DNA of 64,000 nucleotides from Gracilaria domingensis (taxonomy: Eukaryota > Rhodophyta > Florideophyceae > Gracilariales > Gracilariaceae). A model generated the notes under the pieces. The model worked only from the letters and a program-made list of their open reading frames with translations. It was not told the DNA's origin and searched no databases. A program made the translations under genes and the position numbers. The stretch is taken from assembly GCA_022539475.1 (NCBI GenBank), contig VCMS01000090.1:124001-188000 (forward strand), written 5' to 3'. Shown piece after piece: positions 1-64,000 of this stretch. Each line of letters begins with the position of its first letter. Within the stretch, counting starts at the first letter, position 1.

Positions 1-932
1 CAAGACCAGATCATCAAGTCCAGACCACCTACATTATTCGTCCCCACACTCCCGTTCTTCGTGAAGCCCATCTTTTCCCCTTGGCATCCCCAACTTCCTT
101 CAGCACAGTCAGTGCTTTCTCTGCCACCAACTTTCCTCCTTTGGTTCCCTTTCGTTCTCTTCGGGTGGCTTGGTCTCCCACCCCGACACCGTTGTATCGC
201 ACAGTGCTGCCCTACGATGGGCCCGTATTGCACTGCTGCGGCTATTGTTGTTTGCCCTCGCTACTCTTCAGTTGTTTGTTGATGATTGCTTTCTTGTTTG
301 TTTATTCTGGTCATTTGCTTTGCTGATTTGCCTTTCTCTCTATCATCGTATTTGGTTTGCTTGAGTTGCTTTACTTGTTCTTGGTCTCCGTCTATCTGGA
401 AAATCCGTACTATCTACCAGGTTGTTCCTCCCGTTCTGAACATCACCGTCTCTTCAGTGTTTATGTAACAGTGCCCTAAGATTGGGCTTGTGTTCTGTCT
501 TTCAGTTGGGTTGGCGCCGCGTATTTGACCGAGAGAGTGATCGTACGTGTTGGTGCTAATCTAGTTGTCTGTCAAGTTGTTGGAGCTCATTGCTTAGGCC
601 TCGAGTTGTAGGCGCTTTGAAGCTCTACTTATTGTATTGATTGTTGGTTTTTTCATCTAGAAGTGTTCAGTGCTGTTGGTACGCTGGTACTATTTGGTTT
701 CTTTGTTCGTGCAGATCGGTCGTTTGGTTTATCGTTCGTTGTTGCTTGTTTGCCATTGTCATTGAATCTTGCAGGCATAGGCCTGTTGGTTGTCAGTTTG
801 TTTTCTTTTACAAACCACTGAGCTACATTTATCGGTTTGTTTCGCCTTTCTAGGCTGGTACTCTCGACCTCCTCCTTGGGTTTGTCACCACCCGCGTCAT
901 TCTGCGCATTCGGTACAAAAATGACGTTTACA
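1..932 (+). repeat. 5' LTR of gag-only element (3' part only)
   Basis: Matches 4292-5223 with no difference seen and ends in GTTTACA directly before TGGTACTC. About the first 1030 bp of this LTR lie before the window. Several short ORFs inside it recur at the same offsets in the 3' copy and look non-coding. Confidence 0.9.
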
Positions 933-3137
933 TGGTACTCTCGAGGAGGGCCTGTTCTTTCGTCTGCTTCCTCCAGAATCATGTATTTCGATGGGTCTTC
1001 TTGTGATGTTAAGAAGTTCTTCCTACACTTTGAGAATGTGTTGGCACCTGAGGTCAAGAATGTTGATCGGGCTGCCAAATTGTTGCGATACCTACGGAGA
1101 GAAGCGTTTGACTTCTTCTACGATTGGTATGTTATTGATGGTTCCCTATCTGATGAAGCAGAGGACTATGAAGAAGTTAAGGCTGCCTTCATCGACCACT
1201 TTGGGGTTGTTGAAGAGCCAAAAAAAATTGCGCACGAAACAGTGTCGGTGCGACTCGATAGTGCCGACATGTTAGGATCCTTGAAGAAGATGGAATTGTT
1301 GCTCGAAGAAGCAGGTCTCGACAGTGAAGCTAAGTTTGCATTGCTCGGCAATGCTGTTGGTGAACATATCGAGCTTGCTGAGTTTGTTTTCTATCGTGGT
1401 GCCGATGACTATGAGGCTTTGAAGAGACTAGTGAAAGCTTTCGTAGTCGGGAAGAACTCTTGGGAATCACGCAGCATTCCGAGTGGCCTTCCCTCGCCAC
1501 AGATTTCGCAGCAGTCGGAACAGGTTTCTTCCACAAACACTGTGCCGACTGATGATAAAATTGATTCGCTGGTGGCTGAAGTTGAAGAGCCTCATATACT
1601 GGTTACGAAGTCACAACCAGCAGTGGTTGACCAAGATGAAGAGAGACTTTCTTCACACATTCAACTGCCTGCTGGTCATTCGAGAAGCTTTGGGTCGAAA
1701 ACAGCCCATGACACTCAAGTTGATGGGTGTGGAAAAGTTTTTCATGTTCTTGAGACGTGTCGAAAGTGGTCGGCGTCGACGGAGGACCCCAGCCGCAATT
1801 GTTCTCCGGAAGAAATGACATCTGTATCAGAGACTCCAAGGGACAGTGATGCTCACCAGAAGTCACAAGAAGGTGCTTTGTCAGCCATTGCTACTGGATC
1901 TTTCGACGAGCATCACCCAGATCTCACCACGAAGCGAGATGTCGATGAGATACTTTTACCTGAGCAGCTTCGTGGACCTCAGGTTTCCAGTGCTTCTCCA
2001 GTTGTTTCATTGGAGACGAAGATTGAAGAGAAGCAGGATCCATATCCTGAAAATGCTCTGGGCCTTGTTGCGACTATTCAAAAGAGCCTCGTAAAGAAGA
2101 AAAAGTTGAGAGTGAAGAAGATGCGAATGCAGGATCACTTTGCCAAACCCAAGTTCAACAAAGAGTTTGTCAGAATGGTCAATGTTGCTTTACATGAGAC
2201 TCAGTCTAAAGTGCCATGGATTTTCAGTGATAACTTTCCACCTAGTCGTTCTGAACGAAATGAAGAAGGCAGTTGCAGCGGAGTCTTCGAGAATCTTGAA
2301 AGTGAATCCGGAAGTACTCTGGCAGCTCTCACAGAGATCGGGAATCTAGAAATTCAGTCAGAAGTTCTTTCGGCGAAGCATGAAGACAATGATCATTCTT
2401 CTTTGCAGCATGAATCAGGATCCGAGCTTTCTTCTTGCTCCGACTGTGGTCTAAAGGCCGTACGTCTGGCCGCGCACATCAAGTACCCTCTCTTGAATCC
2501 TACAGCATGGGAGAAAAATGGAGGGAGGATTCACCATTTCTACTATCTTCCGTGCCGTGTTAGACATGAGAGTCGTATCCAAAAGCCGTTTCAGTTTTCC
2601 ACAGCTATGCAGAAGTCTTTACTTAGTGCACTACTCACCAAGTGTATGGTTGCCTGGTCTTTCACTCTCTTCAGCATATGCGATGATTTTATCAAGAAGA
2701 AGTACAGGATATCAAGTCACGTTTCTGCTTGTTATGAATATCTCAGTTGCCCACCAGAGCGTGGGAAAGTCTACGAGAAAAAGCCGGTACGAGCGTTGTG
2801 CACCAAGTCATTCAAGTTGGTTGTTAATCGTCATGTGTCTGTCAGGGACGATCGTCAAAAGAAGCTATCGGAACGCACTTCGCACATTCTTCGTCGCCGG
2901 TTGCAATTTGCGGTTCGAGTGAACCTTCGTCTCTTCCCTCACCGGAAGAAATCTTCTGTATGCTCAGTTAATCCGTTCCTTACCGCAAACCAGAAGCTCG
3001 TATGGTTGATCATTATCGCTCAATGGATTCAGCTACTTCATTCGTTTATTCACTGCTCTTCATCATTCTATCGGTTTATGCTTGCTTCTTCTTATCTGCT
3101 TGGACACTACTGCTGTCTACAAATGAGTTCGCTTTGA
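921..3137 (+). CDS. Gag-like protein of non-autonomous LTR element
   Basis: This 738-residue ORF fills the internal region. I place the start at 921 (AAAATGACG), 12 bases before the LTR end, so the first codons are LTR-encoded and the coding sequence runs across the primer-binding site. The frame is open further upstream to 837, but that lies fully in LTR. Residues about 20-200 are helical and acidic/hydrophobic like retrotransposon capsids. The middle is low-complexity and acidic, followed by a K/R-rich patch. The last 60 residues are hydrophobic (LVWLIII, then a Phe/Ser/Tyr-rich stretch) and could be membrane-associated. There is no CCHC knuckle and no protease, RT or integrase motif. Presumably it forms particles packaging its own RNA and borrows enzymes from an autonomous relative. 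The gag assignment rests on position and general character, not on a recognised family. Confidence 0.6.
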   Translation: MTFTWYSRGGPVLSSASSRIMYFDGSSCDVKKFFLHFENVLAPEVKNVDRAAKLLRYLRREAFDFFYDWYVIDGSLSDEAEDYEEVKAAFIDHFGVVEEPKKIAHETVSVRLDSADMLGSLKKMELLLEEAGLDSEAKFALLGNAVGEHIELAEFVFYRGADDYEALKRLVKAFVVGKNSWESRSIPSGLPSPQISQQSEQVSSTNTVPTDDKIDSLVAEVEEPHILVTKSQPAVVDQDEERLSSHIQLPAGHSRSFGSKTAHDTQVDGCGKVFHVLETCRKWSASTEDPSRNCSPEEMTSVSETPRDSDAHQKSQEGALSAIATGSFDEHHPDLTTKRDVDEILLPEQLRGPQVSSASPVVSLETKIEEKQDPYPENALGLVATIQKSLVKKKKLRVKKMRMQDHFAKPKFNKEFVRMVNVALHETQSKVPWIFSDNFPPSRSERNEEGSCSGVFENLESESGSTLAALTEIGNLEIQSEVLSAKHEDNDHSSLQHESGSELSSCSDCGLKAVRLAAHIKYPLLNPTAWEKNGGRIHHFYYLPCRVRHESRIQKPFQFSTAMQKSLLSALLTKCMVAWSFTLFSICDDFIKKKYRISSHVSACYEYLSCPPERGKVYEKKPVRALCTKSFKLVVNRHVSVRDDRQKKLSERTSHILRRRLQFAVRVNLRLFPHRKKSSVCSVNPFLTANQKLVWLIIIAQWIQLLHSFIHCSSSFYRFMLASSYLLGHYCCLQMSSL
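933..950 (+). other. Primer-binding site of gag-only element
   Basis: TGGTACTCTCGAGGAGGG starts immediately after the LTR end. A TGG complementary to a tRNA CCA end is the usual start of a minus-strand primer site. Which tRNA would prime was not determined. Confidence 0.65.
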
Positions 3138-3244
3138 TTCAAACCATTCAGTTGAGACGTTACTCGAAGATTCACTCTGCCAATCACATGTTGAACATTG
3201 ATCATGCTTATGCCACGTCTTGGTCGCCCAGGCGTAGCGACCGC

Positions 3245-3258
3245 TGAGTTGGGGGGTG
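3245..3258 (+). other. Polypurine tract of gag-only element
   Basis: GAGTTGGGGGGTG lies directly before the TGTAAAGG that begins the 3' LTR. It is in the correct position for plus-strand priming. Confidence 0.65.
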
Positions 3259-5223
3259 TGTAAAGGCGGATTCGTCAGTACCACAAATGACACGAAAGAG
3301 GCGGAACGGCGTACATCAAAGTGCACTGCTGGAACTAGGGTTTGCAGGGTTGGTTGCTTATTTAGCACAACCAGACAGCGCAGAGGCTCACCATCGCTCC
3401 CTCCGTCGTCTCGAAGCGACCCGAACAGGCCGCCGCACAGTGACCGCGGTGCTTCAGCTGCGCTCATCGCCGACCGCGCAGCACTGTGTCATCTCTCTTT
3501 CCGCACGCCTCACACACAACCACCGCCTCGAAGATTGTTGCAATTGGTGCCGCCACTCGTTGCTCACTTTCCGCCCATCGCCGCACCCCTGGACACCGTA
3601 CTACAGCGCACCCGCCCCGCTGCCGTTACGCTATGATTTCGCTGCTTGGTGCTGTTCTGGAGCTTGCCCTTTCTGGCTTTGCTGCTACACTCGTATCAGA
3701 CAGAGACTGTCATTATGACCGTGTGCAAAGTGCATGGTGATGCGGCTACCTATACACCGCATATGATGCTGTGTCACCACGATCTACTAGTGAAGTGCTA
3801 CGAATGCTGCCACTGCCGCGACACGTCCGCAACAACATCAATCTCGCGCGTGGTTCCACGCGACACAATTGATCTCTCGTTAATTTCTATCATAGACGGC
3901 GCCGATGCGCGCAGGACAGCGCCGCTGAGAGACAGCGTGGCTATGACAAGATGATGTATTCAACCTAGTCTATCTCCATGGAGCCTGGCTGCTTCCACCT
4001 CAACGCATAATGTGTGACGCAACATGCTACTAGTATCAGCAATGACTCCGGCATGCATCCCGCACCCAATAAGAAGGGCGAGTACAACTTCTTGGCTTAG
4101 GGTTTCGGCAACTAGAACATTCGTCTGCCATGAATACTTGGAATGGAACTTCGTGTCTAATATTCGTGTATCACACGACCGATGATGACATGTCATATTG
4201 AATGTTGGAAGCTGCCGCAGCATGTGGCTGTCTATATAGACCCTCATCTTCTCACTCTCGCCGTCATCTCATCTCAGTGAGACCACACGATCAAGACCAG
4301 ATCATCAAGTCCAGACCACCTACATTATTCGTCCCCACACTCCCGTTCTTCGTGAAGCCCATCTTTTCCCCTTGGCATCCCCAACTTCCTTCAGCACAGT
4401 CAGTGCTTTCTCTGCCACCAACTTTCCTCCTTTGGTTCCCTTTCGTTCTCTTCGGGTGGCTTGGTCTCCCACCCCGACACCGTTGTATCGCACAGTGCTG
4501 CCCTACGATGGGCCCGTATTGCACTGCTGCGGCTATTGTTGTTTGCCCTCGCTACTCTTCAGTTGTTTGTTGATGATTGCTTTCTTGTTTGTTTATTCTG
4601 GTCATTTGCTTTGCTGATTTGCCTTTCTCTCTATCATCGTATTTGGTTTGCTTGAGTTGCTTTACTTGTTCTTGGTCTCCGTCTATCTGGAAAATCCGTA
4701 CTATCTACCAGGTTGTTCCTCCCGTTCTGAACATCACCGTCTCTTCAGTGTTTATGTAACAGTGCCCTAAGATTGGGCTTGTGTTCTGTCTTTCAGTTGG
4801 GTTGGCGCCGCGTATTTGACCGAGAGAGTGATCGTACGTGTTGGTGCTAATCTAGTTGTCTGTCAAGTTGTTGGAGCTCATTGCTTAGGCCTCGAGTTGT
4901 AGGCGCTTTGAAGCTCTACTTATTGTATTGATTGTTGGTTTTTTCATCTAGAAGTGTTCAGTGCTGTTGGTACGCTGGTACTATTTGGTTTCTTTGTTCG
5001 TGCAGATCGGTCGTTTGGTTTATCGTTCGTTGTTGCTTGTTTGCCATTGTCATTGAATCTTGCAGGCATAGGCCTGTTGGTTGTCAGTTTGTTTTCTTTT
5101 ACAAACCACTGAGCTACATTTATCGGTTTGTTTCGCCTTTCTAGGCTGGTACTCTCGACCTCCTCCTTGGGTTTGTCACCACCCGCGTCATTCTGCGCAT
5201 TCGGTACAAAAATGACGTTTACA
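3259..5223 (+). repeat. 3' LTR of gag-only element
   Basis: 1965 bp, beginning TGTAAAGG and ending GTTTACA, so the ends are a short inverted repeat TGTAAA/TTTACA. The last 932 bp equal the 5' copy at the left edge of the window. A TATATAGA box lies near 4230, about 60 bp before the sequence shared with position 1, and could be the LTR promoter. The short ORFs inside show no recognisable protein. Confidence 0.85.
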
Positions 5224-5353
5224 CGTCTCATCTTCAAATAGGAACATGCGAGCATGCGAGCTCACTCATTTTGGGTCGCACTAGCACCTTTCCACCACCT
5301 CTTTAATTTCCATCTCGAACACCTTTCGCATTCTTACTCGGTTCACGTACATC

Positions 5354-6598
5354 ATGGAAGTCAATATCACGCAGTTTCTTGACATCAAGAGCCAACCATT
5401 TCGTCGTGCAGCACTTGACTACTCGCATTTATTGTATGCAGATGCGTTGGACGCAATTGCTGCAACAATAATCATGACTGCATTGACAGGCTTGTTGATG
5501 CATCTTATCACAAGCCTATACGGAATGTCAACTCGATCTCTCTCCATGAAGTCGTTGTATGGAGGCTCATTTCCGTCCGACGTTTTTCAAATTCTCTCCA
5601 TGTTTCTACGTAAAAAGAATCCGAAGCGCAAACTACATTTGGCACCGAGATTCATATCTTTCACTCTATTATTAATTCTATTGTTTGCTGAAGCCTTGCT
5701 CCTTCTGTCGCAGTCAAACACAATCGAAGGGTACAATTTGGAAGAGCTTTACATTCGAAAGCCGAAAGTGAAACCTTTTGTAGGAAAACCGTTTCTGTCT
5801 ACTCTGTCCCATGGTTGCACGCCGCTCATTCAATCGCGGCATCCTATTTGGTACTCGCCGTTGGATTTATGCATTTCTCATCCCTTCGTTGAGCGATATG
5901 TACCTAGAATGGAAGAGGTGGACGGTGCAATGTCCATTACGGTCGACATGGAATACGAAAAGGGTGAGGTGTTCTTTATGGTAACTACTGCAGACTATGG
6001 ATATTCATTTGAGCTAAGCATCGAACTTCAAGGTTCACCATCTGGTTTTACAAAGATGAATTCAACATACTTCATCAGTGATCCGGAAGAACTTCTGGCA
6101 TTTTTGATAGATAGCGCAGCTGAGTTGTTAGGCTGCGCTGGCGCTTCTGATATGTGGCTCAAATCGCCGACCTCTGGATCACTGATGTTCAACAGATTCA
6201 TTTTTAATTGTAGTGAAGTGGATGAAGAGCGTTTCCTCATCGGTAAAGGGCTAGTGCTGAGTTCCTTATCGCTTTCTGAAGAGTCGATTACCGCAAATGA
6301 TTTCTACTCGGTGTTTCCTGCCAACGGATCAGCGAAGCGGATTCCAATCACTCGATCTACTCTAGATGACTTCGCCTCGCGCGAAGTAGCTCGAATTCGT
6401 GGATTCGTTCTATGGGTGGTGGCCATTGCGCTTTTGATGACCAACTTGGTCTTCAGTTGTATTGCACCCGATTTGGAATTTGCAAAATCAACTGCCGTTG
6501 CGCAGTATCTTAACTGCGCTACCATTCCCATTTCTGCTTCCCAACATATATATCTTCCGTCAAAGACAGACGGTGAGAGCGGCGGGGAGCTAGACTAG
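5354..6598 (+). CDS. Predicted multi-pass membrane protein, function unknown
   Basis: An intact intronless ORF of 414 residues starts at ATG 5354. I recognise no family. Hydrophobic segments lie at about residues 33-57, 100-119 and 350-371. The last is rich in L, V, A and I and is followed by a roughly 43-residue tail ending in an acidic GESGGELD. The region between segments 2 and 3 is about 230 residues, hydrophilic, with several Cys and Asn-X-Ser/Thr sites, and would be one extramembrane domain. The gag-only element ends 130 bp upstream, so its LTR probably lies in or replaces this gene's promoter. The 5224-5353 leader is pyrimidine-rich. An open frame of this length among decayed repeats suggests a real host gene. 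Confidence 0.7.
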   Translation: MEVNITQFLDIKSQPFRRAALDYSHLLYADALDAIAATIIMTALTGLLMHLITSLYGMSTRSLSMKSLYGGSFPSDVFQILSMFLRKKNPKRKLHLAPRFISFTLLLILLFAEALLLLSQSNTIEGYNLEELYIRKPKVKPFVGKPFLSTLSHGCTPLIQSRHPIWYSPLDLCISHPFVERYVPRMEEVDGAMSITVDMEYEKGEVFFMVTTADYGYSFELSIELQGSPSGFTKMNSTYFISDPEELLAFLIDSAAELLGCAGASDMWLKSPTSGSLMFNRFIFNCSEVDEERFLIGKGLVLSSLSLSEESITANDFYSVFPANGSAKRIPITRSTLDDFASREVARIRGFVLWVVAIALLMTNLVFSCIAPDLEFAKSTAVAQYLNCATIPISASQHIYLPSKTDGESGGELD

Positions 6599-6779
6599 AT
6601 CTTCCTCTCATATAGAGAGAAATTTCGCATAAATACGCAATAGACGTAATGATAGAAAACAAAGCATAAAAAAAAACAACGCATGTGTTTATAAAAGCAT
6701 ATGTATAGTACTAAAGAATAAAGAAAGCAAAAATGCACAAAGACATATGAACTTCTCAAAGATCCAGTAATTTCGCAAT

Positions 6780-8059
6780 TCATGATGAAGCAGCAGGCTC
6801 GATAGTATCATCATCAGAACCAGCCACGCCATATTTTGAATCCATTCGACGCGGCGCTTCTCTCCATATTTCCTCTGAGCCATTGAACGCTTAGCTATTT
6901 TCTGCCTTGAAATAGCTTTTAAACGATTTCCAATTTGATTGTAAAATTCCCCATCAGCTCTGCGCAGCGGATGCCTTATCATATGGGCATTTGTCAAAGC
7001 CACACAAAATAAAAAAGTATTATCGTACGCCGACTCCGCCCAACGATATTTGGACCCAATAACAGCCCATAATTGCGTCAGTCGACCAAAATAATTTTCC
7101 ACAATAATCCTACCGTTTGAAATCTTAGAATTCCTGTCTTTATCTTCAAAAGACAAAGTACCTCTTCGTGGCTTCTTCATAGGTGTAATTGCTCTCATGC
7201 TTTCAGTGGCACCTTGGTACCCATTATCCACTAAAATACCCCAATATTTTCCATATAGCGAAACAAGCTCCCCAGTGTCGATATTAAAATTATTAGTTTC
7301 ATCTGCTCTCTTCTCCAAAACAGTTTTATGATCCGCAATATTTTTGTAAAAAATATCAATGTCCGCTCTTGATTCGAGAAAATGAGAAGCAGTCAAAAAT
7401 TCCAAACCATTCGACAATACAGAAACTTTTGTCTTTTCTCGATAGAGCTTATGCTTGCCACTAAAAAAATTTTTGCCTTCCTCCATACTTCCAAGAAACG
7501 ATTGCTGGAAAATTACATCGGTAGTATATCGGCAATAAAAAAAGTTTGAAAATCCTAAATCGCGATTCAAAATTTTTTTCATAGAAAGCAGACCATCATT
7601 TTGAGTAGCTAATGCGTCCCATAACTGCCGTGCAACTGCTGCAATAAATTTCAAAACTACTTTTTGAAACGTAGAGAAGTTGACGTTTAACATCTGCGCT
7701 AAAAAATCCACTTTCCACACTGTTTGAGTGTAGTCAAAGTCATGAAAAATATATCTTTGGCAGTAAGATTATATCTTCTGCCTCTACCAGTATTCCACTG
7801 TACGCCGGTAATTTTGCTGACCCTTAATCTAAATTTCCTGAAATTCATGGGCAGTATAATCAGTCATCAGCAAAACGGTTTGACTCCCATTTTAGTTATA
7901 AAAAGGATCGAAAATTGGGCAGTCACTATCGGTTTCTTCATCGGAATCAGCGGTGTTTTTTTGCTTAGAATATTGTTCAAAGTTGCACTGGCGCTGAATT
8001 TTTGCAGCTGCTAGAAGATGGACGGACTGCGCTACATGTGAAGCTGAAGGGGGTCGTAT
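6780..8059 (-). pseudogene. Harbinger-type transposase, copy A (frameshifted)
   Basis: Read on the minus strand from 8059, the decayed protein parallels copy B along its whole length. An N-terminal region with SDEE-type acidic residues is followed by a GRGRR...KDIFFMTLTTLK helix-turn-helix region and the DDE_Tnp_4-like catalytic core. The core shows CRYTTD, VDNGYQG and VENYFGRL, the likely D, D and E triad positions. The start is ATA where copy B has ATG. There are stops near 7880, a one-base loss near 7713 (KW before DFLAQM), and a frameshift near 6850. The alternative frame past that shift restores a SDDDTIEPAASS tail like the SDDENIEP tail of copy B. The longest unbroken part is 6850-7720. 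No intact terminal inverted repeats were found. Confidence 0.75.
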
Positions 8060-9787
8060 AACGAATTTAGTTCAAAGTATAGAGTTTGTACTGTCTACAT
8101 GATACGTTGAAGACTAACCAATCTCTTATATACCCAATTCTTTCTTATTAGAAGACAAAATGTTCAATTTTCATTGTCGCTATATGCGCATATAGAGATA
8201 TGTTTCTTTTCTAATGAGCCAGTGCACTGAGGTGCTGTATAAAATTAGTTTACGTAAATCATTGTTGCATTTGCTTTATAAGATCACATGCTTAGATGTC
8301 TACCAGAAAACATAATGGTTTGCAAAGAAATTTGACGACGCAGCATTTATCTGCTATATGCGTTGAGGGTCTATAGCAGAATGCACGCTTTTGTATCTTT
8401 CATGTACCGAACATGTGCGAGCATGTACGATTCTGGTACACCGCTTGGTAAATCTGTACGAGCTCAGATGTACATCCGTAATAGCGACACTGCCAACTCC
8501 ATTAGACATACAAGGAAAATACATAACTCTTGCGTGGTAGGTGTATCTTCTAGTTTATTACTATTTCTTCCGAGAAGTAGGGTAGTATACTGGAATATAC
8601 CACGTCACAAAAACTCAAACTACAATAAAAAATATTTAGCACACTACAATACGACATTATCAGCCCTTTGAGAAGTAAACTTCTCAAAATAAAAGACGCA
8701 AAGCTCCTCTAGAAATTATCTTTTGATACATAATACATAATTATTTTTCTTTAAGCGTTCCATGAAGCCAAAACCACTTCTTTATTTTTTATATTAGTCT
8801 TCATAAAATTAGTATATAAAGAAGCTTTTGTTCCGTGAGTGTACAAAATGTAGCTCTTCTTTATAATTTTATGTAGCATCAAGCAATTCTTTAACATATA
8901 ATATAATTTAGTTCAATATTGTTCGTGCCTTGCAATGGAGTCTGTTAGTTATAGGAGCTACTTCGGAACTCTGACAGACCTGATAGTCTGGCAGTGACAC
9001 GTGAGAATTATTGCAAGATAGATAGAGTGTTTGTGAAAATACCCACTACGTAAAGGATAATTTGATGAAGAATCAATGCTTTGACTCTTTAGCTTTGAAT
9101 TAGATATTATTACTTTAAAATAGAAACAAAAGTTTTCGTACGCAACATAAAATATTACAGAACAGAACTTTTACACATGTTTGAATTTTCATGTTGTACT
9201 GTAACAAATAGAGCTGGAAAAAGGTAATAAATAAAAGCAATACAAAGCAGAACAGCGTTTTTTGGCTGTTTGTAAACTATATTTAGTGATACCTAAATAT
9301 TTCGAGGTAATGCCAGAAGAAACATGTACATTTGCCTTGGGAGCACGGGAAACGCAACACGTTCTCAAATGATACGGCGAAAGAAGAATGTCGGTTCGTC
9401 AAATAAAGTGCTGTATGAGTATTTGTTTTTTTATTTTCATAGGATTCTTTTTCCTTGTGCCCTTGTCACGTTTCATGTAGGCACTGTAAAACGTAAGCTG
9501 TAAGATGCAAACAACGGGACGATTTAATAAAACGTTGCAGGTTAATGTATCGTCGCATACTTTAAATATTTCCAGTGCGTGTTGAAGAACCTGCAATATG
9601 TTTTTGTCCATATTCAAGAACTGTAATCTATTTGTCCAATTCTCATGCTCATGCAAAGATACACAGATGACAAAAGTATTGGCTTCAACCGCACAGCCAG
9701 TAAAACGATAAACTAAAACAAACATTGCGCATTTTGCTCCAAACCAGCGTTTTTGCATTATTTGCATGGTTATACTGCTTAACAAAG

Positions 9788-10636
9788 CGGGAGCTTGCGG
9801 GAAACACCGGAAGTTGATATTGAAAGAGCAAAACCTTGCAGCTGTTTCAGAAAGTACAACAATGTTCTTCCAAAGGATTGGTCTTAATTTTTATTAAAAA
9901 TGTGAACCTTTGTAAATTGACAGGTTGTTCCTGTCACACTCTGGTATTCACACAAACTTTTTGCTAAAGAAGCCTGGACCTTGACCGTATGTTCAAATTA
10001 CTGTTTTCTTTCAACGAACATTTTTTTGTTCGCGAACATTTTGAGATAGAACAAGCCTTATTAGACAAAGTAATTTGTCTTCATAGACATAAAGCATATA
10101 GTTTGAAAGCATGACGAGCATTGTCCACGCCTAGAACTCAGATACGGTTTTTGACTTCTACGGAAGAAGTATTCGCCGCTTCAAATTCTTAAAAAACGCT
10201 CATGTTCGCGAATATTCGCCATGTTCGGCACGCGAACATTACGTTTCTTGTAACTTTCTTACTTTTCATTACATTCTAGTCTATAGCTAGCCTTACATAC
10301 ATTCAAGATCTATACTAGGTAATAGAACAAAAATTGTAGGTTATACTGCACGGCTTCTAGTAAAATTCGGGAGCTCTATTTTGTTCGTTCTTAAACTTCT
10401 GCTTTTTCGAACATTCGCGAATATCGGCATTGTTCGCGAATATTCGCGAACATTTCCAAGATCTTCTTGCCGAATAAAAATCATTTTTGGAAACCTACAA
10501 TATCTAATGTGACATCTATCACGTGATTGTAACTTTATGTGACATTCGTCCAAATAAATCTACAATGTCTTACATGCTGACGCCTGTAATTACTTGTTAG
10601 TTTATGTCAACAAACGGCGATTCCCGCAAGCTCCGG
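9788..10636. mobile_element. MITE-like element bounded by inverted repeats
   Basis: GGAGCTTGCGGGAA at 9790-9803 is the exact reverse complement of 10621-10634. With mismatches the match extends inward to about 22 bp (GGGAAWCRCC). The enclosed 850 bp is AT-rich, has no credible ORF and contains the TTCGCGAA palindrome cluster. A clear target duplication was not found, so the outer limits are approximate. Confidence 0.45.
10012..10462. repeat. Cluster of CGAACATT / TTCGCGAA palindromic motifs
   Basis: Variants of GTTCGCGAACATT and TTCGCGAATATTCG occur near 10016, 10030, 10203, 10219, 10230, 10400, 10410, 10430 and 10443. Looser AATGTTC/GAACATT words continue to about 10965. TTCGCGAA is a perfect 8-bp palindrome. 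Repeated palindromes next to a transposase gene are the usual look of transposase or repressor binding sites, but no function is shown. Confidence 0.6.
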
Positions 10637-11520
10637 TAGTAGTAGCACAACTTCATGATATCTTTTTGGTACTACTCATATATACTTTTGCTACACAATC
10701 AAAATTTAAACATAGACGTGGGCCTGCCCATAGGAATCAAAGAAACTTTTGAGTACTGAAATGTTCGGAAAAACATTTACGTCGTCTACAATAATGTATT
10801 CATGAAACATTTCTTTCCGCTTTCAAAAATGTGCATTGTAGGCAAGCTTTCTTGCAAACATTCAAACGCTATCGAACATTTAAAATACAGCAATGCAATT
10901 CATTTTGATTCTACGTGAAAGATACGATCGTCTTACCCATGCAAAATTTACAACAGAACATTTGAAAACTAAGCGGTTTTCCTGTGCTTCCCTTGTACAA
11001 AACCCTTCTTTTTGGATATCACCTAAGATACAATTTCCAAATGTGTGCAGGAAAGAAACTTGTTTTCTTTAGAAGCTCATTTGTTGGAATGGCAGTGACC
11101 GAATCACAGCAATGTTCCAAAAGAGGCGTTAAATGCGCCGTGTGACACGGCGCATATTTTTAAATAATTTTATTAGAATATGACTGATACTTTGAAAAAA
11201 AAGAGTTCATTCTATATATAAGCGCGCACTTTTTGTCAGTGTACCAACAACCTAGATAGATTACCAAAACTACTGTTAGTGCTAGTATTTATTCTATTTT
11301 CACTAAAATTGGCTTTAGATTTTCAGCTAATTAGCGAGTGGTCTCGCCAATAGGAGCTTTGCAATGAGCCTAAAAATAAGACAAAAGTAGAAATGCAAAG
11401 ATCTCCTCTATTAGTAGAGAAGTAAATCTTCTAAGAGATGACTCTGTATATAAGCAAAACATGGATTTCTGGCTCTGCTCGTTTTCTAACACAGAGCTCA
11501 AGCCGCATTCCTTCCTCACT

Positions 11521-11908
11521 ATGCAACCAATCACCCCAGAACATGCCTCAAAAAGCATTATTCTGCTTGCTGTTCAACGCCTAGAGCAAGAGGCTAATTT
11601 ACAAGACTTTTCGAATAAAACAGTTGTAAAGTAATCTGACGAAGAAGACGATTCTTACCGCTCTGTCTACGATTCGTTTTGTTTTCAGAATGGCTCGCAA
11701 TCAATTTTTGTTGATGACAAATTTTTCTTCTATCGCGTTTTTAAAGCTCTGATATGTAATTAATCGTCTTGAGAAAAAAAGGCTAGAATTCTGGACGCGG
11801 ACGTCGCTTTACACTTTCCTAGAAAGATATATTTTTTATGACCCTTACAACTCTTAAACATGGCGGAAAATGGGATATACTTGAACAAATGTTCAGTGTC
11901 AACAGATC
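11521..11908 (+). pseudogene. Harbinger transposase copy B, N-terminal part
   Basis: Starts at ATG 11521 (MQPITPEHASK) and reads through an acidic SDEEDDSY stretch and a GRGRRF...KDIFFMTLTTLKHGG DNA-binding region to EQMFSVNRS. The copia element C1 interrupts it exactly after 11908, and the reading frame resumes at 34570 with TFQKAIMKF. The joined order matches copy A, which reads AQMLNVNFSTFQK without a break. Nonsense codons and a frame change between 11640 and 11840 show decay. The five bases 11904-11908 (AGATC) are the left target duplication. Confidence 0.75.
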
Positions 11909-12124
11909 TGATGCTAATAGTGAATTCCTGCTTGCGTGAGTTGTTTACATTCTCACCCTTCTGATTACAGAGTAGATAGTTTTGTAGATATTGAATTTGA
12001 ATTTACTAGATATCTCGAAGCTATTGTTGGTGAGATGACGTTTCTGGAAGAAGTAGTAGATGGAACACAATGCCTACGTAAGCCTTGCTTCGGAATGAGT
12101 CGGAAAAGGAGAAAGATGTACTTT
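11909..12124 (+). repeat. 5' LTR of C1, left part
   Basis: Aligns with the start of the 3' LTR at 34325, including the words GAATTCCTGCTTGCG and ATCTCGAAGCTATTG, with scattered substitutions (roughly 7 percent). It ends at ACTTT (12120-12124), the left target duplication of G1. The remaining 22 bases are at 30180-30201. Confidence 0.85.
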
Positions 12125-12384
12125 TGTAGCCAGTTCTGGCTTCACTACAGTTGTAGATCGATGTAGATTGCCTGCCAGAACGGCCACGTACGTCCCTACG
12201 AGTTGCAGGACACTGTAGGTCGCACTCGTGGGTAGAGTTCCCGATTGGGAAACATTCGGATAGCGAGTCGTTTCCCAATTCAAGGTCACCCGACTGCTCT
12301 TAAGCAGTCATTCCCTGCCCTCTCAGTAAAAGAGAGGCATCGAACTCTCACACTTTTTCACGAACACTCTCGTAGTTCGCTACA
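12125..12384 (+). repeat. 5' LTR of G1
   Basis: 260 bp, matching 29915-30174 in length and in long shared words (for example GGGAAACATTCGGATAGCG), with about 8 percent differences by eye. It contains two small inverted repeats, GGGAAAC/GTTTCCC and GACTGCTCTTAAGCAGTC. The primer site is probably the TGG at 12393, eight bases after the LTR end. Confidence 0.85.
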
Positions 12385-12433
12385 GGAATCACTGGCTATC
12401 GCTACGCTAGTTCAATAATACTGTTCGACCAGT

Positions 12434-13461
12434 ATGTCGGAAGCATCGTCGAGCTCCGACGTCAATAGTCAGTTGGATGAGTCGCAACCGCAGCGGACCT
12501 TTGCAGAACTATCTTTTGTTTCTACCTCAATCAACCATCCGCGCTTACTTCGCACTGATTCCGCATCAATCAGGAAGTTTTTAGTCGCATATGACCAGTA
12601 TCGCAAGGAAACTACCGCAACAGCTCTGCAACTCGCTGTTGTGAACTCAACTACAATGGAGCCAGTCCACCCCGTAAACTTGGTATACTGCTGTAACCCA
12701 GAATAGATCGAATCAATCGTCGATTTGCAGCTGATGCCTGAATTATCTGACGTAAGCATGCTAACAGACCAGATGCTAGTCAAATTTTGGAGCACCGCGC
12801 CCAGATAAAGAAGACTGCAGTGTCTTGAGAGGCACTAAATTCAATGGTAGAGAAAGAACTCTCTATGAACATGCGCGATCCTTCGGCACCAATGCGAGTG
12901 GAAAACCTGTTTGCATCCTACTTCTCTCTTCTCAGGCGTAATAACGTGAAGTGGGTGATCGAATCTCGTCCAAAGATTGCCATAAAACATATCCTCTCTG
13001 CCGTGCTCCCAAAGTGGTTCCGCGAGAAACTTGAATCGAACATTGAGTTTTCGCATTCCGAACTAAAGAACGATTTCAATGCCTTTTTCAAGCACGCAAT
13101 GAAATTGTCTCAGTCGTTCGAGGATATTGACTGCGGTCCATCAGAGACTTCAAGGTCGCGTAAGGGCGACGGAAAGGAACCTGCCGCTCAGAAGCATAAA
13201 TCCAGCGGCAACGAGGGCCCGTCCAACAACCAACGGAAAACAGGCTCGCGTAAACCTCCAGCGCCATGTCCACACCCACCCTGCGCGGCCAAGGGGTTAC
13301 GACATTGGGTAGACGACTGTTATAAGGCCTTACCTGAAGAGAAGAAACAAATGAAGGCTGTATTTGCAGCTCAGAGGGCTGCAGATGGTCCGAGCAAATT
13401 CACGCGAGGCCAGAAAAGCAGATCAGGTTCTCGTGAAGGCAGTACCAGCGCAGTCTCTTAA
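12434..13461 (+). pseudogene. G1 Gag, disrupted
   Basis: ATG 12434 opens a 90-codon stretch that stops at 12706. The same protein continues past that stop and then, after a frame change near 12800-12840, as 12844-13461 (205 codons). The second part holds a capsid-like helical region followed by a basic linker (RKGDGK) and a Cys-rich segment spaced C-x4-C-x6-H-x4-C, a variant knuckle. It would bind and package element RNA. The stop and frameshift make it non-functional here. Confidence 0.6.
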
Positions 13462-15618
13462 GGTTCAATCAACCGAATTCGCCCACATTCTAGCTCTCCG
13501 AACATCTCTTCTTGTGTAATCACAGTCTCCGATGGCACGACATCTCTTGATGGAACTGGGAGGTGTGATGACGGGAGCGATGACAGTATTGTCTCACCGC
13601 GTTTGGCTGAGAAAGCTGCCTTGAGAGGCATTGGGAAAATATCAGCCATCAAGAAAACCTGCTTGTCTGTAGCACTTAAGTCAGGCGCCGAACCGCAAAC
13701 TCTCTCATTTTCACGGTCCTGGCCTGCGCCACGCACAGTGCTTCACCTCGCGTCGGGAAGCCTCGCTCTTGTGAACATCACGTATCTGGTCGCCGACGAT
13801 GAATTGGCGTGTGAAGAACTCCTCATCGGCCTCCCTGTCTTACGCTATCTGCGCGTAGACACAGCGACTCTTTTGGACAACAATCGCTTTGCGCTGAACG
13901 GAGCTGACTGCTCTGAAGTCGGTAACCCCACTGTGGAGTCAAGTCAAGGATATGTAAGCCGCCTGATGATTGCGCGGACATTCAAGTCCGACGTCGCTGA
14001 CGCAGAAGTCAAAACACGCCATCCTGCGCCAGGCCGTCCTCATGTCAGCTACCAAGCAGCCCGACATGAACAAAACCCTTTTCCTGACCCATCTCTTTTG
14101 GATCCCATTGACGAGAACCAACACGAAGAGATTGAAGCTGCTGTCAACGACATGGTGGAGAATGCACGAGAACAAGGACTAAGTGACACCCATTTCTCCA
14201 AGCTGCGCACCATTCTCGATGACAACATCGAAGTTTTTCGAGTCGCTCTATCAGCAAGACCCCCAGCAAAAATAGGACCGTTGAAGGTAGAATTGACCCC
14301 AGACGCGAAACCTGTTCACGTGCGACTACACAACTACTCTCAAGAACAACGGAAGTTCTTAGAGAAGTTTGTCACCGACCTTGTCAACACAGGAATGGCT
14401 TATGCCAACCCGACATCCCCATGGGCCAGCGCTTCGTTGATAGTCCCGAAACCTGGCCCCGCCCGATTTCGGTTCACCGTAGACCTCCGTCCTGGGAACA
14501 AGTGCACTGTCCGTCAGCAGTTTCCTATGCCCAATATTGAGCAGGAACTTTCCAAGCTTGCAGGGTCTAAATTATTCCCAACATTCGATCTTTCACATGT
14601 ATATTGGCAGTTTCCACTCCATGAAGACTCCTAAGCGCTGCAGTTTTTCATCACTACAGACGGCATCTTCTCCCCAACGCTTGTGCTACACGGAACTACC
14701 AACGCCACAACTCATCTGCAGTCCGTGCTTGCCGAGATTTTTCCACCCGAACTTCGTCAGCTGTTACTGTATTGGCTGCACGTCATCCTTCTTCACAGCA
14801 AGGACCCGGACGGACTACTGGGAGGAATAGAGAAGCAACTTCGCCTTTGTCAGCAGTATTCCATCCGACTTCACTCTAAGAATTGCATTCTATTCGCAAC
14901 ATCAATCCGGTGGTGTGGTAGAATCATCTCAGCAGCAGGCGTGAAGTACGATCCAAGGCAATCAGAAGGACTTCTTCGCATGGAGCCCCCATCTAACTGC
15001 GAAAATTTGCAACAGTTTCTCTGTGCGCTTCAATGGGTATAGATGAGCATCCCGAATTTCTCGCAGCTCACCTTTTCGCTCCATGAATTCCTGGAAAAGG
15101 TGTATTCCAAGGCCGGCAAACGCACGAAATCTGCCGTGGCACGGGTTGAACTCGCCTCTCTGGACTGGCCAGAGAAAGAGACCAACGCATTCATCGCTTG
15201 CAGAGATGCCCTCTCCCACAGAATGACACTCGCTCACAGGGACGAAAACCAGCGCTTGCGTGTTTACACAGGTGCGTCGGACAACATTTGGTCTGGTAGA
15301 TTCACTCAAGTCCCACCCGAAGACCTCACCAAGCCGCATCACGAACGAAGGCACACACCGCTGGCTTTCTGTTCAGGTTTATTCAACACGACGCAGCTTG
15401 GGTGGTCCACCATGGAGAAAGATGCATTTGCAATTCTCGCCACTCTAGAACGTATGCACTGGATAGTCGCCATAACGGCCGGATTTAATCTTTACACAGA
15501 TCACAACAACCTCGTTTTCTTATTCGACGCGCTTTCCATCATCCTTGACCTCAGCATGCCCTCCGTTCGCAAAGTTTTGCACTGGGCAGTTCGAATCAGC
15601 ATTTACAACTACATTTGT
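13462..15618 (+). pseudogene. G1 protease, reverse transcriptase and RNase H
   Basis: One reading frame with stops at 14632 and 15042 covers three enzymes. Protease: D-D-G-S-D-D-S near 13570, where the family has D-S/T-G. RT: the PTSPWASASLIVPKP region, TVDLRPGN, TFDLSHVYWQFPL with the first catalytic Asp, and then YWLHVILLHS where a Y-x-D-D would stand, so the catalytic Asp pair is replaced by His-Val. RNase H: VYTGASDN, a degraded form of the TDAS Asp motif, then WSTMEKDAFAIL with the Glu, and YTDHNN. The frame is cut after the codon for CF at 15618 by a solo LTR. Confidence 0.8.
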
Positions 15619-15622
15619 TTTC

Positions 15623-15846
15623 TGTGAGAGCGAAATGAGTAGTGAGGCGTTGGAGAACAAGACTGTGTGTCTGGTTCCCCGCAGCACTGCTTTAATAGTG
15701 TGAGAGCGAATGAGTAGTGAGGCGTTGGAGAACAAGACTATGTGTCTGGTTCTCCGCAGCTCTGCTTTAATAGTGAAAGAAGCAGATGCTTAAATGGGTG
15801 CTAATCTATATAAATGGGTGCCACCTAATGTACAGTACTACTGACA
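15623..15846 (+). mobile_element. Solo LTR (224 bp) inside G1 RNase H
   Basis: TGTGAGAG...CTGACA is flanked by perfect 5-bp duplications TTTTC (15618-15622 and 15847-15851). Removing it restores the RNase H frame as CF followed by HINGLENVWTDLL. It contains two adjacent copies of a roughly 76-bp unit (15623-15698 and 15699-15775, starting TGTGAGAGCGAA), so the LTR carries an internal tandem duplication. No internal region is present. Confidence 0.8.
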
Positions 15847-15851
15847 TTTTC

Positions 15852-17585
15852 ACATCAACGGATTGGAAAACGTTTGGACGGACCTTCTCACACGCTGGGC
15901 AGCCTCTCCAACCGTACGCCGAATTTTGAAAGTCCCAGAGCTTCCAACTACCGCCGCCGAAGATTTCTGCCGGCCCAAAGCAGAGAAAATTGTCACTCAG
16001 CAAGCCGCCCACGAACAATCTCGTCCTGATGGTTTCGAGAAGAAGAATAATCTTTGGACGAACAATTCTGGAGCAATTTGGATCCCGGAACCATGCGACT
16101 CACTTCAGCTGCGGTTATGCATCATAGCACATACAGAGCCCGCAGGACACAGAGGAAGCACGGCATCTGAAAGGACTTTCAAGAAGCATTACACCTCGAA
16201 AACGCTCGAGAACGACGTGCACACTCTCGTCAACGCCTGCATACACTGTATCTCTAATTGTTGGTCAAGACAAAGAAAGGACGGCACTGCAGTCGCACGT
16301 AGTCGCGGTGGGCAAAATGAAAAGGCACGAAGCCCTCAGGAGACTCTCCTGGGGATTGCCTTCGGACACTAGCAGACTGCTGCTGTGTCTGGGTATTTAT
16401 TATGCCTGACTCAGGCGAATGCAGACAATTATCCTCCGTCATGGGTCGCACTTGCACAATTCTTTGTGATTGCACCCACAGAGCTACCTACGCAGTTCCG
16501 ATTACGGAACTGATACAAATCAGTGTTGAATTCTCCCAGCCATGCAGTGTCTACACTGCGTAGCCATCAACACTACTACAGGAGGACAGAAAGTTCCTCG
16601 ACCTTTTGGTCTTGCCGTGCATGTAACAGGCCCAAATGATCTGTTGCAGTTCAAGTTCTTGGAGATAGGCCCAAGCAAATCCGGCGCGAAGTATGCGTTG
16701 ATGCTCCGTGAAAACTATTCGGACTATAAATGGTTTCTTGTTTGCGCATCTACCTCTGCAGAGCACACTGCACACGCTCTGGTCGATTAGTGCGCTGCAT
16801 TTTCCGTACCGAACGGGCTCATGTCGGATGAACCCACACATTTCAGAAACGAAACCATCCGCATTTTGTCCCGGTCATTGCGTGTCCCACATCACTTCAC
16901 GCTCCCATACACTCCGTCGAGCAATGGCGCAGTGAAACGACTTGGTCGAGAAGTTTTGCGAACATTCCGAGCGCTGGCGTCTGAACTGCAAATGGATTTT
17001 ATCGAATGGCCTGGTCTATTTCCCGTCCTGCAAAGTGCACTGAAAAACGCCGTTTCCCCTCAACGAATGAACGTCGCTCCCGTAACCGCATTTCTTGGAA
17101 TGGTACCCACACCCCCGATAGCCTCTTTTCTTCGTTCCGCATCACAAAAAACTATAAAGATGTCCGAAGTCGTTCGCGAACGTGCCATAAACATTCGAAA
17201 GCTCCAAGAGCATTGCGCAGCTCTCCACCCATTGGTACAAGACCGATTGCAGAAGAACAGGGAGAAGTCGCGAAGTAAGACGGAGTCTGGCGTTCTACCC
17301 AACTTTATTGAAGGCGATTTTGTGCTCGTAGCGCGCAATGAATTTCACGCCGGAGAGAAGTTAGCTTTAAGCTGGCGTGGGGCACGCCGTATTTTTAAGG
17401 ACGTATCAGATTACGTCTATCAGGTTGAAGATCTTCGCAATTGCCAGACAGAGGAAATACACAGAAGTCGACTCAGATGCTATCACGACAAATCCTTGGA
17501 CGAGAAGGCCATCACGTCTCATGTACTGACGTCGGAAACTGGCATGGAAGTAGCTCGGCTGATGAAGTTGTTGGAAAAAGATGAA
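15852..17585 (+). pseudogene. G1 RNase H tail, integrase and start of chromodomain
   Basis: Begins HINGLENVWTDLLTRW (RNase H end). The integrase zinc domain is an H-H-C-C series ending CIHCISNC near 16250. The catalytic core is degraded: stops and frame changes occur between 16372 and 16820. Recognisable parts are LLQFKFLEIGP, GLMSDEPTHF (second Asp) and SNGAVKRLG, where the catalytic Glu of SNGAVERLG is now Lys. The frame 16821-17585 stays open through the C-terminal domain to SETGMEVARLMKLLEKDE, the first part of a chromodomain. It is cut there by G2 and resumes at 29737. Confidence 0.8.
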
Positions 17586-18439
17586 TGTCGTGCATTCCCA
17601 TGAGTGAGCAAACAAGAGCCGCGTCGCGGAAAGCGCACCGACAGGGTGTTCGGAACCAGCTCTCTATAGGGGTAGATGCAGCAGTAGAACCCTCTGATAG
17701 GGCCAGCGCGATGCCGGGTGTAAGTCCGGGTGGCCCCGATCTGAGCGTGCACTCAGAGGTGAAGGGGAAGAATCGGCAAAGGTATCCGGTCGTTCTGGCG
17801 AGCCACAGCGAGTGGAGATATCCAGCCTAACGGTAGGGAGCGACATGGGATCAGCAAACGAGCCGCGCAGCAGAGCACTGACTCGTGATGAACGCGAATA
17901 AGTCCCGAGACTAGCGGGCAAAAACCTGTATAACAGGGCAGAGAAACGAGAGCCGTATGACGGAAATAATAACAAAGAAACAACAAAAGATGCCGTAACG
18001 ACGGTCTGGAACCCCTCAGTGGTAGAGGTCGGATGACTAGCCCGGAATTGTGGCGGCTTGCCCGATTAGGGACGAAGACCGTTCACAGGCGGCAAGAAAG
18101 TCATAGCCAGAAGCCTCCTTGAGGTTTACTTCCCGTACAGTGGCGGCAAGTGCCGCCACTTATATACGGCACTTGAAAATATCAATTGACATATCTAACT
18201 ATCCGGCGATGCCGGCCAATACACTACAGGTGTGCACCCGTTGCAGGCTTGCCACGGCGCACCCGCTATCGGGCCAACTTGGCACACGTGTGCAGAAATA
18301 CTACCCTTCCTATGCATACCCCTAAACAGGGGCACTACCACAGTAGCCTCTCATAACCTGAGGAGTCGAAGCCGGTAACGGATCAACAAACTATGAAAAA
18401 CACCTCGGTGCATCCCCACAGAGGGCGTTTTGCTCTACA
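17586..18439 (-). repeat. G2 LTR (3' LTR in element orientation)
   Basis: 854 bp, the same length as 28878-29731, with about 28-30 scattered differences counted by eye. In element orientation it starts TGTAGAGCAAAACG. The adjoining plus-strand ORF starts 54 bp to its right, so this LTR may supply the antisense promoter. Confidence 0.9.
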
Positions 18440-18455
18440 TTTCCCCCTTCTCAGG
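18440..18455 (-). other. Polypurine tract of G2
   Basis: On the minus strand the sequence is CTGAGAAGGGGGAAA directly before the TGTAGAGC of the 3' LTR, the standard plus-strand priming position. Confidence 0.75.
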
Positions 18456-18492
18456 CTGAGACACCGACTCCGTCCGCTCGATACGCCTCGCG

Positions 18493-20262
18493 ATGGAGGT
18501 ATATAAGGAAGTCTCCCAAGACGGGTCTGCCGAGAACTGTTCGGAGCCACCAACACCTCCGATGTCAGTAGCGAACCTCGCCATTACGAGCCCTGCCGCA
18601 ATGTCCAACATACTGAACGCCCATCCGTCTTCGACGGCACGTATGCAAGTTTCCAACCCGCCGTTCCGGTCTGTACCTCTCCCGCAGTCGGCGGCTGCCT
18701 CCCAGACGGGTTCTTCCGGACAAGATCACGTTCCAGCTCAGGCTGGTCCCGCGCCCGTATGGGATTGGTTCAACGCCGAGATGCCAGCTACGCTGGGTGG
18801 ATGGCCTACCGCAGGCGCGTTGCGCATCCGGGATCCGCACCGGCACAGTTTTCTTTTTGCCCAGGCTCCCTGGCTTGACGCCGAGGCCGTTCGGGATACC
18901 GAGCTCGTCGACTCGTACGCTGTCGACGGTAAACTCCCTGGTGGGCTTCCTGCTGACGTTACCCGTTCATGGGACTGGATCGCCTGCGTTGCGGTCACAC
19001 CGAGTTGCCGGTTTGTAGGTCGAAACGAGACGAGACAATTCGCTCGCAATGAGATGGTCCGCACTGGATATGCGCGACACTTCCGAGTTCCGAACTAACA
19101 TCCGGTGACGGCACAATACCAGTACGACGTTGCACGTTACCGAACTTTCGGCGAGGTCGGCTACGGCGACCATCTAGCCAATGCGTTGGACGAAATCGAC
19201 CGATATTCGGACACCGTTCAGCCACAGCAGGAGTTGATCCTGTGGGCGCGGCCCATTCTTCGTGCCGAGTTTCGGTTTCTTCGCCGTCCTGCACGGTCTC
19301 AGTTTCATGAGGGGCTCCGATTCGAGAGGAAATGGCGTTCCCGCTTCGGGATACTAGTGCCGTACCAGTGCACGGAGGTTGAGCGCATCGCGCGTCACTC
19401 CCATACTGGGCGATACCTGCCGCTGCCGTCATTCTGGCCTGCGGTCGAAGTCCCTCGAGGGTGTCACGTAGAGCTACCGCCCTGCCCAACTTACAGAGGC
19501 TCATATTTCATGAATGATCCGCCTCGCGACCTGTGGAGCATCCTTGCAACAGATTGGACCTTCCGCGTTGCGGCTTTCCTCTTCATCGAGGCATATGATT
19601 CGTACCGGGTTTGGTTCATCCCGGAGCTCATCCGGCAAGCGATCCGAGCGCTGGATCTCTCCGAAGTACTCGGCTCGGTCCGCAATGCGCGCGAAGCCAC
19701 TGCGTTGGTGGACGTCATCGACCGGATTGACTGGAACGAGGTGTCTGCTAGCCAGGTTTCCGACGGGGTTCGTCGGCAGTCGGACCGTTCTCCCGGACGG
19801 AACGTCAACGCCGGCGACTTCGGTTACTTTGACGCATGGATTTGGGAGATAATTGGTCTCGCTGAGGCGGCTGGTCGCCGCCGAGAGGAGCGTCATATCC
19901 CCGAAGGGCACGCGCGTGGATTCATATACGTCGACGATGACGGTGATGACCCTGCAGAGGAAAAAAGTCCCATGGACGAGGAGAGCCCAGAGGGCGTGGG
20001 GGTTGTATCGGAGCCCGGAGCTACCGGAGATGATGACGAAGTCGTGGTTGTTGACCCACCCGCTGTAGCGGCTCCGGTTCCGACCGGCCCGTGGGCTCAG
20101 GATGTAGCATCCGCCGTGGGCGACAGTTCCTCTCTCACTCCGCGAGTGGCGGTCATTCGCGACTTCCTTCGAGGCGTGGGAGTGGCCGTTCCCGATACGG
20201 TGACCGACGAGTCGGAATTGCACGCGATAGCGGCACAGCGCTTCCCCAGAGAGGAAAAGTGA
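18493..20262 (+). CDS. Antisense ORF of G2, unknown protein conserved in G3
   Basis: 590 codons in one frame with a single in-frame TAA at 19096-19098, opposite in direction to gag-pol. No known domain is recognised. Residues 1-90 are Pro/Ser/Ala-rich. A middle block contains YAVDGKLPGGLP. A C-terminal half includes YRTFGEVGYGD, LRAEFRFL and LVDVIDRIDW, followed by an acidic tail (DDDEVVVVDPP) and a last 50-residue helix-rich stretch. G3 carries the same blocks in the same order (YRTYGEVSYGN, LRAEFRYL, LLDVIDRVDW) at protein level with little nucleotide identity, so the coding capacity has been kept. In G3 the residue aligned to the TAA is Asp, which suggests a nonsense mutation rather than two genes. 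The start is ATG 18493, 54 bp inside the LTR border. Antisense ORFs at this position are known from some plant gypsy lineages, but I cannot link this protein to them. Confidence 0.75.
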
Positions 20263-20700
20263 TGTGCGTTGGATATCCATCGGATGAAAATTTGGGGCAT
20301 CTTTGGAATACCATTCGGACATCTTCTGCCCATCCACGATATCCCAATGATGTGCAGAGATAGCACGAAAGATGTCCCTAATTGATGTCCGTTAGATATT
20401 CCTTGGATGCACAAAACCTCTTCCAAAGATACTCAAATGATGCACGACAATATGTCCATTGGATGTCCCGGAATCTGAAGGGTATCACTTGGACATCGCA
20501 GAATCCATTGGACATCTCTTCGTACATCATATGCGCATCGGGGAATTATCAGTCGTTTATCTTTGATGCATCATATGTGGATCATTTACGCGCATCATAT
20601 GGACATCTAAAGGAGATCAAGTGGACATCTTTAGATCTCGTAATTTTAATGCCGGTCAACTTAGGGACATCAAATGGACATCAATTCACCTCTCTGGGTT
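20263..20700. repeat. Array of degenerate GGAYATC / GATRTCC motifs in G2
   Basis: About thirteen copies of GGACATC, GGATATCC or their complements GATGTCC and GATATCC are spread over 430 bp, in both orientations, starting right at the antisense ORF stop. A related array lies inside the antisense ORF of G3 at 43057-43489. No ORF of note is present. Confidence 0.7.
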
Positions 20701-20739
20701 CTCCGAGGCTTCCGGTAGTGGGGGCACCCCAGGTGCTGG

Positions 20740-21274
20740 GCCGTCCTGCGTGTAATTCTCCTGCTCGAGATCCCTGACGGGCTGTAGTAGTCCGTAATAG
20801 ACCCTGATGATGAGGGGCAAACTCAATAGTTAGAGGTAAACTTCTCCAGCCTTGCTGGCTTGGCTCAAATCTTTCTTCTTGTTCTCCCCCTCCTCAGGGG
20901 GCAATGCCTCGTTCGAGGCTGTTGCGAGTGGCCCACAAGAGAGGGCTAGCTTTCCGCAGAAGCGGCTGCAGCGATAAAACTTCGTAGTCTTCCTTCCAGT
21001 GTCCTGGCTTCTTCTCCTTCTTCTTAGGCTTCTTTCTTCTTCATATTCTTCTTCTACTGTAAGTGGCTTCCGCGTTTCGCGGCTTGTCTGTTCAGCCAGA
21101 GACTGTCCGCATAGAGCGGCAGGTTGCTGCTTTTCAGTAGCGTCCGCCTAGGGCGGCTTGTTCGTATCAACATCGTTGCATCCGCGTGAAGCGGCGCGTT
21201 TAGCATGATGCAATTCCATCCGCGTGAAGCGGCATATTCTGTCCGAGACAACATAGCTCACTAGTTGTGGGTGG
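20740..21274. repeat. G2 spacer with five evenly spaced 13-bp palindromes
   Basis: Between the convergent ends of the antisense ORF and pol. CCGC-N5-GCGG units start at 21070, 21107, 21144, 21182 and 21220, that is every 37-38 bp, with variable intervening sequence. A further CCGC-N4-GCGG lies at about 20954 and a CCCCC/GGGGG hairpin at about 20886. The 20990-21060 part is a TTCTTCTT-rich tract. Confidence 0.65.
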
Positions 21275-24200
21275 TCAACCCACTTGGGCCCTGTCCAGCG
21301 TAGCCGATATCGGTGCCCGTGTGCGACGGTGGTACTGTAGGACCTTAGAGCGAGGAAGATGCTCGATAGGCTCATGTGTATCCTTCGAAGAAGGACAGCC
21401 GTACCAACGGACTCGATACAATAGCTCTCCATCAGAGGCGTAGCTGTGGCTAATCAGACGGTCCATAACGCACTCCCTGTCGAGAACACGCCGCTCAGTG
21501 TGCGGTTCGGTTATTGTGCCCTCTTCTGGGGGGTCCTTGGTTGCTTTCCGGTCATGGGCGTCGCTACTAAACGGCTTCCGTCCTGACGGCAGTGCATTCT
21601 GCACGCCAGGTAGTCCTGGTGAGGATTGTGTGTTCCTGACGTTCAGGCTTCCAGATTTCTTTCTTTTCACCCCGTGTTGTCCGGCTGTGACTTTACTTTG
21701 GTCTTCTCGAACAGCGAGCTTCCGGCGTTCCGGCGGGATCTCCCGTCGTGAGGGTGAAAGGTCCGCCTTGAGGTGCGCCAGCGAGTGGTGCTGTTGTGCG
21801 CGCCGTGGCGGCGTTTCGCCGCTCACTGCTGGTGACGGGGCCTGCGCCGTTGCACGGCTTTGAGATGCCGATTCGAATTCGGAATTTCCGTTTTCGGCGG
21901 CCGCAAGCCTTACAGTAGGCACGTGCCCGGCTCGTGTGCTGTTGTTCTCCACTGGAGGTGGATCGCCGGCAAAGCCAGACACTTGGCGCAATGTGCGCGC
22001 GTGTGCAGCGTTGTGCTGCTTCCTACTTACTGTGGCGTATCGGCTCGCCATATCGGCGGTTTCCTCCGTTTTTTCAACGGCTTCATCACTCGATGCTTCA
22101 CTGAGATCTCCCGAAGTCGCGTCCGCCGTAACAGCACGGTTTCTTTTGACTAACTTTTCTTCCGGACTCCCGGCTCTCTTCAGCACAGGTGCGCTACCGC
22201 TGTCGGGCTCCGGCTGCGGCGAGCGGGTATGTTCCGCATTTGACGCGGCTGTTGCCGTGGTTGTGACACTCTTTTCCGGCGTGCCGGTCTCAAGCTGCAA
22301 AGCTGGGGCAGGCTTCTGTCCTTCCGTCTGTGACGGCAGTACAGTACCATCCGCGAGCAAAGCGGCGACTTCTGCAGCAGCTACATCCTGGTGTTCTTCC
22401 GGGTGTCTGGCTTTGTGCTCCACCGAAGTGGTGCGTTTCTCCTCAGGCTTCCGCGATAACTGCGGATTGCTCGCGTCTTTTCGATTGTTTGGCTGTGCGG
22501 CGGGCGTCTTTGCCTCCTCCTACCCCTCCTCAGTTGGAGGGTCGGGGGCGGTGGTAAGTATCCCCGGCGGGGCCAGTATCCGCGTGCGTACGTGAGCGGC
22601 AGCAGAGACCGACTGGTGAGGCTCCGGCTCAGCTGGCAAATCAGCAAGTCCGCGGTTGGGATGCGGCAATACTGACGGTGAAGTGCGCGCTTCCGCTTCA
22701 GCGGCTGGTTCTGCAGTATGCGTAGCGGTGTCCGGCGTTTCCGGTTGCGTTTCCTGAGAAGCAGGCGTTTGTGCAGGCGTTACGCGATCTCGCGAAAAAC
22801 GCTCGTGCTCTCCCTTGATGTCATGGACAACCGTAGTGTCGGTAACTGAAATGACCCGGTAGGGACCATCCGCGATAGGAGAAAGCTTTTGGCGCTTCTC
22901 CTTCTCGGGATTGTAGTATTCCTTCCGTATGAAGGCATAGCTACCTTCCCTAATCTAAGGGGCATGTCTGCGCACTCTTTCCTCGAAATTCCGCTTGTAG
23001 GCGGCTTCTGCCTTAGCGATATTTTGCCTAACCGTAGGAATAATCTTCGTGAGCCATCCCTTCCACGCGTCCCTATGGAGGCGGGGCGAGGGGAACTTTT
23101 CCAGTACTGGCTGTGGCTCGATGACCACCGACGGTGGAACGCGTGATAGCACAAGCTCGAACGGCGAGATCTGAGTAGTACGATAGACCTGCGTATTGTA
23201 GGCATACGTCACCGCATCGTTGTACTGATCCCATTCCGACGGATGCTCGGCAACGAATGTCCGTAATGCATTGAGTATTGTGCGGTTAAAGCGTTCCACC
23301 TGCCCATTACTCTGGGGATGATATGTTGTCGTGAACCAGTTTTGGATCCGCCAGATGCGGCAGACGTCTTGAAAGAACTTAGCCGCAAACTGCGGTCCAT
23401 TATCCGATAACAAATCAATCGGCGGTCAGTAGACAAAAACCCAGTGTGTGACGAACGCTTGGGCGACCGCACTGGTGATAACCTCCTTCAAAGGCACAGT
23501 CCGTACCAGCTTAGAAAAGCGGTCGGTGATCACCAGTAGAAACCGGTTTCCATGACGGGTGCGAATAAACTCACCGAGCAAGTCAATAGCCACGAACTCC
23601 AGGGGGGCCCTAGCAGGGAAGAGTACCAACTTCTTGGAATACTTCCGCAGTTTGACGCGGTTCTTCGCGCAGTCAGAACATCCACGAACAGTGGCATACG
23701 CATCAAAAGCCATCGCTGGCCAGTAGAAGTCCTTCCTCAAGGTGTAGTACAACCTCCTGCCACCATGGTGGGCTGAGAGCTTCGCATAGTGCGACAGATG
23801 CAGTACTCGTGACTGAAGTGAGTAAAAAACCACAATCTGTGGTTTGCGCCCGACAGTTCGGATGAGGAATCCTTGGTCGTTCTCGACGAAAGGCAGTCGT
23901 GCTCCACCGTTCAGACGGCTACGAATCTCCGTACAGAAAGCGTCCGTGTGCTGCTCCCTGATGAGTTCTTCCGGCTTAATCGGTACGAAAGAACTCGGTT
24001 CTGGGCGCGTGTCTGACACGGCTAAAACAGCATCGTAGATGTCGTATCCTTCCGAATCTTCATCGGCATCGCTCGAGCCGCCTTCCGCGAGAAAGCGCGG
24101 TATTTCCAGATCATCGACTGGCGCAGCTTCAGCCGCTGTTTCCAAGCGGGACAGTGCATCAGCCTGAGTGTTCAAGAGTCCTTTCTTGTAGCAGATTTCA

Positions 24201-26712
24201 AAGTCGAATTCCGACAAGCGAAGCCTCCACCGCATCAAGCCGCCAGATGGCTCTGCTATAGAGAGTAGCCAGCGTAGGGCCGAATGATCGGTATGAACAA
24301 TGAAGCGAGTTCCCATAAGATAGGGCCGCAGCGTCTGTAATGCCCAGACAACTGCCAAGCACTCCTTCTCGGATACCGAGTAATTCCTTTCGTGAACGTT
24401 GAGACTTCTTGACCAATACCCAATTGGCAATTGCTCGCCATCCTTGGTGGTCTGGAGTAATGCACAGCCAACTTGGTAGTCGCTCGCATCCATATCTATT
24501 GCATACGGCAAGCCAGCCCTAGGTAGGGATAAAACGGGTGGCGATGTCACCGCGTCCACGAGCGACGAGAAAGGCGCAGCTTTGCGGTCGTCGAATTCTT
24601 CCAGGTTGACTGGCGGTCCTTTGCGGAGGAGCTCGTTCAGAGGTGCAGCGATATCCGCGAAGTTCGGAATAAAGCGGCGATAGACATTAAACAAGCCGAG
24701 AAAAGATCTGAGTTCCGTCTGCGTCCGCGGATGCTTAGCCTCTTTGAGGGATCTCACGCGAACCTCGTCTATCGATAGCCGTCCAGGACGGATAACGTGG
24801 CCGAGATATCTGACGGTTTCGGTAAAGAACTCACACTTCTTGAGCTTGAGCGTAATGCCTGCATCTCGTAGGACTCGCCTCACATCCCGTACGTGGGTCA
24901 AGTGCTCGTCCAGGTTACCGGAGTAGACAATGATGTCGTCCAGGTAGACCAGGCAAGTCTTCCACTTGAAGCGGGCAAGCAAAATGTCCACAGCATGTTG
25001 AAAAGTGGCTGGCGCGTTGGTTAACCCAAAGGGCATCCGATTGAATCGGTAAAATCCTTCATGGCAAACAAAGGCTGTCTTGTCACGATCTTCGGCCCTC
25101 ACAGGAACTTGCCAATAGCCCCAATTCGCGTCTAGGGTCGTAAAAACTTTCACGTCGCCCAATGAATCGATGCATTCATCCATTCGTGGGATACGATACA
25201 CATCCTTGACTGTAGCCGCGTTAAGCTTGCGGTAATCGATGCAAAATCGCCAAGACCCATCCGCTTTGGGCGCGAGCACCACCGGTGATGCCCAGGGTGA
25301 CTGAGACGGCTCGATAACTCTTGCGCGGAGCATTTACTCAACTTGAGCTTTCTCCTCCTGCCGAGCTGTCGGTTCTGCCCTGTAAGGGTGCTGTGAAATG
25401 GGACGAGTATTCGGTAGCAAATGGATCGGATGTTCGGTAATTCCAATCTTACCCAATGTGCCATCCCACATGGGCCTGAACTCTTCGAGCATGTGCCGCA
25501 ATTTATCGCGGTGAGTCTCTGGGACGTGTTCAAGATCCAGAGACTCCAGTTCCTGTATTGACTTATCCTTCGTGTCAGCAGCACTCAGGTCCTTATCATT
25601 ATTGTCCGACGAGGTCGGAATTGCTTCCTTCGACAGGCTGCGGTTATTCGCATCCGACGAAGTCGGCGTAGCATCTTCCGACGAACTGTTCAGACCAGGA
25701 TTCGGTTCGGCGTTGTTCCGTTCCGCCTCCCCCTCCTCAGCTTCGAGGGTACCGAGAACTTCGGCAATAGAGACCTGGGTAGGCACTATAGCCGCGGGGT
25801 GCGGGAGCAATGATTCAATAACTTGGCTCCTAACCAACCGTTAAGGGAAACGGCTGAAGTTCGCAACCAGCACCTGAAAAGGCTTCTCGGGTTCGACGAA
25901 AACGATCCCATTAGCCAGGGCGAGCTGATGCTTCTCCTGCAACGCAGGCAACGGTTGCACCGTTTATAAGCCATATTGTGGAGACGTCACAGTAATCCAG
26001 ACCTGCGATTCAGGCGGGATGCAAATAGACCGAGCTACTCGGAGCTTTGTAGACTTCCGTTCATCGGTTGTAGGCTCCTGCGCAGCAGGCAAGGGGACTT
26101 GCTTCTTCAAAGCCGGTCGAAGGGGACGCCGAACGATCGGTACAGTAGTCCCATCTTCCATTTCGATGGTTCGCTTCCACCGTCGAATTGAATCGACGAA
26201 GCGGTCACAGAAGTCGCAGCCGAGGATAACCGGCGCAGCGAGTTGCTTTCAAACCAAGAAATCGAGCTTCGCCACGTAGCGGCCAAACCTGACGAGCAGG
26301 TCTATTACTTCCACAGTCGAGAGTGGGCGATTGTTCGCATCCGCTATGTCAATATGCGGCGCCACACGGATGCAAGATCGCAAGTGCGGCGGAATCATCG
26401 ATTCAACCAAGAAGTTTGGCCCAGCTCCTGTATCGAGCACGGACAACTGCCGAACCATGTACTGGTCGGAAACACCTAGGTCGGCGTAAACTTTGTAGTT
26501 ACGTTTCGCCATGACCAGGACTCTATCCGGGAACCGGCTGTTCTTAGACCGTATCCACAGGCGACGCAAGACACCAAGGTGCTCAGAGTCCACGTCTGTA
26601 GTGGCCATTTTCCTCGAAAGGATTGTGACCGGGGAGCGAGGCTTCTCAGCCTCAGGCGCTCGAAACCCCGTCGCTTGGGGCGCCTCTCCATTGCTGGAGG
26701 CTCCCTTGCTCA
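21275..26712 (-). pseudogene. G2 Pol polyprotein (PR-RT-RH-IN-chromodomain)
   Basis: A single minus-strand frame of about 1.8 kcodons. Order: protease VLDTGAGPNF (about 26420); RT with SPWASPVVLAPK, TTLDANWGYWQVP and CLVYLDDIIVYS (catalytic Asp residues present); RNase H IDMDASDYQ, SVSEKE, VHTDHSAL; integrase HHCC ending CSDCAKN, VAIDLLGEF, LLSDNGPQF, GQVERFNR; and a C-terminal chromodomain near 21300-21470 (LLYRVRWYGCP, IEHLPRSK). All catalytic residues checked are intact. Only nonsense changes interrupt the frame (including 25334, 23426, 22955 and about 22517) and I saw no frameshift, so decay is recent. It is reached from gag by a -1 shift at 26713-26719. The chromodomain probably directs integration to particular chromatin. 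Confidence 0.88.
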
Positions 26713-26719
26713 GTTTTTC
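26710..26719 (-). promoter_or_regulatory. Putative -1 ribosomal frameshift site, G2 gag-pol
   Basis: Minus strand GAG-AAA-AAC-TGA: heptamer G-AAA-AAC immediately before the gag stop. Shifting back one base at AAC opens the pol frame without a stop up to the protease. The same heptamer and geometry occur in G3 at 50638-50644, with a UAA stop. Confidence 0.6.
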
Positions 26720-28713
26720 TCAGCTTCACAGCCAATCTGCGGAGGTTGCGATCCCGCAGAGGCGGCTACAGTTCCACGATTCGATGGCACCGTTTCCTGG
26801 TTTCCAGGCTGAGTCTCCGCCTTCGCACGAAGGTACGATCTGTCGGGAACACGTTCCCGCTCGGCAGGCGTCAACGACTCATACTGAGGCACTATCTTGG
26901 CCATATCCCGTATGGGCATTAAGAAATTCGGAGCGATGTGCCCTGGCCTGTAACAGGTATGACAAATAAGGTGACGAAGAAGATCCGCGTTGGGCGGCCG
27001 GCGCTCCTTTCGGGGAGGATACGGGTCCCTCCATCCAGGGCGTTGGCTTCGATATCCGCCAGAGTGCGGCACGGGCAATGCCGGGACTTGACGTCCGGCG
27101 TACAGAGCGGGGTATACGTCTACTGTAGACTGCTCCGTCGTCGACGGCAATTCCGAACTCGGCATTGAACCATCGTCCTGTAACAGGTGTAGGTTATCAT
27201 AACCCCCCTGAACAGAACCTCGCGAGTGAGGCAGTGAAGAGTCCCGGCCTTCTACATGAAGGAGTCGGCGCGTGCGCGTCTTGACACCAGCGCGTGCTCG
27301 AGCTGCATCTTCCTCAGCTTGGGCAACTTGAACGAGTTCCAGATAAGTAATCCGGCGTTTGTTCTCCCGAAAACGGGCAACCAGTGTCCTGATCGAACGT
27401 TCTAGGCCATCGAAGAACATCGTGCACCGCTCAGCTGCGGAGAACACGTTGCCACATCTGTGGAAAGCCTTATTGAGGCGGGTCGAATAAACGGTTTCCG
27501 ACTCTTCGGCTCCTCACTTCGTGTCTCGCAGCGCGAGTATAGCACCTTGTATCGCATTGCCTGTCGCGTAAGAGCGCAGGAAATATTGTACCGCTTCCGG
27601 CCGGCACGTAACTCCTCCCTTGGAGGGTCGGGTCGACCCACGAACCGAATTGAATTGATCTTCGGCTACACCCGTCAAAAAGTACGGCAGCGCAATGTAG
27701 GCCTGTGCCTCACTCATCTGAAGTACATCGGCTTCCGCCACGAAGCGGCCAAGAAAATCCAAGAAAAGAATTGGATCTTCCCCAGAGAACTTGTGGGGCT
27801 TCAGCGTGAGCTCTATTTGTCGGAGATGGTTCCGCACCTTGCCAGTCCCACGTGGGATTCTCTGTGGCCTCGTCTCATCAAGCTGATAATATCGGTACGA
27901 TAGCAGCTTCCGATACAGTAAGTTTGTCGGCTTCACTTCCTTCAATCCCAGGTGTCTCCGTCCTTTCGTACGGCCTCGTGCAACACCAGAGGTGGCTTCA
28001 GTAGCCCACGAACGGGATGCAAGATAGCGAGAGCGCTCTTCCGCGCTGTCCGAAGAGTTGGTAGACGATCCCTTTTGAGGGCCTTCCTCATCAGAAGAGG
28101 ATGAAGAAGACGAGTCAGACTCAACCTTGATCTTCTTCTTTGCCGTACGATCCCGGGAACGGCGCGAATGCTGAGAACCCTCAGAAACCGGGGCTCCTGG
28201 CGCAACATCATCAGATACGATGATTTGCTCGCCCGTCTCCAGACGGGTAGCCATGCGGTCCAAGCGTGCAGAAGCCTGCTCGTGCAGGGCAGCCGACACC
28301 TGTCGGTGTTCCATAATCTGGTTGACATCAGACCGTAAAACACGGACGTCGCTCGAAACATCCCGGACACCGGCTTCATCGAGCCGTTGCCGGAGTTTCG
28401 TAATATCCCGGATGAGGCCCACTTGGGAGTTCTGCAGGATGCGAACCTGAGCCTCTAATTCGCGGAGGGTATACTCGTCGGACCGCGACGACATAACGTC
28501 AACCGCTGCGGCGGCATCAGCCCCAGGTGCGGTTGGCCTACGAGTGGGTGGGTTCCCGTTATCAGAACGGAGGCCTCGGGAAGCCGGTTTCGGGTCGCCA
28601 TTGCCTGGGACATCCAGTGCGTCCTTCGGCAACGGAGGCAAGCTTGTCGGCAAGCTGGAAGAACCGGGCACAGAAGCGGCACGTGGCGCGCTACTCCTGG
28701 GACGGGACGACAT
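26710..28713 (-). pseudogene. G2 Gag
   Basis: Starts at ATG 28713 (MSSRPRSSAPR), 165 bp inside the LTR, and ends at TGA 26710 with CEAEKN. One in-frame stop at 27514 splits it into 399 and about 245 residues; G3 reads through at this point with a similar sequence. The N-terminus is low-complexity Ser/Pro. A coiled-coil-like stretch lies at about residues 80-150, then a basic/acidic Ser-rich linker (KKKIKVESD), a capsid-like region (GRRHLGLKEVKP to LRDTK), and a C-terminal knuckle CHTCYRPGHIAPNF in which the last Cys of CCHC is Phe. The G3 knuckle is a perfect CCHC. Confidence 0.8.
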
Positions 28714-28858
28714 CGTTCACCTACACAGTCGGCCAATTGGCAACCAAAACAACTTCCGAAAACGGAAAATGAGAGAACCGTAAGAACGGATATTCCCAAC
28801 TATCTGGGCTCCAAACAAACGAACCAACTCCAACAAGGGTCGGCCAGTAAAGCCGATT

Positions 28859-28874
28859 CTAAGTCGGGAGACCA
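28859..28874 (-). other. Primer-binding site of G2
   Basis: Minus strand TGGTCTCCCGACTTAG, three bases inside the 5' LTR end. G3 has nearly the same site (TGGACTCCCGACTTAG). The primer tRNA should end CTAAGTCGGGAG(A/T)CCA. Confidence 0.65.
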
Positions 28875-28877
28875 GTT

Positions 28878-29731
28878 TGTGATGCAATCCCATGAGTGGG
28901 CAAACAAGAGCCGCGTCGCGGAAAGCGCACCGACAGGGTGTTTGGAACCAGCTCTCTATAGGGGTAGATGCAGCAGTAGAACCCTCTGATAGGGCCAGCG
29001 CGATGCCGGGTGTAAGTCCGGGTGGCCCCGATCTGAGCGTGCACTCAGAGATGAAGGGGAAGAATCGGCGTAGGTATCCGGTTGTTCCGGCGAGCCACAG
29101 CGAGTGGAGATATCCAGCCTAACGGTAGAGAGCGACATGGGATCAGCAAACGAGCCGCACAGCGGAGCACTGACTCGTGATAAAGGCGAATAAGTCCCGA
29201 GACTAGCGGGCAAAAACTTGTATAACAGGGCAGAGAAACGCGAGCCGTATGACGGAAATAATAACAAAGAAACAACAAAAGATGCCGTAACGACGGTCTG
29301 GAACCCCTCAGTGGTAGAGGTCGGATGACTAGCCCGGAATTGTGGCGGCTTGCCCGATTAGGGACGAAGACCGTTCACAGGCGGCAAGAAAGTCATAGCC
29401 AGAAGCCTCCTTGAGGTTTACTTCCCGTACAGTGGCGGCAAGTGACGCCACTTATATACGGCACTTGAAAATATCAATTGACATATCTAACTATCCGGCG
29501 ATGCCGGCCAATACACTACAGGTGTGCACCCGTGGCAGGCTTGCCACGGCGCACCCGCTATCGGGCCAACTTGGCACACGTGTGCAGAAATAATACCCTT
29601 CCTAGGCATACCCCAAAAAAGGGGCACTACTACAGTAGCCTCTCATAACCTGAGGAGTCGAAGCCGGTAACGGATCAACAAACTATGAAAAACACCTCGG
29701 TGCATCTCCATAGAGGGCTTTTTGTTCTACA
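28878..29731 (-). repeat. G2 LTR (5' LTR in element orientation)
   Basis: 854 bp, partner of 17586-18439. It ends CTACA at 29731, followed directly by the target duplication ATGAA and the resumed G1 reading frame. The 3' LTR has the same short inverted repeat GGCAGGCTTGCC-like core near its middle, with one change. Confidence 0.9.
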
Positions 29732-29736
29732 ATGAA

Positions 29737-29919
29737 TGCACCAAGGTGCAAGTGCGCTGGAAAGGTCTATCAGCGGAAGAAGATACGCTTAAACCGCTCA
29801 TTTGCATCTATCAAGACGTGCCGGTCATGCTGCAACGTCTTTTGAAACGCAAAAACACTCTCGTGAAGCTGGGTAAGAGCGCCCGTTTGCAACTAGGTCT
29901 TGGAAAGAGGGGAGGGTAG
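29737..29919 (+). pseudogene. G1 chromodomain, C-terminal part
   Basis: Continues the integrase frame cut at 17585: KLLEKDE followed by CTKVQVRWKGLSAEEDTLKPL. This restores the KVQVRWKG-type chromodomain strand and the aromatic/acidic segment. A parallel copy without interruption is at 36651-36932 (KVQVRWKGLSATEGTLQPL). It ends at TAG 29917-29919, five bases inside the 3' LTR. A purine tract GGAAAGAGGGGAG lies just before the LTR. Confidence 0.85.
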
Positions 29920-30174
29920 CCAGTTCTGGCTTCAGTACAGTTGTAGATCGGCGTAGGTTGCCTGCCAGAACGGCCACCTACGACTCCACGAGTTGCAGGA
30001 CACTGTAGGTCGCACTCGTGGGTAGAGTTTTCGATTGGGAAACATTCGGATAGCGAGTCGTTTCCCAATTCTGGGTCATCGGACTGCTCTTAAGCAGTCA
30101 TTCTCTGCCCTCTCAGTAAAAGAGAGTCATGGAACTCTCAGACTTTTTCACGAACACTATCGTAGTTCGCTACA
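29915..30174 (+). repeat. 3' LTR of G1
   Basis: 260 bp, partner of 12125-12384. It is followed by AGTTT (30175-30179) and then by the last 22 bases of the C1 5' LTR. Confidence 0.85.
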
Positions 30175-30179
30175 AGTTT

Positions 30180-30201
30180 TCTGATTGTAGAACCTTTTAT
30201 A
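30180..30201 (+). repeat. 5' LTR of C1, right part
   Basis: TCTGATTGTAGAACCTTTTATA equals the end of the 3' LTR at 34543-34564, so these 22 bases complete the split LTR. A TGGGTCCAGACG at 30207 follows and is the probable primer site. Confidence 0.8.
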
Positions 30202-30306
30202 CGTTATGGGTCCAGACGCTGCCTAACGTTGTTAAATCTTTGTTCCCAGCCTCCGTTGTCGTTTCGTCATTCTGTTGTTTTGCCCACTTGTTTCCTCTGT
30301 CAAGAA

Positions 30307-30801
30307 ATGAGCTCTGTGGAGAACGATATGTCGAGTCCGGTCGACATTGAGAAAGTTAAGCTTCCTGTGCTTAATTTTTCGAACTATTTCATGTGGTCCA
30401 AGAAGATCCAACTTGTCCTGAAGAGCAAAGAACTTTGGTCGATTTTCTCTGGTGTAAAACAGGCACCGAATATTACCGATGACGGTGCTCACAAACGTTT
30501 CTCTCGCCGCCGTGACACTGCACTTTCAACGATACTGCTATTGGTTGATGAGTCTTGTGTGGCTCCCATGTCGGAAATGGATGAGCCGCACGAAGTGTGG
30601 GCGACACTCAGGGATCACTACCAGTCCGTTAGTCAAGCTAGCCGTGATGCACTTCTTGACATCTATCAGGCAATGAAGATGAAGACTGAGGAGACCGTGT
30701 TGCAGTTTCGTGCTCGATTGTCTGAGTTACAATCTCACCTCGGCGGTGTGGGTTACGCTGTTAGTGAAGTGAGAAGCTTCGTGCGCTACTACGAGGACTG
30801 A
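30307..30801 (+). pseudogene. C1 Gag, first part
   Basis: ATG 30307 opens a copia-type Gag (LPVLNFSNYFMWSKKI, then EVWATLRDHYQS and TVLQFRARLSEL), matching the UBN2/gag pattern of Ty1/copia elements. The frame ends at TGA 30799-30801, but a shift near 30772 reads on as KLRALLRGLKPEYGV into the next frame. One indel therefore separates this part from the zinc knuckle and pol. Confidence 0.8.
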
Positions 30802-32432
30802 AACCGGAGTACGGAGTTACTGCAGAAGTCATCCGTGGAATAAATAAGTCTCTTCCTGATGGAATTGCTCTTTTGATTGCCAAAGAGGCTTCTCTTTCAA
30901 TCTCTCAGGAATCGCGTGACACATCTGTGAAGGCATTGAATGCCAAACACGGTAGCAAGAAGAGGAAAGGTCTGAAGTGTTATAATTGTGGTCGCTTGGG
31001 ACACAAAAAGGTCGACTGTTTTGATAATCTTGAAAGTCAGAAGTACCGTCCTAAGCAGAACGGGCGTTTCGATGGTGAAGCTGATGAAATGCGTAGAGTG
31101 GAAAACTCTAATGTAGTACGTGCTCTAGTTGCTGGATCCTCTGTTGGGTCCTCGAGGAAGTGGTATGTGGACTCAGGTGCGACTGTGCACATGAATAACG
31201 ATATAGAGCATTTCACTGGTGAATTGTTAACTTCTACGAAAAAATCTGTAGAGATCGGTGAGGGGAATAAGCTCCAGATTGAGGGTCAGGGTGCGATTCC
31301 GTGTCAAGCTGTGGTATTTGGCAACCGCTTTGATGTTCATTTAACTAATGTCCAGTACGTGCCCGATTTGAAGTGTAACCTTATATCTGTTGTAGCACTA
31401 CAGAATCGTGGCTATAAAGTTTTATTTTACGGTGACACCCATGCGAGGAAACTTTGCAAGGTTCTGGATGGTACCTCTGGAGAAGTTGTACTGCTTGCTG
31501 TTGGCAATCTTAGCTCCGGCTTGTACGAAGTCTTGTTATGTCCGAATGATAGTGGTGGCAGCCATCAGGCTCTGGTGTCCAAATCGGATTCTGAGAAGGC
31601 TGTCTTGTGGCACCGACGTCTGGGACACTGTTGCGAGAACCATATGCGTGAGACTTTGAAGTTGGTAGATGGTATCCGCATAACTACGTCTACCCGTTTG
31701 ACGGTCTGCGAGGCCTGTCGTCTATCTAAGTCATGTAAGGATAGCAGACCAGCAAGATTAACAGATGGTGATGTGCCTGCTGGCACCATGGTGCATACCG
31801 ATGTCGTTGGTCCGATACGAATTCCGTCATTCGGAGGAGCAAAGTATTATGTAACTCTGTATGATGACGCAAGTGCGTTTTCGATGGTCCGATGCTTGAA
31901 GAGAAGATCAGAATTACAGGATTCTGTGAAGGAATTGATCGTGGAATTGGAAAGCGTAGTCGAGAAGAATGTGAAGCGAATTCGGATGGACAATGCGAAG
32001 GAATATCTCTCTGACGATCTGGTAAGCTGGATGAAGCAACGGGGAACCAAGTGTGAGCTGACCTCGCCATACAGTCCTGAATCTAACGGTAAAGCAGAGA
32101 GGCTTAACATGACTCTGAATGATATGGAGAGGTCGATGTTACAGAACTTTCCTGAGTGCAGTGGACGTGGAAAGCTGTGGGCAGAAGCTGTTTGTACTGC
32201 TACCTACCTCAGGAACCGAATGTTTTCTTCCGCTACCATCGACAGACGCTCCCCGTTTGCGATCGTTTACAAGCGCAGATCAAACTTGTCCCACGTTCGG
32301 GTATTTGGGGCTACTGCCTATGTACATATTCCCAAGCAACGCCGCCATGGCGAATTCGACGCGAATGCTAGAAAGGGCGTGCTTGTCGGGGTTCGAAAGA
32401 GGAAATTCATACAAGGTGTTTTTTCCCGATGA
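30773..32432 (+). pseudogene. C1 zinc knuckle, protease and integrase
   Basis: Zinc knuckle CYNCGRLGHKKVDC; protease WYVDSGATVHM with the D-S-G triad; integrase zinc domain WHRRLGH...CEACRLSK; and integrase core Asp in HTDVVGP, Asp in IRMDNAKEY and Glu in ESNGKAERLN. All expected catalytic residues are present. A one-base gain in a G run near 32393 (GTCGGGG) throws the ribosome off frame, and the tail after it is spurious. The true sequence continues in another frame as ERGNSYKVFFPDDKTF. Confidence 0.85.
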
Positions 32433-34272
32433 TAAGACTTTCACCGTTTCCCGCGATATCACCTTCGATGAAGTTAGTTTTGGGAGGGCAGAGAAGGACA
32501 CAGAGTTTTTCACGACATGCACCCTCCATCATCTGTTCGGAGACTATGATGAGATTGAAACCCGGACTCAGGGTGACGCTGGAGATGGAATCAGTGAGGT
32601 TGGCTTGGAAGACACTGACTCTCTTAACCCCACGTTCTCTTCCGGTTTTGTCCCGCGGAGGTCCTCTCGCTTCCGTTCTGCACCTGACCAATATGCTCCT
32701 GAAGCCTTCATCGGACTTTTTATGAACTGTATGTTCGGTGTATCTTGTAATGACATTCCGACCTCATTTGAGGAGGCAATCGAGTCCAATGAGAAGGGTC
32801 AATTGTTGAACACAATGAAGGCGGAGATTGTAAATCTCAAACAAAGAGAGGTTGTTGAACTGGTGCCGCGACCAGACAACGTTGAACCCATTAAGTGTCG
32901 GTGGGTTTTCGATCGTAAGAAGAACACCCAAGGGGTCGTTTTACGGTATCGAGCAAGAGTTGTCGCTAAAGGATTTATGCAAACCTATGGTATCGATTAC
33001 ACCGATGTGTTTGCTCCTGTTGTGAAGTACACCATCGTTCGAGTGGTTTTGGCACTGATTTCACAACTTGGAATGCACTTTGTGCCTGTAGATATCAAGG
33101 GAGCTTTTATGTACGGCCGTCTTGAAGATGAAGTCTACATGGAACAGTTTCCTGAATTCGCCGTTGAAGGAAAGGAAGCGGATGTGTATCGTTTGCGTCG
33201 TGCTATTTACGGTCTTAAGCAGGCTTCAAGGGTATTCCGGGACTTCATTCACCCAATTCTACTCGAAGCTGGACTGCAGTGCTCTGAACATGATCCTGCT
33301 TTGTATTTTTCGGCACATGGGCCTTCGCAAGTAATCCTTATCATCTACGTGGATGATGTTCTCAATGCCAGTAAGGATGATGTTGAGATGAATGAAGTTG
33401 TGCGAGAGCTGTCGAAGCATCTTGCTCTTCGTGTGGAGAAGGAGGATGCTAAGTTTTTGAAAATGGTAGTCAGTGTGGACCACAATGAAGGTTCTATCAT
33501 GGTACACTACGCCCCTATGGTTGACCATCTTCTTCGTACCTTCGGTATGATTGACTGTTTCCCCTGTAGCACCCCAATGGCTCGTGATTGTGTCGCACGA
33601 CTTTCCCAGAAGAACGTCGGTGCGGAGGATTCTTTGCCATACAAGGAATTGGTGGGCGCGTTAATTTATCTTTCAAACACATGCCGACCCGACATTGCCT
33701 TTGCGGTCTCCTTTCTGAGCCGTTTTATAGACAGCCATGGTGATGCGCACTGGAAAGCAGCGAAAAGAGTTCTTCGCTATCTCAAGGGGACACAGTAGGC
33801 TGGATTGACGTTTCGACCGGGAACAAATAAGTTCGAGATTGTCGGGTACTGTGACGCGGACTTTGCCGGTGATGCGACGGATCGTAAGTCAACTACAGGA
33901 TTTCTGTTCAAGCAATTGGGCTCACTGACTAGTTGGAAGTCGAAGAAGCAGCCTCTAGTGGCGCAGTCTACAGTTGAGGCTGAATACGTTGGGATGTCGT
34001 ACGCTGTTCGGGAAGGTTTATGGCTCAAGGGTATGTATCGGGAGCTTGGATTTGGACATTTGGATTGCTTCAAACTGTTTTGTGACAACCAGGGAGCTGT
34101 AGCTTTATCTCGCAGCAATGTGTGCAGCGAGCGCACAAAGCATATCGAGATACGCTTTCACCTAATCCGAGACATTGTGGTGAAGGTAAATGTTAAGCTG
34201 GAACATTTTCCCAGTGGACAGATGGTTGCTGATCTTTTGACGAAGCCGCTTGGGAGCTCTGCTCATCTCTGA
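32394..34272 (+). pseudogene. C1 reverse transcriptase and RNase H
   Basis: RT motifs are complete: CRWVFDRKKNTQG, FAPVVKYTIVR, VDIKGAFMYG (first Asp), IYVDDVLNAS (Y-V-D-D), CRPDIAFAVSF. One TAG at 33796-33798 precedes RNase H, whose signature residues are in [27 protein letters not shown] and [10 protein letters not shown]. It ends HPLGSS-like at 34272, just before the polypurine tract. Apart from the TAG the frame is open. The TAG and the two upstream indels are enough to inactivate it. Confidence 0.85.
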
Positions 34273-34324
34273 CACATTGAAGGTATCGGGGTTGTTGTAG
34301 TTACGAAAGGTTTGAATGGGGGGA

Positions 34325-34564
34325 TGTGAGGTTGATAGTGAATTCCTGCTTGCGAGAGTTGTTTACATTCTCACCCTTCTGATTACAGAGTAGATATTTT
34401 TGTAGGTACTGAATTTGAATTTACTAGATATCTCGAAGCTATTGTTGGTGAGATGACGTTTCTAGAAGAACTAGTAGATGGAACACAATGCCTACTTAAG
34501 CCGTGCTTCGGAATGAGTCGGAAAAGAAAAAAGATACAGTTGTCTGATTGTAGAACCTTTTATA
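34325..34564 (+). repeat. 3' LTR of C1
   Basis: 240 bp beginning TGTGAGG, directly after AATGGGGGGA (polypurine tract 34315-34324), and ending CCTTTTATA. It is followed by GGATC (target duplication) and the resumed Harbinger frame. Confidence 0.85.
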
Positions 34565-34569
34565 GGATC

Positions 34570-35466
34570 TACTTTTCAAAAGGCTATAATGAAATTCATA
34601 ACAGCTGTAGACGAGGATCTGTTCCATGAGTACATCACGCTAAATGATGGTCGGTGGACGATGAAAAAAATTTTAAAGCATAATTTTGGGTTTCAAAATT
34701 TTCCATTCTGTCGTTACGCAACTGATGTCATGTTCCAGAAGGCCTTTCGACCATCTGGTAGTTTAAAGGAAGGGAAAAAATACTACAGTAAGAAGCACAA
34801 ATTATATGGCTACAAATCCGAAGTATCTGTTTTGTCAAATGGTTTAGCAATTTTGTTATGCCGCATGCTCCGGGTGCTACCTCGGATATTGAAACTTTTT
34901 ACAAAAATATAGGCGACCACAAGAAGGCATTGAAGAAACGAGACAATGAAGATTTAAATTTTATGATCGATACGGGAGATTTAATTTCTAAGTATGAAAC
35001 TTCGTGGGGTGTTTTATTGGACAAAGGATACCAAGGCACAGCCGAGACAGTGCGTGCCATTCATCCGAAGAAGAAACCGAAACGTGGACAATTAACTTTT
35101 GAAGAAGAAGAACGAAATTCTAAGGTATCATCTGATCTTGTTTTGGTTGAAAATTATTTTGGCCGATTAACTCAGCTCTGGAACGTTCTAGGTTCCAAAA
35201 ATCGTTGGAACGAACCCGTATATGACTACATATTTTTATTTTGTGCTGGTCTAACAAATGCTCAAATAATAGAAAACCCGCTCAGAGCCGCTGACGGAAA
35301 ATTTTTTAATAGAATTCGAAACCGTTTAATGTCTATTGGTGGAGAATCTACCATGAAGCACAAATTTTATCAAAAGAAGTATGGCGCAAAACGGCAGAGG
35401 AAAATGGATGCGCATTTCAGGGCCTTCAGGTCCGATGATGAAAACATCGAACCGAAAAATATTTAA
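34570..35466 (+). pseudogene. Harbinger transposase copy B, catalytic part
   Basis: Resumes the frame cut at 11908 (R-S-T-F-Q-K-A-I-M-K-F). DDE_Tnp_4-like core: FCRYATDVMFQ, GKKYYSKKHKLYGYK, LLDKGYQGTAE and VENYFGRLTQLW, giving the presumed D, D and E. A frameshift near 34852 separates NGLAI from MPHAPGATSDIETFYKN. The C-terminus is basic (KKYGAKRQRK), then acidic (SDDENIEPKNI), ending at TAA 35466. It is the best-preserved Harbinger catalytic core in the window but cannot work with the nonsense codons in the first half. Confidence 0.82.
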
Positions 35467-36368
35467 TGATTTGCGCAATATCTATGTATTTTGGAGATTT
35501 CAAAGTCTTTCGGTGAAGTAAACGTTATTTCCTTTGTTTTATAATGTGTGCTCTTCTACAAACTGTTTTTTTACTGTGTTCCTGCTCATTGACCACCAAT
35601 AAGTTCTTTTTCTTTTATTCGCGTAAACACCCACTATTAGTAGGGAAGATCTAGTGGTAAACGAATTGGGCACGGCGGAACGGGGCGTACGTGAAGGACT
35701 TGTAACTAAGAACTTTACCGGTTCGGCCGGAGGTCATTGCGGGGCGTTGTAGAGATGTAGCATCGCCGACGACTTGGTTGCGTTATGAGCTCGTAAAACG
35801 CGTATATGGCTTCGCGAAGGTGTTCTATGTAGGTACATTCGTAAGTTATAGCCAGTAATTTGTTCTTGGGAGAGACCAAATGCGTTTATTGTTCGCAAGC
35901 TAGCCGAGCTTCGTTCAAGATCATTTATGTCTGGAGAGGTGGGTAGCGGGATCCGACCAGGGGTGTCGTACAATATATTTCTATTGCAATGTATTGCAAT
36001 ACGCAATATTTATTGCATATTGCACTCCTGTTAACATATTGCAATTGATATTGCAAACAGAAACATTATTGCAATTAGTATTGCATATCAAAATCTTATT
36101 GCAATACTTATTAGTAATACTAAGTATTGCAATTTTATATAGCAGTCACAATAAACTACGTTTGTGTACAAAGATTACTCAGTCAAGCAGGTTGTAGCTC
36201 GACTACTTTTTATTCTGTCTACGAGCTATTACTTTATATCTCTAGCTTCCAGCGACTACCTCAGACAAAATACAAACATTTGTATTTTGTGTTCTTGTTC
36301 CTAACTTTGTTACTAACTGTCCTAGAACGCACTGAGAGCAGCAGCAACATCTCGCACATCTTCCACGC
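35467..36368. other. Non-coding region between Harbinger copy B and G1-like remnant
   Basis: No credible gene. CTATTAGTAGRGAAG occurs at about 35632 and also at about 11404, on the two sides of Harbinger copy B, so both may be relics of the element's ends. The TATTGCAAT array lies at 35985-36132. Confidence 0.4.
35985..36132. repeat. TATTGCAAT motif array
   Basis: About ten copies of TATTGCA(A/T) in 150 bp, at uneven spacing (near 35985, 35994, 36012, 36018, 36035, 36047, 36067, 36079, 36097 and 36124), nearly all in one orientation. Confidence 0.7.
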
Positions 36369-36977
36369 TGTGGTGAACTACGAGAAAAGTTCGGTGAATG
36401 TGTGAGCTTTGATGCCCCCGTTTATTCAGAGAGGGCGAGGACGAACGCCTAAGTACTACCACGTGGACGCTGGTCAGGGCAGCAGATCAGAGTATCTGGC
36501 TATACTATTGGTCTAACGGTCATGCTGCCCACGATGGGGGCCTATCCGGATGTACGTGATTGTTCTCCTGCGTGGGTGGCATGTGCCAGGTCATCTGTGC
36601 TGACGTGTGCTGCTGCCTCAAAGAGCCAGAACTGGCTACACTCCCCTCTTTCAAAGAGCGAACTGCAGGCGAGCGGCTTCCGCAAGGTCCGTAGGAGTCT
36701 TCTTTCGGTCCAAGAGGCGTTTGAGCATCGTGGGAAAGTCCTTGTGAATCCTAGCGAGCGGTTGGAGTGTGCCTTCGGTAGCGCTTAGTCCTTTCCAGCG
36801 GACTTGTACCTTTAGTCCTTCCTCAGTTGAGACGAGCTTCATCAATCGCGCTACCTGCATTCCAGTTTCAGAGCTAATGACATGAGACATGATTGCGTCA
36901 GTGTCCAACAACTCGTCGTGATAAAACTTCAATCGGCAAGCATGTATATCTTCGAACAGACCGGTTCTTAGATCTAT
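36369..36977 (-). mobile_element. Truncated G1-family element (chromodomain and 3' LTR)
   Basis: Read on the minus strand: DLRTGLFEDIHACRLKFYHDELLD, then SETGMQVARLMKL and KVQVRWKGLSATEG (chromodomain, 36651-36932), the purine tract GAAAGAGGGGAG, and an LTR at 36640-36369 that begins TGTAGCCAGTTCTGGC and ends CGTAGTTCACCACA. The first 20 bases and the end match the G1 LTR; the middle is diverged. The element is broken at 36977 by copia remnant C2. It shows what an uninterrupted G1 chromodomain looks like. Confidence 0.8.
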
Positions 36978-38835
36978 TGCAGGTTCAGGGCTTGGTCTGG
37001 TTTATTTTCCTTGACGATGGGATAACGTCTGGCTTATATACTCAGTAAAATCTCGTCGGGAGCTCCGAACTCTGCTTTCTGGTTCAGAGCAGATTCAAAG
37101 AGACACACGTAATTTCTACAAGATCCTATCGACAGGCACGTAATTTTCTTTCTCATGAGTTATGTAACCAAAAGTGATAGGACGCACAGAACTTCTTCCC
37201 CTCTGGACCACTCGTTCCCACAGCCATATCACTCCCTCTCGTTCTACGCTATGAATTCATTCGACAACCCCGTAGTATCACAATGAAGACTATGAACCGT
37301 TTTCGCCAGCTCCTTGTTCATAATGTCAGCAGCTATGAAAGCGGTAGGGGAGTACTTCAACTCTACGTTCTTCTTCTCGACATGGTCACGAACAAGATGA
37401 TGTCTTATATCAATGTGCTTCGTTCGCTCATTGCATACCTGTTCGCGGGATAAAGACAATGACCCTTGGCTGTCACCATAGATAATGACTCCGTCATTAA
37501 CATTCACACCAAGGTCACTGAACAGTTGTCGAAGCCATAACGATTCACGAACTGCATATCATAATGCCACATACTCCGCTTTCACTGTTGACTGCGCTAC
37601 TATAGTCTGCTTCTTTGACCTCCATGACACACAAGCACCCGAAAAAATGAATAAAAAACCACTCGTAGACTTGCGATCAACTGCACAAGCTGCAAGATCA
37701 GCGACGGAGCATCCACGCAGTACTCCATCTGTCTTTTTGAAAACGAGACCCATGTGCTTCGTGCCTTTCAGATAACGTAGACCGCGTTTTGCAGCCTTCC
37801 AGTGTTGGCTACCATGCCTTTCCAGAAAGCTTGGAAGATATCCGACACGAAAGGCGATATCAGGGCGACAAGTGTTTTTCAAGTGGAGTAATAAACCAAC
37901 AAGTTCTCGGTAGGGGACTTTGAGTTGTGCCGCATAATATTCCGCACGTGTCAACTGCATGTTTGGTAACATTGGTGTGGAAATAGTCGGACATTCTTTC
38001 ATACCAAACCTTGCAAGTGCGTCATCAATGAGGTGCAATGTGAATTTTGATCAGCGTTCCCTTTTCGTTCTTCTCAATAATGAGACATAGGAACGTGCTC
38101 TCATCCTGTTCTAATCTCAGTTCCACATGTTCGGATAACTTATCAATAAACTTCTGTATGTCACTGACACTCCTCCCAGCTGTAAACACATCGTCCACAT
38201 ATTCTACAAGCACCATCATGACTCTCCGGTTTCGCTTCACAACATACAACGATGGATCCGCAGAGGATACTGTAGCAGCGAGAGGGACGAGTATAGGATG
38301 TAAGAACTTTCTGAAAGATCTGGAAGCTTGCTTCAGTCTGTATATTGCTTTTCGGAGGCGATAAACACAGTGTTCGCTGCATTGAACTTCAAACCCTCGT
38401 GGCTGTTTCATATAGACTTCTTCTTCGAAACTTCTATACAGAAATGCAGCCTTAATGTCAACCCTCATGAAGTACGTCTGCTGGTCAACAATGAACGCAA
38501 GAACTGCACGAACTGTAGTGTACTTCGCAACCGGAGCAAACACATCAGAGTAGTCAATACCATGCTGCTGCATAAACCCCTTAGCAACAACTCGAGCTCT
38601 ATGCCTCGTGACAATACCATTCTTGTTTCGTTTTTGATCAAACACTCACCTACATGGAATAGAGCAAGCATACGCAGGTGGTTCTGTCAATTCAATTACT
38701 CCCTTCTGACGCAGATTATACATCTCACTCTTCATTGATTGGTACCAATGTTCTCGTTCATTTCCAGACATTGCCTCTTCATATGTGGATGGTATGTCAG
38801 TATCGGATGTTGTCAAGAATGGCACCCCTCGTCAA
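36978..38835 (-). mobile_element. Truncated copia element C2
   Basis: Minus strand. A likely 3' LTR (36978-37188, TGTGCGTCC...CTGCA in element sense) follows a purine tract GAGGGGAAGAAG. Before it come RNase H (YGDSQGSLSL, stop at 37244), WRSKKQTIVAQSTVKAEY, and RT with RARVVAKGFMQQHG, VDIKAAFLY and LVEYVDDVFTAG. Frame breaks lie near 37510-37560 and 38030, and TGA replaces the Trp of CRWVFD near 38646. The sequence is recognisable up to about 38830 (DIPSTYEEAMSGN). Gag, protease, integrase and the 5' LTR are missing. Confidence 0.8.
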
Positions 38836-39140
38836 CGTGCTGTCGTGAACTGTCTCTGAATAACTCCTTATGACTACCACATAAGCACTATTGGGGCGCT
38901 GTTGTATGATCCAGCATACTTAGCACTGTTGACGGACAACAAGGCAGGGAGATACAGGAAAATGGAAAAGACATACTTCACATGAATAGAACAGTAAAAA
39001 AGCACTTGGTTTTATGACTTTCGACAAACGATTTTGAACTTTCCTTGCGTCCTTCAACTTGATTCTTAGTCGATTGCTCCATATTTGTTTCCAATTTAAA
39101 GGCATTTATGTGAATAGTAAAATAGAATATTTTATAAAAT

Positions 39141-39987
39141 TCAACTAGCTTCAAGACAAACTATGTCCTCCTTCTTGTAATATTCATCATCTGGAGCTTT
39201 TAGATCGACGTAAAACACCTTTGTGCGATCTGGAAATGTAATAATGTGCTTACCAAGAACAAGAAACTTTACCTTAAATGGTAGACGAATAATACAGAAT
39301 GAAGTAACTTTGTCTTTTGACGATTGTCTAAGACGTTTCAACGCTTTCTCAAATCCGCCAATCTTCGGATGGTAGTCTTCCATTGAATCGAAATATTTTT
39401 CGAGCCACAACTTGTGCATCAACATAACAGTTGTCATCGGAGCAGGACAGATGGCGGAAAGCCATGCCGTCATTAACAACTCAACTGCTTATATGTTCTA
39501 AGTCTGTACCTGATGGCAGATTAATAGACAATGTTAATCTCTTATTTGTTGAAACGCGATCTTCAAATTCCGAAATAAGAACCGAAGGATAAAATTGTCC
39601 TTCCGGCAGAGCAAAGACATCCTCCAAATCTTCTTGGTCATCTTCAACGTCAAGTTCTTCGTTTTCTATATTTTCATCTGGGTACGGTGCTGATGGCTCA
39701 GAAGATTATGGGTTCAGTACGTCTGTGATACGTTAGTTTCCACGTTGTCTTCAGAATGGTGCAAAAGTTATTACAAACCTACTTGAAGCTTCATTTCTTT
39801 CCCTCCGGATTTTATGATATTTGTTCTGGAATGTCTCAAATCGAAAGGGTTTGAAAATGGGATCCATATCGTAAACGTCCTGAGCCGACTCTGTTCCAAG
39901 CAATGCACCAGTATCAAACATCGCTTTCAGTTCTTTTACGGCAGCAGAATCTTCCGTAAGGCGGGGACGTTTTCTTGAAGTCGGCAT
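39141..39987 (-). pseudogene. Unknown gene, possible Harbinger partner protein, decayed or spliced
   Basis: The minus-strand frame starts MPTSRKRPRLTED at 39987 and runs through KPFRFETFQNKYHKIRRERNE to about 39790. An acidic block DENIENEELDVEDDQEDLED lies at 39600-39690. A third block, KLWLEKYFDSMEDYHPK to a stop at 39141, carries K/R-rich helices. Donor and acceptor signals (AAGTAGGTTTG to ATCAG, about 39800 to 39692) could join blocks 1 and 2 in frame. Blocks 2 and 3 are in different frames near 39510. The basic and Trp/Tyr/Phe pattern is compatible with a Myb/MADF-like DNA-binding protein, but I do not recognise a family. It points away from the Harbinger fragment at 53809, with G3 inserted between them. 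Confidence 0.45.
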
Positions 39988-40259
39988 TGCTGATGATGGT
40001 AGGGTGACACTCGTCGGTAGCAAAAAAATTCGTCCGACTTGTAGCGCATTATATACGTGGAGATTGACAGTCTTAGATTCTGCAAGAGTCTTCAAGAAGC
40101 TTCTGATTGACAAATAAAGACTTAGTTATAAACATGTAAGAGTAGTACACCTTCCAGGCAAATTCACCGTAGTCTCAGCACCTTGCAAAATTCAGAGTTA
40201 AATGAAACCCTTTCTGACCAGAATAATATCGCATGTACTTAGAATGTTAAACTGAATCT

Positions 40260-41842
40260 TTTAGAGCGAAACCCTGCGATAAACGCTATGAGGAATCTCC
40301 ACTAGGATGTCCGAGTCCTACTCCCTATGAGAGATAGACTCAGCGATAGAACCCTCTGTCCGTATTCGAGTCCGGTGTTAGACCGGAGACGGTGACTGGC
40401 TATACCTACAGAGGTGGGATGCAAAGAACGGTGCAGATCCGGAGATGGAGTGTGATCCGAACCTGAACAAAGGGAAGAAAAAGGGGACCGTGTAAACGGG
40501 AAAAGCTCACGGTAGAAACCACCGAAGCGGAGCTACGGACCGTGCCAACCGGCGGGAACAGATCCGACAGCGCGACAGCGGAGCGACGCACTCGAAGGCG
40601 CCAAAAGTAAACCCAATACTGGGGCGAAAGCGATACCTGAACCAGGTGAACAAGTGTAAACAACGATGTAGAGCAATCGCGATTTCGCGTTTGTGACGTG
40701 TTCTGTCTCAAAACACCTCGGCTTTCCGAGTTGTCTCTACAGTAAGGTTATGATTTTAGGTGGCATTCTGACGCCATATGGCATGGTGGCACCCGATGGG
40801 GTTGATGGATTGGTAACTGGTTGTGGCAGTGGATCGCGTGTACGCGTGTATGGATTGGCTCTGTTACAGAGAAAATTGAATTGGTTATCAGAATTAGTGG
40901 CCGCCAAGGGGGGTCTGCACAAGTGCAACACGTGTGTGGTTCTGCCATATTTGGCACTACTTAGTTTAATTATTTAGTTTAATTTGTGGAAACCTATTTA
41001 GGTGATGGCGACCTCGCCGTCACCACCACAAAGTAAACTCAACCTTGTCCGCGGCTCTGACTTGAGCGCCTGCGTGTAGTGCACAACTCCGCGAGGAGGG
41101 TTACCGCGTACGGTTTCGCTTATTTCATCCCCAAGGGATCACTCAGGTACCCTGATCTAACACTACGTTTGACTTCGGACTGTGTTCGCACATTTACTTG
41201 CAGATGTCTGCTACTCTGGTGTTCAGATATTGTATCGACTCTGTATAGAGGTCTGCCGCGTGGGCTCAATACACATCGTCACCCTTGGCCCGCGTCTGTT
41301 GCCGCTTGTCGCACGACCCCGCCCTCGGGTTTGTCCCTTTTTCTTTTTTTTCCTTTCCCCTTTTTCCCTCTTTTTCGAGGCACCCCGTCGACCTCGGTTC
41401 TTCCCCTTCCGCCTCCGATCAGAGATCTCCGACTCTCGGACGTTTGCTTACAGATCCCCTGTTGGCGATTCCCGCCGTCACCTCCTTGGTATTTCCAAAA
41501 TACAGGCGGATTTACACCCGCGCTATCCGTATACGGAGGGCTCTTCTGCTGAGTCTACCTCCCAAGGGAGCAAGGATTCGAGCACCTTGAGTGTCATTTC
41601 TCCCAAGTGAGATTTGCACTACAAACGAGACTCAGCAGAGTGACAACAACAAGAATCAACAACAAGATCAAAACAAGGAAGAACAAGAGACAACCGACAC
41701 AGCGGTAAAGACAATCAAAGATCCAAAGATGGCGAGACAAGTGCTCTTTTAGTGACCCTGAGGGGTAGTAGTGCCGATACCAGTCTTGGTTACTCTCCAG
41801 ATGGAGTCGTAGACCTACGTAGGCAGCAAGCTACTATAGCCC
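40260..41842 (-). repeat. G3 LTR, left copy, interrupted
   Basis: 40260-40666 and 41624-41842 together align with the right LTR 52954-53578. The interruption is the solo LTR at 40667-41623. The alignment begins TTTAGAGC and ends ATAGCCC. Confidence 0.85.
40667..41623 (+). mobile_element. Solo LTR (957 bp) nested in the G3 left LTR
   Basis: TGTAGAGC...CACTACA, flanked by perfect 5-bp duplications AACGA (40662-40666 and 41624-41628). The first ten bases, TGTAGAGCAA, equal the G2 LTR start in element sense, so it may be a distant relative. It contains no pol sequence. ORFs inside (for example 41079-41552) are Pro/Leu/Arg-rich and look incidental. Confidence 0.85.
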
Positions 41843-42297
41843 GATCCTGAACAGGATTCAACTTGAGTGTCGACTCAGTTGTCCATTTACTTGGAGGCTC
41901 AAGGGTGAGATCATCCCAGCATATATACTACTACTACGTCTACGGTGCACATCTCCCGAGGGTTCTAGACGTTGCCACTGTCAGGGGTTGGGGTAATTCC
42001 CAGCGGGCGTGGCACAAGTATCTGCAGGCCAACCTCCACACGTGGCCAACTATTCCACTTACTATACACTTCCTACAGAGGAATCAACTACCAAGGATCT
42101 GTTAAAACCCTCCAAAAAGTGTCCAAAATTAAAGGGAGTCTTCATAACTTCGCCACGTCACCGGCCATCGGTACCATCTCATTATGAGCGACATGATGCA
42201 TCCGATAGCCGAAAGCCGTTGCTCCACATCTCCTCCTCCTTAGGTTCGAGCGCAAGCGCGAGCGCTACAGCGAAGTACCGACATCGGGGGTATAAAT
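41843..42297. other. G3 spacer between left LTR and antisense ORF
   Basis: No protein recognised. A GCGCAAGCGCGAGCGC stretch lies near 42250 and a TATAAAT at about 42292 directly before ATG 42298, which could be an antisense promoter or leader. No good polypurine tract is seen next to the LTR. Confidence 0.4.
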
Positions 42298-44795
42298 ATG
42301 ACGTCTCCTCAGGGTTCCACCGACCACTCGATTCTCCGACGCAAGCGGCTTTCGCCTCCGACTCCGGATACAACTACTCCTTCTGCTCCGATACCTCGGC
42401 GTTCGCTACCCGTGCCTACTGATCCTTCTTCTCCTTCTACAAGAATGAATTCGAACCCGTTCCATACCCACCCGCTCCCGGGGAACGCGTCGTGAGCTTC
42501 GCAAGCGGCGTCTGAGGTGCCCTCGGGCAGCGCTTCCCAAAAAGGACAGCCTCCTCAGAGTCTTCCACAATACTTTGGTGGCTTCCAACCGGCTCCTCTT
42601 CCTCAAGGGAATCCGTACAGCGGTCCGTTCGCTCAACCCTACGCGGGGTACAACCATCCAGGTTTCCTGCATCCTCAAGCTCTGGCCCAACACATCCCGC
42701 AAGCGGTAGCTTCCTTCAACTTCCATGAAGCTTATCCCCATCCGGGTGCGCCTCTTTCGATACCTCCGGCTCCTCCCTGGCTCCGGTGCAACAGCCCTAT
42801 GATCCAAACGCCATGGTGTGGAATGCCGAACAGGCCGTACCGTTGAGGGTGAACCCTCGTGGGTGGATTAGTAGAGAGTCCCTGGTGAACCGGGATACCC
42901 GACGTGAGGGGTTGATCTTTTCCCGCGCTCGGTGGTTTCACCCGACAGCGGTAGCAGATGATGCTCTCATCGGTTCCTGTGCAGTGAACGGAATACTCCC
43001 AGGTGGGCTTCCTCGAGATGCGGTGTGCTCTTGCGAGTGGCGGACCCGCATACCCAGTGAAGTATACGGATGCTCAAATGATACCCCGTAGATTTGAAAT
43101 CCGGATGTCTTTCGCATATCATCTGGATATCTTACGTATATCCATGATATCCCTGTGACATCCAGTAGATATGACAGATGATGTACGAAATGATACTCTT
43201 TTGATGCCCTTGAGACATGCATCAATTACTTTGAAAGATATAACAGTAGATATGACGAATGATTTCGAAAACCAAATTTGCTTCTCTTGGAATTGCTCGG
43301 ACATCATTCGGACATCCAGAAATCAGACGAATATAATTGGTATGGATATTGTGAGCATGTTCGTGTATCCTATGTACATCGGCCGTATATCCAATTTCAA
43401 AAATGAGATGGGTATCCGAGAAATCACTCGGATATCCAAAGCATATCTAAGGAATATCAAGCGGATATCAAAGTATTTCCCTGGGATAGCGGTGGAGCCC
43501 CATTTGCTTCGTTGCGACCGCGGAGAGTCCCTTGACCACGCACGTGGGGATATGGTGCGACTCGCTTATTCCAGAGTTGGAAGATTGCGATATGACCATC
43601 CGATTCCGGCCGAGTATGACTTCGACGTCTCGCACTACCGTACCTACGGTGAGGTTTCCTATGGTAACGCCTTGGGGCGAAATTTCCGGTAACGGAGCAT
43701 CTATACCATTTCAGTGAGGTTGATCCTGATATTCTCCTAGGGAGTCGTCCCTTGCTCAGGGCGGAGTTCCGATACCTCTCCAGGAGTAAGAGACACAACA
43801 AAGATCTCTATGACTTCGAGAGACGAGTCCGGCTCGAACGGAATGCGCGCTCCCGTAGGGGACTCCTAGTTCTATATCCAAACTTGGAAGTTGATCGTTT
43901 GCGCTTCGATGCCTTTCCTTCCCGGTACGTGGGCCTTTCATCGTGATGGAGCCGTATAGAGGTCCCCGCGCGGTGTTTCGCTGAACTCCCGCTGAGTATC
44001 TACTACATCGGTTCGCGGTTGATAGACCATCCCAACTCGGGCTATTGGTCTCTGGTTCTTGCCGAGTGAGCTGCCCACGTCGCGGTTCACCTCCTACGGG
44101 ATCTCTATGACCATTACTGTTTGTGGTATCTCCCTCCGAATCTGAGGTGGCTCCTTCGAAGGATTGATCTCGTTACTCCCTTGGGTTCCGAGGCTAACCT
44201 GGCAGAGGTTGGGGAATTGTTGGATGTCATCGACAGGGTCGATTGGGACCGAGTTACGGTAGCTTGGCAGCCTGACAGGCGACAGCGTTTCCGCGACCGA
44301 TCAACGGGGCGAATTTCCACCCGTTCCGAGGTCTGGGTGTACTACGACCCGTGGGAGCGATAGTTCATCTCCGAAGAGCAAGCGACTGCAATGGCGGCTA
44401 TGCCCCGCGCAATGCCGATCGGTCACCCAGTAGGGTTCGTGTTCCCCGAGGATTACGCCGTTCCGTCGGATGCACCTGATCCAATGTTGGACAATGATGA
44501 GGTAGCCACCGTATCCGGGCCAGCACAGCTGACGGGAGTTCCGAACTCGGATCCTAACGCGACAGCGGTCCCAACAGAGGGCGCTCAAGCCCCTGCGGGA
44601 TGGTCTTTGGTTGCTCCCACTGCTCAGCCTGCCAATTTGGCTGGTAGTGTGGCTTTCCTTCGTGCTGACCACCAGGCTCATGGCATTCCGATCTCACCGG
44701 GAGTGAACACCGTTGCGGGGCTCGTGGCTCTCGCAAGCGAGTACTTCGCGCAGAATCCAAACACGGGAAGCGGTGCTCCCTCCACTGGTGGATAG
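42298..44795 (+). pseudogene. Antisense ORF of G3, homologue of the G2 antisense protein
   Basis: Plus strand, opposite to gag-pol. A Pro-rich start (MTSPQGSTDHS; stop at 42493; continued from about 42505) leads to VRVNPRGWISRESL and CAVNGILPGGLP (G2: YAVDGKLPGGLP). After an intron-like insert, homology resumes as VEPHLLRCDRGE and YRTYGEVSYGN (G2: YRTFGEVGYGD). A frame change near 43690 is followed by LRAEFRYL, NLAEVGELLDVIDRVDWD, a PEDYAVPSD acidic zone and a C-terminal helix-rich block ending at 44795. Stops near 43944, 44068 and 44361 and the frame change show decay. Shared block order with G2 but diverged nucleotides argue that the ancestral protein was under selection. Function unknown. 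Confidence 0.7.
43057..43489. repeat. GGAYATC motif array inside the G3 antisense ORF, possible intron
   Basis: About a dozen GGATATC, GGACATCC or complementary words in 430 bp, as in G2 20263-20700. The borders fit a spliceosomal intron: CCCA|GTGAAGTAT at 43057 and GGGATAG|CGG ending at 43489. Joining gives an open frame at the exact point where the G2 protein is continuous (G2 IACVAVTP; G3 RIPTVEPH). An inserted repeat is the alternative. Confidence 0.55.
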
Positions 44796-45186
44796 CCCCT
44801 CATGAGGTCTTCCCCCAATCTTAGAGTATCTTGTGATAGTTTCTAATTAAAGCCAGCTAGTGGTAAATTTTCCCTTACCGTCGTCGAGGTATGCTTCTCG
44901 GCGACAAGCTTCTTCTTCTTCCTTCTCCTTCAGCAGGATCTGCCTTCTTCCACTTCTCTTCTAGTTCCTGGCCATATAGTGCAGATATCTTCATTCCTCT
45001 TTAGGCAGTTTCTACTTCTCCGTAATACGGAACCATCCCGATAATTCGGTAGTTTTACTACATCTCTCCTATGATACAGAGGATCTCTTCCTACACCTAG
45101 GTCTTCTTCTCCTCTTCCGAGCGTCTGACTTCTCTCTTCCAACCGCAAGGCGGGCACTAGTATAATAGAGCACACCGATAAGCGGG
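44796..45186. other. G3 spacer between the convergent antisense ORF and pol
   Basis: TTCTTCTTCCTTCTCC-rich tract at about 44910-44930, as in G2 at 20990-21060. No ORF. It probably carries the 3' ends of both transcripts. Confidence 0.45.
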
Positions 45187-48100
45187 CTACTCGACCATCG
45201 CGTTATCCAATGTTGGAGGCAATGGAGTCCGATTAAGGCGGTGATACGACATGAACTTGGACCTAGGGAGGTGTTCAATTGGCTCCCAAGTGTCAAGGGG
45301 ATAGCCGTACCAACGAACTCTATACAGTAGTTTCCCTTCGGGGCTTTCCTCGTGTTCCACGATACAATCTACCACGAATTCTTGTTGGTATACGCCATCT
45401 TCGGCTTCTTCCTTGTCCTTTCCCGACATCAGGGAGTGACAATTAGCAAAACTCAAGCAGGGTAGTAGTTCCTTCGGGTTTTGAACCGGTTCTTAGTGCG
45501 GAGGGTGAATGAACTATCCTGTGTTCCAGCCGTCGCGACGGAGTGTGCTGACTACCGACACGGGCGTCCAATTGCCTCGCAAGTGAGCTAAATCGAAAGC
45601 TCTTGATCTCCGGTTTCCGGCAAAATCCTTTCTATCCCAAACGGGCAACTAATCGACGAACGGTCGCGTCCGTGAAGCGGCAATACCTTCACTTTCATTG
45701 CGGAAGACCCGTTGTGACGGAGACGTGGCGTACAGCACTCCCTGCGCAGGGCGGTGGAACGTTGGGCCACGGCGCATGCCCTGCGGTGCATTCCATTTTC
45801 ATTGGATATTTGGGCACACCCGGGCACGCGTGTGCGCCACACGTCCCGTGAACGGTATCTATAGTGTCAGGTTCGCCGGCCGGCGGTTGCCAAGCGGCGT
45901 GAACTACCCCCCAGCAATGGCGTATGCTTACAGCAGGTAATCTCGAATCTCCCGCCGTTGATCGGCACATGCATACCGTATGTGGTACCGTTCACCGTGC
46001 TTACCGGTCCTGCACCTCGACATGTTCCGTATGTTCCAGTGTACCCTTCGGGGGACTTGACCACTTCCTCCTTCAGGCTTTCCAGTACAATCCACAAGGA
46101 TGCTTCTTTCCTTCCTCCTCCTGCTATGGGCTGTTACCAGGTGGGCTATGCATCGATCTCCATGTCGCCTCGTCCGACAAACGGGTCGGCGGAGACAGTG
46201 CGTTCGCGATAGCGAGATACCGTACGCTCCAACGACTTGGATTGCATCCCAACGCGGCCACCAACTTCCTTAGCTCTAGCACTCCTTGCGGGGGATTCTT
46301 CACTTCTTCTGACTTCATTCCTCGCCGAGGTCTCGGATGTACGCCACTCAGCGCCAGCGCGACCATTCCCGGCGAGGGATTCTGTCTCATTCTGAGATTC
46401 AACACCTCTGTCAGGTCCAGCGGACGCCGGAGCAACCGGAGCGCGATTTACACTGTCCTCCCCCTCCCTCCTTAAGGTGCGATACGGCTCAGTATTTGGC
46501 ACCAATACCGTAGACGGGGAGAGAATCTCATTCAGCTCAGTAGAAGGTGTGGGTGTAACCAGTGAGAGTCCGGGGTTATCCTTGAGTAACTCTGTTGCAC
46601 GAGGCAAGTCAGAGAGACCCCGTTGCGAGTGGGGCCAAACCGATGGGCGTTTCGCAGTAGCACCCGATTGTTCTGTCTCCTGGTGCGGCGGTGAGCCATT
46701 TCCGGTGCTCGGTCTTGCGATAACTTCCTGTATAGGGCTTGGGGCGCGATATACTCGATCTCTCGCGATACCCGCTCGTGCTGATTATCGATATCGAGCA
46801 CGACGGTCGTCTCCTGTACGAATACTACCCGATAGGGGCCACTAGCGATCGGAGAGAGCTTATGCCACTTCTCCTTCTCAGGATTATAGTACTTCTTCCT
46901 GAGGAACACGTGCTCACCAGCCCGCAGTTGCGGTAGCGGCCGGCGAACTCGACTATCGAAATTGCGCTTGTAAGCCAGTTGAGCCTTCTCCATAGAGCGT
47001 TTAGCAATAGGCACCATCATGGTTAACCATTTCTTCCACGCGTCGCGATGTAACCTCGGTGTCGAGTATTCGTCCATAGTTGGCTGTGCCTCAATTGCAA
47101 GGGGAGGCGGTCTCCTTGAGAGGACCAACTCGAAAGGGGACAAAGACGTAACCCGATGTACTTGGGTATTGTACGCATATGTGATTGCGTCAGTGTACAG
47201 ATCCCAAGTCTTGGGGTGTTCCGCAACGTAGGATTTCAATGCACCAATAATGGTTCGGTTAAATCTCTCCGCTTGACCATCAGTTTGGGGATGATACGTG
47301 GTTGTAAACAGATTCCTAATATACAGGATGCGACATACGTCTTGGAAGAACTTCGACGTAAACTGAGAGCCGTTGTCGGAGAGTAAGTGTACCGATGGTC
47401 CATAGACAAAGACCCAGTGCGTAACAAACGCCTGAGCCACGCGGCAGCAGTTATCCGCTTAAGCGGCAAATTCCGTACCAGCTTCGAGAAGCGATCGGTA
47501 ATTACCAGGAGGTATTCATTCCCTTGCGAGGTTTTGATCAATTCGCCTAGAATATCAATGGCGACAGATTCCAACGGCGCCCTTGCGGGGAATAACTTTA
47601 ACTTCTTGGAGTGCTTCCTCAATTTGATGTCGTTCTTGGCACATTCCTGGCAGGATCGGCGGACTGCATAACAGTCAAAGGCCATTGCCTGCCAGTAAAA
47701 ATTCTTTCTCAGTGTGAGATACAACTTCCTTCCTCCCGGATGGGCTCCCAACTTCACGTAGTGAGAGAGATGAAGGACGCGACTCTGCACGGAGTGCGGC
47801 ACCACTATTTGTGGATTTGTTGACACCTTCCTTACTAGGTAGCCTTGATCGTTCACTTGAAAAGGTAAGTTGGATCCCCCGTTCAGACGGGCTCGTACCT
47901 GGGTACAGAAGGGATCCGTCTGTTGTTCTCGTATCATCTCCTCGGGCGTGATGGGTATAAATGACCCAGCATCGGGTTCAGCGGTTCGTATGGCGAGAAT
48001 GTCGTCACACACGTCATCCGACAGGATTTCAGTACTCCCATCGAGGTCACCAACCATAAAGCATGGGATATCAGCGTCCTCAGTAGGCTCTGCTTCAGCT

Positions 48101-50640
48101 GCTGTGCCCAAACAGGATAGTGCGTCTGCCTGCAAGTTGAAGGAGCCCTTCTTGTACACGACTTCGAAGTCAAATTCCGATAGCCAAAGTCTCCAACGCA
48201 TCAACCGTCCCGATGGTTCCGTGCTTTACATGAGCCAACGGAGGCACTTGTGGTCAGTGTGCACCATAAAGTGAGCTCCCATCAAATATGGTCTGAGAGT
48301 AGACAATGCCCAGACTACGACAAGACATTCCTTCTCGGAAACCGAGTAGTTCCTTTCGTGGACGTTTATCGATCGCGACCACTACCCAATAGGGTGTCGT
48401 TTCCCGGTCTCGTCGGTTTGAAACAAAGCACACCCAACCTGGTTCGCACTAGCGTCGGTATCGACTTCATACGGTAACCCAGCTTTGAGGAGAGCCAAAA
48501 TTGGCGGTGACGTTACGGCGTCGACCAATGCCGTAAAAGCGGAGGCCTCTGCACCTCCAAAGGGGTCCAATTCAACAGGTTTTCTTTTCGTAAGGAGCTT
48601 ATTCAATGGTGAAGCAATGTCTGCAAAGTTCGGAACGAAATGTCTGTAGACGTTACACAGTCTTAAGAAGGATCGCAACTCTGTTTGCGTCCTTGGGTGC
48701 TTAGCCTCTTTCAAGAATTTGACCCGTACCTCATCGACTGAGAGTTTTCCGGGACGGATGATGTGACCCAGATACTTAACCGATTCGGTGAAGAACTCGC
48801 ACTTCTTGAGTTTCAATGTCATTCCTGCATCACGCAGTACTCTCATGACATCCCAAACATGGGCTAGATGGTCATCCAGATTGTTGGAAAAAACAACGAT
48901 ATCGTCCAGATACACCAAACATGTGGTCCACTTAAATTGTGCCAACAGGATATCAACCGCACGCTGGAAAGTAGCGGGTGCATTAGTTAACCCAAAGGGC
49001 ATTCTCCGGAAACGGTATAGGCCTTGATAGCAGACGAATGTCGCCTTTTCCCGGTCTTCCTCCCTGATGGGAACCTGCCAATATCCCCAGTTAGCATCAA
49101 GGGTGGTAAATACGTTTGCGCTCCCCAGAAAGTCGATATATTCGTCCATCCGGGGTATCGGATATACATATTTCACTTTAACCGCGTTTAACTTTCGGTA
49201 ATCGATGCAGAATCTCCAAGATCCGTCCGGTTTCGGAACCAGCACTACAGGTGGCGCCCAAGGGGATTGAGCGGCCTCAATAACGCCAGCCCTCAACATC
49301 TTCTCGACTTGAGATTTCTCTTCTTCCCGAGCTTTCGGTCCGGCCCGATAGGAATGTTGCGCGATAGGCTGAGTATTCGGAAGCAGGTCGATACAGTGTT
49401 CAGTTACTCCAATTGTTCCTAGTGTGCCGTCCCACATGGGAGTGAATTCACGCAACATCTCACGTAACTTCTCCTGATGGGATTCTGGTACATGCTCCAG
49501 ATCTAGCTTCCTCAATTCCTCAACAGGATCCTTCAAATTACTGCCAGACGGTACAGAGCTAACCTCGAGAGGTTTCGGATTATCTTGACCAGAGTTCTTT
49601 GGGGTTTCATCCGTGTCCACGGCTTCACTAACTTGCGATTCAGCGCTCTCTTCCCCCTCCTCAAGGTCTGACAATCCGAGAACTTTTGCAATAGGGATCT
49701 TGGTTGGGACGACTGCAGTCGGGTGTGGCAGCACTGTACCAATCAGTTGGTTCTTTACCAGCCACTGAGTAGACTTTCCAAAGTTGGCGACCATAACCTT
49801 GGAGGGTTGATCTGGTTGGATAGTTACCACTCCATTCGCAAGAGCGATTTGGCGCTGTTCATATAAAGCCTGCAACGGTTGTACTGTGTGGAGGCCCCAT
49901 TGTTTGGCGGTGACATCGACCCATACCTGGGACTCTGGTGGCAGCTGCACGGACTTCGAGACGTGTAGTTTGGTCGATACCATGCCATCGTTGGAGGCTT
50001 GCTGCGGGGCTGGTAGCGGCACGTGTTTCCGCGTTTCGGCTCGCGCGGTTTCCGAACAATCGGCAGGACTGATCCGTCTTCCATTTCCACTTGACGTTTC
50101 CGCGGGCGGATAGCTTCCACGAAACGATCGCAGAAATCACAACCGAAGATAATCGGGGCAGCCAATGAGTCGCAGACGACAAAGTCAAGTTGTACCAGAC
50201 AAGTTCCTAATCGTACAAGGAATGTAACGTAACCAGCCGTTTTTAACGGATTATTGTTCGCGTCGGCGAGGTTCAAGCAGGGCCGAAACGGATGGTTCCG
50301 CGAAGAGCGGGCGGAATTAACTTCTTGTTGATCAAGTTAGGAGCAGCTCCTGTGTCTAGGACAGCTAGTTGCCTAACCATGAACTGGGTGGACAGGCCAA
50401 GGTCAGCATATACCTTGTAGTTCCTCTTGGCCATTACCAGGATTCTATCCGGCGCACGGAGATTTCGGGACCGTACCCACGGGCGACGAAGAACACCACA
50501 GTGTTCTGGATCCACGTCTGTGGCAGCCATCTTCCTTGTCAGGATTCTGACAGTCGGGGAGTGAAGCAGAGGCTCCTTGGGCGTGTTCAACTTCGGCTTA
50601 GAAAACGCCCGTCTTACAGGGGAGACTCCCAAGTTTAGTT
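45187..50640 (-). pseudogene. G3 Pol polyprotein (PR-RT-RH-IN-chromodomain)
   Basis: Order as in G2. Protease AVLDTGAAPNL near 50350, with a frame break at 50276 and another near 49900. RT SPWAPPVVLVPK, TTLDANWGYWQVP and CLVYLDDIVVFS. RNase H VDTDASANQ and HTDHKCLRWL, with stops near 48380 and 48230. Integrase HHCC ending CQECAKN, VAIDILGEL, LLSDNGSQF and GQAERFNRT, with a frame break near 47440. Chromodomain at 45187-45456 (FVVDCIVEHE, LLYRVRWYGYP, WEPIEHLPRSK) with the aromatic-cage-like Tyr/Trp positions better kept than in G2. A long, low-complexity tail lies between integrase and chromodomain (46146-46607). Confidence 0.86.
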
Positions 50641-50644
50641 TTTC
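50635..50644 (-). promoter_or_regulatory. Putative -1 ribosomal frameshift site, G3 gag-pol
   Basis: Minus strand CCG-AAA-AAC-TAA: G-AAA-AAC directly before the gag stop. The -1 frame then reads LNLGVSPVRRAFSKPK into protease. Position and heptamer match G2. Confidence 0.6.
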
Positions 50645-52741
50645 GGAGCAGGACCCCCCTGTTGGGGGCGGTTCCCATCCTGGGCATCGTGCTGATGACC
50701 GTTCACGGGTTCGAATTTTCCCATCATGTTCTGGGCTGCCGTGCGGGCGGCCTGACCAACATTTGATCCGCCACTCAAGTGGACAGCCATCGCGTGCTTC
50801 GTGCCTTCATAGGAAGTTCTCGGCACGCGAGCTTGATTCTCTGGCGAGAGGGACTCGAATTGAGGAATATTTCTCAACCTTTCCCGTGCTGGGAGTGTAC
50901 ACTGCGTCGAGATATGCCCGAATTGGTAACACTCGTAGCAGATGACTGAGGTTGGTTGGTCTTGCGGGCCTCTATCCACACGACCCTGCGGGGTGTTTTC
51001 CCTCCATCCTGGGTAACTGAATCGCATCCCACGACCTTCATAAGGGATAGGTGCTGCGGGATCCCGCTGTCCTTGTGCATAAAATGCAGGATCAGTCTTC
51101 GATGACGGAGCGGACTTAGACGGTAGGTTCGAAGTACCCACTGAGTCGGGGTTGCTACCCACAAGGTTGATGTTGTCATGATCCAAATTGGAGTCGTTCC
51201 TATCGTATTGGAGGGATGAGTAGTCAGATTCCTCTGCGAATAGTACCTTACGAGGCTTTGATCCAGAGGGACGCCGAGCTCGGAGCGTTTCCCCTTCGGC
51301 TTGGGCGTATTGTACCAATTCAAGGTAGGTCATCTTTCTATTATCCTCCCCATATCGGGCTATAAGTGCCCGTATTTAGGGATCCAACCCATCCATGAAC
51401 ATGGAACATCTCTCTCCAGACGGATGAACATTACCACAGCGGTGGAAAGCCTTATTCACGCGCGTTGAATAAGCGGTTTCCGTTTCTCCCGGACGTTGTT
51501 TCATATCCCTTAGGGCTGACGTAGCCATTTGAATGGCGTGACTAGTAGTATATGACCGTAAGAGGTAGTGTATCGCTTCGGGCCAACACGTCACTCTTCC
51601 TTCCGAGGCTCTCGATGATCCGTGGACGGAGTTGAATTGATCTTCTGCCAGATCTTTGAGGTAATACGGGAGGGCTACATACGCCTGTCCCTCACTCATT
51701 CCGAGTATATCGGCTTCTTGCACGAACCTTGCGAGGAAATGCAGAACCAGAATGGGGTCTTCTCCTGTAAATTCTCTCTTTTTTAGAGTAACGCCGAGTC
51801 TTCGGATAAAATCCCTAACTTTTCCAGTTCCTCTCGAGGTCCGAACCTCGGAGGTATTCGGAAGTCGATAATATCGATATGAAAGCAGCTTCCGATATAG
51901 CGGATTGGACGGCTTCAACTCTTTCAAGCCATGGTGCTTCTTTCCCTCCTTCCGAGTGCGGATATCCCCTTGAGAGGTAAAGGTAGCTTTAGACCGTGAC
52001 TTTGACGAACGGGAACGCCGGCGGCGGCTATCATCCGAGGAATAGGAGGATGACGACGATGACGAACTGTCCGAACTACTTTCGGAGTCGGAGTCAGACA
52101 CATCCGAATAATTACGGGATTTCTTCATGGACTTGCGACGGCTCCTCTTACTAGATCGATGAATGGAACTTTCGGCATCCGAACGATTCCGCTCGGCGGC
52201 TTCTGTCTCCTCATCCATCCTAATGGTGGCTTCGAGGGTATCCAAACGAACATGGATTCGCTCCAGGGCGGTTCGGGTTTCCTCTCTTTCGAGGCGAGAG
52301 TTCTCTACATATGCCCCTGGGTAACCAAAGCACTCTATTATGGAATTAACCTCCTGTCTCACCGTACGAACTTCTCCCGAGACATCCTTATCTAGTAGTG
52401 TATAGACCTGTCGACGGAGCTGCTCGACTGACTCGATAGGGGATACGTGGGCTGCATTAGCGGTGCTAAGGAGAGCCCCCAGGTTACTCCTGAGAGGCAA
52501 GCTTTTCCGGCCGTGCGGTTGAGCCTATCTCTACGACTGGATCTTCCTCCTCTGGTTGCGGTGCAGCCTGCGAAGGAAATTATACAACTTCTAGCCCATC
52601 AATTGGGGCGTCCGGGTTCTCGGAGTTTTCACGATTACTTACCGGTTCGGGGACCGATCTCCTTGAACGTGCACCACCCGAACGAGCAGAGGCGCTCGAC
52701 GTAACCGATCTTTCTTTCGAGGACGGAGCCTGGCGCGGCAT
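50635..52741 (-). pseudogene. G3 Gag
   Basis: The likely start is MPRQAPSSKERS at 52741, parallel to the G2 start. A frame break near 52500 leads to the main open part 51376-52500, then a stop at 51376 and continuation 50635-51333 in the same frame. Features: a coiled-coil-like N-terminal half, a Ser/Asp/Glu low-complexity block (52020-52100), a capsid-like region (KKHHGLKELKPSNPLYRKLLSYRYY, close to G2), and a perfect CCHC knuckle CYECYQFGHISTQC near 50930. It ends APKN-stop at 50635. Confidence 0.8.
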
Positions 52742-52934
52742 ACTGCAGGTAGCCAACCAGACTTCGGAACAATTATGTGAGAAATCACAAGACTTCCGAA
52801 CTATCGAAAAGGGGGTGGGAGAAATCTAATCACAACACGCAGAAAGGGGCTATAAATGTCAATCTCCCGAAAAAGGGATTCCAAGTGTCCAGATTCCAAT
52901 TGCTACAACAATCCAGTTATGGTCCTGTTACGTT

Positions 52935-52950
52935 CTAAGTCGGGAGTCCA
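52935..52950 (-). other. Primer-binding site of G3
   Basis: Minus strand TGGACTCCCGACTTAG, three bases inside the right LTR. It differs from the G2 site at one base, so both use the same or a related tRNA. Confidence 0.65.
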
Positions 52951-52953
52951 AAA

Positions 52954-53578
52954 TTTAGAGCAAAACCGTGCGATAAACGCTATGGGGAATCTCCACTAGG
53001 ATGTCCGATTCCTAGCTTCTATGAGAGATAGACTCAGCGATTGAACCCTCTGTCCGTACTCGAGTCGAGTGAAGAGCCGGGTGTAATACCGGAGACGGTG
53101 ACTGGCTATACCTACAGAGGTGGGATGCAAAAAACGGTGCAGATCCATAGATGGAGTGTGATCCGAACCTGAACAAAGAAAAGAAAAAGGGGACCGTGTA
53201 AACGGGGGAAAGCTCACGGTAGAAACCACCGGAGCGGAGCTATGGACCGTCCCAACCGGCGGGAACAGGTCCGACAGCCGAGCGCCGCTCTCAAAGGCGC
53301 CAAAAGTAAACCCAATACTGGGACTGAAGCCATACTTGAACCAGATGAACAAGTGTGAACAACGAGACTCAGCAGAGCGTCAACAACAAGAATCAACAAC
53401 AAGAACAAAACAAGGAAGAACAAGAGACAACCGACACAGCGGTAAAGACAATCAAAGATCCAAAGATGAGAGACAAGTGCTCTATTAGTGACCCAGAGGG
53501 GAAGTAGTGCCGATACCAGTCTTGGTTACTCTCCAGATGGAGTCGTAGACCTACGTAGGCAGCAAGCTACTAGAGCCC
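52954..53578 (-). repeat. G3 LTR, right copy (5' LTR)
   Basis: 625 bp, uninterrupted partner of the left LTR. In + sense it begins TTTAGAGC and ends TAGAGCCC. Confidence 0.85.
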
Positions 53579-53757
53579 TGGGATATAACCCTTACCTTTT
53601 TGTATGTTCAAGGCATTCGTTCTGTCCTTCTAGGCGCAGATATATCCGCAAATTCAGACTATAGTATGATTTTGATATTTATACCTAACACTCAGAGCTT
53701 TGTACTGCGCATAACGCAGAAAGAGGTGGAACACGTCCCATAAACAGTATATATATC

Positions 53758-54186
53758 TTGACACCTACACCTAGTGCTATCGTCTTTCACCAAGACCTTG
53801 GCTACGAAATGACTTCAACCGCAAAACAAGCAAATGTAAACACTTTTCGAGGGGCTAGCATTGGAATTCTACAGCGAGTTCGCAAAGGAACATTCGGAGT
53901 TTATCATTCTCGATTTCGATCTTTATTTGGAGTTTCTTTTAAAACATTCTCACCATTATAGAACAAGATTCGGATGAACATAAGTTCTGATTCAAAACCT
54001 AAACACTTGCTTTGGGTTTTACTTTTTCTACGACAGTATGGGACTGAACATGTAAACCTCACAATTTGCCACACAGACGAAAAAACTTTTCGAAAGTGGA
54101 GTTGGATTTTGTCAGGCACGTGCGGACAATACGTGTGGTATGTGGAGCAGGAGGGAGGAGGGAGGCGCAGTGAGCTTCAACTCTAG
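53758..54186 (+). pseudogene. Harbinger-type transposase fragment, copy C (N-terminal)
   Basis: A 143-codon frame with one TAG at 53959-53961. The likely start is ATG 53809 (MTSTAKQANV). It reads SRFRSLFGVSFKTF, then NKIRM, then KHLLWVLLFLRQYGTEHV and TDEKTFRKWSW, which is the helix-turn-helix-like region that precedes the catalytic core in PIF/Harbinger transposases. The aligned residue at the TAG is probably Trp. Nothing catalytic follows, and the sequence changes character after about 54120. It is a different subfamily from copies A and B. With the gene at 39141-39987 it may be the other half of one element split by G3. Confidence 0.6.
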
Positions 54187-54582
54187 ACGCCTGCCCGTCG
54201 TTCAGGGCGCGTTGGGTCCATTTAGACGCCTTTATACCGCACAGCAAACACCGAAGGGCGGTGATACTTGCGTCATCGGACGCACTTGTCTAAAGTATGC
54301 TAACGTGAGCTACTGCTGTCGTTCGCAAGAACGGGTTGAGTGAAAACGAATTAACTTGTGACCGGGCTTGGAGACTGCGAGCCCGGTCTTCTTTACTTTA
54401 TATACTATCTTAGAGTGTGCAATTTGGCGCGAAAGAAAGCGCAGCACATACACTCTGAACGTTTTACGTTTAGAGTGCTACCCACGCACCAGCAAGGTGC
54501 GTGGCACTAATCGCGGTGTGCGCCACATATTGGAAACCATCACTGCCTCTTTTTTTCCATGAACAAAGAGTAATCGCTACAC
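54187..54582. other. Region with two strong hairpins, probable LTR remnant of the copia element
   Basis: Contains GACCGGGCT/AGCCCGGTC (54360-54388, 9-bp arms, 11-base loop) followed by a T-rich run, and CCACGCACC/GGTGCGTGG (about 54481-54503, 5-base loop). On the minus strand GGAAAAAAAGAGGCAG at about 54543-54558 is a candidate polypurine tract followed by TGATGG, so the leftward sequence may be the 3' LTR of the element at 54583-58560. No partner LTR was found. Confidence 0.4.
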
Positions 54583-57500
54583 TTAGTTCCAGTCACGTGT
54601 AACCCACTGTTCCGTATCATGAACACATTTGTTATGAGTAATAATCCTACAGAACATATCGTTCTTAATCAACTTTGTAAAAACATCAGCGGGATTGTTG
54701 CAAGAACGAATAAACCCGACATCTGTAATTTCACAACGGTCATAGGATTCTCGTACAGCCGACACATCAATCAGCAAACGCTTTTCGGCAGTTTCAGATG
54801 ACTTCGTAATGACTTCAAATATACTTTTTGAATATGTAAACATCTTAATAGGAATTGATTTTTCAAGTAATTTTTCTAAGTCCTGTTTGACCGTAAATGC
54901 AAAATCAAAAGCATCCGCAAAAGCATAGACTTCTCCACCAAGTACAAAACGTACAACACGCCTGCTCTTATAACTTTTGAAATGTAAAACGTTACAGTTA
55001 CCATTAGCATCAGCGAGGAGAACAATGTAGCCTAATTGAGAAGTAGAGTCATTTTTGTTTGCAAATGAAGAGTCGCTATAGACCTGAAGATGGAGTGACT
55101 CTAAATCAAGTTTGACGAACTTCAAAGATATATCATCTTTCTTCTGTAGTTCCTTGGTAACCTTGTTCATGCGCTTACCATGCTTTTCATTGAACAAGTT
55201 TTCAGTAACCTGAGCACACTTATTCACATAGAAGGATAGCGATGGATAAGAATAAACCAACCAGGTTAGTTGGGTACGTTTAGATCTAAATTCATCATAG
55301 TTCGATACATCGTTCATTGGCGTTATCTTTCGTAAGAAGTCTCCTTGATTAACTTCGTACTTTCCATTTCCTGTGAGAAGCTGCATTCCAGCGAGCTTAA
55401 AATTATCCACAACCCTATCCCTTGATTCAAACGTTTCCAAAGTCTTGTCAGTAATTTTCATAAATTTATCTTCGCCGGTAATTACGGAATCATCAACATA
55501 AGATCGTAATGGACCAGCGAGTTTGTCCTCAATTTTCTTGTAGAAGCAGAAAATATCACCATTTAGACGATTCATTTTCAAATCATTTTTCAAGTGGTTC
55601 ATAATTGTGATATTCCAATAATCACTCGCATCAGGCAGTGCATATAGAGGTTTCTTAAGTAAAAGCATTGATCCATTTGGGAGATTCCGCTTCATTAGAC
55701 CAGTAAGTTCTTTCTTCTTTGCTTGCAGAAATTCGTCAGAATTCTTTCTAGAATCGTTCGGTTTCAATACCTCAGTAATTAACGTATCATACGTGGGACT
55801 GGTGTCTTCGTGTTCCGTGAACTGGGATAGAGAGTAGTTCAGAAAATGTTCAAAGTTGTGAGGAATTGGCGGATTTTCGGGAATATAAGGCTTAGCTTGA
55901 GTAATACTGTGTTGGACATTCTCGCCTTCTTTCTTTTTCACGAAAATTTGTTTGCCTTGAACATTGATTACTTCAAAGGGGCCGGTCCAGCGAGGCATTT
56001 CTTTCTCGCGGTAAATGAGTACTTTTTCACCAGGTGCAAAATCGTACTTAATAAATTCAGGAAGACGAGCGTCAAGTGCTCGACGTAAACGGATCTCATT
56101 GGAGATTATCTCCATTTCCGAACGTGCAGTGAGTAGAGCTTGCATGCGTTCTTCTTGGTCCGGAAGTTGCGTGTGTATCCCGGGAGAGCGTGGGAGAACG
56201 CCAAAAACAAGGAGAGAGGGGGGAACAAGGCCTTCAGGATTCATAGTGTCATTCATTGCTTTAACAGCAGTGCTAAGAATAACTTCATCGTCGTCAAGAT
56301 TGGTTCCTGCTTGATCTTAAAATAAATACGACGAAGAGGGTAGTGGTATCGTTCACCAGCACCAATAGAGTTATGACTTTCAACGCCGGAGAGCATGAAA
56401 TCGATACCAAATTCATCCATCTTTTCCTTCCAACGAGGAGAACTGAAGATAGAGGTCTGATCACACTTGATAGAATCAGGATAGCCGGTGTAAGTCGTTG
56501 CCCAGCATTGAAGAAAAGTGTCCCATACGTCGTCAACAGACTGACCAGCAAGGAAGCGGGCAGCACTGAAATGTGTTTGTAAGTCTACGACGTGGAGGAC
56601 GGCTTTTTTTCAATAAAGAATAAGTCAAGGGCAAGTTCTTGGTTGAAGACAACACCATGCGGAAAAGAAACGCGGAAACGTTGAGGCTTTGGGGAAAAAC
56701 GTTGACAAGTTTGACATGCCTTAGTGATTTCAGTAAGAAGATTTTTAGTTTCCTTATTAGCATCGTCAGGGCGCGCTCGTTTGAGAAGATTGAATAGTTT
56801 GTCAACGGAAGGATGATAGAAATGAAGATGAAGTTTCTTCAATTCTGATTTCGTAAAATGTGTTCTGTATTCATCCCATCGGAGGTATATATGTCCGTTT
56901 AGACGACAGAGTGGCATGCTCCAGCCGTGTTTGCAGATGAGTAAGTTGTCCACGTTGTTGACGTAGATCTGTTCACGGTCCATAAAATCCAAACCGAGAA
57001 GTAATGGGACATTACAGGTGATGACATCCACATTGAGTTTGAGAACTCGACCTTGTGGGACAACTATACGAATTGGAACCTTAGCCATACTGTTAAAAAC
57101 AGAGTTACCTAGTCGAAAACGGATAGAAGATTTCTTTTTCTTGAGTTTAATACCGTATTTCTGACAATAGGCTTGGGCTTGGGGTAATCCAATTACTGTG
57201 CGCTGGGCACCTATATCTAAACAACCACCGTTAAACTCAGATGATTCTGTTGCATCTAAGGCAGCATTTGAAACTTTAAAGCAATCAAACATACGCTCAC
57301 ATTGCCTTTTAAGTTTATGAGCTATTCCTTTAGGAGCACTCATTAGTTTATTTTGGAGCATACGCCTTGGAGAAGTGTCATCAGAAAAATCGAGAAGGGC
57401 TGCAGAAGTATCTGCGTCTAAATTAGTATAGAATGTATCTAAATAATTCGTCCCGTAAATGGCAGCATTATCTTCGTCCGATTCAGATGCGTTGCTTTCC

Positions 57501-57740
57501 TGGTCCGATTCCGAGTGTTCAGCATCGTTGAAGAATGTGTCAGCATCTTCCAAGTCCCACTGTTGATCGATTTGATCACACACCTCATATAGAACGCGTT
57601 TCAAGGCCTTACTGCGGTCCCCAAATTTACCTGACTTTTGGTAAAGTTGTACTTTACGAGCCGCAGTGGCTAGTGAGTCCATTGGATGTCGACAATACTT
57701 CAGAATGTGTCCCCGTTCGCCACAATTGAAGCATGTCCGA
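54583..57740 (-). pseudogene. Divergent copia Pol (knuckle, PR, IN, deleted RT, RNase H)
   Basis: Minus strand. Zinc knuckle CFNCGERGHILKYC near 57700; protease LDIGAQRTVIG (D-I-G-A in place of D-S-G-A); integrase zinc domain HLHFYHPSVDKL...CQTCQRF. The 56260-56580 stretch keeps the core region (SIKCDQTS, SHNSIGAGERYHY) in a frame lacking ATG. 54583-56256 carries the integrase C-terminal domain (RWTGPFEVINV), an RT with SYVDDSVITGE (Y-V-D-D-like) and an RNase H with VYSDSSFANK and FTYSKSIFE. About 70-100 RT residues, including the first catalytic Asp, are missing between GLMKRNLPNGS and MLLLKKPLYAL, a precise in-frame deletion. Gene order PR-IN-RT-RH is copia; the sequence is far from C1 and C2. 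Confidence 0.78.
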
Positions 57741-57805
57741 TCCTTCCACCGAGGCCTCGCGTTATTACGATGTCGCCCATAGCGAGCTGGTGGAGCCTTA
57801 GTCTG

Positions 57806-58399
57806 CTAAAATGTCGTAGCTGATTTAGAACTAAATTTACTGGAGCTACCTTTCTTTACAGAATTTTCCTCCTTCTCGCGCTGCATGGAGCATTCTAGTT
57901 GGGTGTAGAATTCCTGATACGACAGGTTCTCTGTGTCCAAACGTGCGATGGGAAGAGTGGCCCAACTGTGTCCAATAACAGCTTTACGTAAGTAACCAAT
58001 TAGACTTGCGTCGTTTTGACAGTGAGTAGAGCCTTGAGGAGCGAGCTTAGTAATATCGCTTTCGAGATTTTCCAATGCCTTAGTGTCATCCTTACTGTCA
58101 GTGACATACTTGTCAAAACGAATGCTGTTTAGCTGGTTCTCAATACGTTTCTGGCGAGCAGTGGAATTATATTGTGATTCCATCATTTCATTAGCAAGGC
58201 TAATGTTGTCTGCATGACCAACTATTATCTGAAAGAAGTAGCATTTAGCCTTATCGCGCAGAACGTGATGCATAAATTGCATTTGCTTATCGGGAGGTAC
58301 GTTGTAATCTGCTAAGGCTAATTTGTACTCCTTGAAGAACTCGTTCCAACTTTCACCTAAAGCACCCGAGAATTTTTTCGAGTCATCCTTAAATCTCAT
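57806..58399 (-). CDS. Divergent copia Gag
   Basis: 197 codons from ATG 58399 (MRFKDDSKKF) to TAG 57806. Helical, capsid-like (WNEFFKEYKLAL, FYTQLECSMQRE). Directly after the TAG the same frame stays open through QTKAPPARYGRHRN to the zinc knuckle and Pol, so the stop is the only barrier between Gag and Pol. The start may lie upstream, because the frame is open for about 45 further codons without an ATG. Confidence 0.6.
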   Translation of the reverse strand: MRFKDDSKKFSGALGESWNEFFKEYKLALADYNVPPDKQMQFMHHVLRDKAKCYFFQIIVGHADNISLANEMMESQYNSTARQKRIENQLNSIRFDKYVTDSKDDTKALENLESDITKLAPQGSTHCQNDASLIGYLRKAVIGHSWATLPIARLDTENLSYQEFYTQLECSMQREKEENSVKKGSSSKFSSKSATTF

Positions 58400-58560
58400 C
58401 GAAATATTGTGCGCAATTTTCGAAGGATCGGGGGGACGTCCACTAGAACTACTTGGGGTGTTGTTCGTCTCAATACGAATTTCTCCGGAATTGTTGTTCG
58501 GACGATCAACAAGGGAGAAACGTAGAGGAGGAGAACGTCTGTGTTCTGCAAAGTGGATTA

Positions 58561-59003
58561 TAGTCTGTTCGCTTTGGAAACTAAGCTAGTTTTGGGGCTA
58601 TTTGGGGCGCGCAAGGGGGTAGCAGAGGCTGGCACTCAAAAAATTAAGAAATTTTGGAATATTAAATTCCATTTCGCGCAGTTTAGTTCTTGGGTCCCCT
58701 AGTTTTTGTAGAGGTTCTACTTCGCCGCACCACCCCATTCACTCTTTTCCGCCACCCTCTCTCAAAACTGCACTCGTGCTAGTTTGCGTTTCCATTTTCT
58801 CCCATGTTGCAATGCCAATCGCAACTCATCCCACCTCAATCATCCCATCACTTCTTCCCAGTCCACACCACCCCCGCTATTTACCCATTTCTCGCCCATC
58901 ACGCGTTCCCATCCTCTCTCTCCCTCTCCGCAAACGTCATTTTGTAGAAGTCAGGTGGACAACCCTCCCCCTTCTCGTATACCCGCCTCGCCCCAAAACG
59001 GCT
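58561..59003. other. Intergenic, C-rich on the plus strand
   Basis: GGAAT-ATTAA-ATTCC inverted repeat near 58657. From 58740 the plus strand becomes strongly C/T-rich. Long plus-strand frames here and to 59836 are Pro/Ser/His-rich and look like the complement of the minus-strand gene. Confidence 0.45.
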
Positions 59004-59933
59004 TCAAATCCCTCCCATCCTTCTCTCCTCCTGTCCCCTCAGAATCCCCTTCGCAGTCCGCGCTACCTCCGCCGCACTCCTAAACCCAGTCACCACCGGA
59101 GCTCCCAATCCCTCCCGCGGCACCTCCTCCACCACCTTCTTCATCTCCTTACGCCTCTTCTTCAGACGGCTCTTCCCATCCCCAACCCCACCACCCTTTG
59201 TCTTCGGTGTCACAGGAGACCCCTTCTACACCGCCACCCTTCCCACACTTCCCTTCTCCGTCTTTCCCTCCACACCTCCTTTCACCGTCTCCTCTTCCAC
59301 CAATCTCTGCCTCTTGCCCAGCTCCTTCACCTCCTTCTCCAGCACGTCCAACCTCTCGTTCAGAACCCTATTCTCCTCCCGCAACTCTCCAACCTCTCTT
59401 CCCGCACACTCCACTATCCCATACACATGATTTCTCATCTCCACTCCCAATACCGACAACGAATTCCACAGGCTCGAAATCGCCTCAACCGAAACACCAC
59501 TACCACCCCCACTCAGCACCACACCGCCCATTTCCGTTACAATCTCCACAATTCCATCGTCCAGTTGCTCCTTCATCACCAACCCCAACATCCCCACCCT
59601 CGCCTTCATCTCCCCCACAAACCGCATCTCCCTGTCACCCTCTCCGCCCCCACTCTCTATCTGGTCTCCAACCTCTAACTGACTCAGATGCACCGCACCC
59701 CTTCTCTCCATTGCGACCCCCTCCACCTCCAATTCTACCCCCTTCTCCACCTCATCACCATCCCCTCTCCTCGCCTCACACTTCTTTCCTTCATTGGCCA
59801 CTTCCTTCTTCTGCGACATCCGACCAGCCGCCGTAATCACGTCCTCTTTCCGCTTTGGTGACGGCGTCTGCGGTACCTCCTTCCCCTCCAACAGCGCCAA
59901 CAGCTCCTCATCCTTCACGTATCCGTTCGACAT
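59004..59933 (-). CDS. Coiled-coil protein of unknown function with in-frame TAG
   Basis: Likely start at ATG 59933 (MSNGYVKDEELLALLEGKEV). The region to 59226 encodes about 235 residues: a charged N-terminus (PSPKRKED), Gly/Val-rich middle, and a regular coiled coil near the end (REENRVLNERLDVLEKEVKEL). TAG at 59226-59228 is followed in the same frame by about 70 residues that are equally charged (KSRLKKRRKEMKKVVEEV) ending at 59004. This could be one protein of about 310 residues with a nonsense or readthrough codon. No family recognised. The minus strand is chosen over the open plus strand because only it has balanced charge and heptads. Confidence 0.5.
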
Positions 59934-60284
59934 CTTCAGAAGAAGAAGTAGTAGTTGGATCGAAGTTTCCGCTGCGATACAGTGCAATCGAGCTAAATTG
60001 TGCTGTCCACCTCCACTGTCCAACCACACGGGCTATATCCAGCACCATGATTGTCCCTGTTTCCCTCATCCCATTTCCCGCCAAAACATCTACTGTACAC
60101 CTTCGCACCTTCCACTATTTAAGCGCCATCTCTCTGTCCCCTCTTCACATAGTCCCCACCCACCTCGCCTCGACCGGTGATATTTTTCTCTTCCACCATA
60201 ACCCCACTCGATGGTTATAGCAAAACAGGAAGATATTGCCAGTGGAGGTAAGCTAGGGACTAGTGATTGTACTTAGAGTTGCTC

Positions 60285-60515
60285 ACCCTCTGTCTCGACT
60301 GGGGGCATGTTCTTCTTCCGTCACATCTTTTGTGGGTTGTGACAAAAAAAGAATATGTCACCACTCGACACCAGATGGGTAACAGTGGTAGCACGTAGAG
60401 TAGTTCATCCTCCCTCTCAGCGTCCACTGGGGATATATTGATGTTCTCTCACATCCTTTCCCGGTTGTGATACAAGAGAAATACATCTCCAATGGACACG
60501 GAGAATATAGTCGTG
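60285..60515. repeat. Two related imperfect palindromes
   Basis: Unit 1 (about 60295-60370: TCGACTGGGGGCATGTTC...CACCACTCGA) and unit 2 (about 60430-60500: TCCACTGGGGATATATTG...TCTCCAATGGA). Each folds on itself with mismatches, sharing CACATC-CTTT and GGTTGTGA around the centre. They look like two foldback or MITE-like copies in tandem. No gene overlaps them. Confidence 0.55.
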
Positions 60516-60566
60516 ATAACACGTAAAGGTAACACTGTAATAAACAATAAATTTATGCTACTATCT

Positions 60567-60887
60567 CTAACCAACCTTTCGAAAACCAGCTATGACATGA
60601 GCTGGGTTACTCGAGCCAAAGATGGCAGATCCTGCAACTGAAATGTTTGCACCGGCCTTCACTACTGCTTTCACAGTACTCAGTCCAATACCTCCATCCA
60701 CCTGTATCCCTAGTCTTGGGTACAACTCCCTTGCATGTCGCACCTTGTCAAGAACACCCTCCATAAACGCCTGTCCTCCAAACCCTGGCTCCACCGTCAT
60801 CAACAATAACATGTCTACAACTCCTTCCCTCATAAGTGCTTCTACGACCTTTATAGACGTATTCGGGCGCAATCCAACTCCATCCTT
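60567..60887 (-). pseudogene. rpe: Ribulose-phosphate 3-epimerase, C-terminal half
   Basis: About 105 residues with the conserved C-terminal (beta/alpha)8 barrel motifs: DGVGLRPNTS, MLLLMTVEPGFGGQAF (catalytic loop with the phosphate/metal-side residues), IQVDGGIG (catalytic Asp), and AGANISVAGSAIFG (phosphate grip). The enzyme interconverts ribulose-5-P and xylulose-5-P in the pentose-phosphate and Calvin cycles. Full enzymes have about 220-230 residues. Here an in-frame TAA lies just upstream of KDGVGLRP and no N-terminal half is visible to 61280. It is either a 5'-truncated copy or the last exon after an intron whose acceptor is TTAAAAG. Truncation is more likely, since the next gene starts nearby. 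Confidence 0.75.
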
Positions 60888-61284
60888 TTAATTATGGCAA
60901 TCCGAGTGAAGCTATAAAACCCGTTCACGTCATTTATGAAGCCAAAATGGCTCCTTTCATCCTGTATTCAAGCTCCCCGTAACTCGTACTTTACAACTAC
61001 TTTACAACTCAGGTTCGAAATCAGTTTCATTCATTGCACACTTTCTACTCTTCCACCTACCTTTCATAAAACATCATCACACTTTGTGGCTTGTCGTCTC
61101 ATACAAGCCCTATCATTCATTCAGTACAATCACATATCATACATTTCGCTCACTTTCACAAAGTGAACCATGTTCCCGTTCTGCGCTTCCCAAGCGTTTG
61201 TTCTTAAGTATCACTCTTTACCCCAGCAGTTCTCCGCCCCATCTTCCATTTCTATCGTCACACAAAAACATTCGAACACTTGCA
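60888..61284. other. Intergenic and 5' leader of the reductase-like gene
   Basis: A pyrimidine-rich leader (CTTTCACTC, CCCATCTTCC). The downstream frame is open back to an ATG at 61084, whose Ser/Pro/Leu-rich 67 residues might be an organelle transit peptide rather than leader. Confidence 0.4.
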
Positions 61285-62094
61285 ATGAACTCCCAGTCCG
61301 ACATGCCTCCCAGTCCGCCTTCGAGTCCCAGATACTCTGACGTCCCTCAGGCCTCATCTCCCGCCCGAAGGACTGGGGCCGTTATTGTTGGAAGGGGGCG
61401 TATAGGTACCATGCTGGCGAACGAAGAAGATACGGTCATTTCCGCACACGAATTCTGCAGCATGGGTGCTACCTCTCATCTTTCTGATGTACCGATACTA
61501 GTTTGTGGAAGAACGAACACCCTGGAGACCGTAATTCAGGCTTGCCCTTATTCGCTCAGAGAGAATCTCGTTTTCTTCCAGAATGGAGACATCATACCAT
61601 TGGTTTCGAAGCTCGGTGTGGACAAATGTTCAAAAGTTGTCCTATACGTTGGTGTCCCCTCAAGAAACGCAGCTCCGCAGGATGGTGTCACTCCTCAAAG
61701 TCCGGATGGTCTCACTGTCGCAACAGGAAAGTGGGCCTCCAACGTTGCAGACAGGTTTAGGTCTATGGGTCTCACTTGCGGGGTTGTCGACGAAGACACA
61801 TTTCTCGTAAGCTATTATGAGAAGCTCGTGTGGCTATCAGCGTTCAACATCATCGGGGCCTCAAGAGGTTTCATTCCTATGAACGTAGTCGCTACGGAGT
61901 GCAGTACGGTTGTGCTCACAATAATGAAAGAGCTGTTGAAGATAGTTTCGCTTAAGACAGGTACTACTTTCAACCTGGAAGAGACCGTTGGGCGACTTCT
62001 TGCATATGGGAAAACTCTCGTTGGCTTCCCTACTTCTTTCTCCGACTTTCAATTTAGGAACGCGTACTTCTACGACTTTTCCCGCCAAGAATGA
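61285..62094 (+). CDS. Rossmann-fold reductase-like protein (ketopantoate-reductase-like)
   Basis: 269 residues from ATG 61285, intact and intronless. After a Ser/Pro-rich start (MPPSPPSSPRYSD), residues 32-41 form a dinucleotide-binding motif, AVIVGRGRIG (G-x-G-x-x-G). Then come VPILVCGRTN and RENLVFFQNGDI, where ApbA/PanE-type reductases have a nucleotide-edge strand and an N-G motif, and a helical C-terminal region with YYEKLVWLSAFNIIGA (the Lys-x4-Asn spacing fits family active-site residues). I infer an NAD(P)H-dependent reductase or a diverged member; the substrate is unknown. The ATG at 61084 gives an alternative 336-residue form with a possible transit peptide. Diverges from the RPE fragment upstream. 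Confidence 0.65.
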   Translation: MNSQSDMPPSPPSSPRYSDVPQASSPARRTGAVIVGRGRIGTMLANEEDTVISAHEFCSMGATSHLSDVPILVCGRTNTLETVIQACPYSLRENLVFFQNGDIIPLVSKLGVDKCSKVVLYVGVPSRNAAPQDGVTPQSPDGLTVATGKWASNVADRFRSMGLTCGVVDEDTFLVSYYEKLVWLSAFNIIGASRGFIPMNVVATECSTVVLTIMKELLKIVSLKTGTTFNLEETVGRLLAYGKTLVGFPTSFSDFQFRNAYFYDFSRQE

Positions 62095-62736
62095 AACATT
62101 GTAGGCGGTGACCCCGCTCCTTTTCATACAAACTACGTCAACGTTGTTAAGGAAAAGTTATCCCCCTCCCCATTCCCCCAGCTTTGAGGTTAGAACACAT
62201 GACTTTTCGGTGTTGTAAACCTTTTAGAGATAGTTAAACATAAAAGTTACTTTATCGAAATGACCTGTTCCTATTACATTACTTATATTGTTCGTCCTTC
62301 TGTGGTTCAAATATGCCCCTTTAAATCCTACATCCGTTATCACTAATACTTCGCTAAGATTTTGCTAGATAGAAAATGGTCATTCCATATCATTAAAGTG
62401 CACGATACTAGTAACGAAACAAGTACAAAAATTGTGATATTTCTGAAGAACTAAGCGTTTGCATTACTTGGGGCACCCGTATAAAGTACGGTAAACCTTT
62501 TATGGGTTTCAACCCATAATGGAGGTTGTTTTACTCTTCTTGATTTCTAAGCTCATGTTAAAGATATTTACAGTTTTCTTTACCCACTTGAACCCGTACA
62601 TATAATTTATGACTAAATCATCCTTTCTTTACTTCAAATCGATGCAAAAACTTCTCCTCCTAGTAACGTTTTAAAACAGTACTACAATACCCGCATATGG
62701 TCGTTCTTAGACTCTTTTTATACTACGAAACACCTT
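62095..62736. other. Intergenic with a hairpin
   Basis: TTATGGGTT/AACCCATAA arms with a 2-base centre at 62500-62519, extended by ACCT/AGGT outside a bulge. AT-rich, no ORF. It may contain an upstream exon of the next gene, but no clear donor is visible. Confidence 0.4.
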
Positions 62737-63687
62737 GTGAACATCAATCACATCCTTCTCATTTGTATACCCACACCCATTTGCAAAACGAACCCTTTCG
62801 AAAGCTTTCAAAACATTTATAACTCGGAAGTTAGAGCCCAAGAAGTAACTCCTCAGCAGCTGGCTAACGAAATATTCGAAAATGGCTACGCCGTGATTAG
62901 TGATGTTGACGGTACTCTGAAAAGAGCTGCGGAGAACATTCCTGCCGAAACAGTCAAATGCATGAAGTACATCAACGCACGCGTTGGTTTCGGAATTGCT
63001 ACTGGGCGAGATATAGAGGATGCCGAGAGTTTCATGGAGCACCTGGGTGGCTACACTTTTGGCATCTCTGGAAACCAAGGCGCACGGGTGAGATTATCCA
63101 ATGGTACCGAAATTGATCAGGACCTTGACAGGGAAGGTTACGAAAGATGTGCAGCCGAACTTGAGAGACTTGCACTCTCCTTAAATGAATCGCACGGACT
63201 TCACGAAGAGCGTCAACAAGCAGTGGTGAGCACTAGAAAAGACAGTGGACTCCCTAACTTCACGTACAATGGACTCTCGAAGTGGAAAACAGAAGTTAAC
63301 TCCGGTATTTCAAAAGTGTTGACATCCTTTCCGAACCTGGTTGCGTACCCTCAAGATGAAAACTGTGACATAGGGGACATTCGTTTCACGAAAAATAGTG
63401 GGGCGGTAGCCTTGGTTGAAAACGACCCCCAGTTCGACACACATTTAATCGTTGCTTTCGGGAATGCTTCCAATGATGGCCCTCTATATGAAATGGCAAC
63501 CCTGGCAGTTCATGTGAAGGGAGAAGACCATCCAGCAGCGTTAACATATCTTGTTGATGGCGTGGAGGACGTGCATGAGACCATCAGAAGGGTGGCAGAA
63601 CTGTACGGGTACAGAAAATGCAAGTGTCAAAGGTTTAGAAATGCTCTTGGAATTTGTTTCAAGTGCTACGATGCCTTTAATACTTAG
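62737..63687 (+). CDS. HAD-superfamily phosphatase, copy 1 (start unresolved)
   Basis: Motif I VISDVDGTL (nucleophile and acid Asp), motif II IATGRD (Thr), motif III Lys in SKWKTE, and motif IV FGNASNDGP (acidic pair). Between motifs II and III lies a C2-type cap with ISGNQGARV, as in sucrose-, trehalose- or mannosyl-glycerate phosphatases. It probably cleaves a sugar-phosphate ester; the substrate is not determinable. No ATG precedes motif I in this frame back to a TAA at 62614, so the first exon is missing, a non-ATG start is used, or the gene is 5'-truncated. The C-terminus ends Cys-rich (RKCKCQRF). It is convergent with a paralogue, 52 bp between stops. Confidence 0.72.
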   Translation: MNINHILLICIPTPICKTNPFESFQNIYNSEVRAQEVTPQQLANEIFENGYAVISDVDGTLKRAAENIPAETVKCMKYINARVGFGIATGRDIEDAESFMEHLGGYTFGISGNQGARVRLSNGTEIDQDLDREGYERCAAELERLALSLNESHGLHEERQQAVVSTRKDSGLPNFTYNGLSKWKTEVNSGISKVLTSFPNLVAYPQDENCDIGDIRFTKNSGAVALVENDPQFDTHLIVAFGNASNDGPLYEMATLAVHVKGEDHPAALTYLVDGVEDVHETIRRVAELYGYRKCKCQRFRNALGICFKCYDAFNT

Positions 63688-63707
63688 CTATGATATGAGA
63701 TCTCAGT

Positions 63708-63713
63708 AATAAA
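63708..63713 (+). terminator. AATAAA polyadenylation-type signal
   Basis: AATAAA 21 bases after the stop of HAD copy 1, in the 52-bp gap between the convergent genes. Confidence 0.4.
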
Positions 63714-63739
63714 AGTGTCGTGTATATCTCAATACCCTT

Positions 63740-64000
63740 TTATGAATCATGGTGGTTTTTATCGTGCTGCTTTTCCTCGTAGCCGTACAACAGAGCCACC
63801 AACATAATTGTCGAATGTACATCCTCCACGCTTTCGAACAGGTTGTGTACTCCACCCGGGATACAATCTTCTTTGACGTGAACGCCGTACACGCCTACCT
63901 CATGCAAAGGCCCGTCGCTCAAAGCACTTCCGAACGTCACGACGTCATCCGTATCAATAAATCTCGGTTCATTATCCACAAGATTTTCTCCTCCGCTTCC
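63740..64000 (-). CDS. HAD-superfamily phosphatase, copy 2 (partial, runs off window)
   Basis: C-terminal 86 residues of a paralogue of copy 1: FGSALSDGPLHEVGVYGVHV against FGNASNDGPLYEMATLAVHV, then SVEDVHSTI against GVEDVHETI and LLYGYEE against ELYGYRK. In motif IV the Asn-Asp pair is Ser-Asp, with the acidic Asp retained. The frame is open to the window edge. It lacks the Cys-rich tail of copy 1. A tail-to-tail duplication. Confidence 0.75.
   Translation of the reverse strand, partial: GSGGENLVDNEPRFIDTDDVVTFGSALSDGPLHEVGVYGVHVKEDCIPGGVHNLFESVEDVHSTIMLVALLYGYEEKQHDKNHHDS

Follow-up and report, generated by a model that had tools for sequence, protein, structure and literature searches.

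The window, that is, the whole 64,000-nucleotide stretch of Gracilaria domingensis DNA analysed here, contains two LTR retrotransposons, G2 and G3, whose gag-pol genes lie on the minus strand. The 5′ LTR of G2 (28883–29731) and its 3′ LTR (17591–18439), both on the minus strand, form an 849-bp direct repeat with 96.9% identity. Read on the plus strand, the 3′ LTR begins with TG and ends with TACA, and the antisense gene described below lies on the side of its inner edge. The sequence adjoining this edge (18440–18452, minus strand) is the polypurine tract, which appears on the plus strand as a pyrimidine run before the antisense gene. Gag-region frames are located at 26710–28713 and a protease-region frame at 26249–26608 on the minus strand; both labels are given by position, and the latter frame is 67% identical to its counterparts in L040 and L041, two related loci elsewhere in the genome. 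The reverse transcriptase, RNase H, and integrase frames occupy 22955–25333 on the minus strand (RT/RNase H, 25333–23426; integrase, 23413–22955) and match Pfam RVT_1, RT_RNaseH, and Integrase_H2C2. The frame at the end of pol (21275–22423, minus strand) contains a chromodomain (Pfam Chromo, E = 1.5e-06).

The plus-strand frame at 18493–20262 has this chromodomain on one side and the 3′ LTR on the other and runs opposite to gag-pol, as the sequence-only reading of this DNA had placed it. The same reading gave each of G2 and G3 a single ORF of about 590 codons, which does not hold for either element. In G2, an in-frame TAA at 19096–19098 divides the frame into a first piece of 201 codons (18493–19098), homologous to intact copies of the same type (family A below), and a second piece of 385 codons as called (19105–20262), the final few codons of which are insert sequence. 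The natural C-terminus is removed by a MITE-like insert of 454 bp at 20245–20698, which has inverted ends, is flanked by TTC on both sides, and is absent from the intact family A copy L004. A displaced remnant of the C-terminus, recognised by its match to the last part of the gene in L004, follows at 20699–20755 on the plus strand. The insert is rich in GGACATC/GGATATCC-type motifs. When 429 bases of it were used as a query of the same genome, 52 matches were obtained, and 41 of them, the window copy counted in, cover at least 371 of the 429 bases.

The antisense gene of G3 is disrupted by stops, frame breaks, and one insert, and is found as three plus-strand pieces that are nearest to the family B protein. 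The N-terminal piece (42597–43052) is broken and shows 44–45% identity to that protein, the middle piece (43486–43674) is in a different frame and shows 48%, and the C-terminal piece (43731–44795), with internal stops, shows 41%. The gap of about 433 bp between the first two homologous pieces (43053–43485) is an insert rich in GGATATC/GGACATC-type motifs, which resemble those of the MITE-like insert in G2. The pol and gag-region frames of G3 (46532–52500, minus strand) match L039–L041, with RVT_1 and RT_RNaseH_2 within 48382–50022. The 5′ LTR (52954–53578, minus strand) matches the 3′ LTR (40260–41842, minus strand) in two pieces, since the latter is interrupted by about 960 bp, an insertion located at 40667–41623.

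All four pairs of blocks that had been noticed in the G2 and G3 translations were found, including YRTFGEVGYGD/YRTYGEVSYGN, LRAEFRFL/LRAEFRYL, and DVIDRIDW/DVIDRVDW. The low DNA identity claimed for the two regions was also observed: in a self-BLAST of the window at E ≤ 1e-10, the antisense regions of G2 and G3 have no match, and pol of G2 and G3 shows 66.7% identity over 2765 bp. The plus-strand blocks of G2 and G3 are remnants of one protein gene, which has its place between the 3′ LTR and the chromodomain end of pol, antisense to gag-pol.

Several other features of the window should be noted. Positions 1–932 and 4292–5223 are an exact direct repeat of 932 bp, perhaps the LTRs of another, very young element. 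A remnant of another Ty3/gypsy-like element adjoins G2 on the plus strand (12844–17603), with a match to RVT_1 at E = 0.034 only. A minus-strand frame of 557 codons at 54583–56256 matches the copia-type reverse transcriptase RVT_2 at E = 7e-05, below the curated cut-off. The GC skew of 58001–60000 (−0.386) is out of line with the remaining window.

The genome of this alga (an assembly of 77.9 Mb in 680 contigs) was searched for further copies of the antisense gene, as the sequence-only reading had proposed. Three queries gave at least 107 (the number obtained with the second piece of G2), at least 78, and at least 88 scored matches, in lists that overlap, and intact relatives are abundant. Among the matches listed for the first query, 77 of 107 have no internal stop in the matched part and 30 have one; for another query, 66 of the 78 matches listed have none. 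Four element families contain full-length open antisense frames of 599–681 codons, namely A (the G2 type; 599 codons in L004), B (617 codons in L012), C (644 codons in L041), and D (681 codons in L039). Family E is represented by a single locus, L056, with an open stretch of 550 codons, 526 of them from the first ATG; its N-terminus may be missing.

The elements are chromoviruses, i.e. Ty3/gypsy elements with a chromodomain: reverse transcriptase, RNase H, and integrase are in the gypsy order, followed by a C-terminal chromodomain. The clearest example is L039 of family D, where pol from reverse transcriptase to chromodomain is a single frame of 1533 codons on the strand opposite to the antisense gene, matching RVT_1, RT_RNaseH, Integrase_H2C2, rve, and Chromo. 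In family B, the 1469-codon frame of L040 stops before the chromodomain and has no Chromo match, and the chromodomain match of the same element lies beyond it, in L012. Pol in L041 of family C is spread over several frames.

In 56 of the 58 loci, among which is the window copy, the opposite strand carries a chromodomain 280–1016 bp past the antisense stop codon. The 58 loci (L001, the window copy, to L039, and L041–L059) were selected by their match to the antisense gene, and elements that lack the gene are therefore outside the count. The two exceptions are L028 and L043. A pattern count in family A, in which up to three mismatches were allowed for each pattern and old copies may be reached unequally, gave 169 gene sites and 204 chromodomain sites in the genome, and none for decoys. 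In family A, where this was checked, the gene is thus not absent from most copies. By its antisense orientation, its position between pol and the 3′ LTR, and its occurrence in 56 of the 58 loci and at 169 versus 204 sites of family A, the gene belongs to the antisense ORF class aORF-3R.

The position of the start codon relative to the LTR should also be noted. The LTR pair fixes the inner LTR edge of G2, and the start codon of its antisense gene lies 53 nt away. In four other copies, the ATG follows a junction of TACA and a pyrimidine run, the complement of the polypurine tract, at distances of 79 nt (L012, family B), 43 and 55 nt (L041 and L053, family C), and 79 nt (L039, family D), as counted by eye from an LTR edge set by the motif and not by an LTR pair. 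The order of LTR edge, pyrimidine run, and ATG is common to families A–D. Because the ATG is only 43–79 nt from the edge, an unspliced leader of more than approximately 80 nt would have to start within the 3′ LTR. This spacing suggests that an antisense promoter in U3 of the 3′ LTR may produce the mRNA of the antisense gene.

The dN/dS ratios were calculated by NG86 for families A–D. The pooled pN/pS values are 0.29 for A (the window pieces counted in), 0.47 for B, 0.40 for C, and 0.31 for D. In 62 of the 72 pairs listed, dN/dS is 0.17–0.45; one of the remaining pairs gives 0.04 and nine give 0.45–0.67, chiefly pairs of young or decayed copies. Three pairs in family C with dS of about 0.8 give 0.26–0.27. 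In blocks of 80 codons (A, C, and D), the tightest constraint is on the core in families A and C, where the ratio is 0.11–0.23 at residues 157–476 and 0.19–0.66 outside in A, and 0.17–0.26 at residues 154–473 and 0.37–1.23 outside in C. Family D is less tidy, with 0.06–0.27 in most core blocks and 1.07 in one block with few changes. When one copy per family was evolved neutrally to comparable divergence, the frame was still open in 7 (A), 0 (C), and 1 (D) of 500 simulations, and the remaining five frames have 5–27 stops in the four copies examined. Divergence of the spacer, a neutral control, exceeds dN in family A and in most pairs of family D; within family C, in the comparisons with L053, it is 0.22–0.29, approximately equal to dN and far below dS, and the spacer is not a clean neutral yardstick in this family. 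Conservation of the antisense frame is more than chance, and purifying selection on the antisense protein is supported. Selection on the protein, suggested earlier from G2 and G3, is thereby extended to ratios that are mostly 0.17–0.45 and not near 1, and to a tree shared with pol.

Trees of the four families were built from 631 columns of pol and from 515 columns of the antisense protein. Each has the topology ((A,B),(C,D)), and the AU test rejects the other two topologies in either set (p = 0.015 and 0.029; p = 0.032 and 0.0002). The antisense gene evolves faster than pol, since the identities among A–D are 38–44% for the antisense protein and 64–74% for pol. By the shared topology, the antisense gene has travelled with pol since before families A–D diverged.

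The N-terminus of the antisense protein is rich in proline and carries a short PLPQ-type motif. A conserved core of approximately 330 residues follows; a linker that is acidic or rich in Pro/Ala then leads to a short conserved stretch at the C-terminus. Searches of Pfam, NCBIfam, and PDB with the antisense proteins gave no relative worth the name, and AlphaFold models of the protein are not confident. In 10 antisense proteins, Pfam PF04195 and PF10536 have no match at E ≤ 10. A search of the genome with PF04195 at E ≤ 10 also gave no match, with a weak control (one sub-threshold match in 14 control genomes), and kinship with PF04195 is rejected; a genome search with PF10536 gave no match, nor did its controls. 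There is no transmembrane peak in the same 10 proteins, the highest 19-residue mean being 1.52 on the simple Kyte–Doolittle scale. Neither the transmembrane segment nor the sense orientation of a retroviral-type envelope protein was thus found.

Protein searches, with 8000 candidates scored in each, gave at least eight records, of which P0002–P0008 are convincing. The nearest named proteins among the matches listed are from Gracilariopsis chorda (66% identity) and Agarophyton chilense (30–37%), where the homologues stand as hypothetical or unnamed entries, a point of caution for annotation. P0009 (444 aa) is matched at E = 0.46 only, with a profile probability of 92 over 127 columns in one core block; judging from this block, it is possibly a distant relative elsewhere. 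No homologue was confirmed in IMG/VR or in prokaryote genomes.

The lysine content of the antisense protein is low in most families. The full-length proteins have 2–4 (A), 8–11 (B), 2 (C), and 0 (D) lysine residues and that of family E has 0, against 41–53 arginine residues, whereas 9–15 lysine residues per whole protein are expected from the base composition by codon position. Lysine makes up 3.7–6.4% of eight gag/pol pieces. Shuffling of the core only gave equally few lysine residues in 148 (A), 95 and 93 (C), 8 (D), and 3 (E) of 5000 trials, and in 2601 for B, which has no lysine deficit in the core. The antisense proteins of L039, L055, L056, L058, and L059 (526–681 residues) contain no lysine at all. 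Lysine-free runs of at least 150 residues are found in 12 of 13 antisense proteins, and the maximum in the eight gag/pol pieces is 141. These 12 fall within the definition of a lysine desert in the available text of PMC10665810 (a lysine-free stretch covering at least 150 residues or half of the protein), and P0008, with 120 of 360, falls outside it. Lysine deserts form a compositional class and not a homology family, and the likeness to them consists in these lysine-free runs. In the portions available to us, PMC10665810 and PMC10169902 link lysine deserts to proteins of the ubiquitin system and to some viral proteins. Since family B gives no signal, the lysine scarcity is a lead that points toward function and falls short of proof.

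The conserved antisense accessory gene as such is real. We consider it probable, with moderate confidence, that it is a third, antisense-encoded gene of gracilariacean red-algal chromoviruses, kept under purifying selection and expressed from the LTR as a soluble accessory regulator. The product would be a soluble accessory protein whose likeliest task is to control the element within the cell, through transcription, anti-silencing, or partnering with host proteins. Its very low lysine content in most families would favour a long protein life amid the ubiquitin system.

The open frame could in principle result incidentally from base composition or from sense-strand constraint, with the antisense strand acting as a dsRNA or regulatory transcript. 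The region would belong to the sense transcript, so that convergent transcription would give dsRNA; the GC content of the gene (58–62%) favours long frames, and the −1 frame of family A also has an open stretch of 267 codons. Against such a role stand the protein identity of 38–44% among A–D, with no DNA match between the G2 and G3 genes, and the dN/dS of 0.2–0.3 in the antisense frame. The explanation is very improbable, and a pure RNA function is rejected on the interfamily protein identity, the amino-acid tree that is the same as the pol tree, and the 5–27 stops in the other five frames. Nesting of elements is common in the window, as the inserts in the antisense genes of G2 and G3 illustrate, and another mobile element might have landed by chance near the 3′ LTR. 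The gene nevertheless occupies the same site in the same orientation in A–D, 43–79 nt from the inner LTR edge, and its tree is that of pol; chance nesting is hardly credible, and a nested element is rejected on this fixed placement and the shared tree.

Cargo of another origin, i.e. a captured host gene or an envelope-like or movement protein, is improbable. It is compatible with the homologues of G. chorda and A. chilense, which are annotated as hypothetical proteins of the host, and with the one weak match, P0009, but there is no domain match, and the gene has descended together with pol in four families. The capture of a host gene, one of the origins offered by the sequence-only reading, is unsupported, as no homologue was recognised outside the elements, though the database matches are protein records without a genomic place. 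The envelope-like role offered there is disfavoured by the antisense orientation and the hydropathy maximum, and an envelope protein is rejected for want of a transmembrane peak. The lysine scarcity bears on a further explanation, in which the product is a counter-defence effector, poor in lysine, that would block silencing or restriction by the host, possibly via a ubiquitin ligase, like lentiviral accessory proteins. The 0–4 lysine residues against 43–53 arginine residues in intact A, C, D, and E copies, the long lysine-free runs beside the shorter ones of gag/pol, the reported occurrence of lysine deserts, and the faster evolution of the protein relative to pol are in line with such an effector. 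Against this, lysine is not depleted in the core of family B, its absence from Pro/Ala-rich tails is trivial, and a ubiquitin-system domain was looked for in the domain searches and none was found. The silencing suppressor offered by the sequence-only reading is a possible role that the findings favour neither way. We regard counter-defence as unlikely, and its stronger form, that an old red-algal family of nearly lysine-free antisense proteins lets chromoviruses defeat host control via the ubiquitin system, as quite doubtful. If this were true, antisense proteins that engage or evade ubiquitin would be an independently arisen retrotransposon counterpart of lentiviral accessory proteins. The red-algal family, with its many intact copies, clear selection signal, and co-descent with pol, provides a compact system for testing the function of antisense genes.

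To our knowledge, antisense third genes of LTR retrotransposons are recurrent and fixed in position and have no known function. A single antisense protein family is common to at least four red-algal element families, and searches of the open-access literature gave no description of such an antisense gene in red algae, which is consistent with the earlier suggestion that it is undescribed in this type of host. The layout is of a known kind, and the protein family and the host lineage appear undescribed. The parallel with plant gypsy elements drawn by the sequence-only reading is right as to the position of the antisense ORF, but the plant cases are Retand/Tat non-chromoviruses with other domains, according to the available text of PMC11963269 and PMC6317226. 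The Retand/Tat antisense ORFs (Retand, RIRE2, and maize Grande gene23) belong to non-chromoviruses of flowering plants and usually have Transposase_28 (PF04195) (PMC11963269, in part). The red-algal gene shares with them the position between pol and the 3′ LTR, the antisense orientation, the presence in most copies of a family, and the regulatory role that has been proposed there (PMC11963269 and PMC7264820, in part); unlike them, it rides on chromoviruses and lacks PF04195. For Grande gene23, a promoter has been reported upstream of the gene, whereas the ATG of the red-algal gene is 43–79 nt from the LTR edge. Boty, a Ty3/gypsy element of Botrytis cinerea, also has an antisense gene, brtn (PMC7264820 and PMC8365987, in part), which has a fungal host and is likened to the red-algal gene by description only. 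HBZ, a regulatory protein of HTLV-1, is encoded in antisense and has an antisense promoter within the 3′ LTR (PMC11963269 and PMC7264820, in part); it belongs to a mammalian retrovirus, and the likeness is one of working mode only. The regulatory role of the red-algal product would be comparable to that proposed for Grande gene23 or known for HBZ. The red-algal protein family has the same layout as the plant proteins and no detectable relation to them, which suggests that antisense accessory genes beside the 3′ LTR have arisen on more than one occasion.
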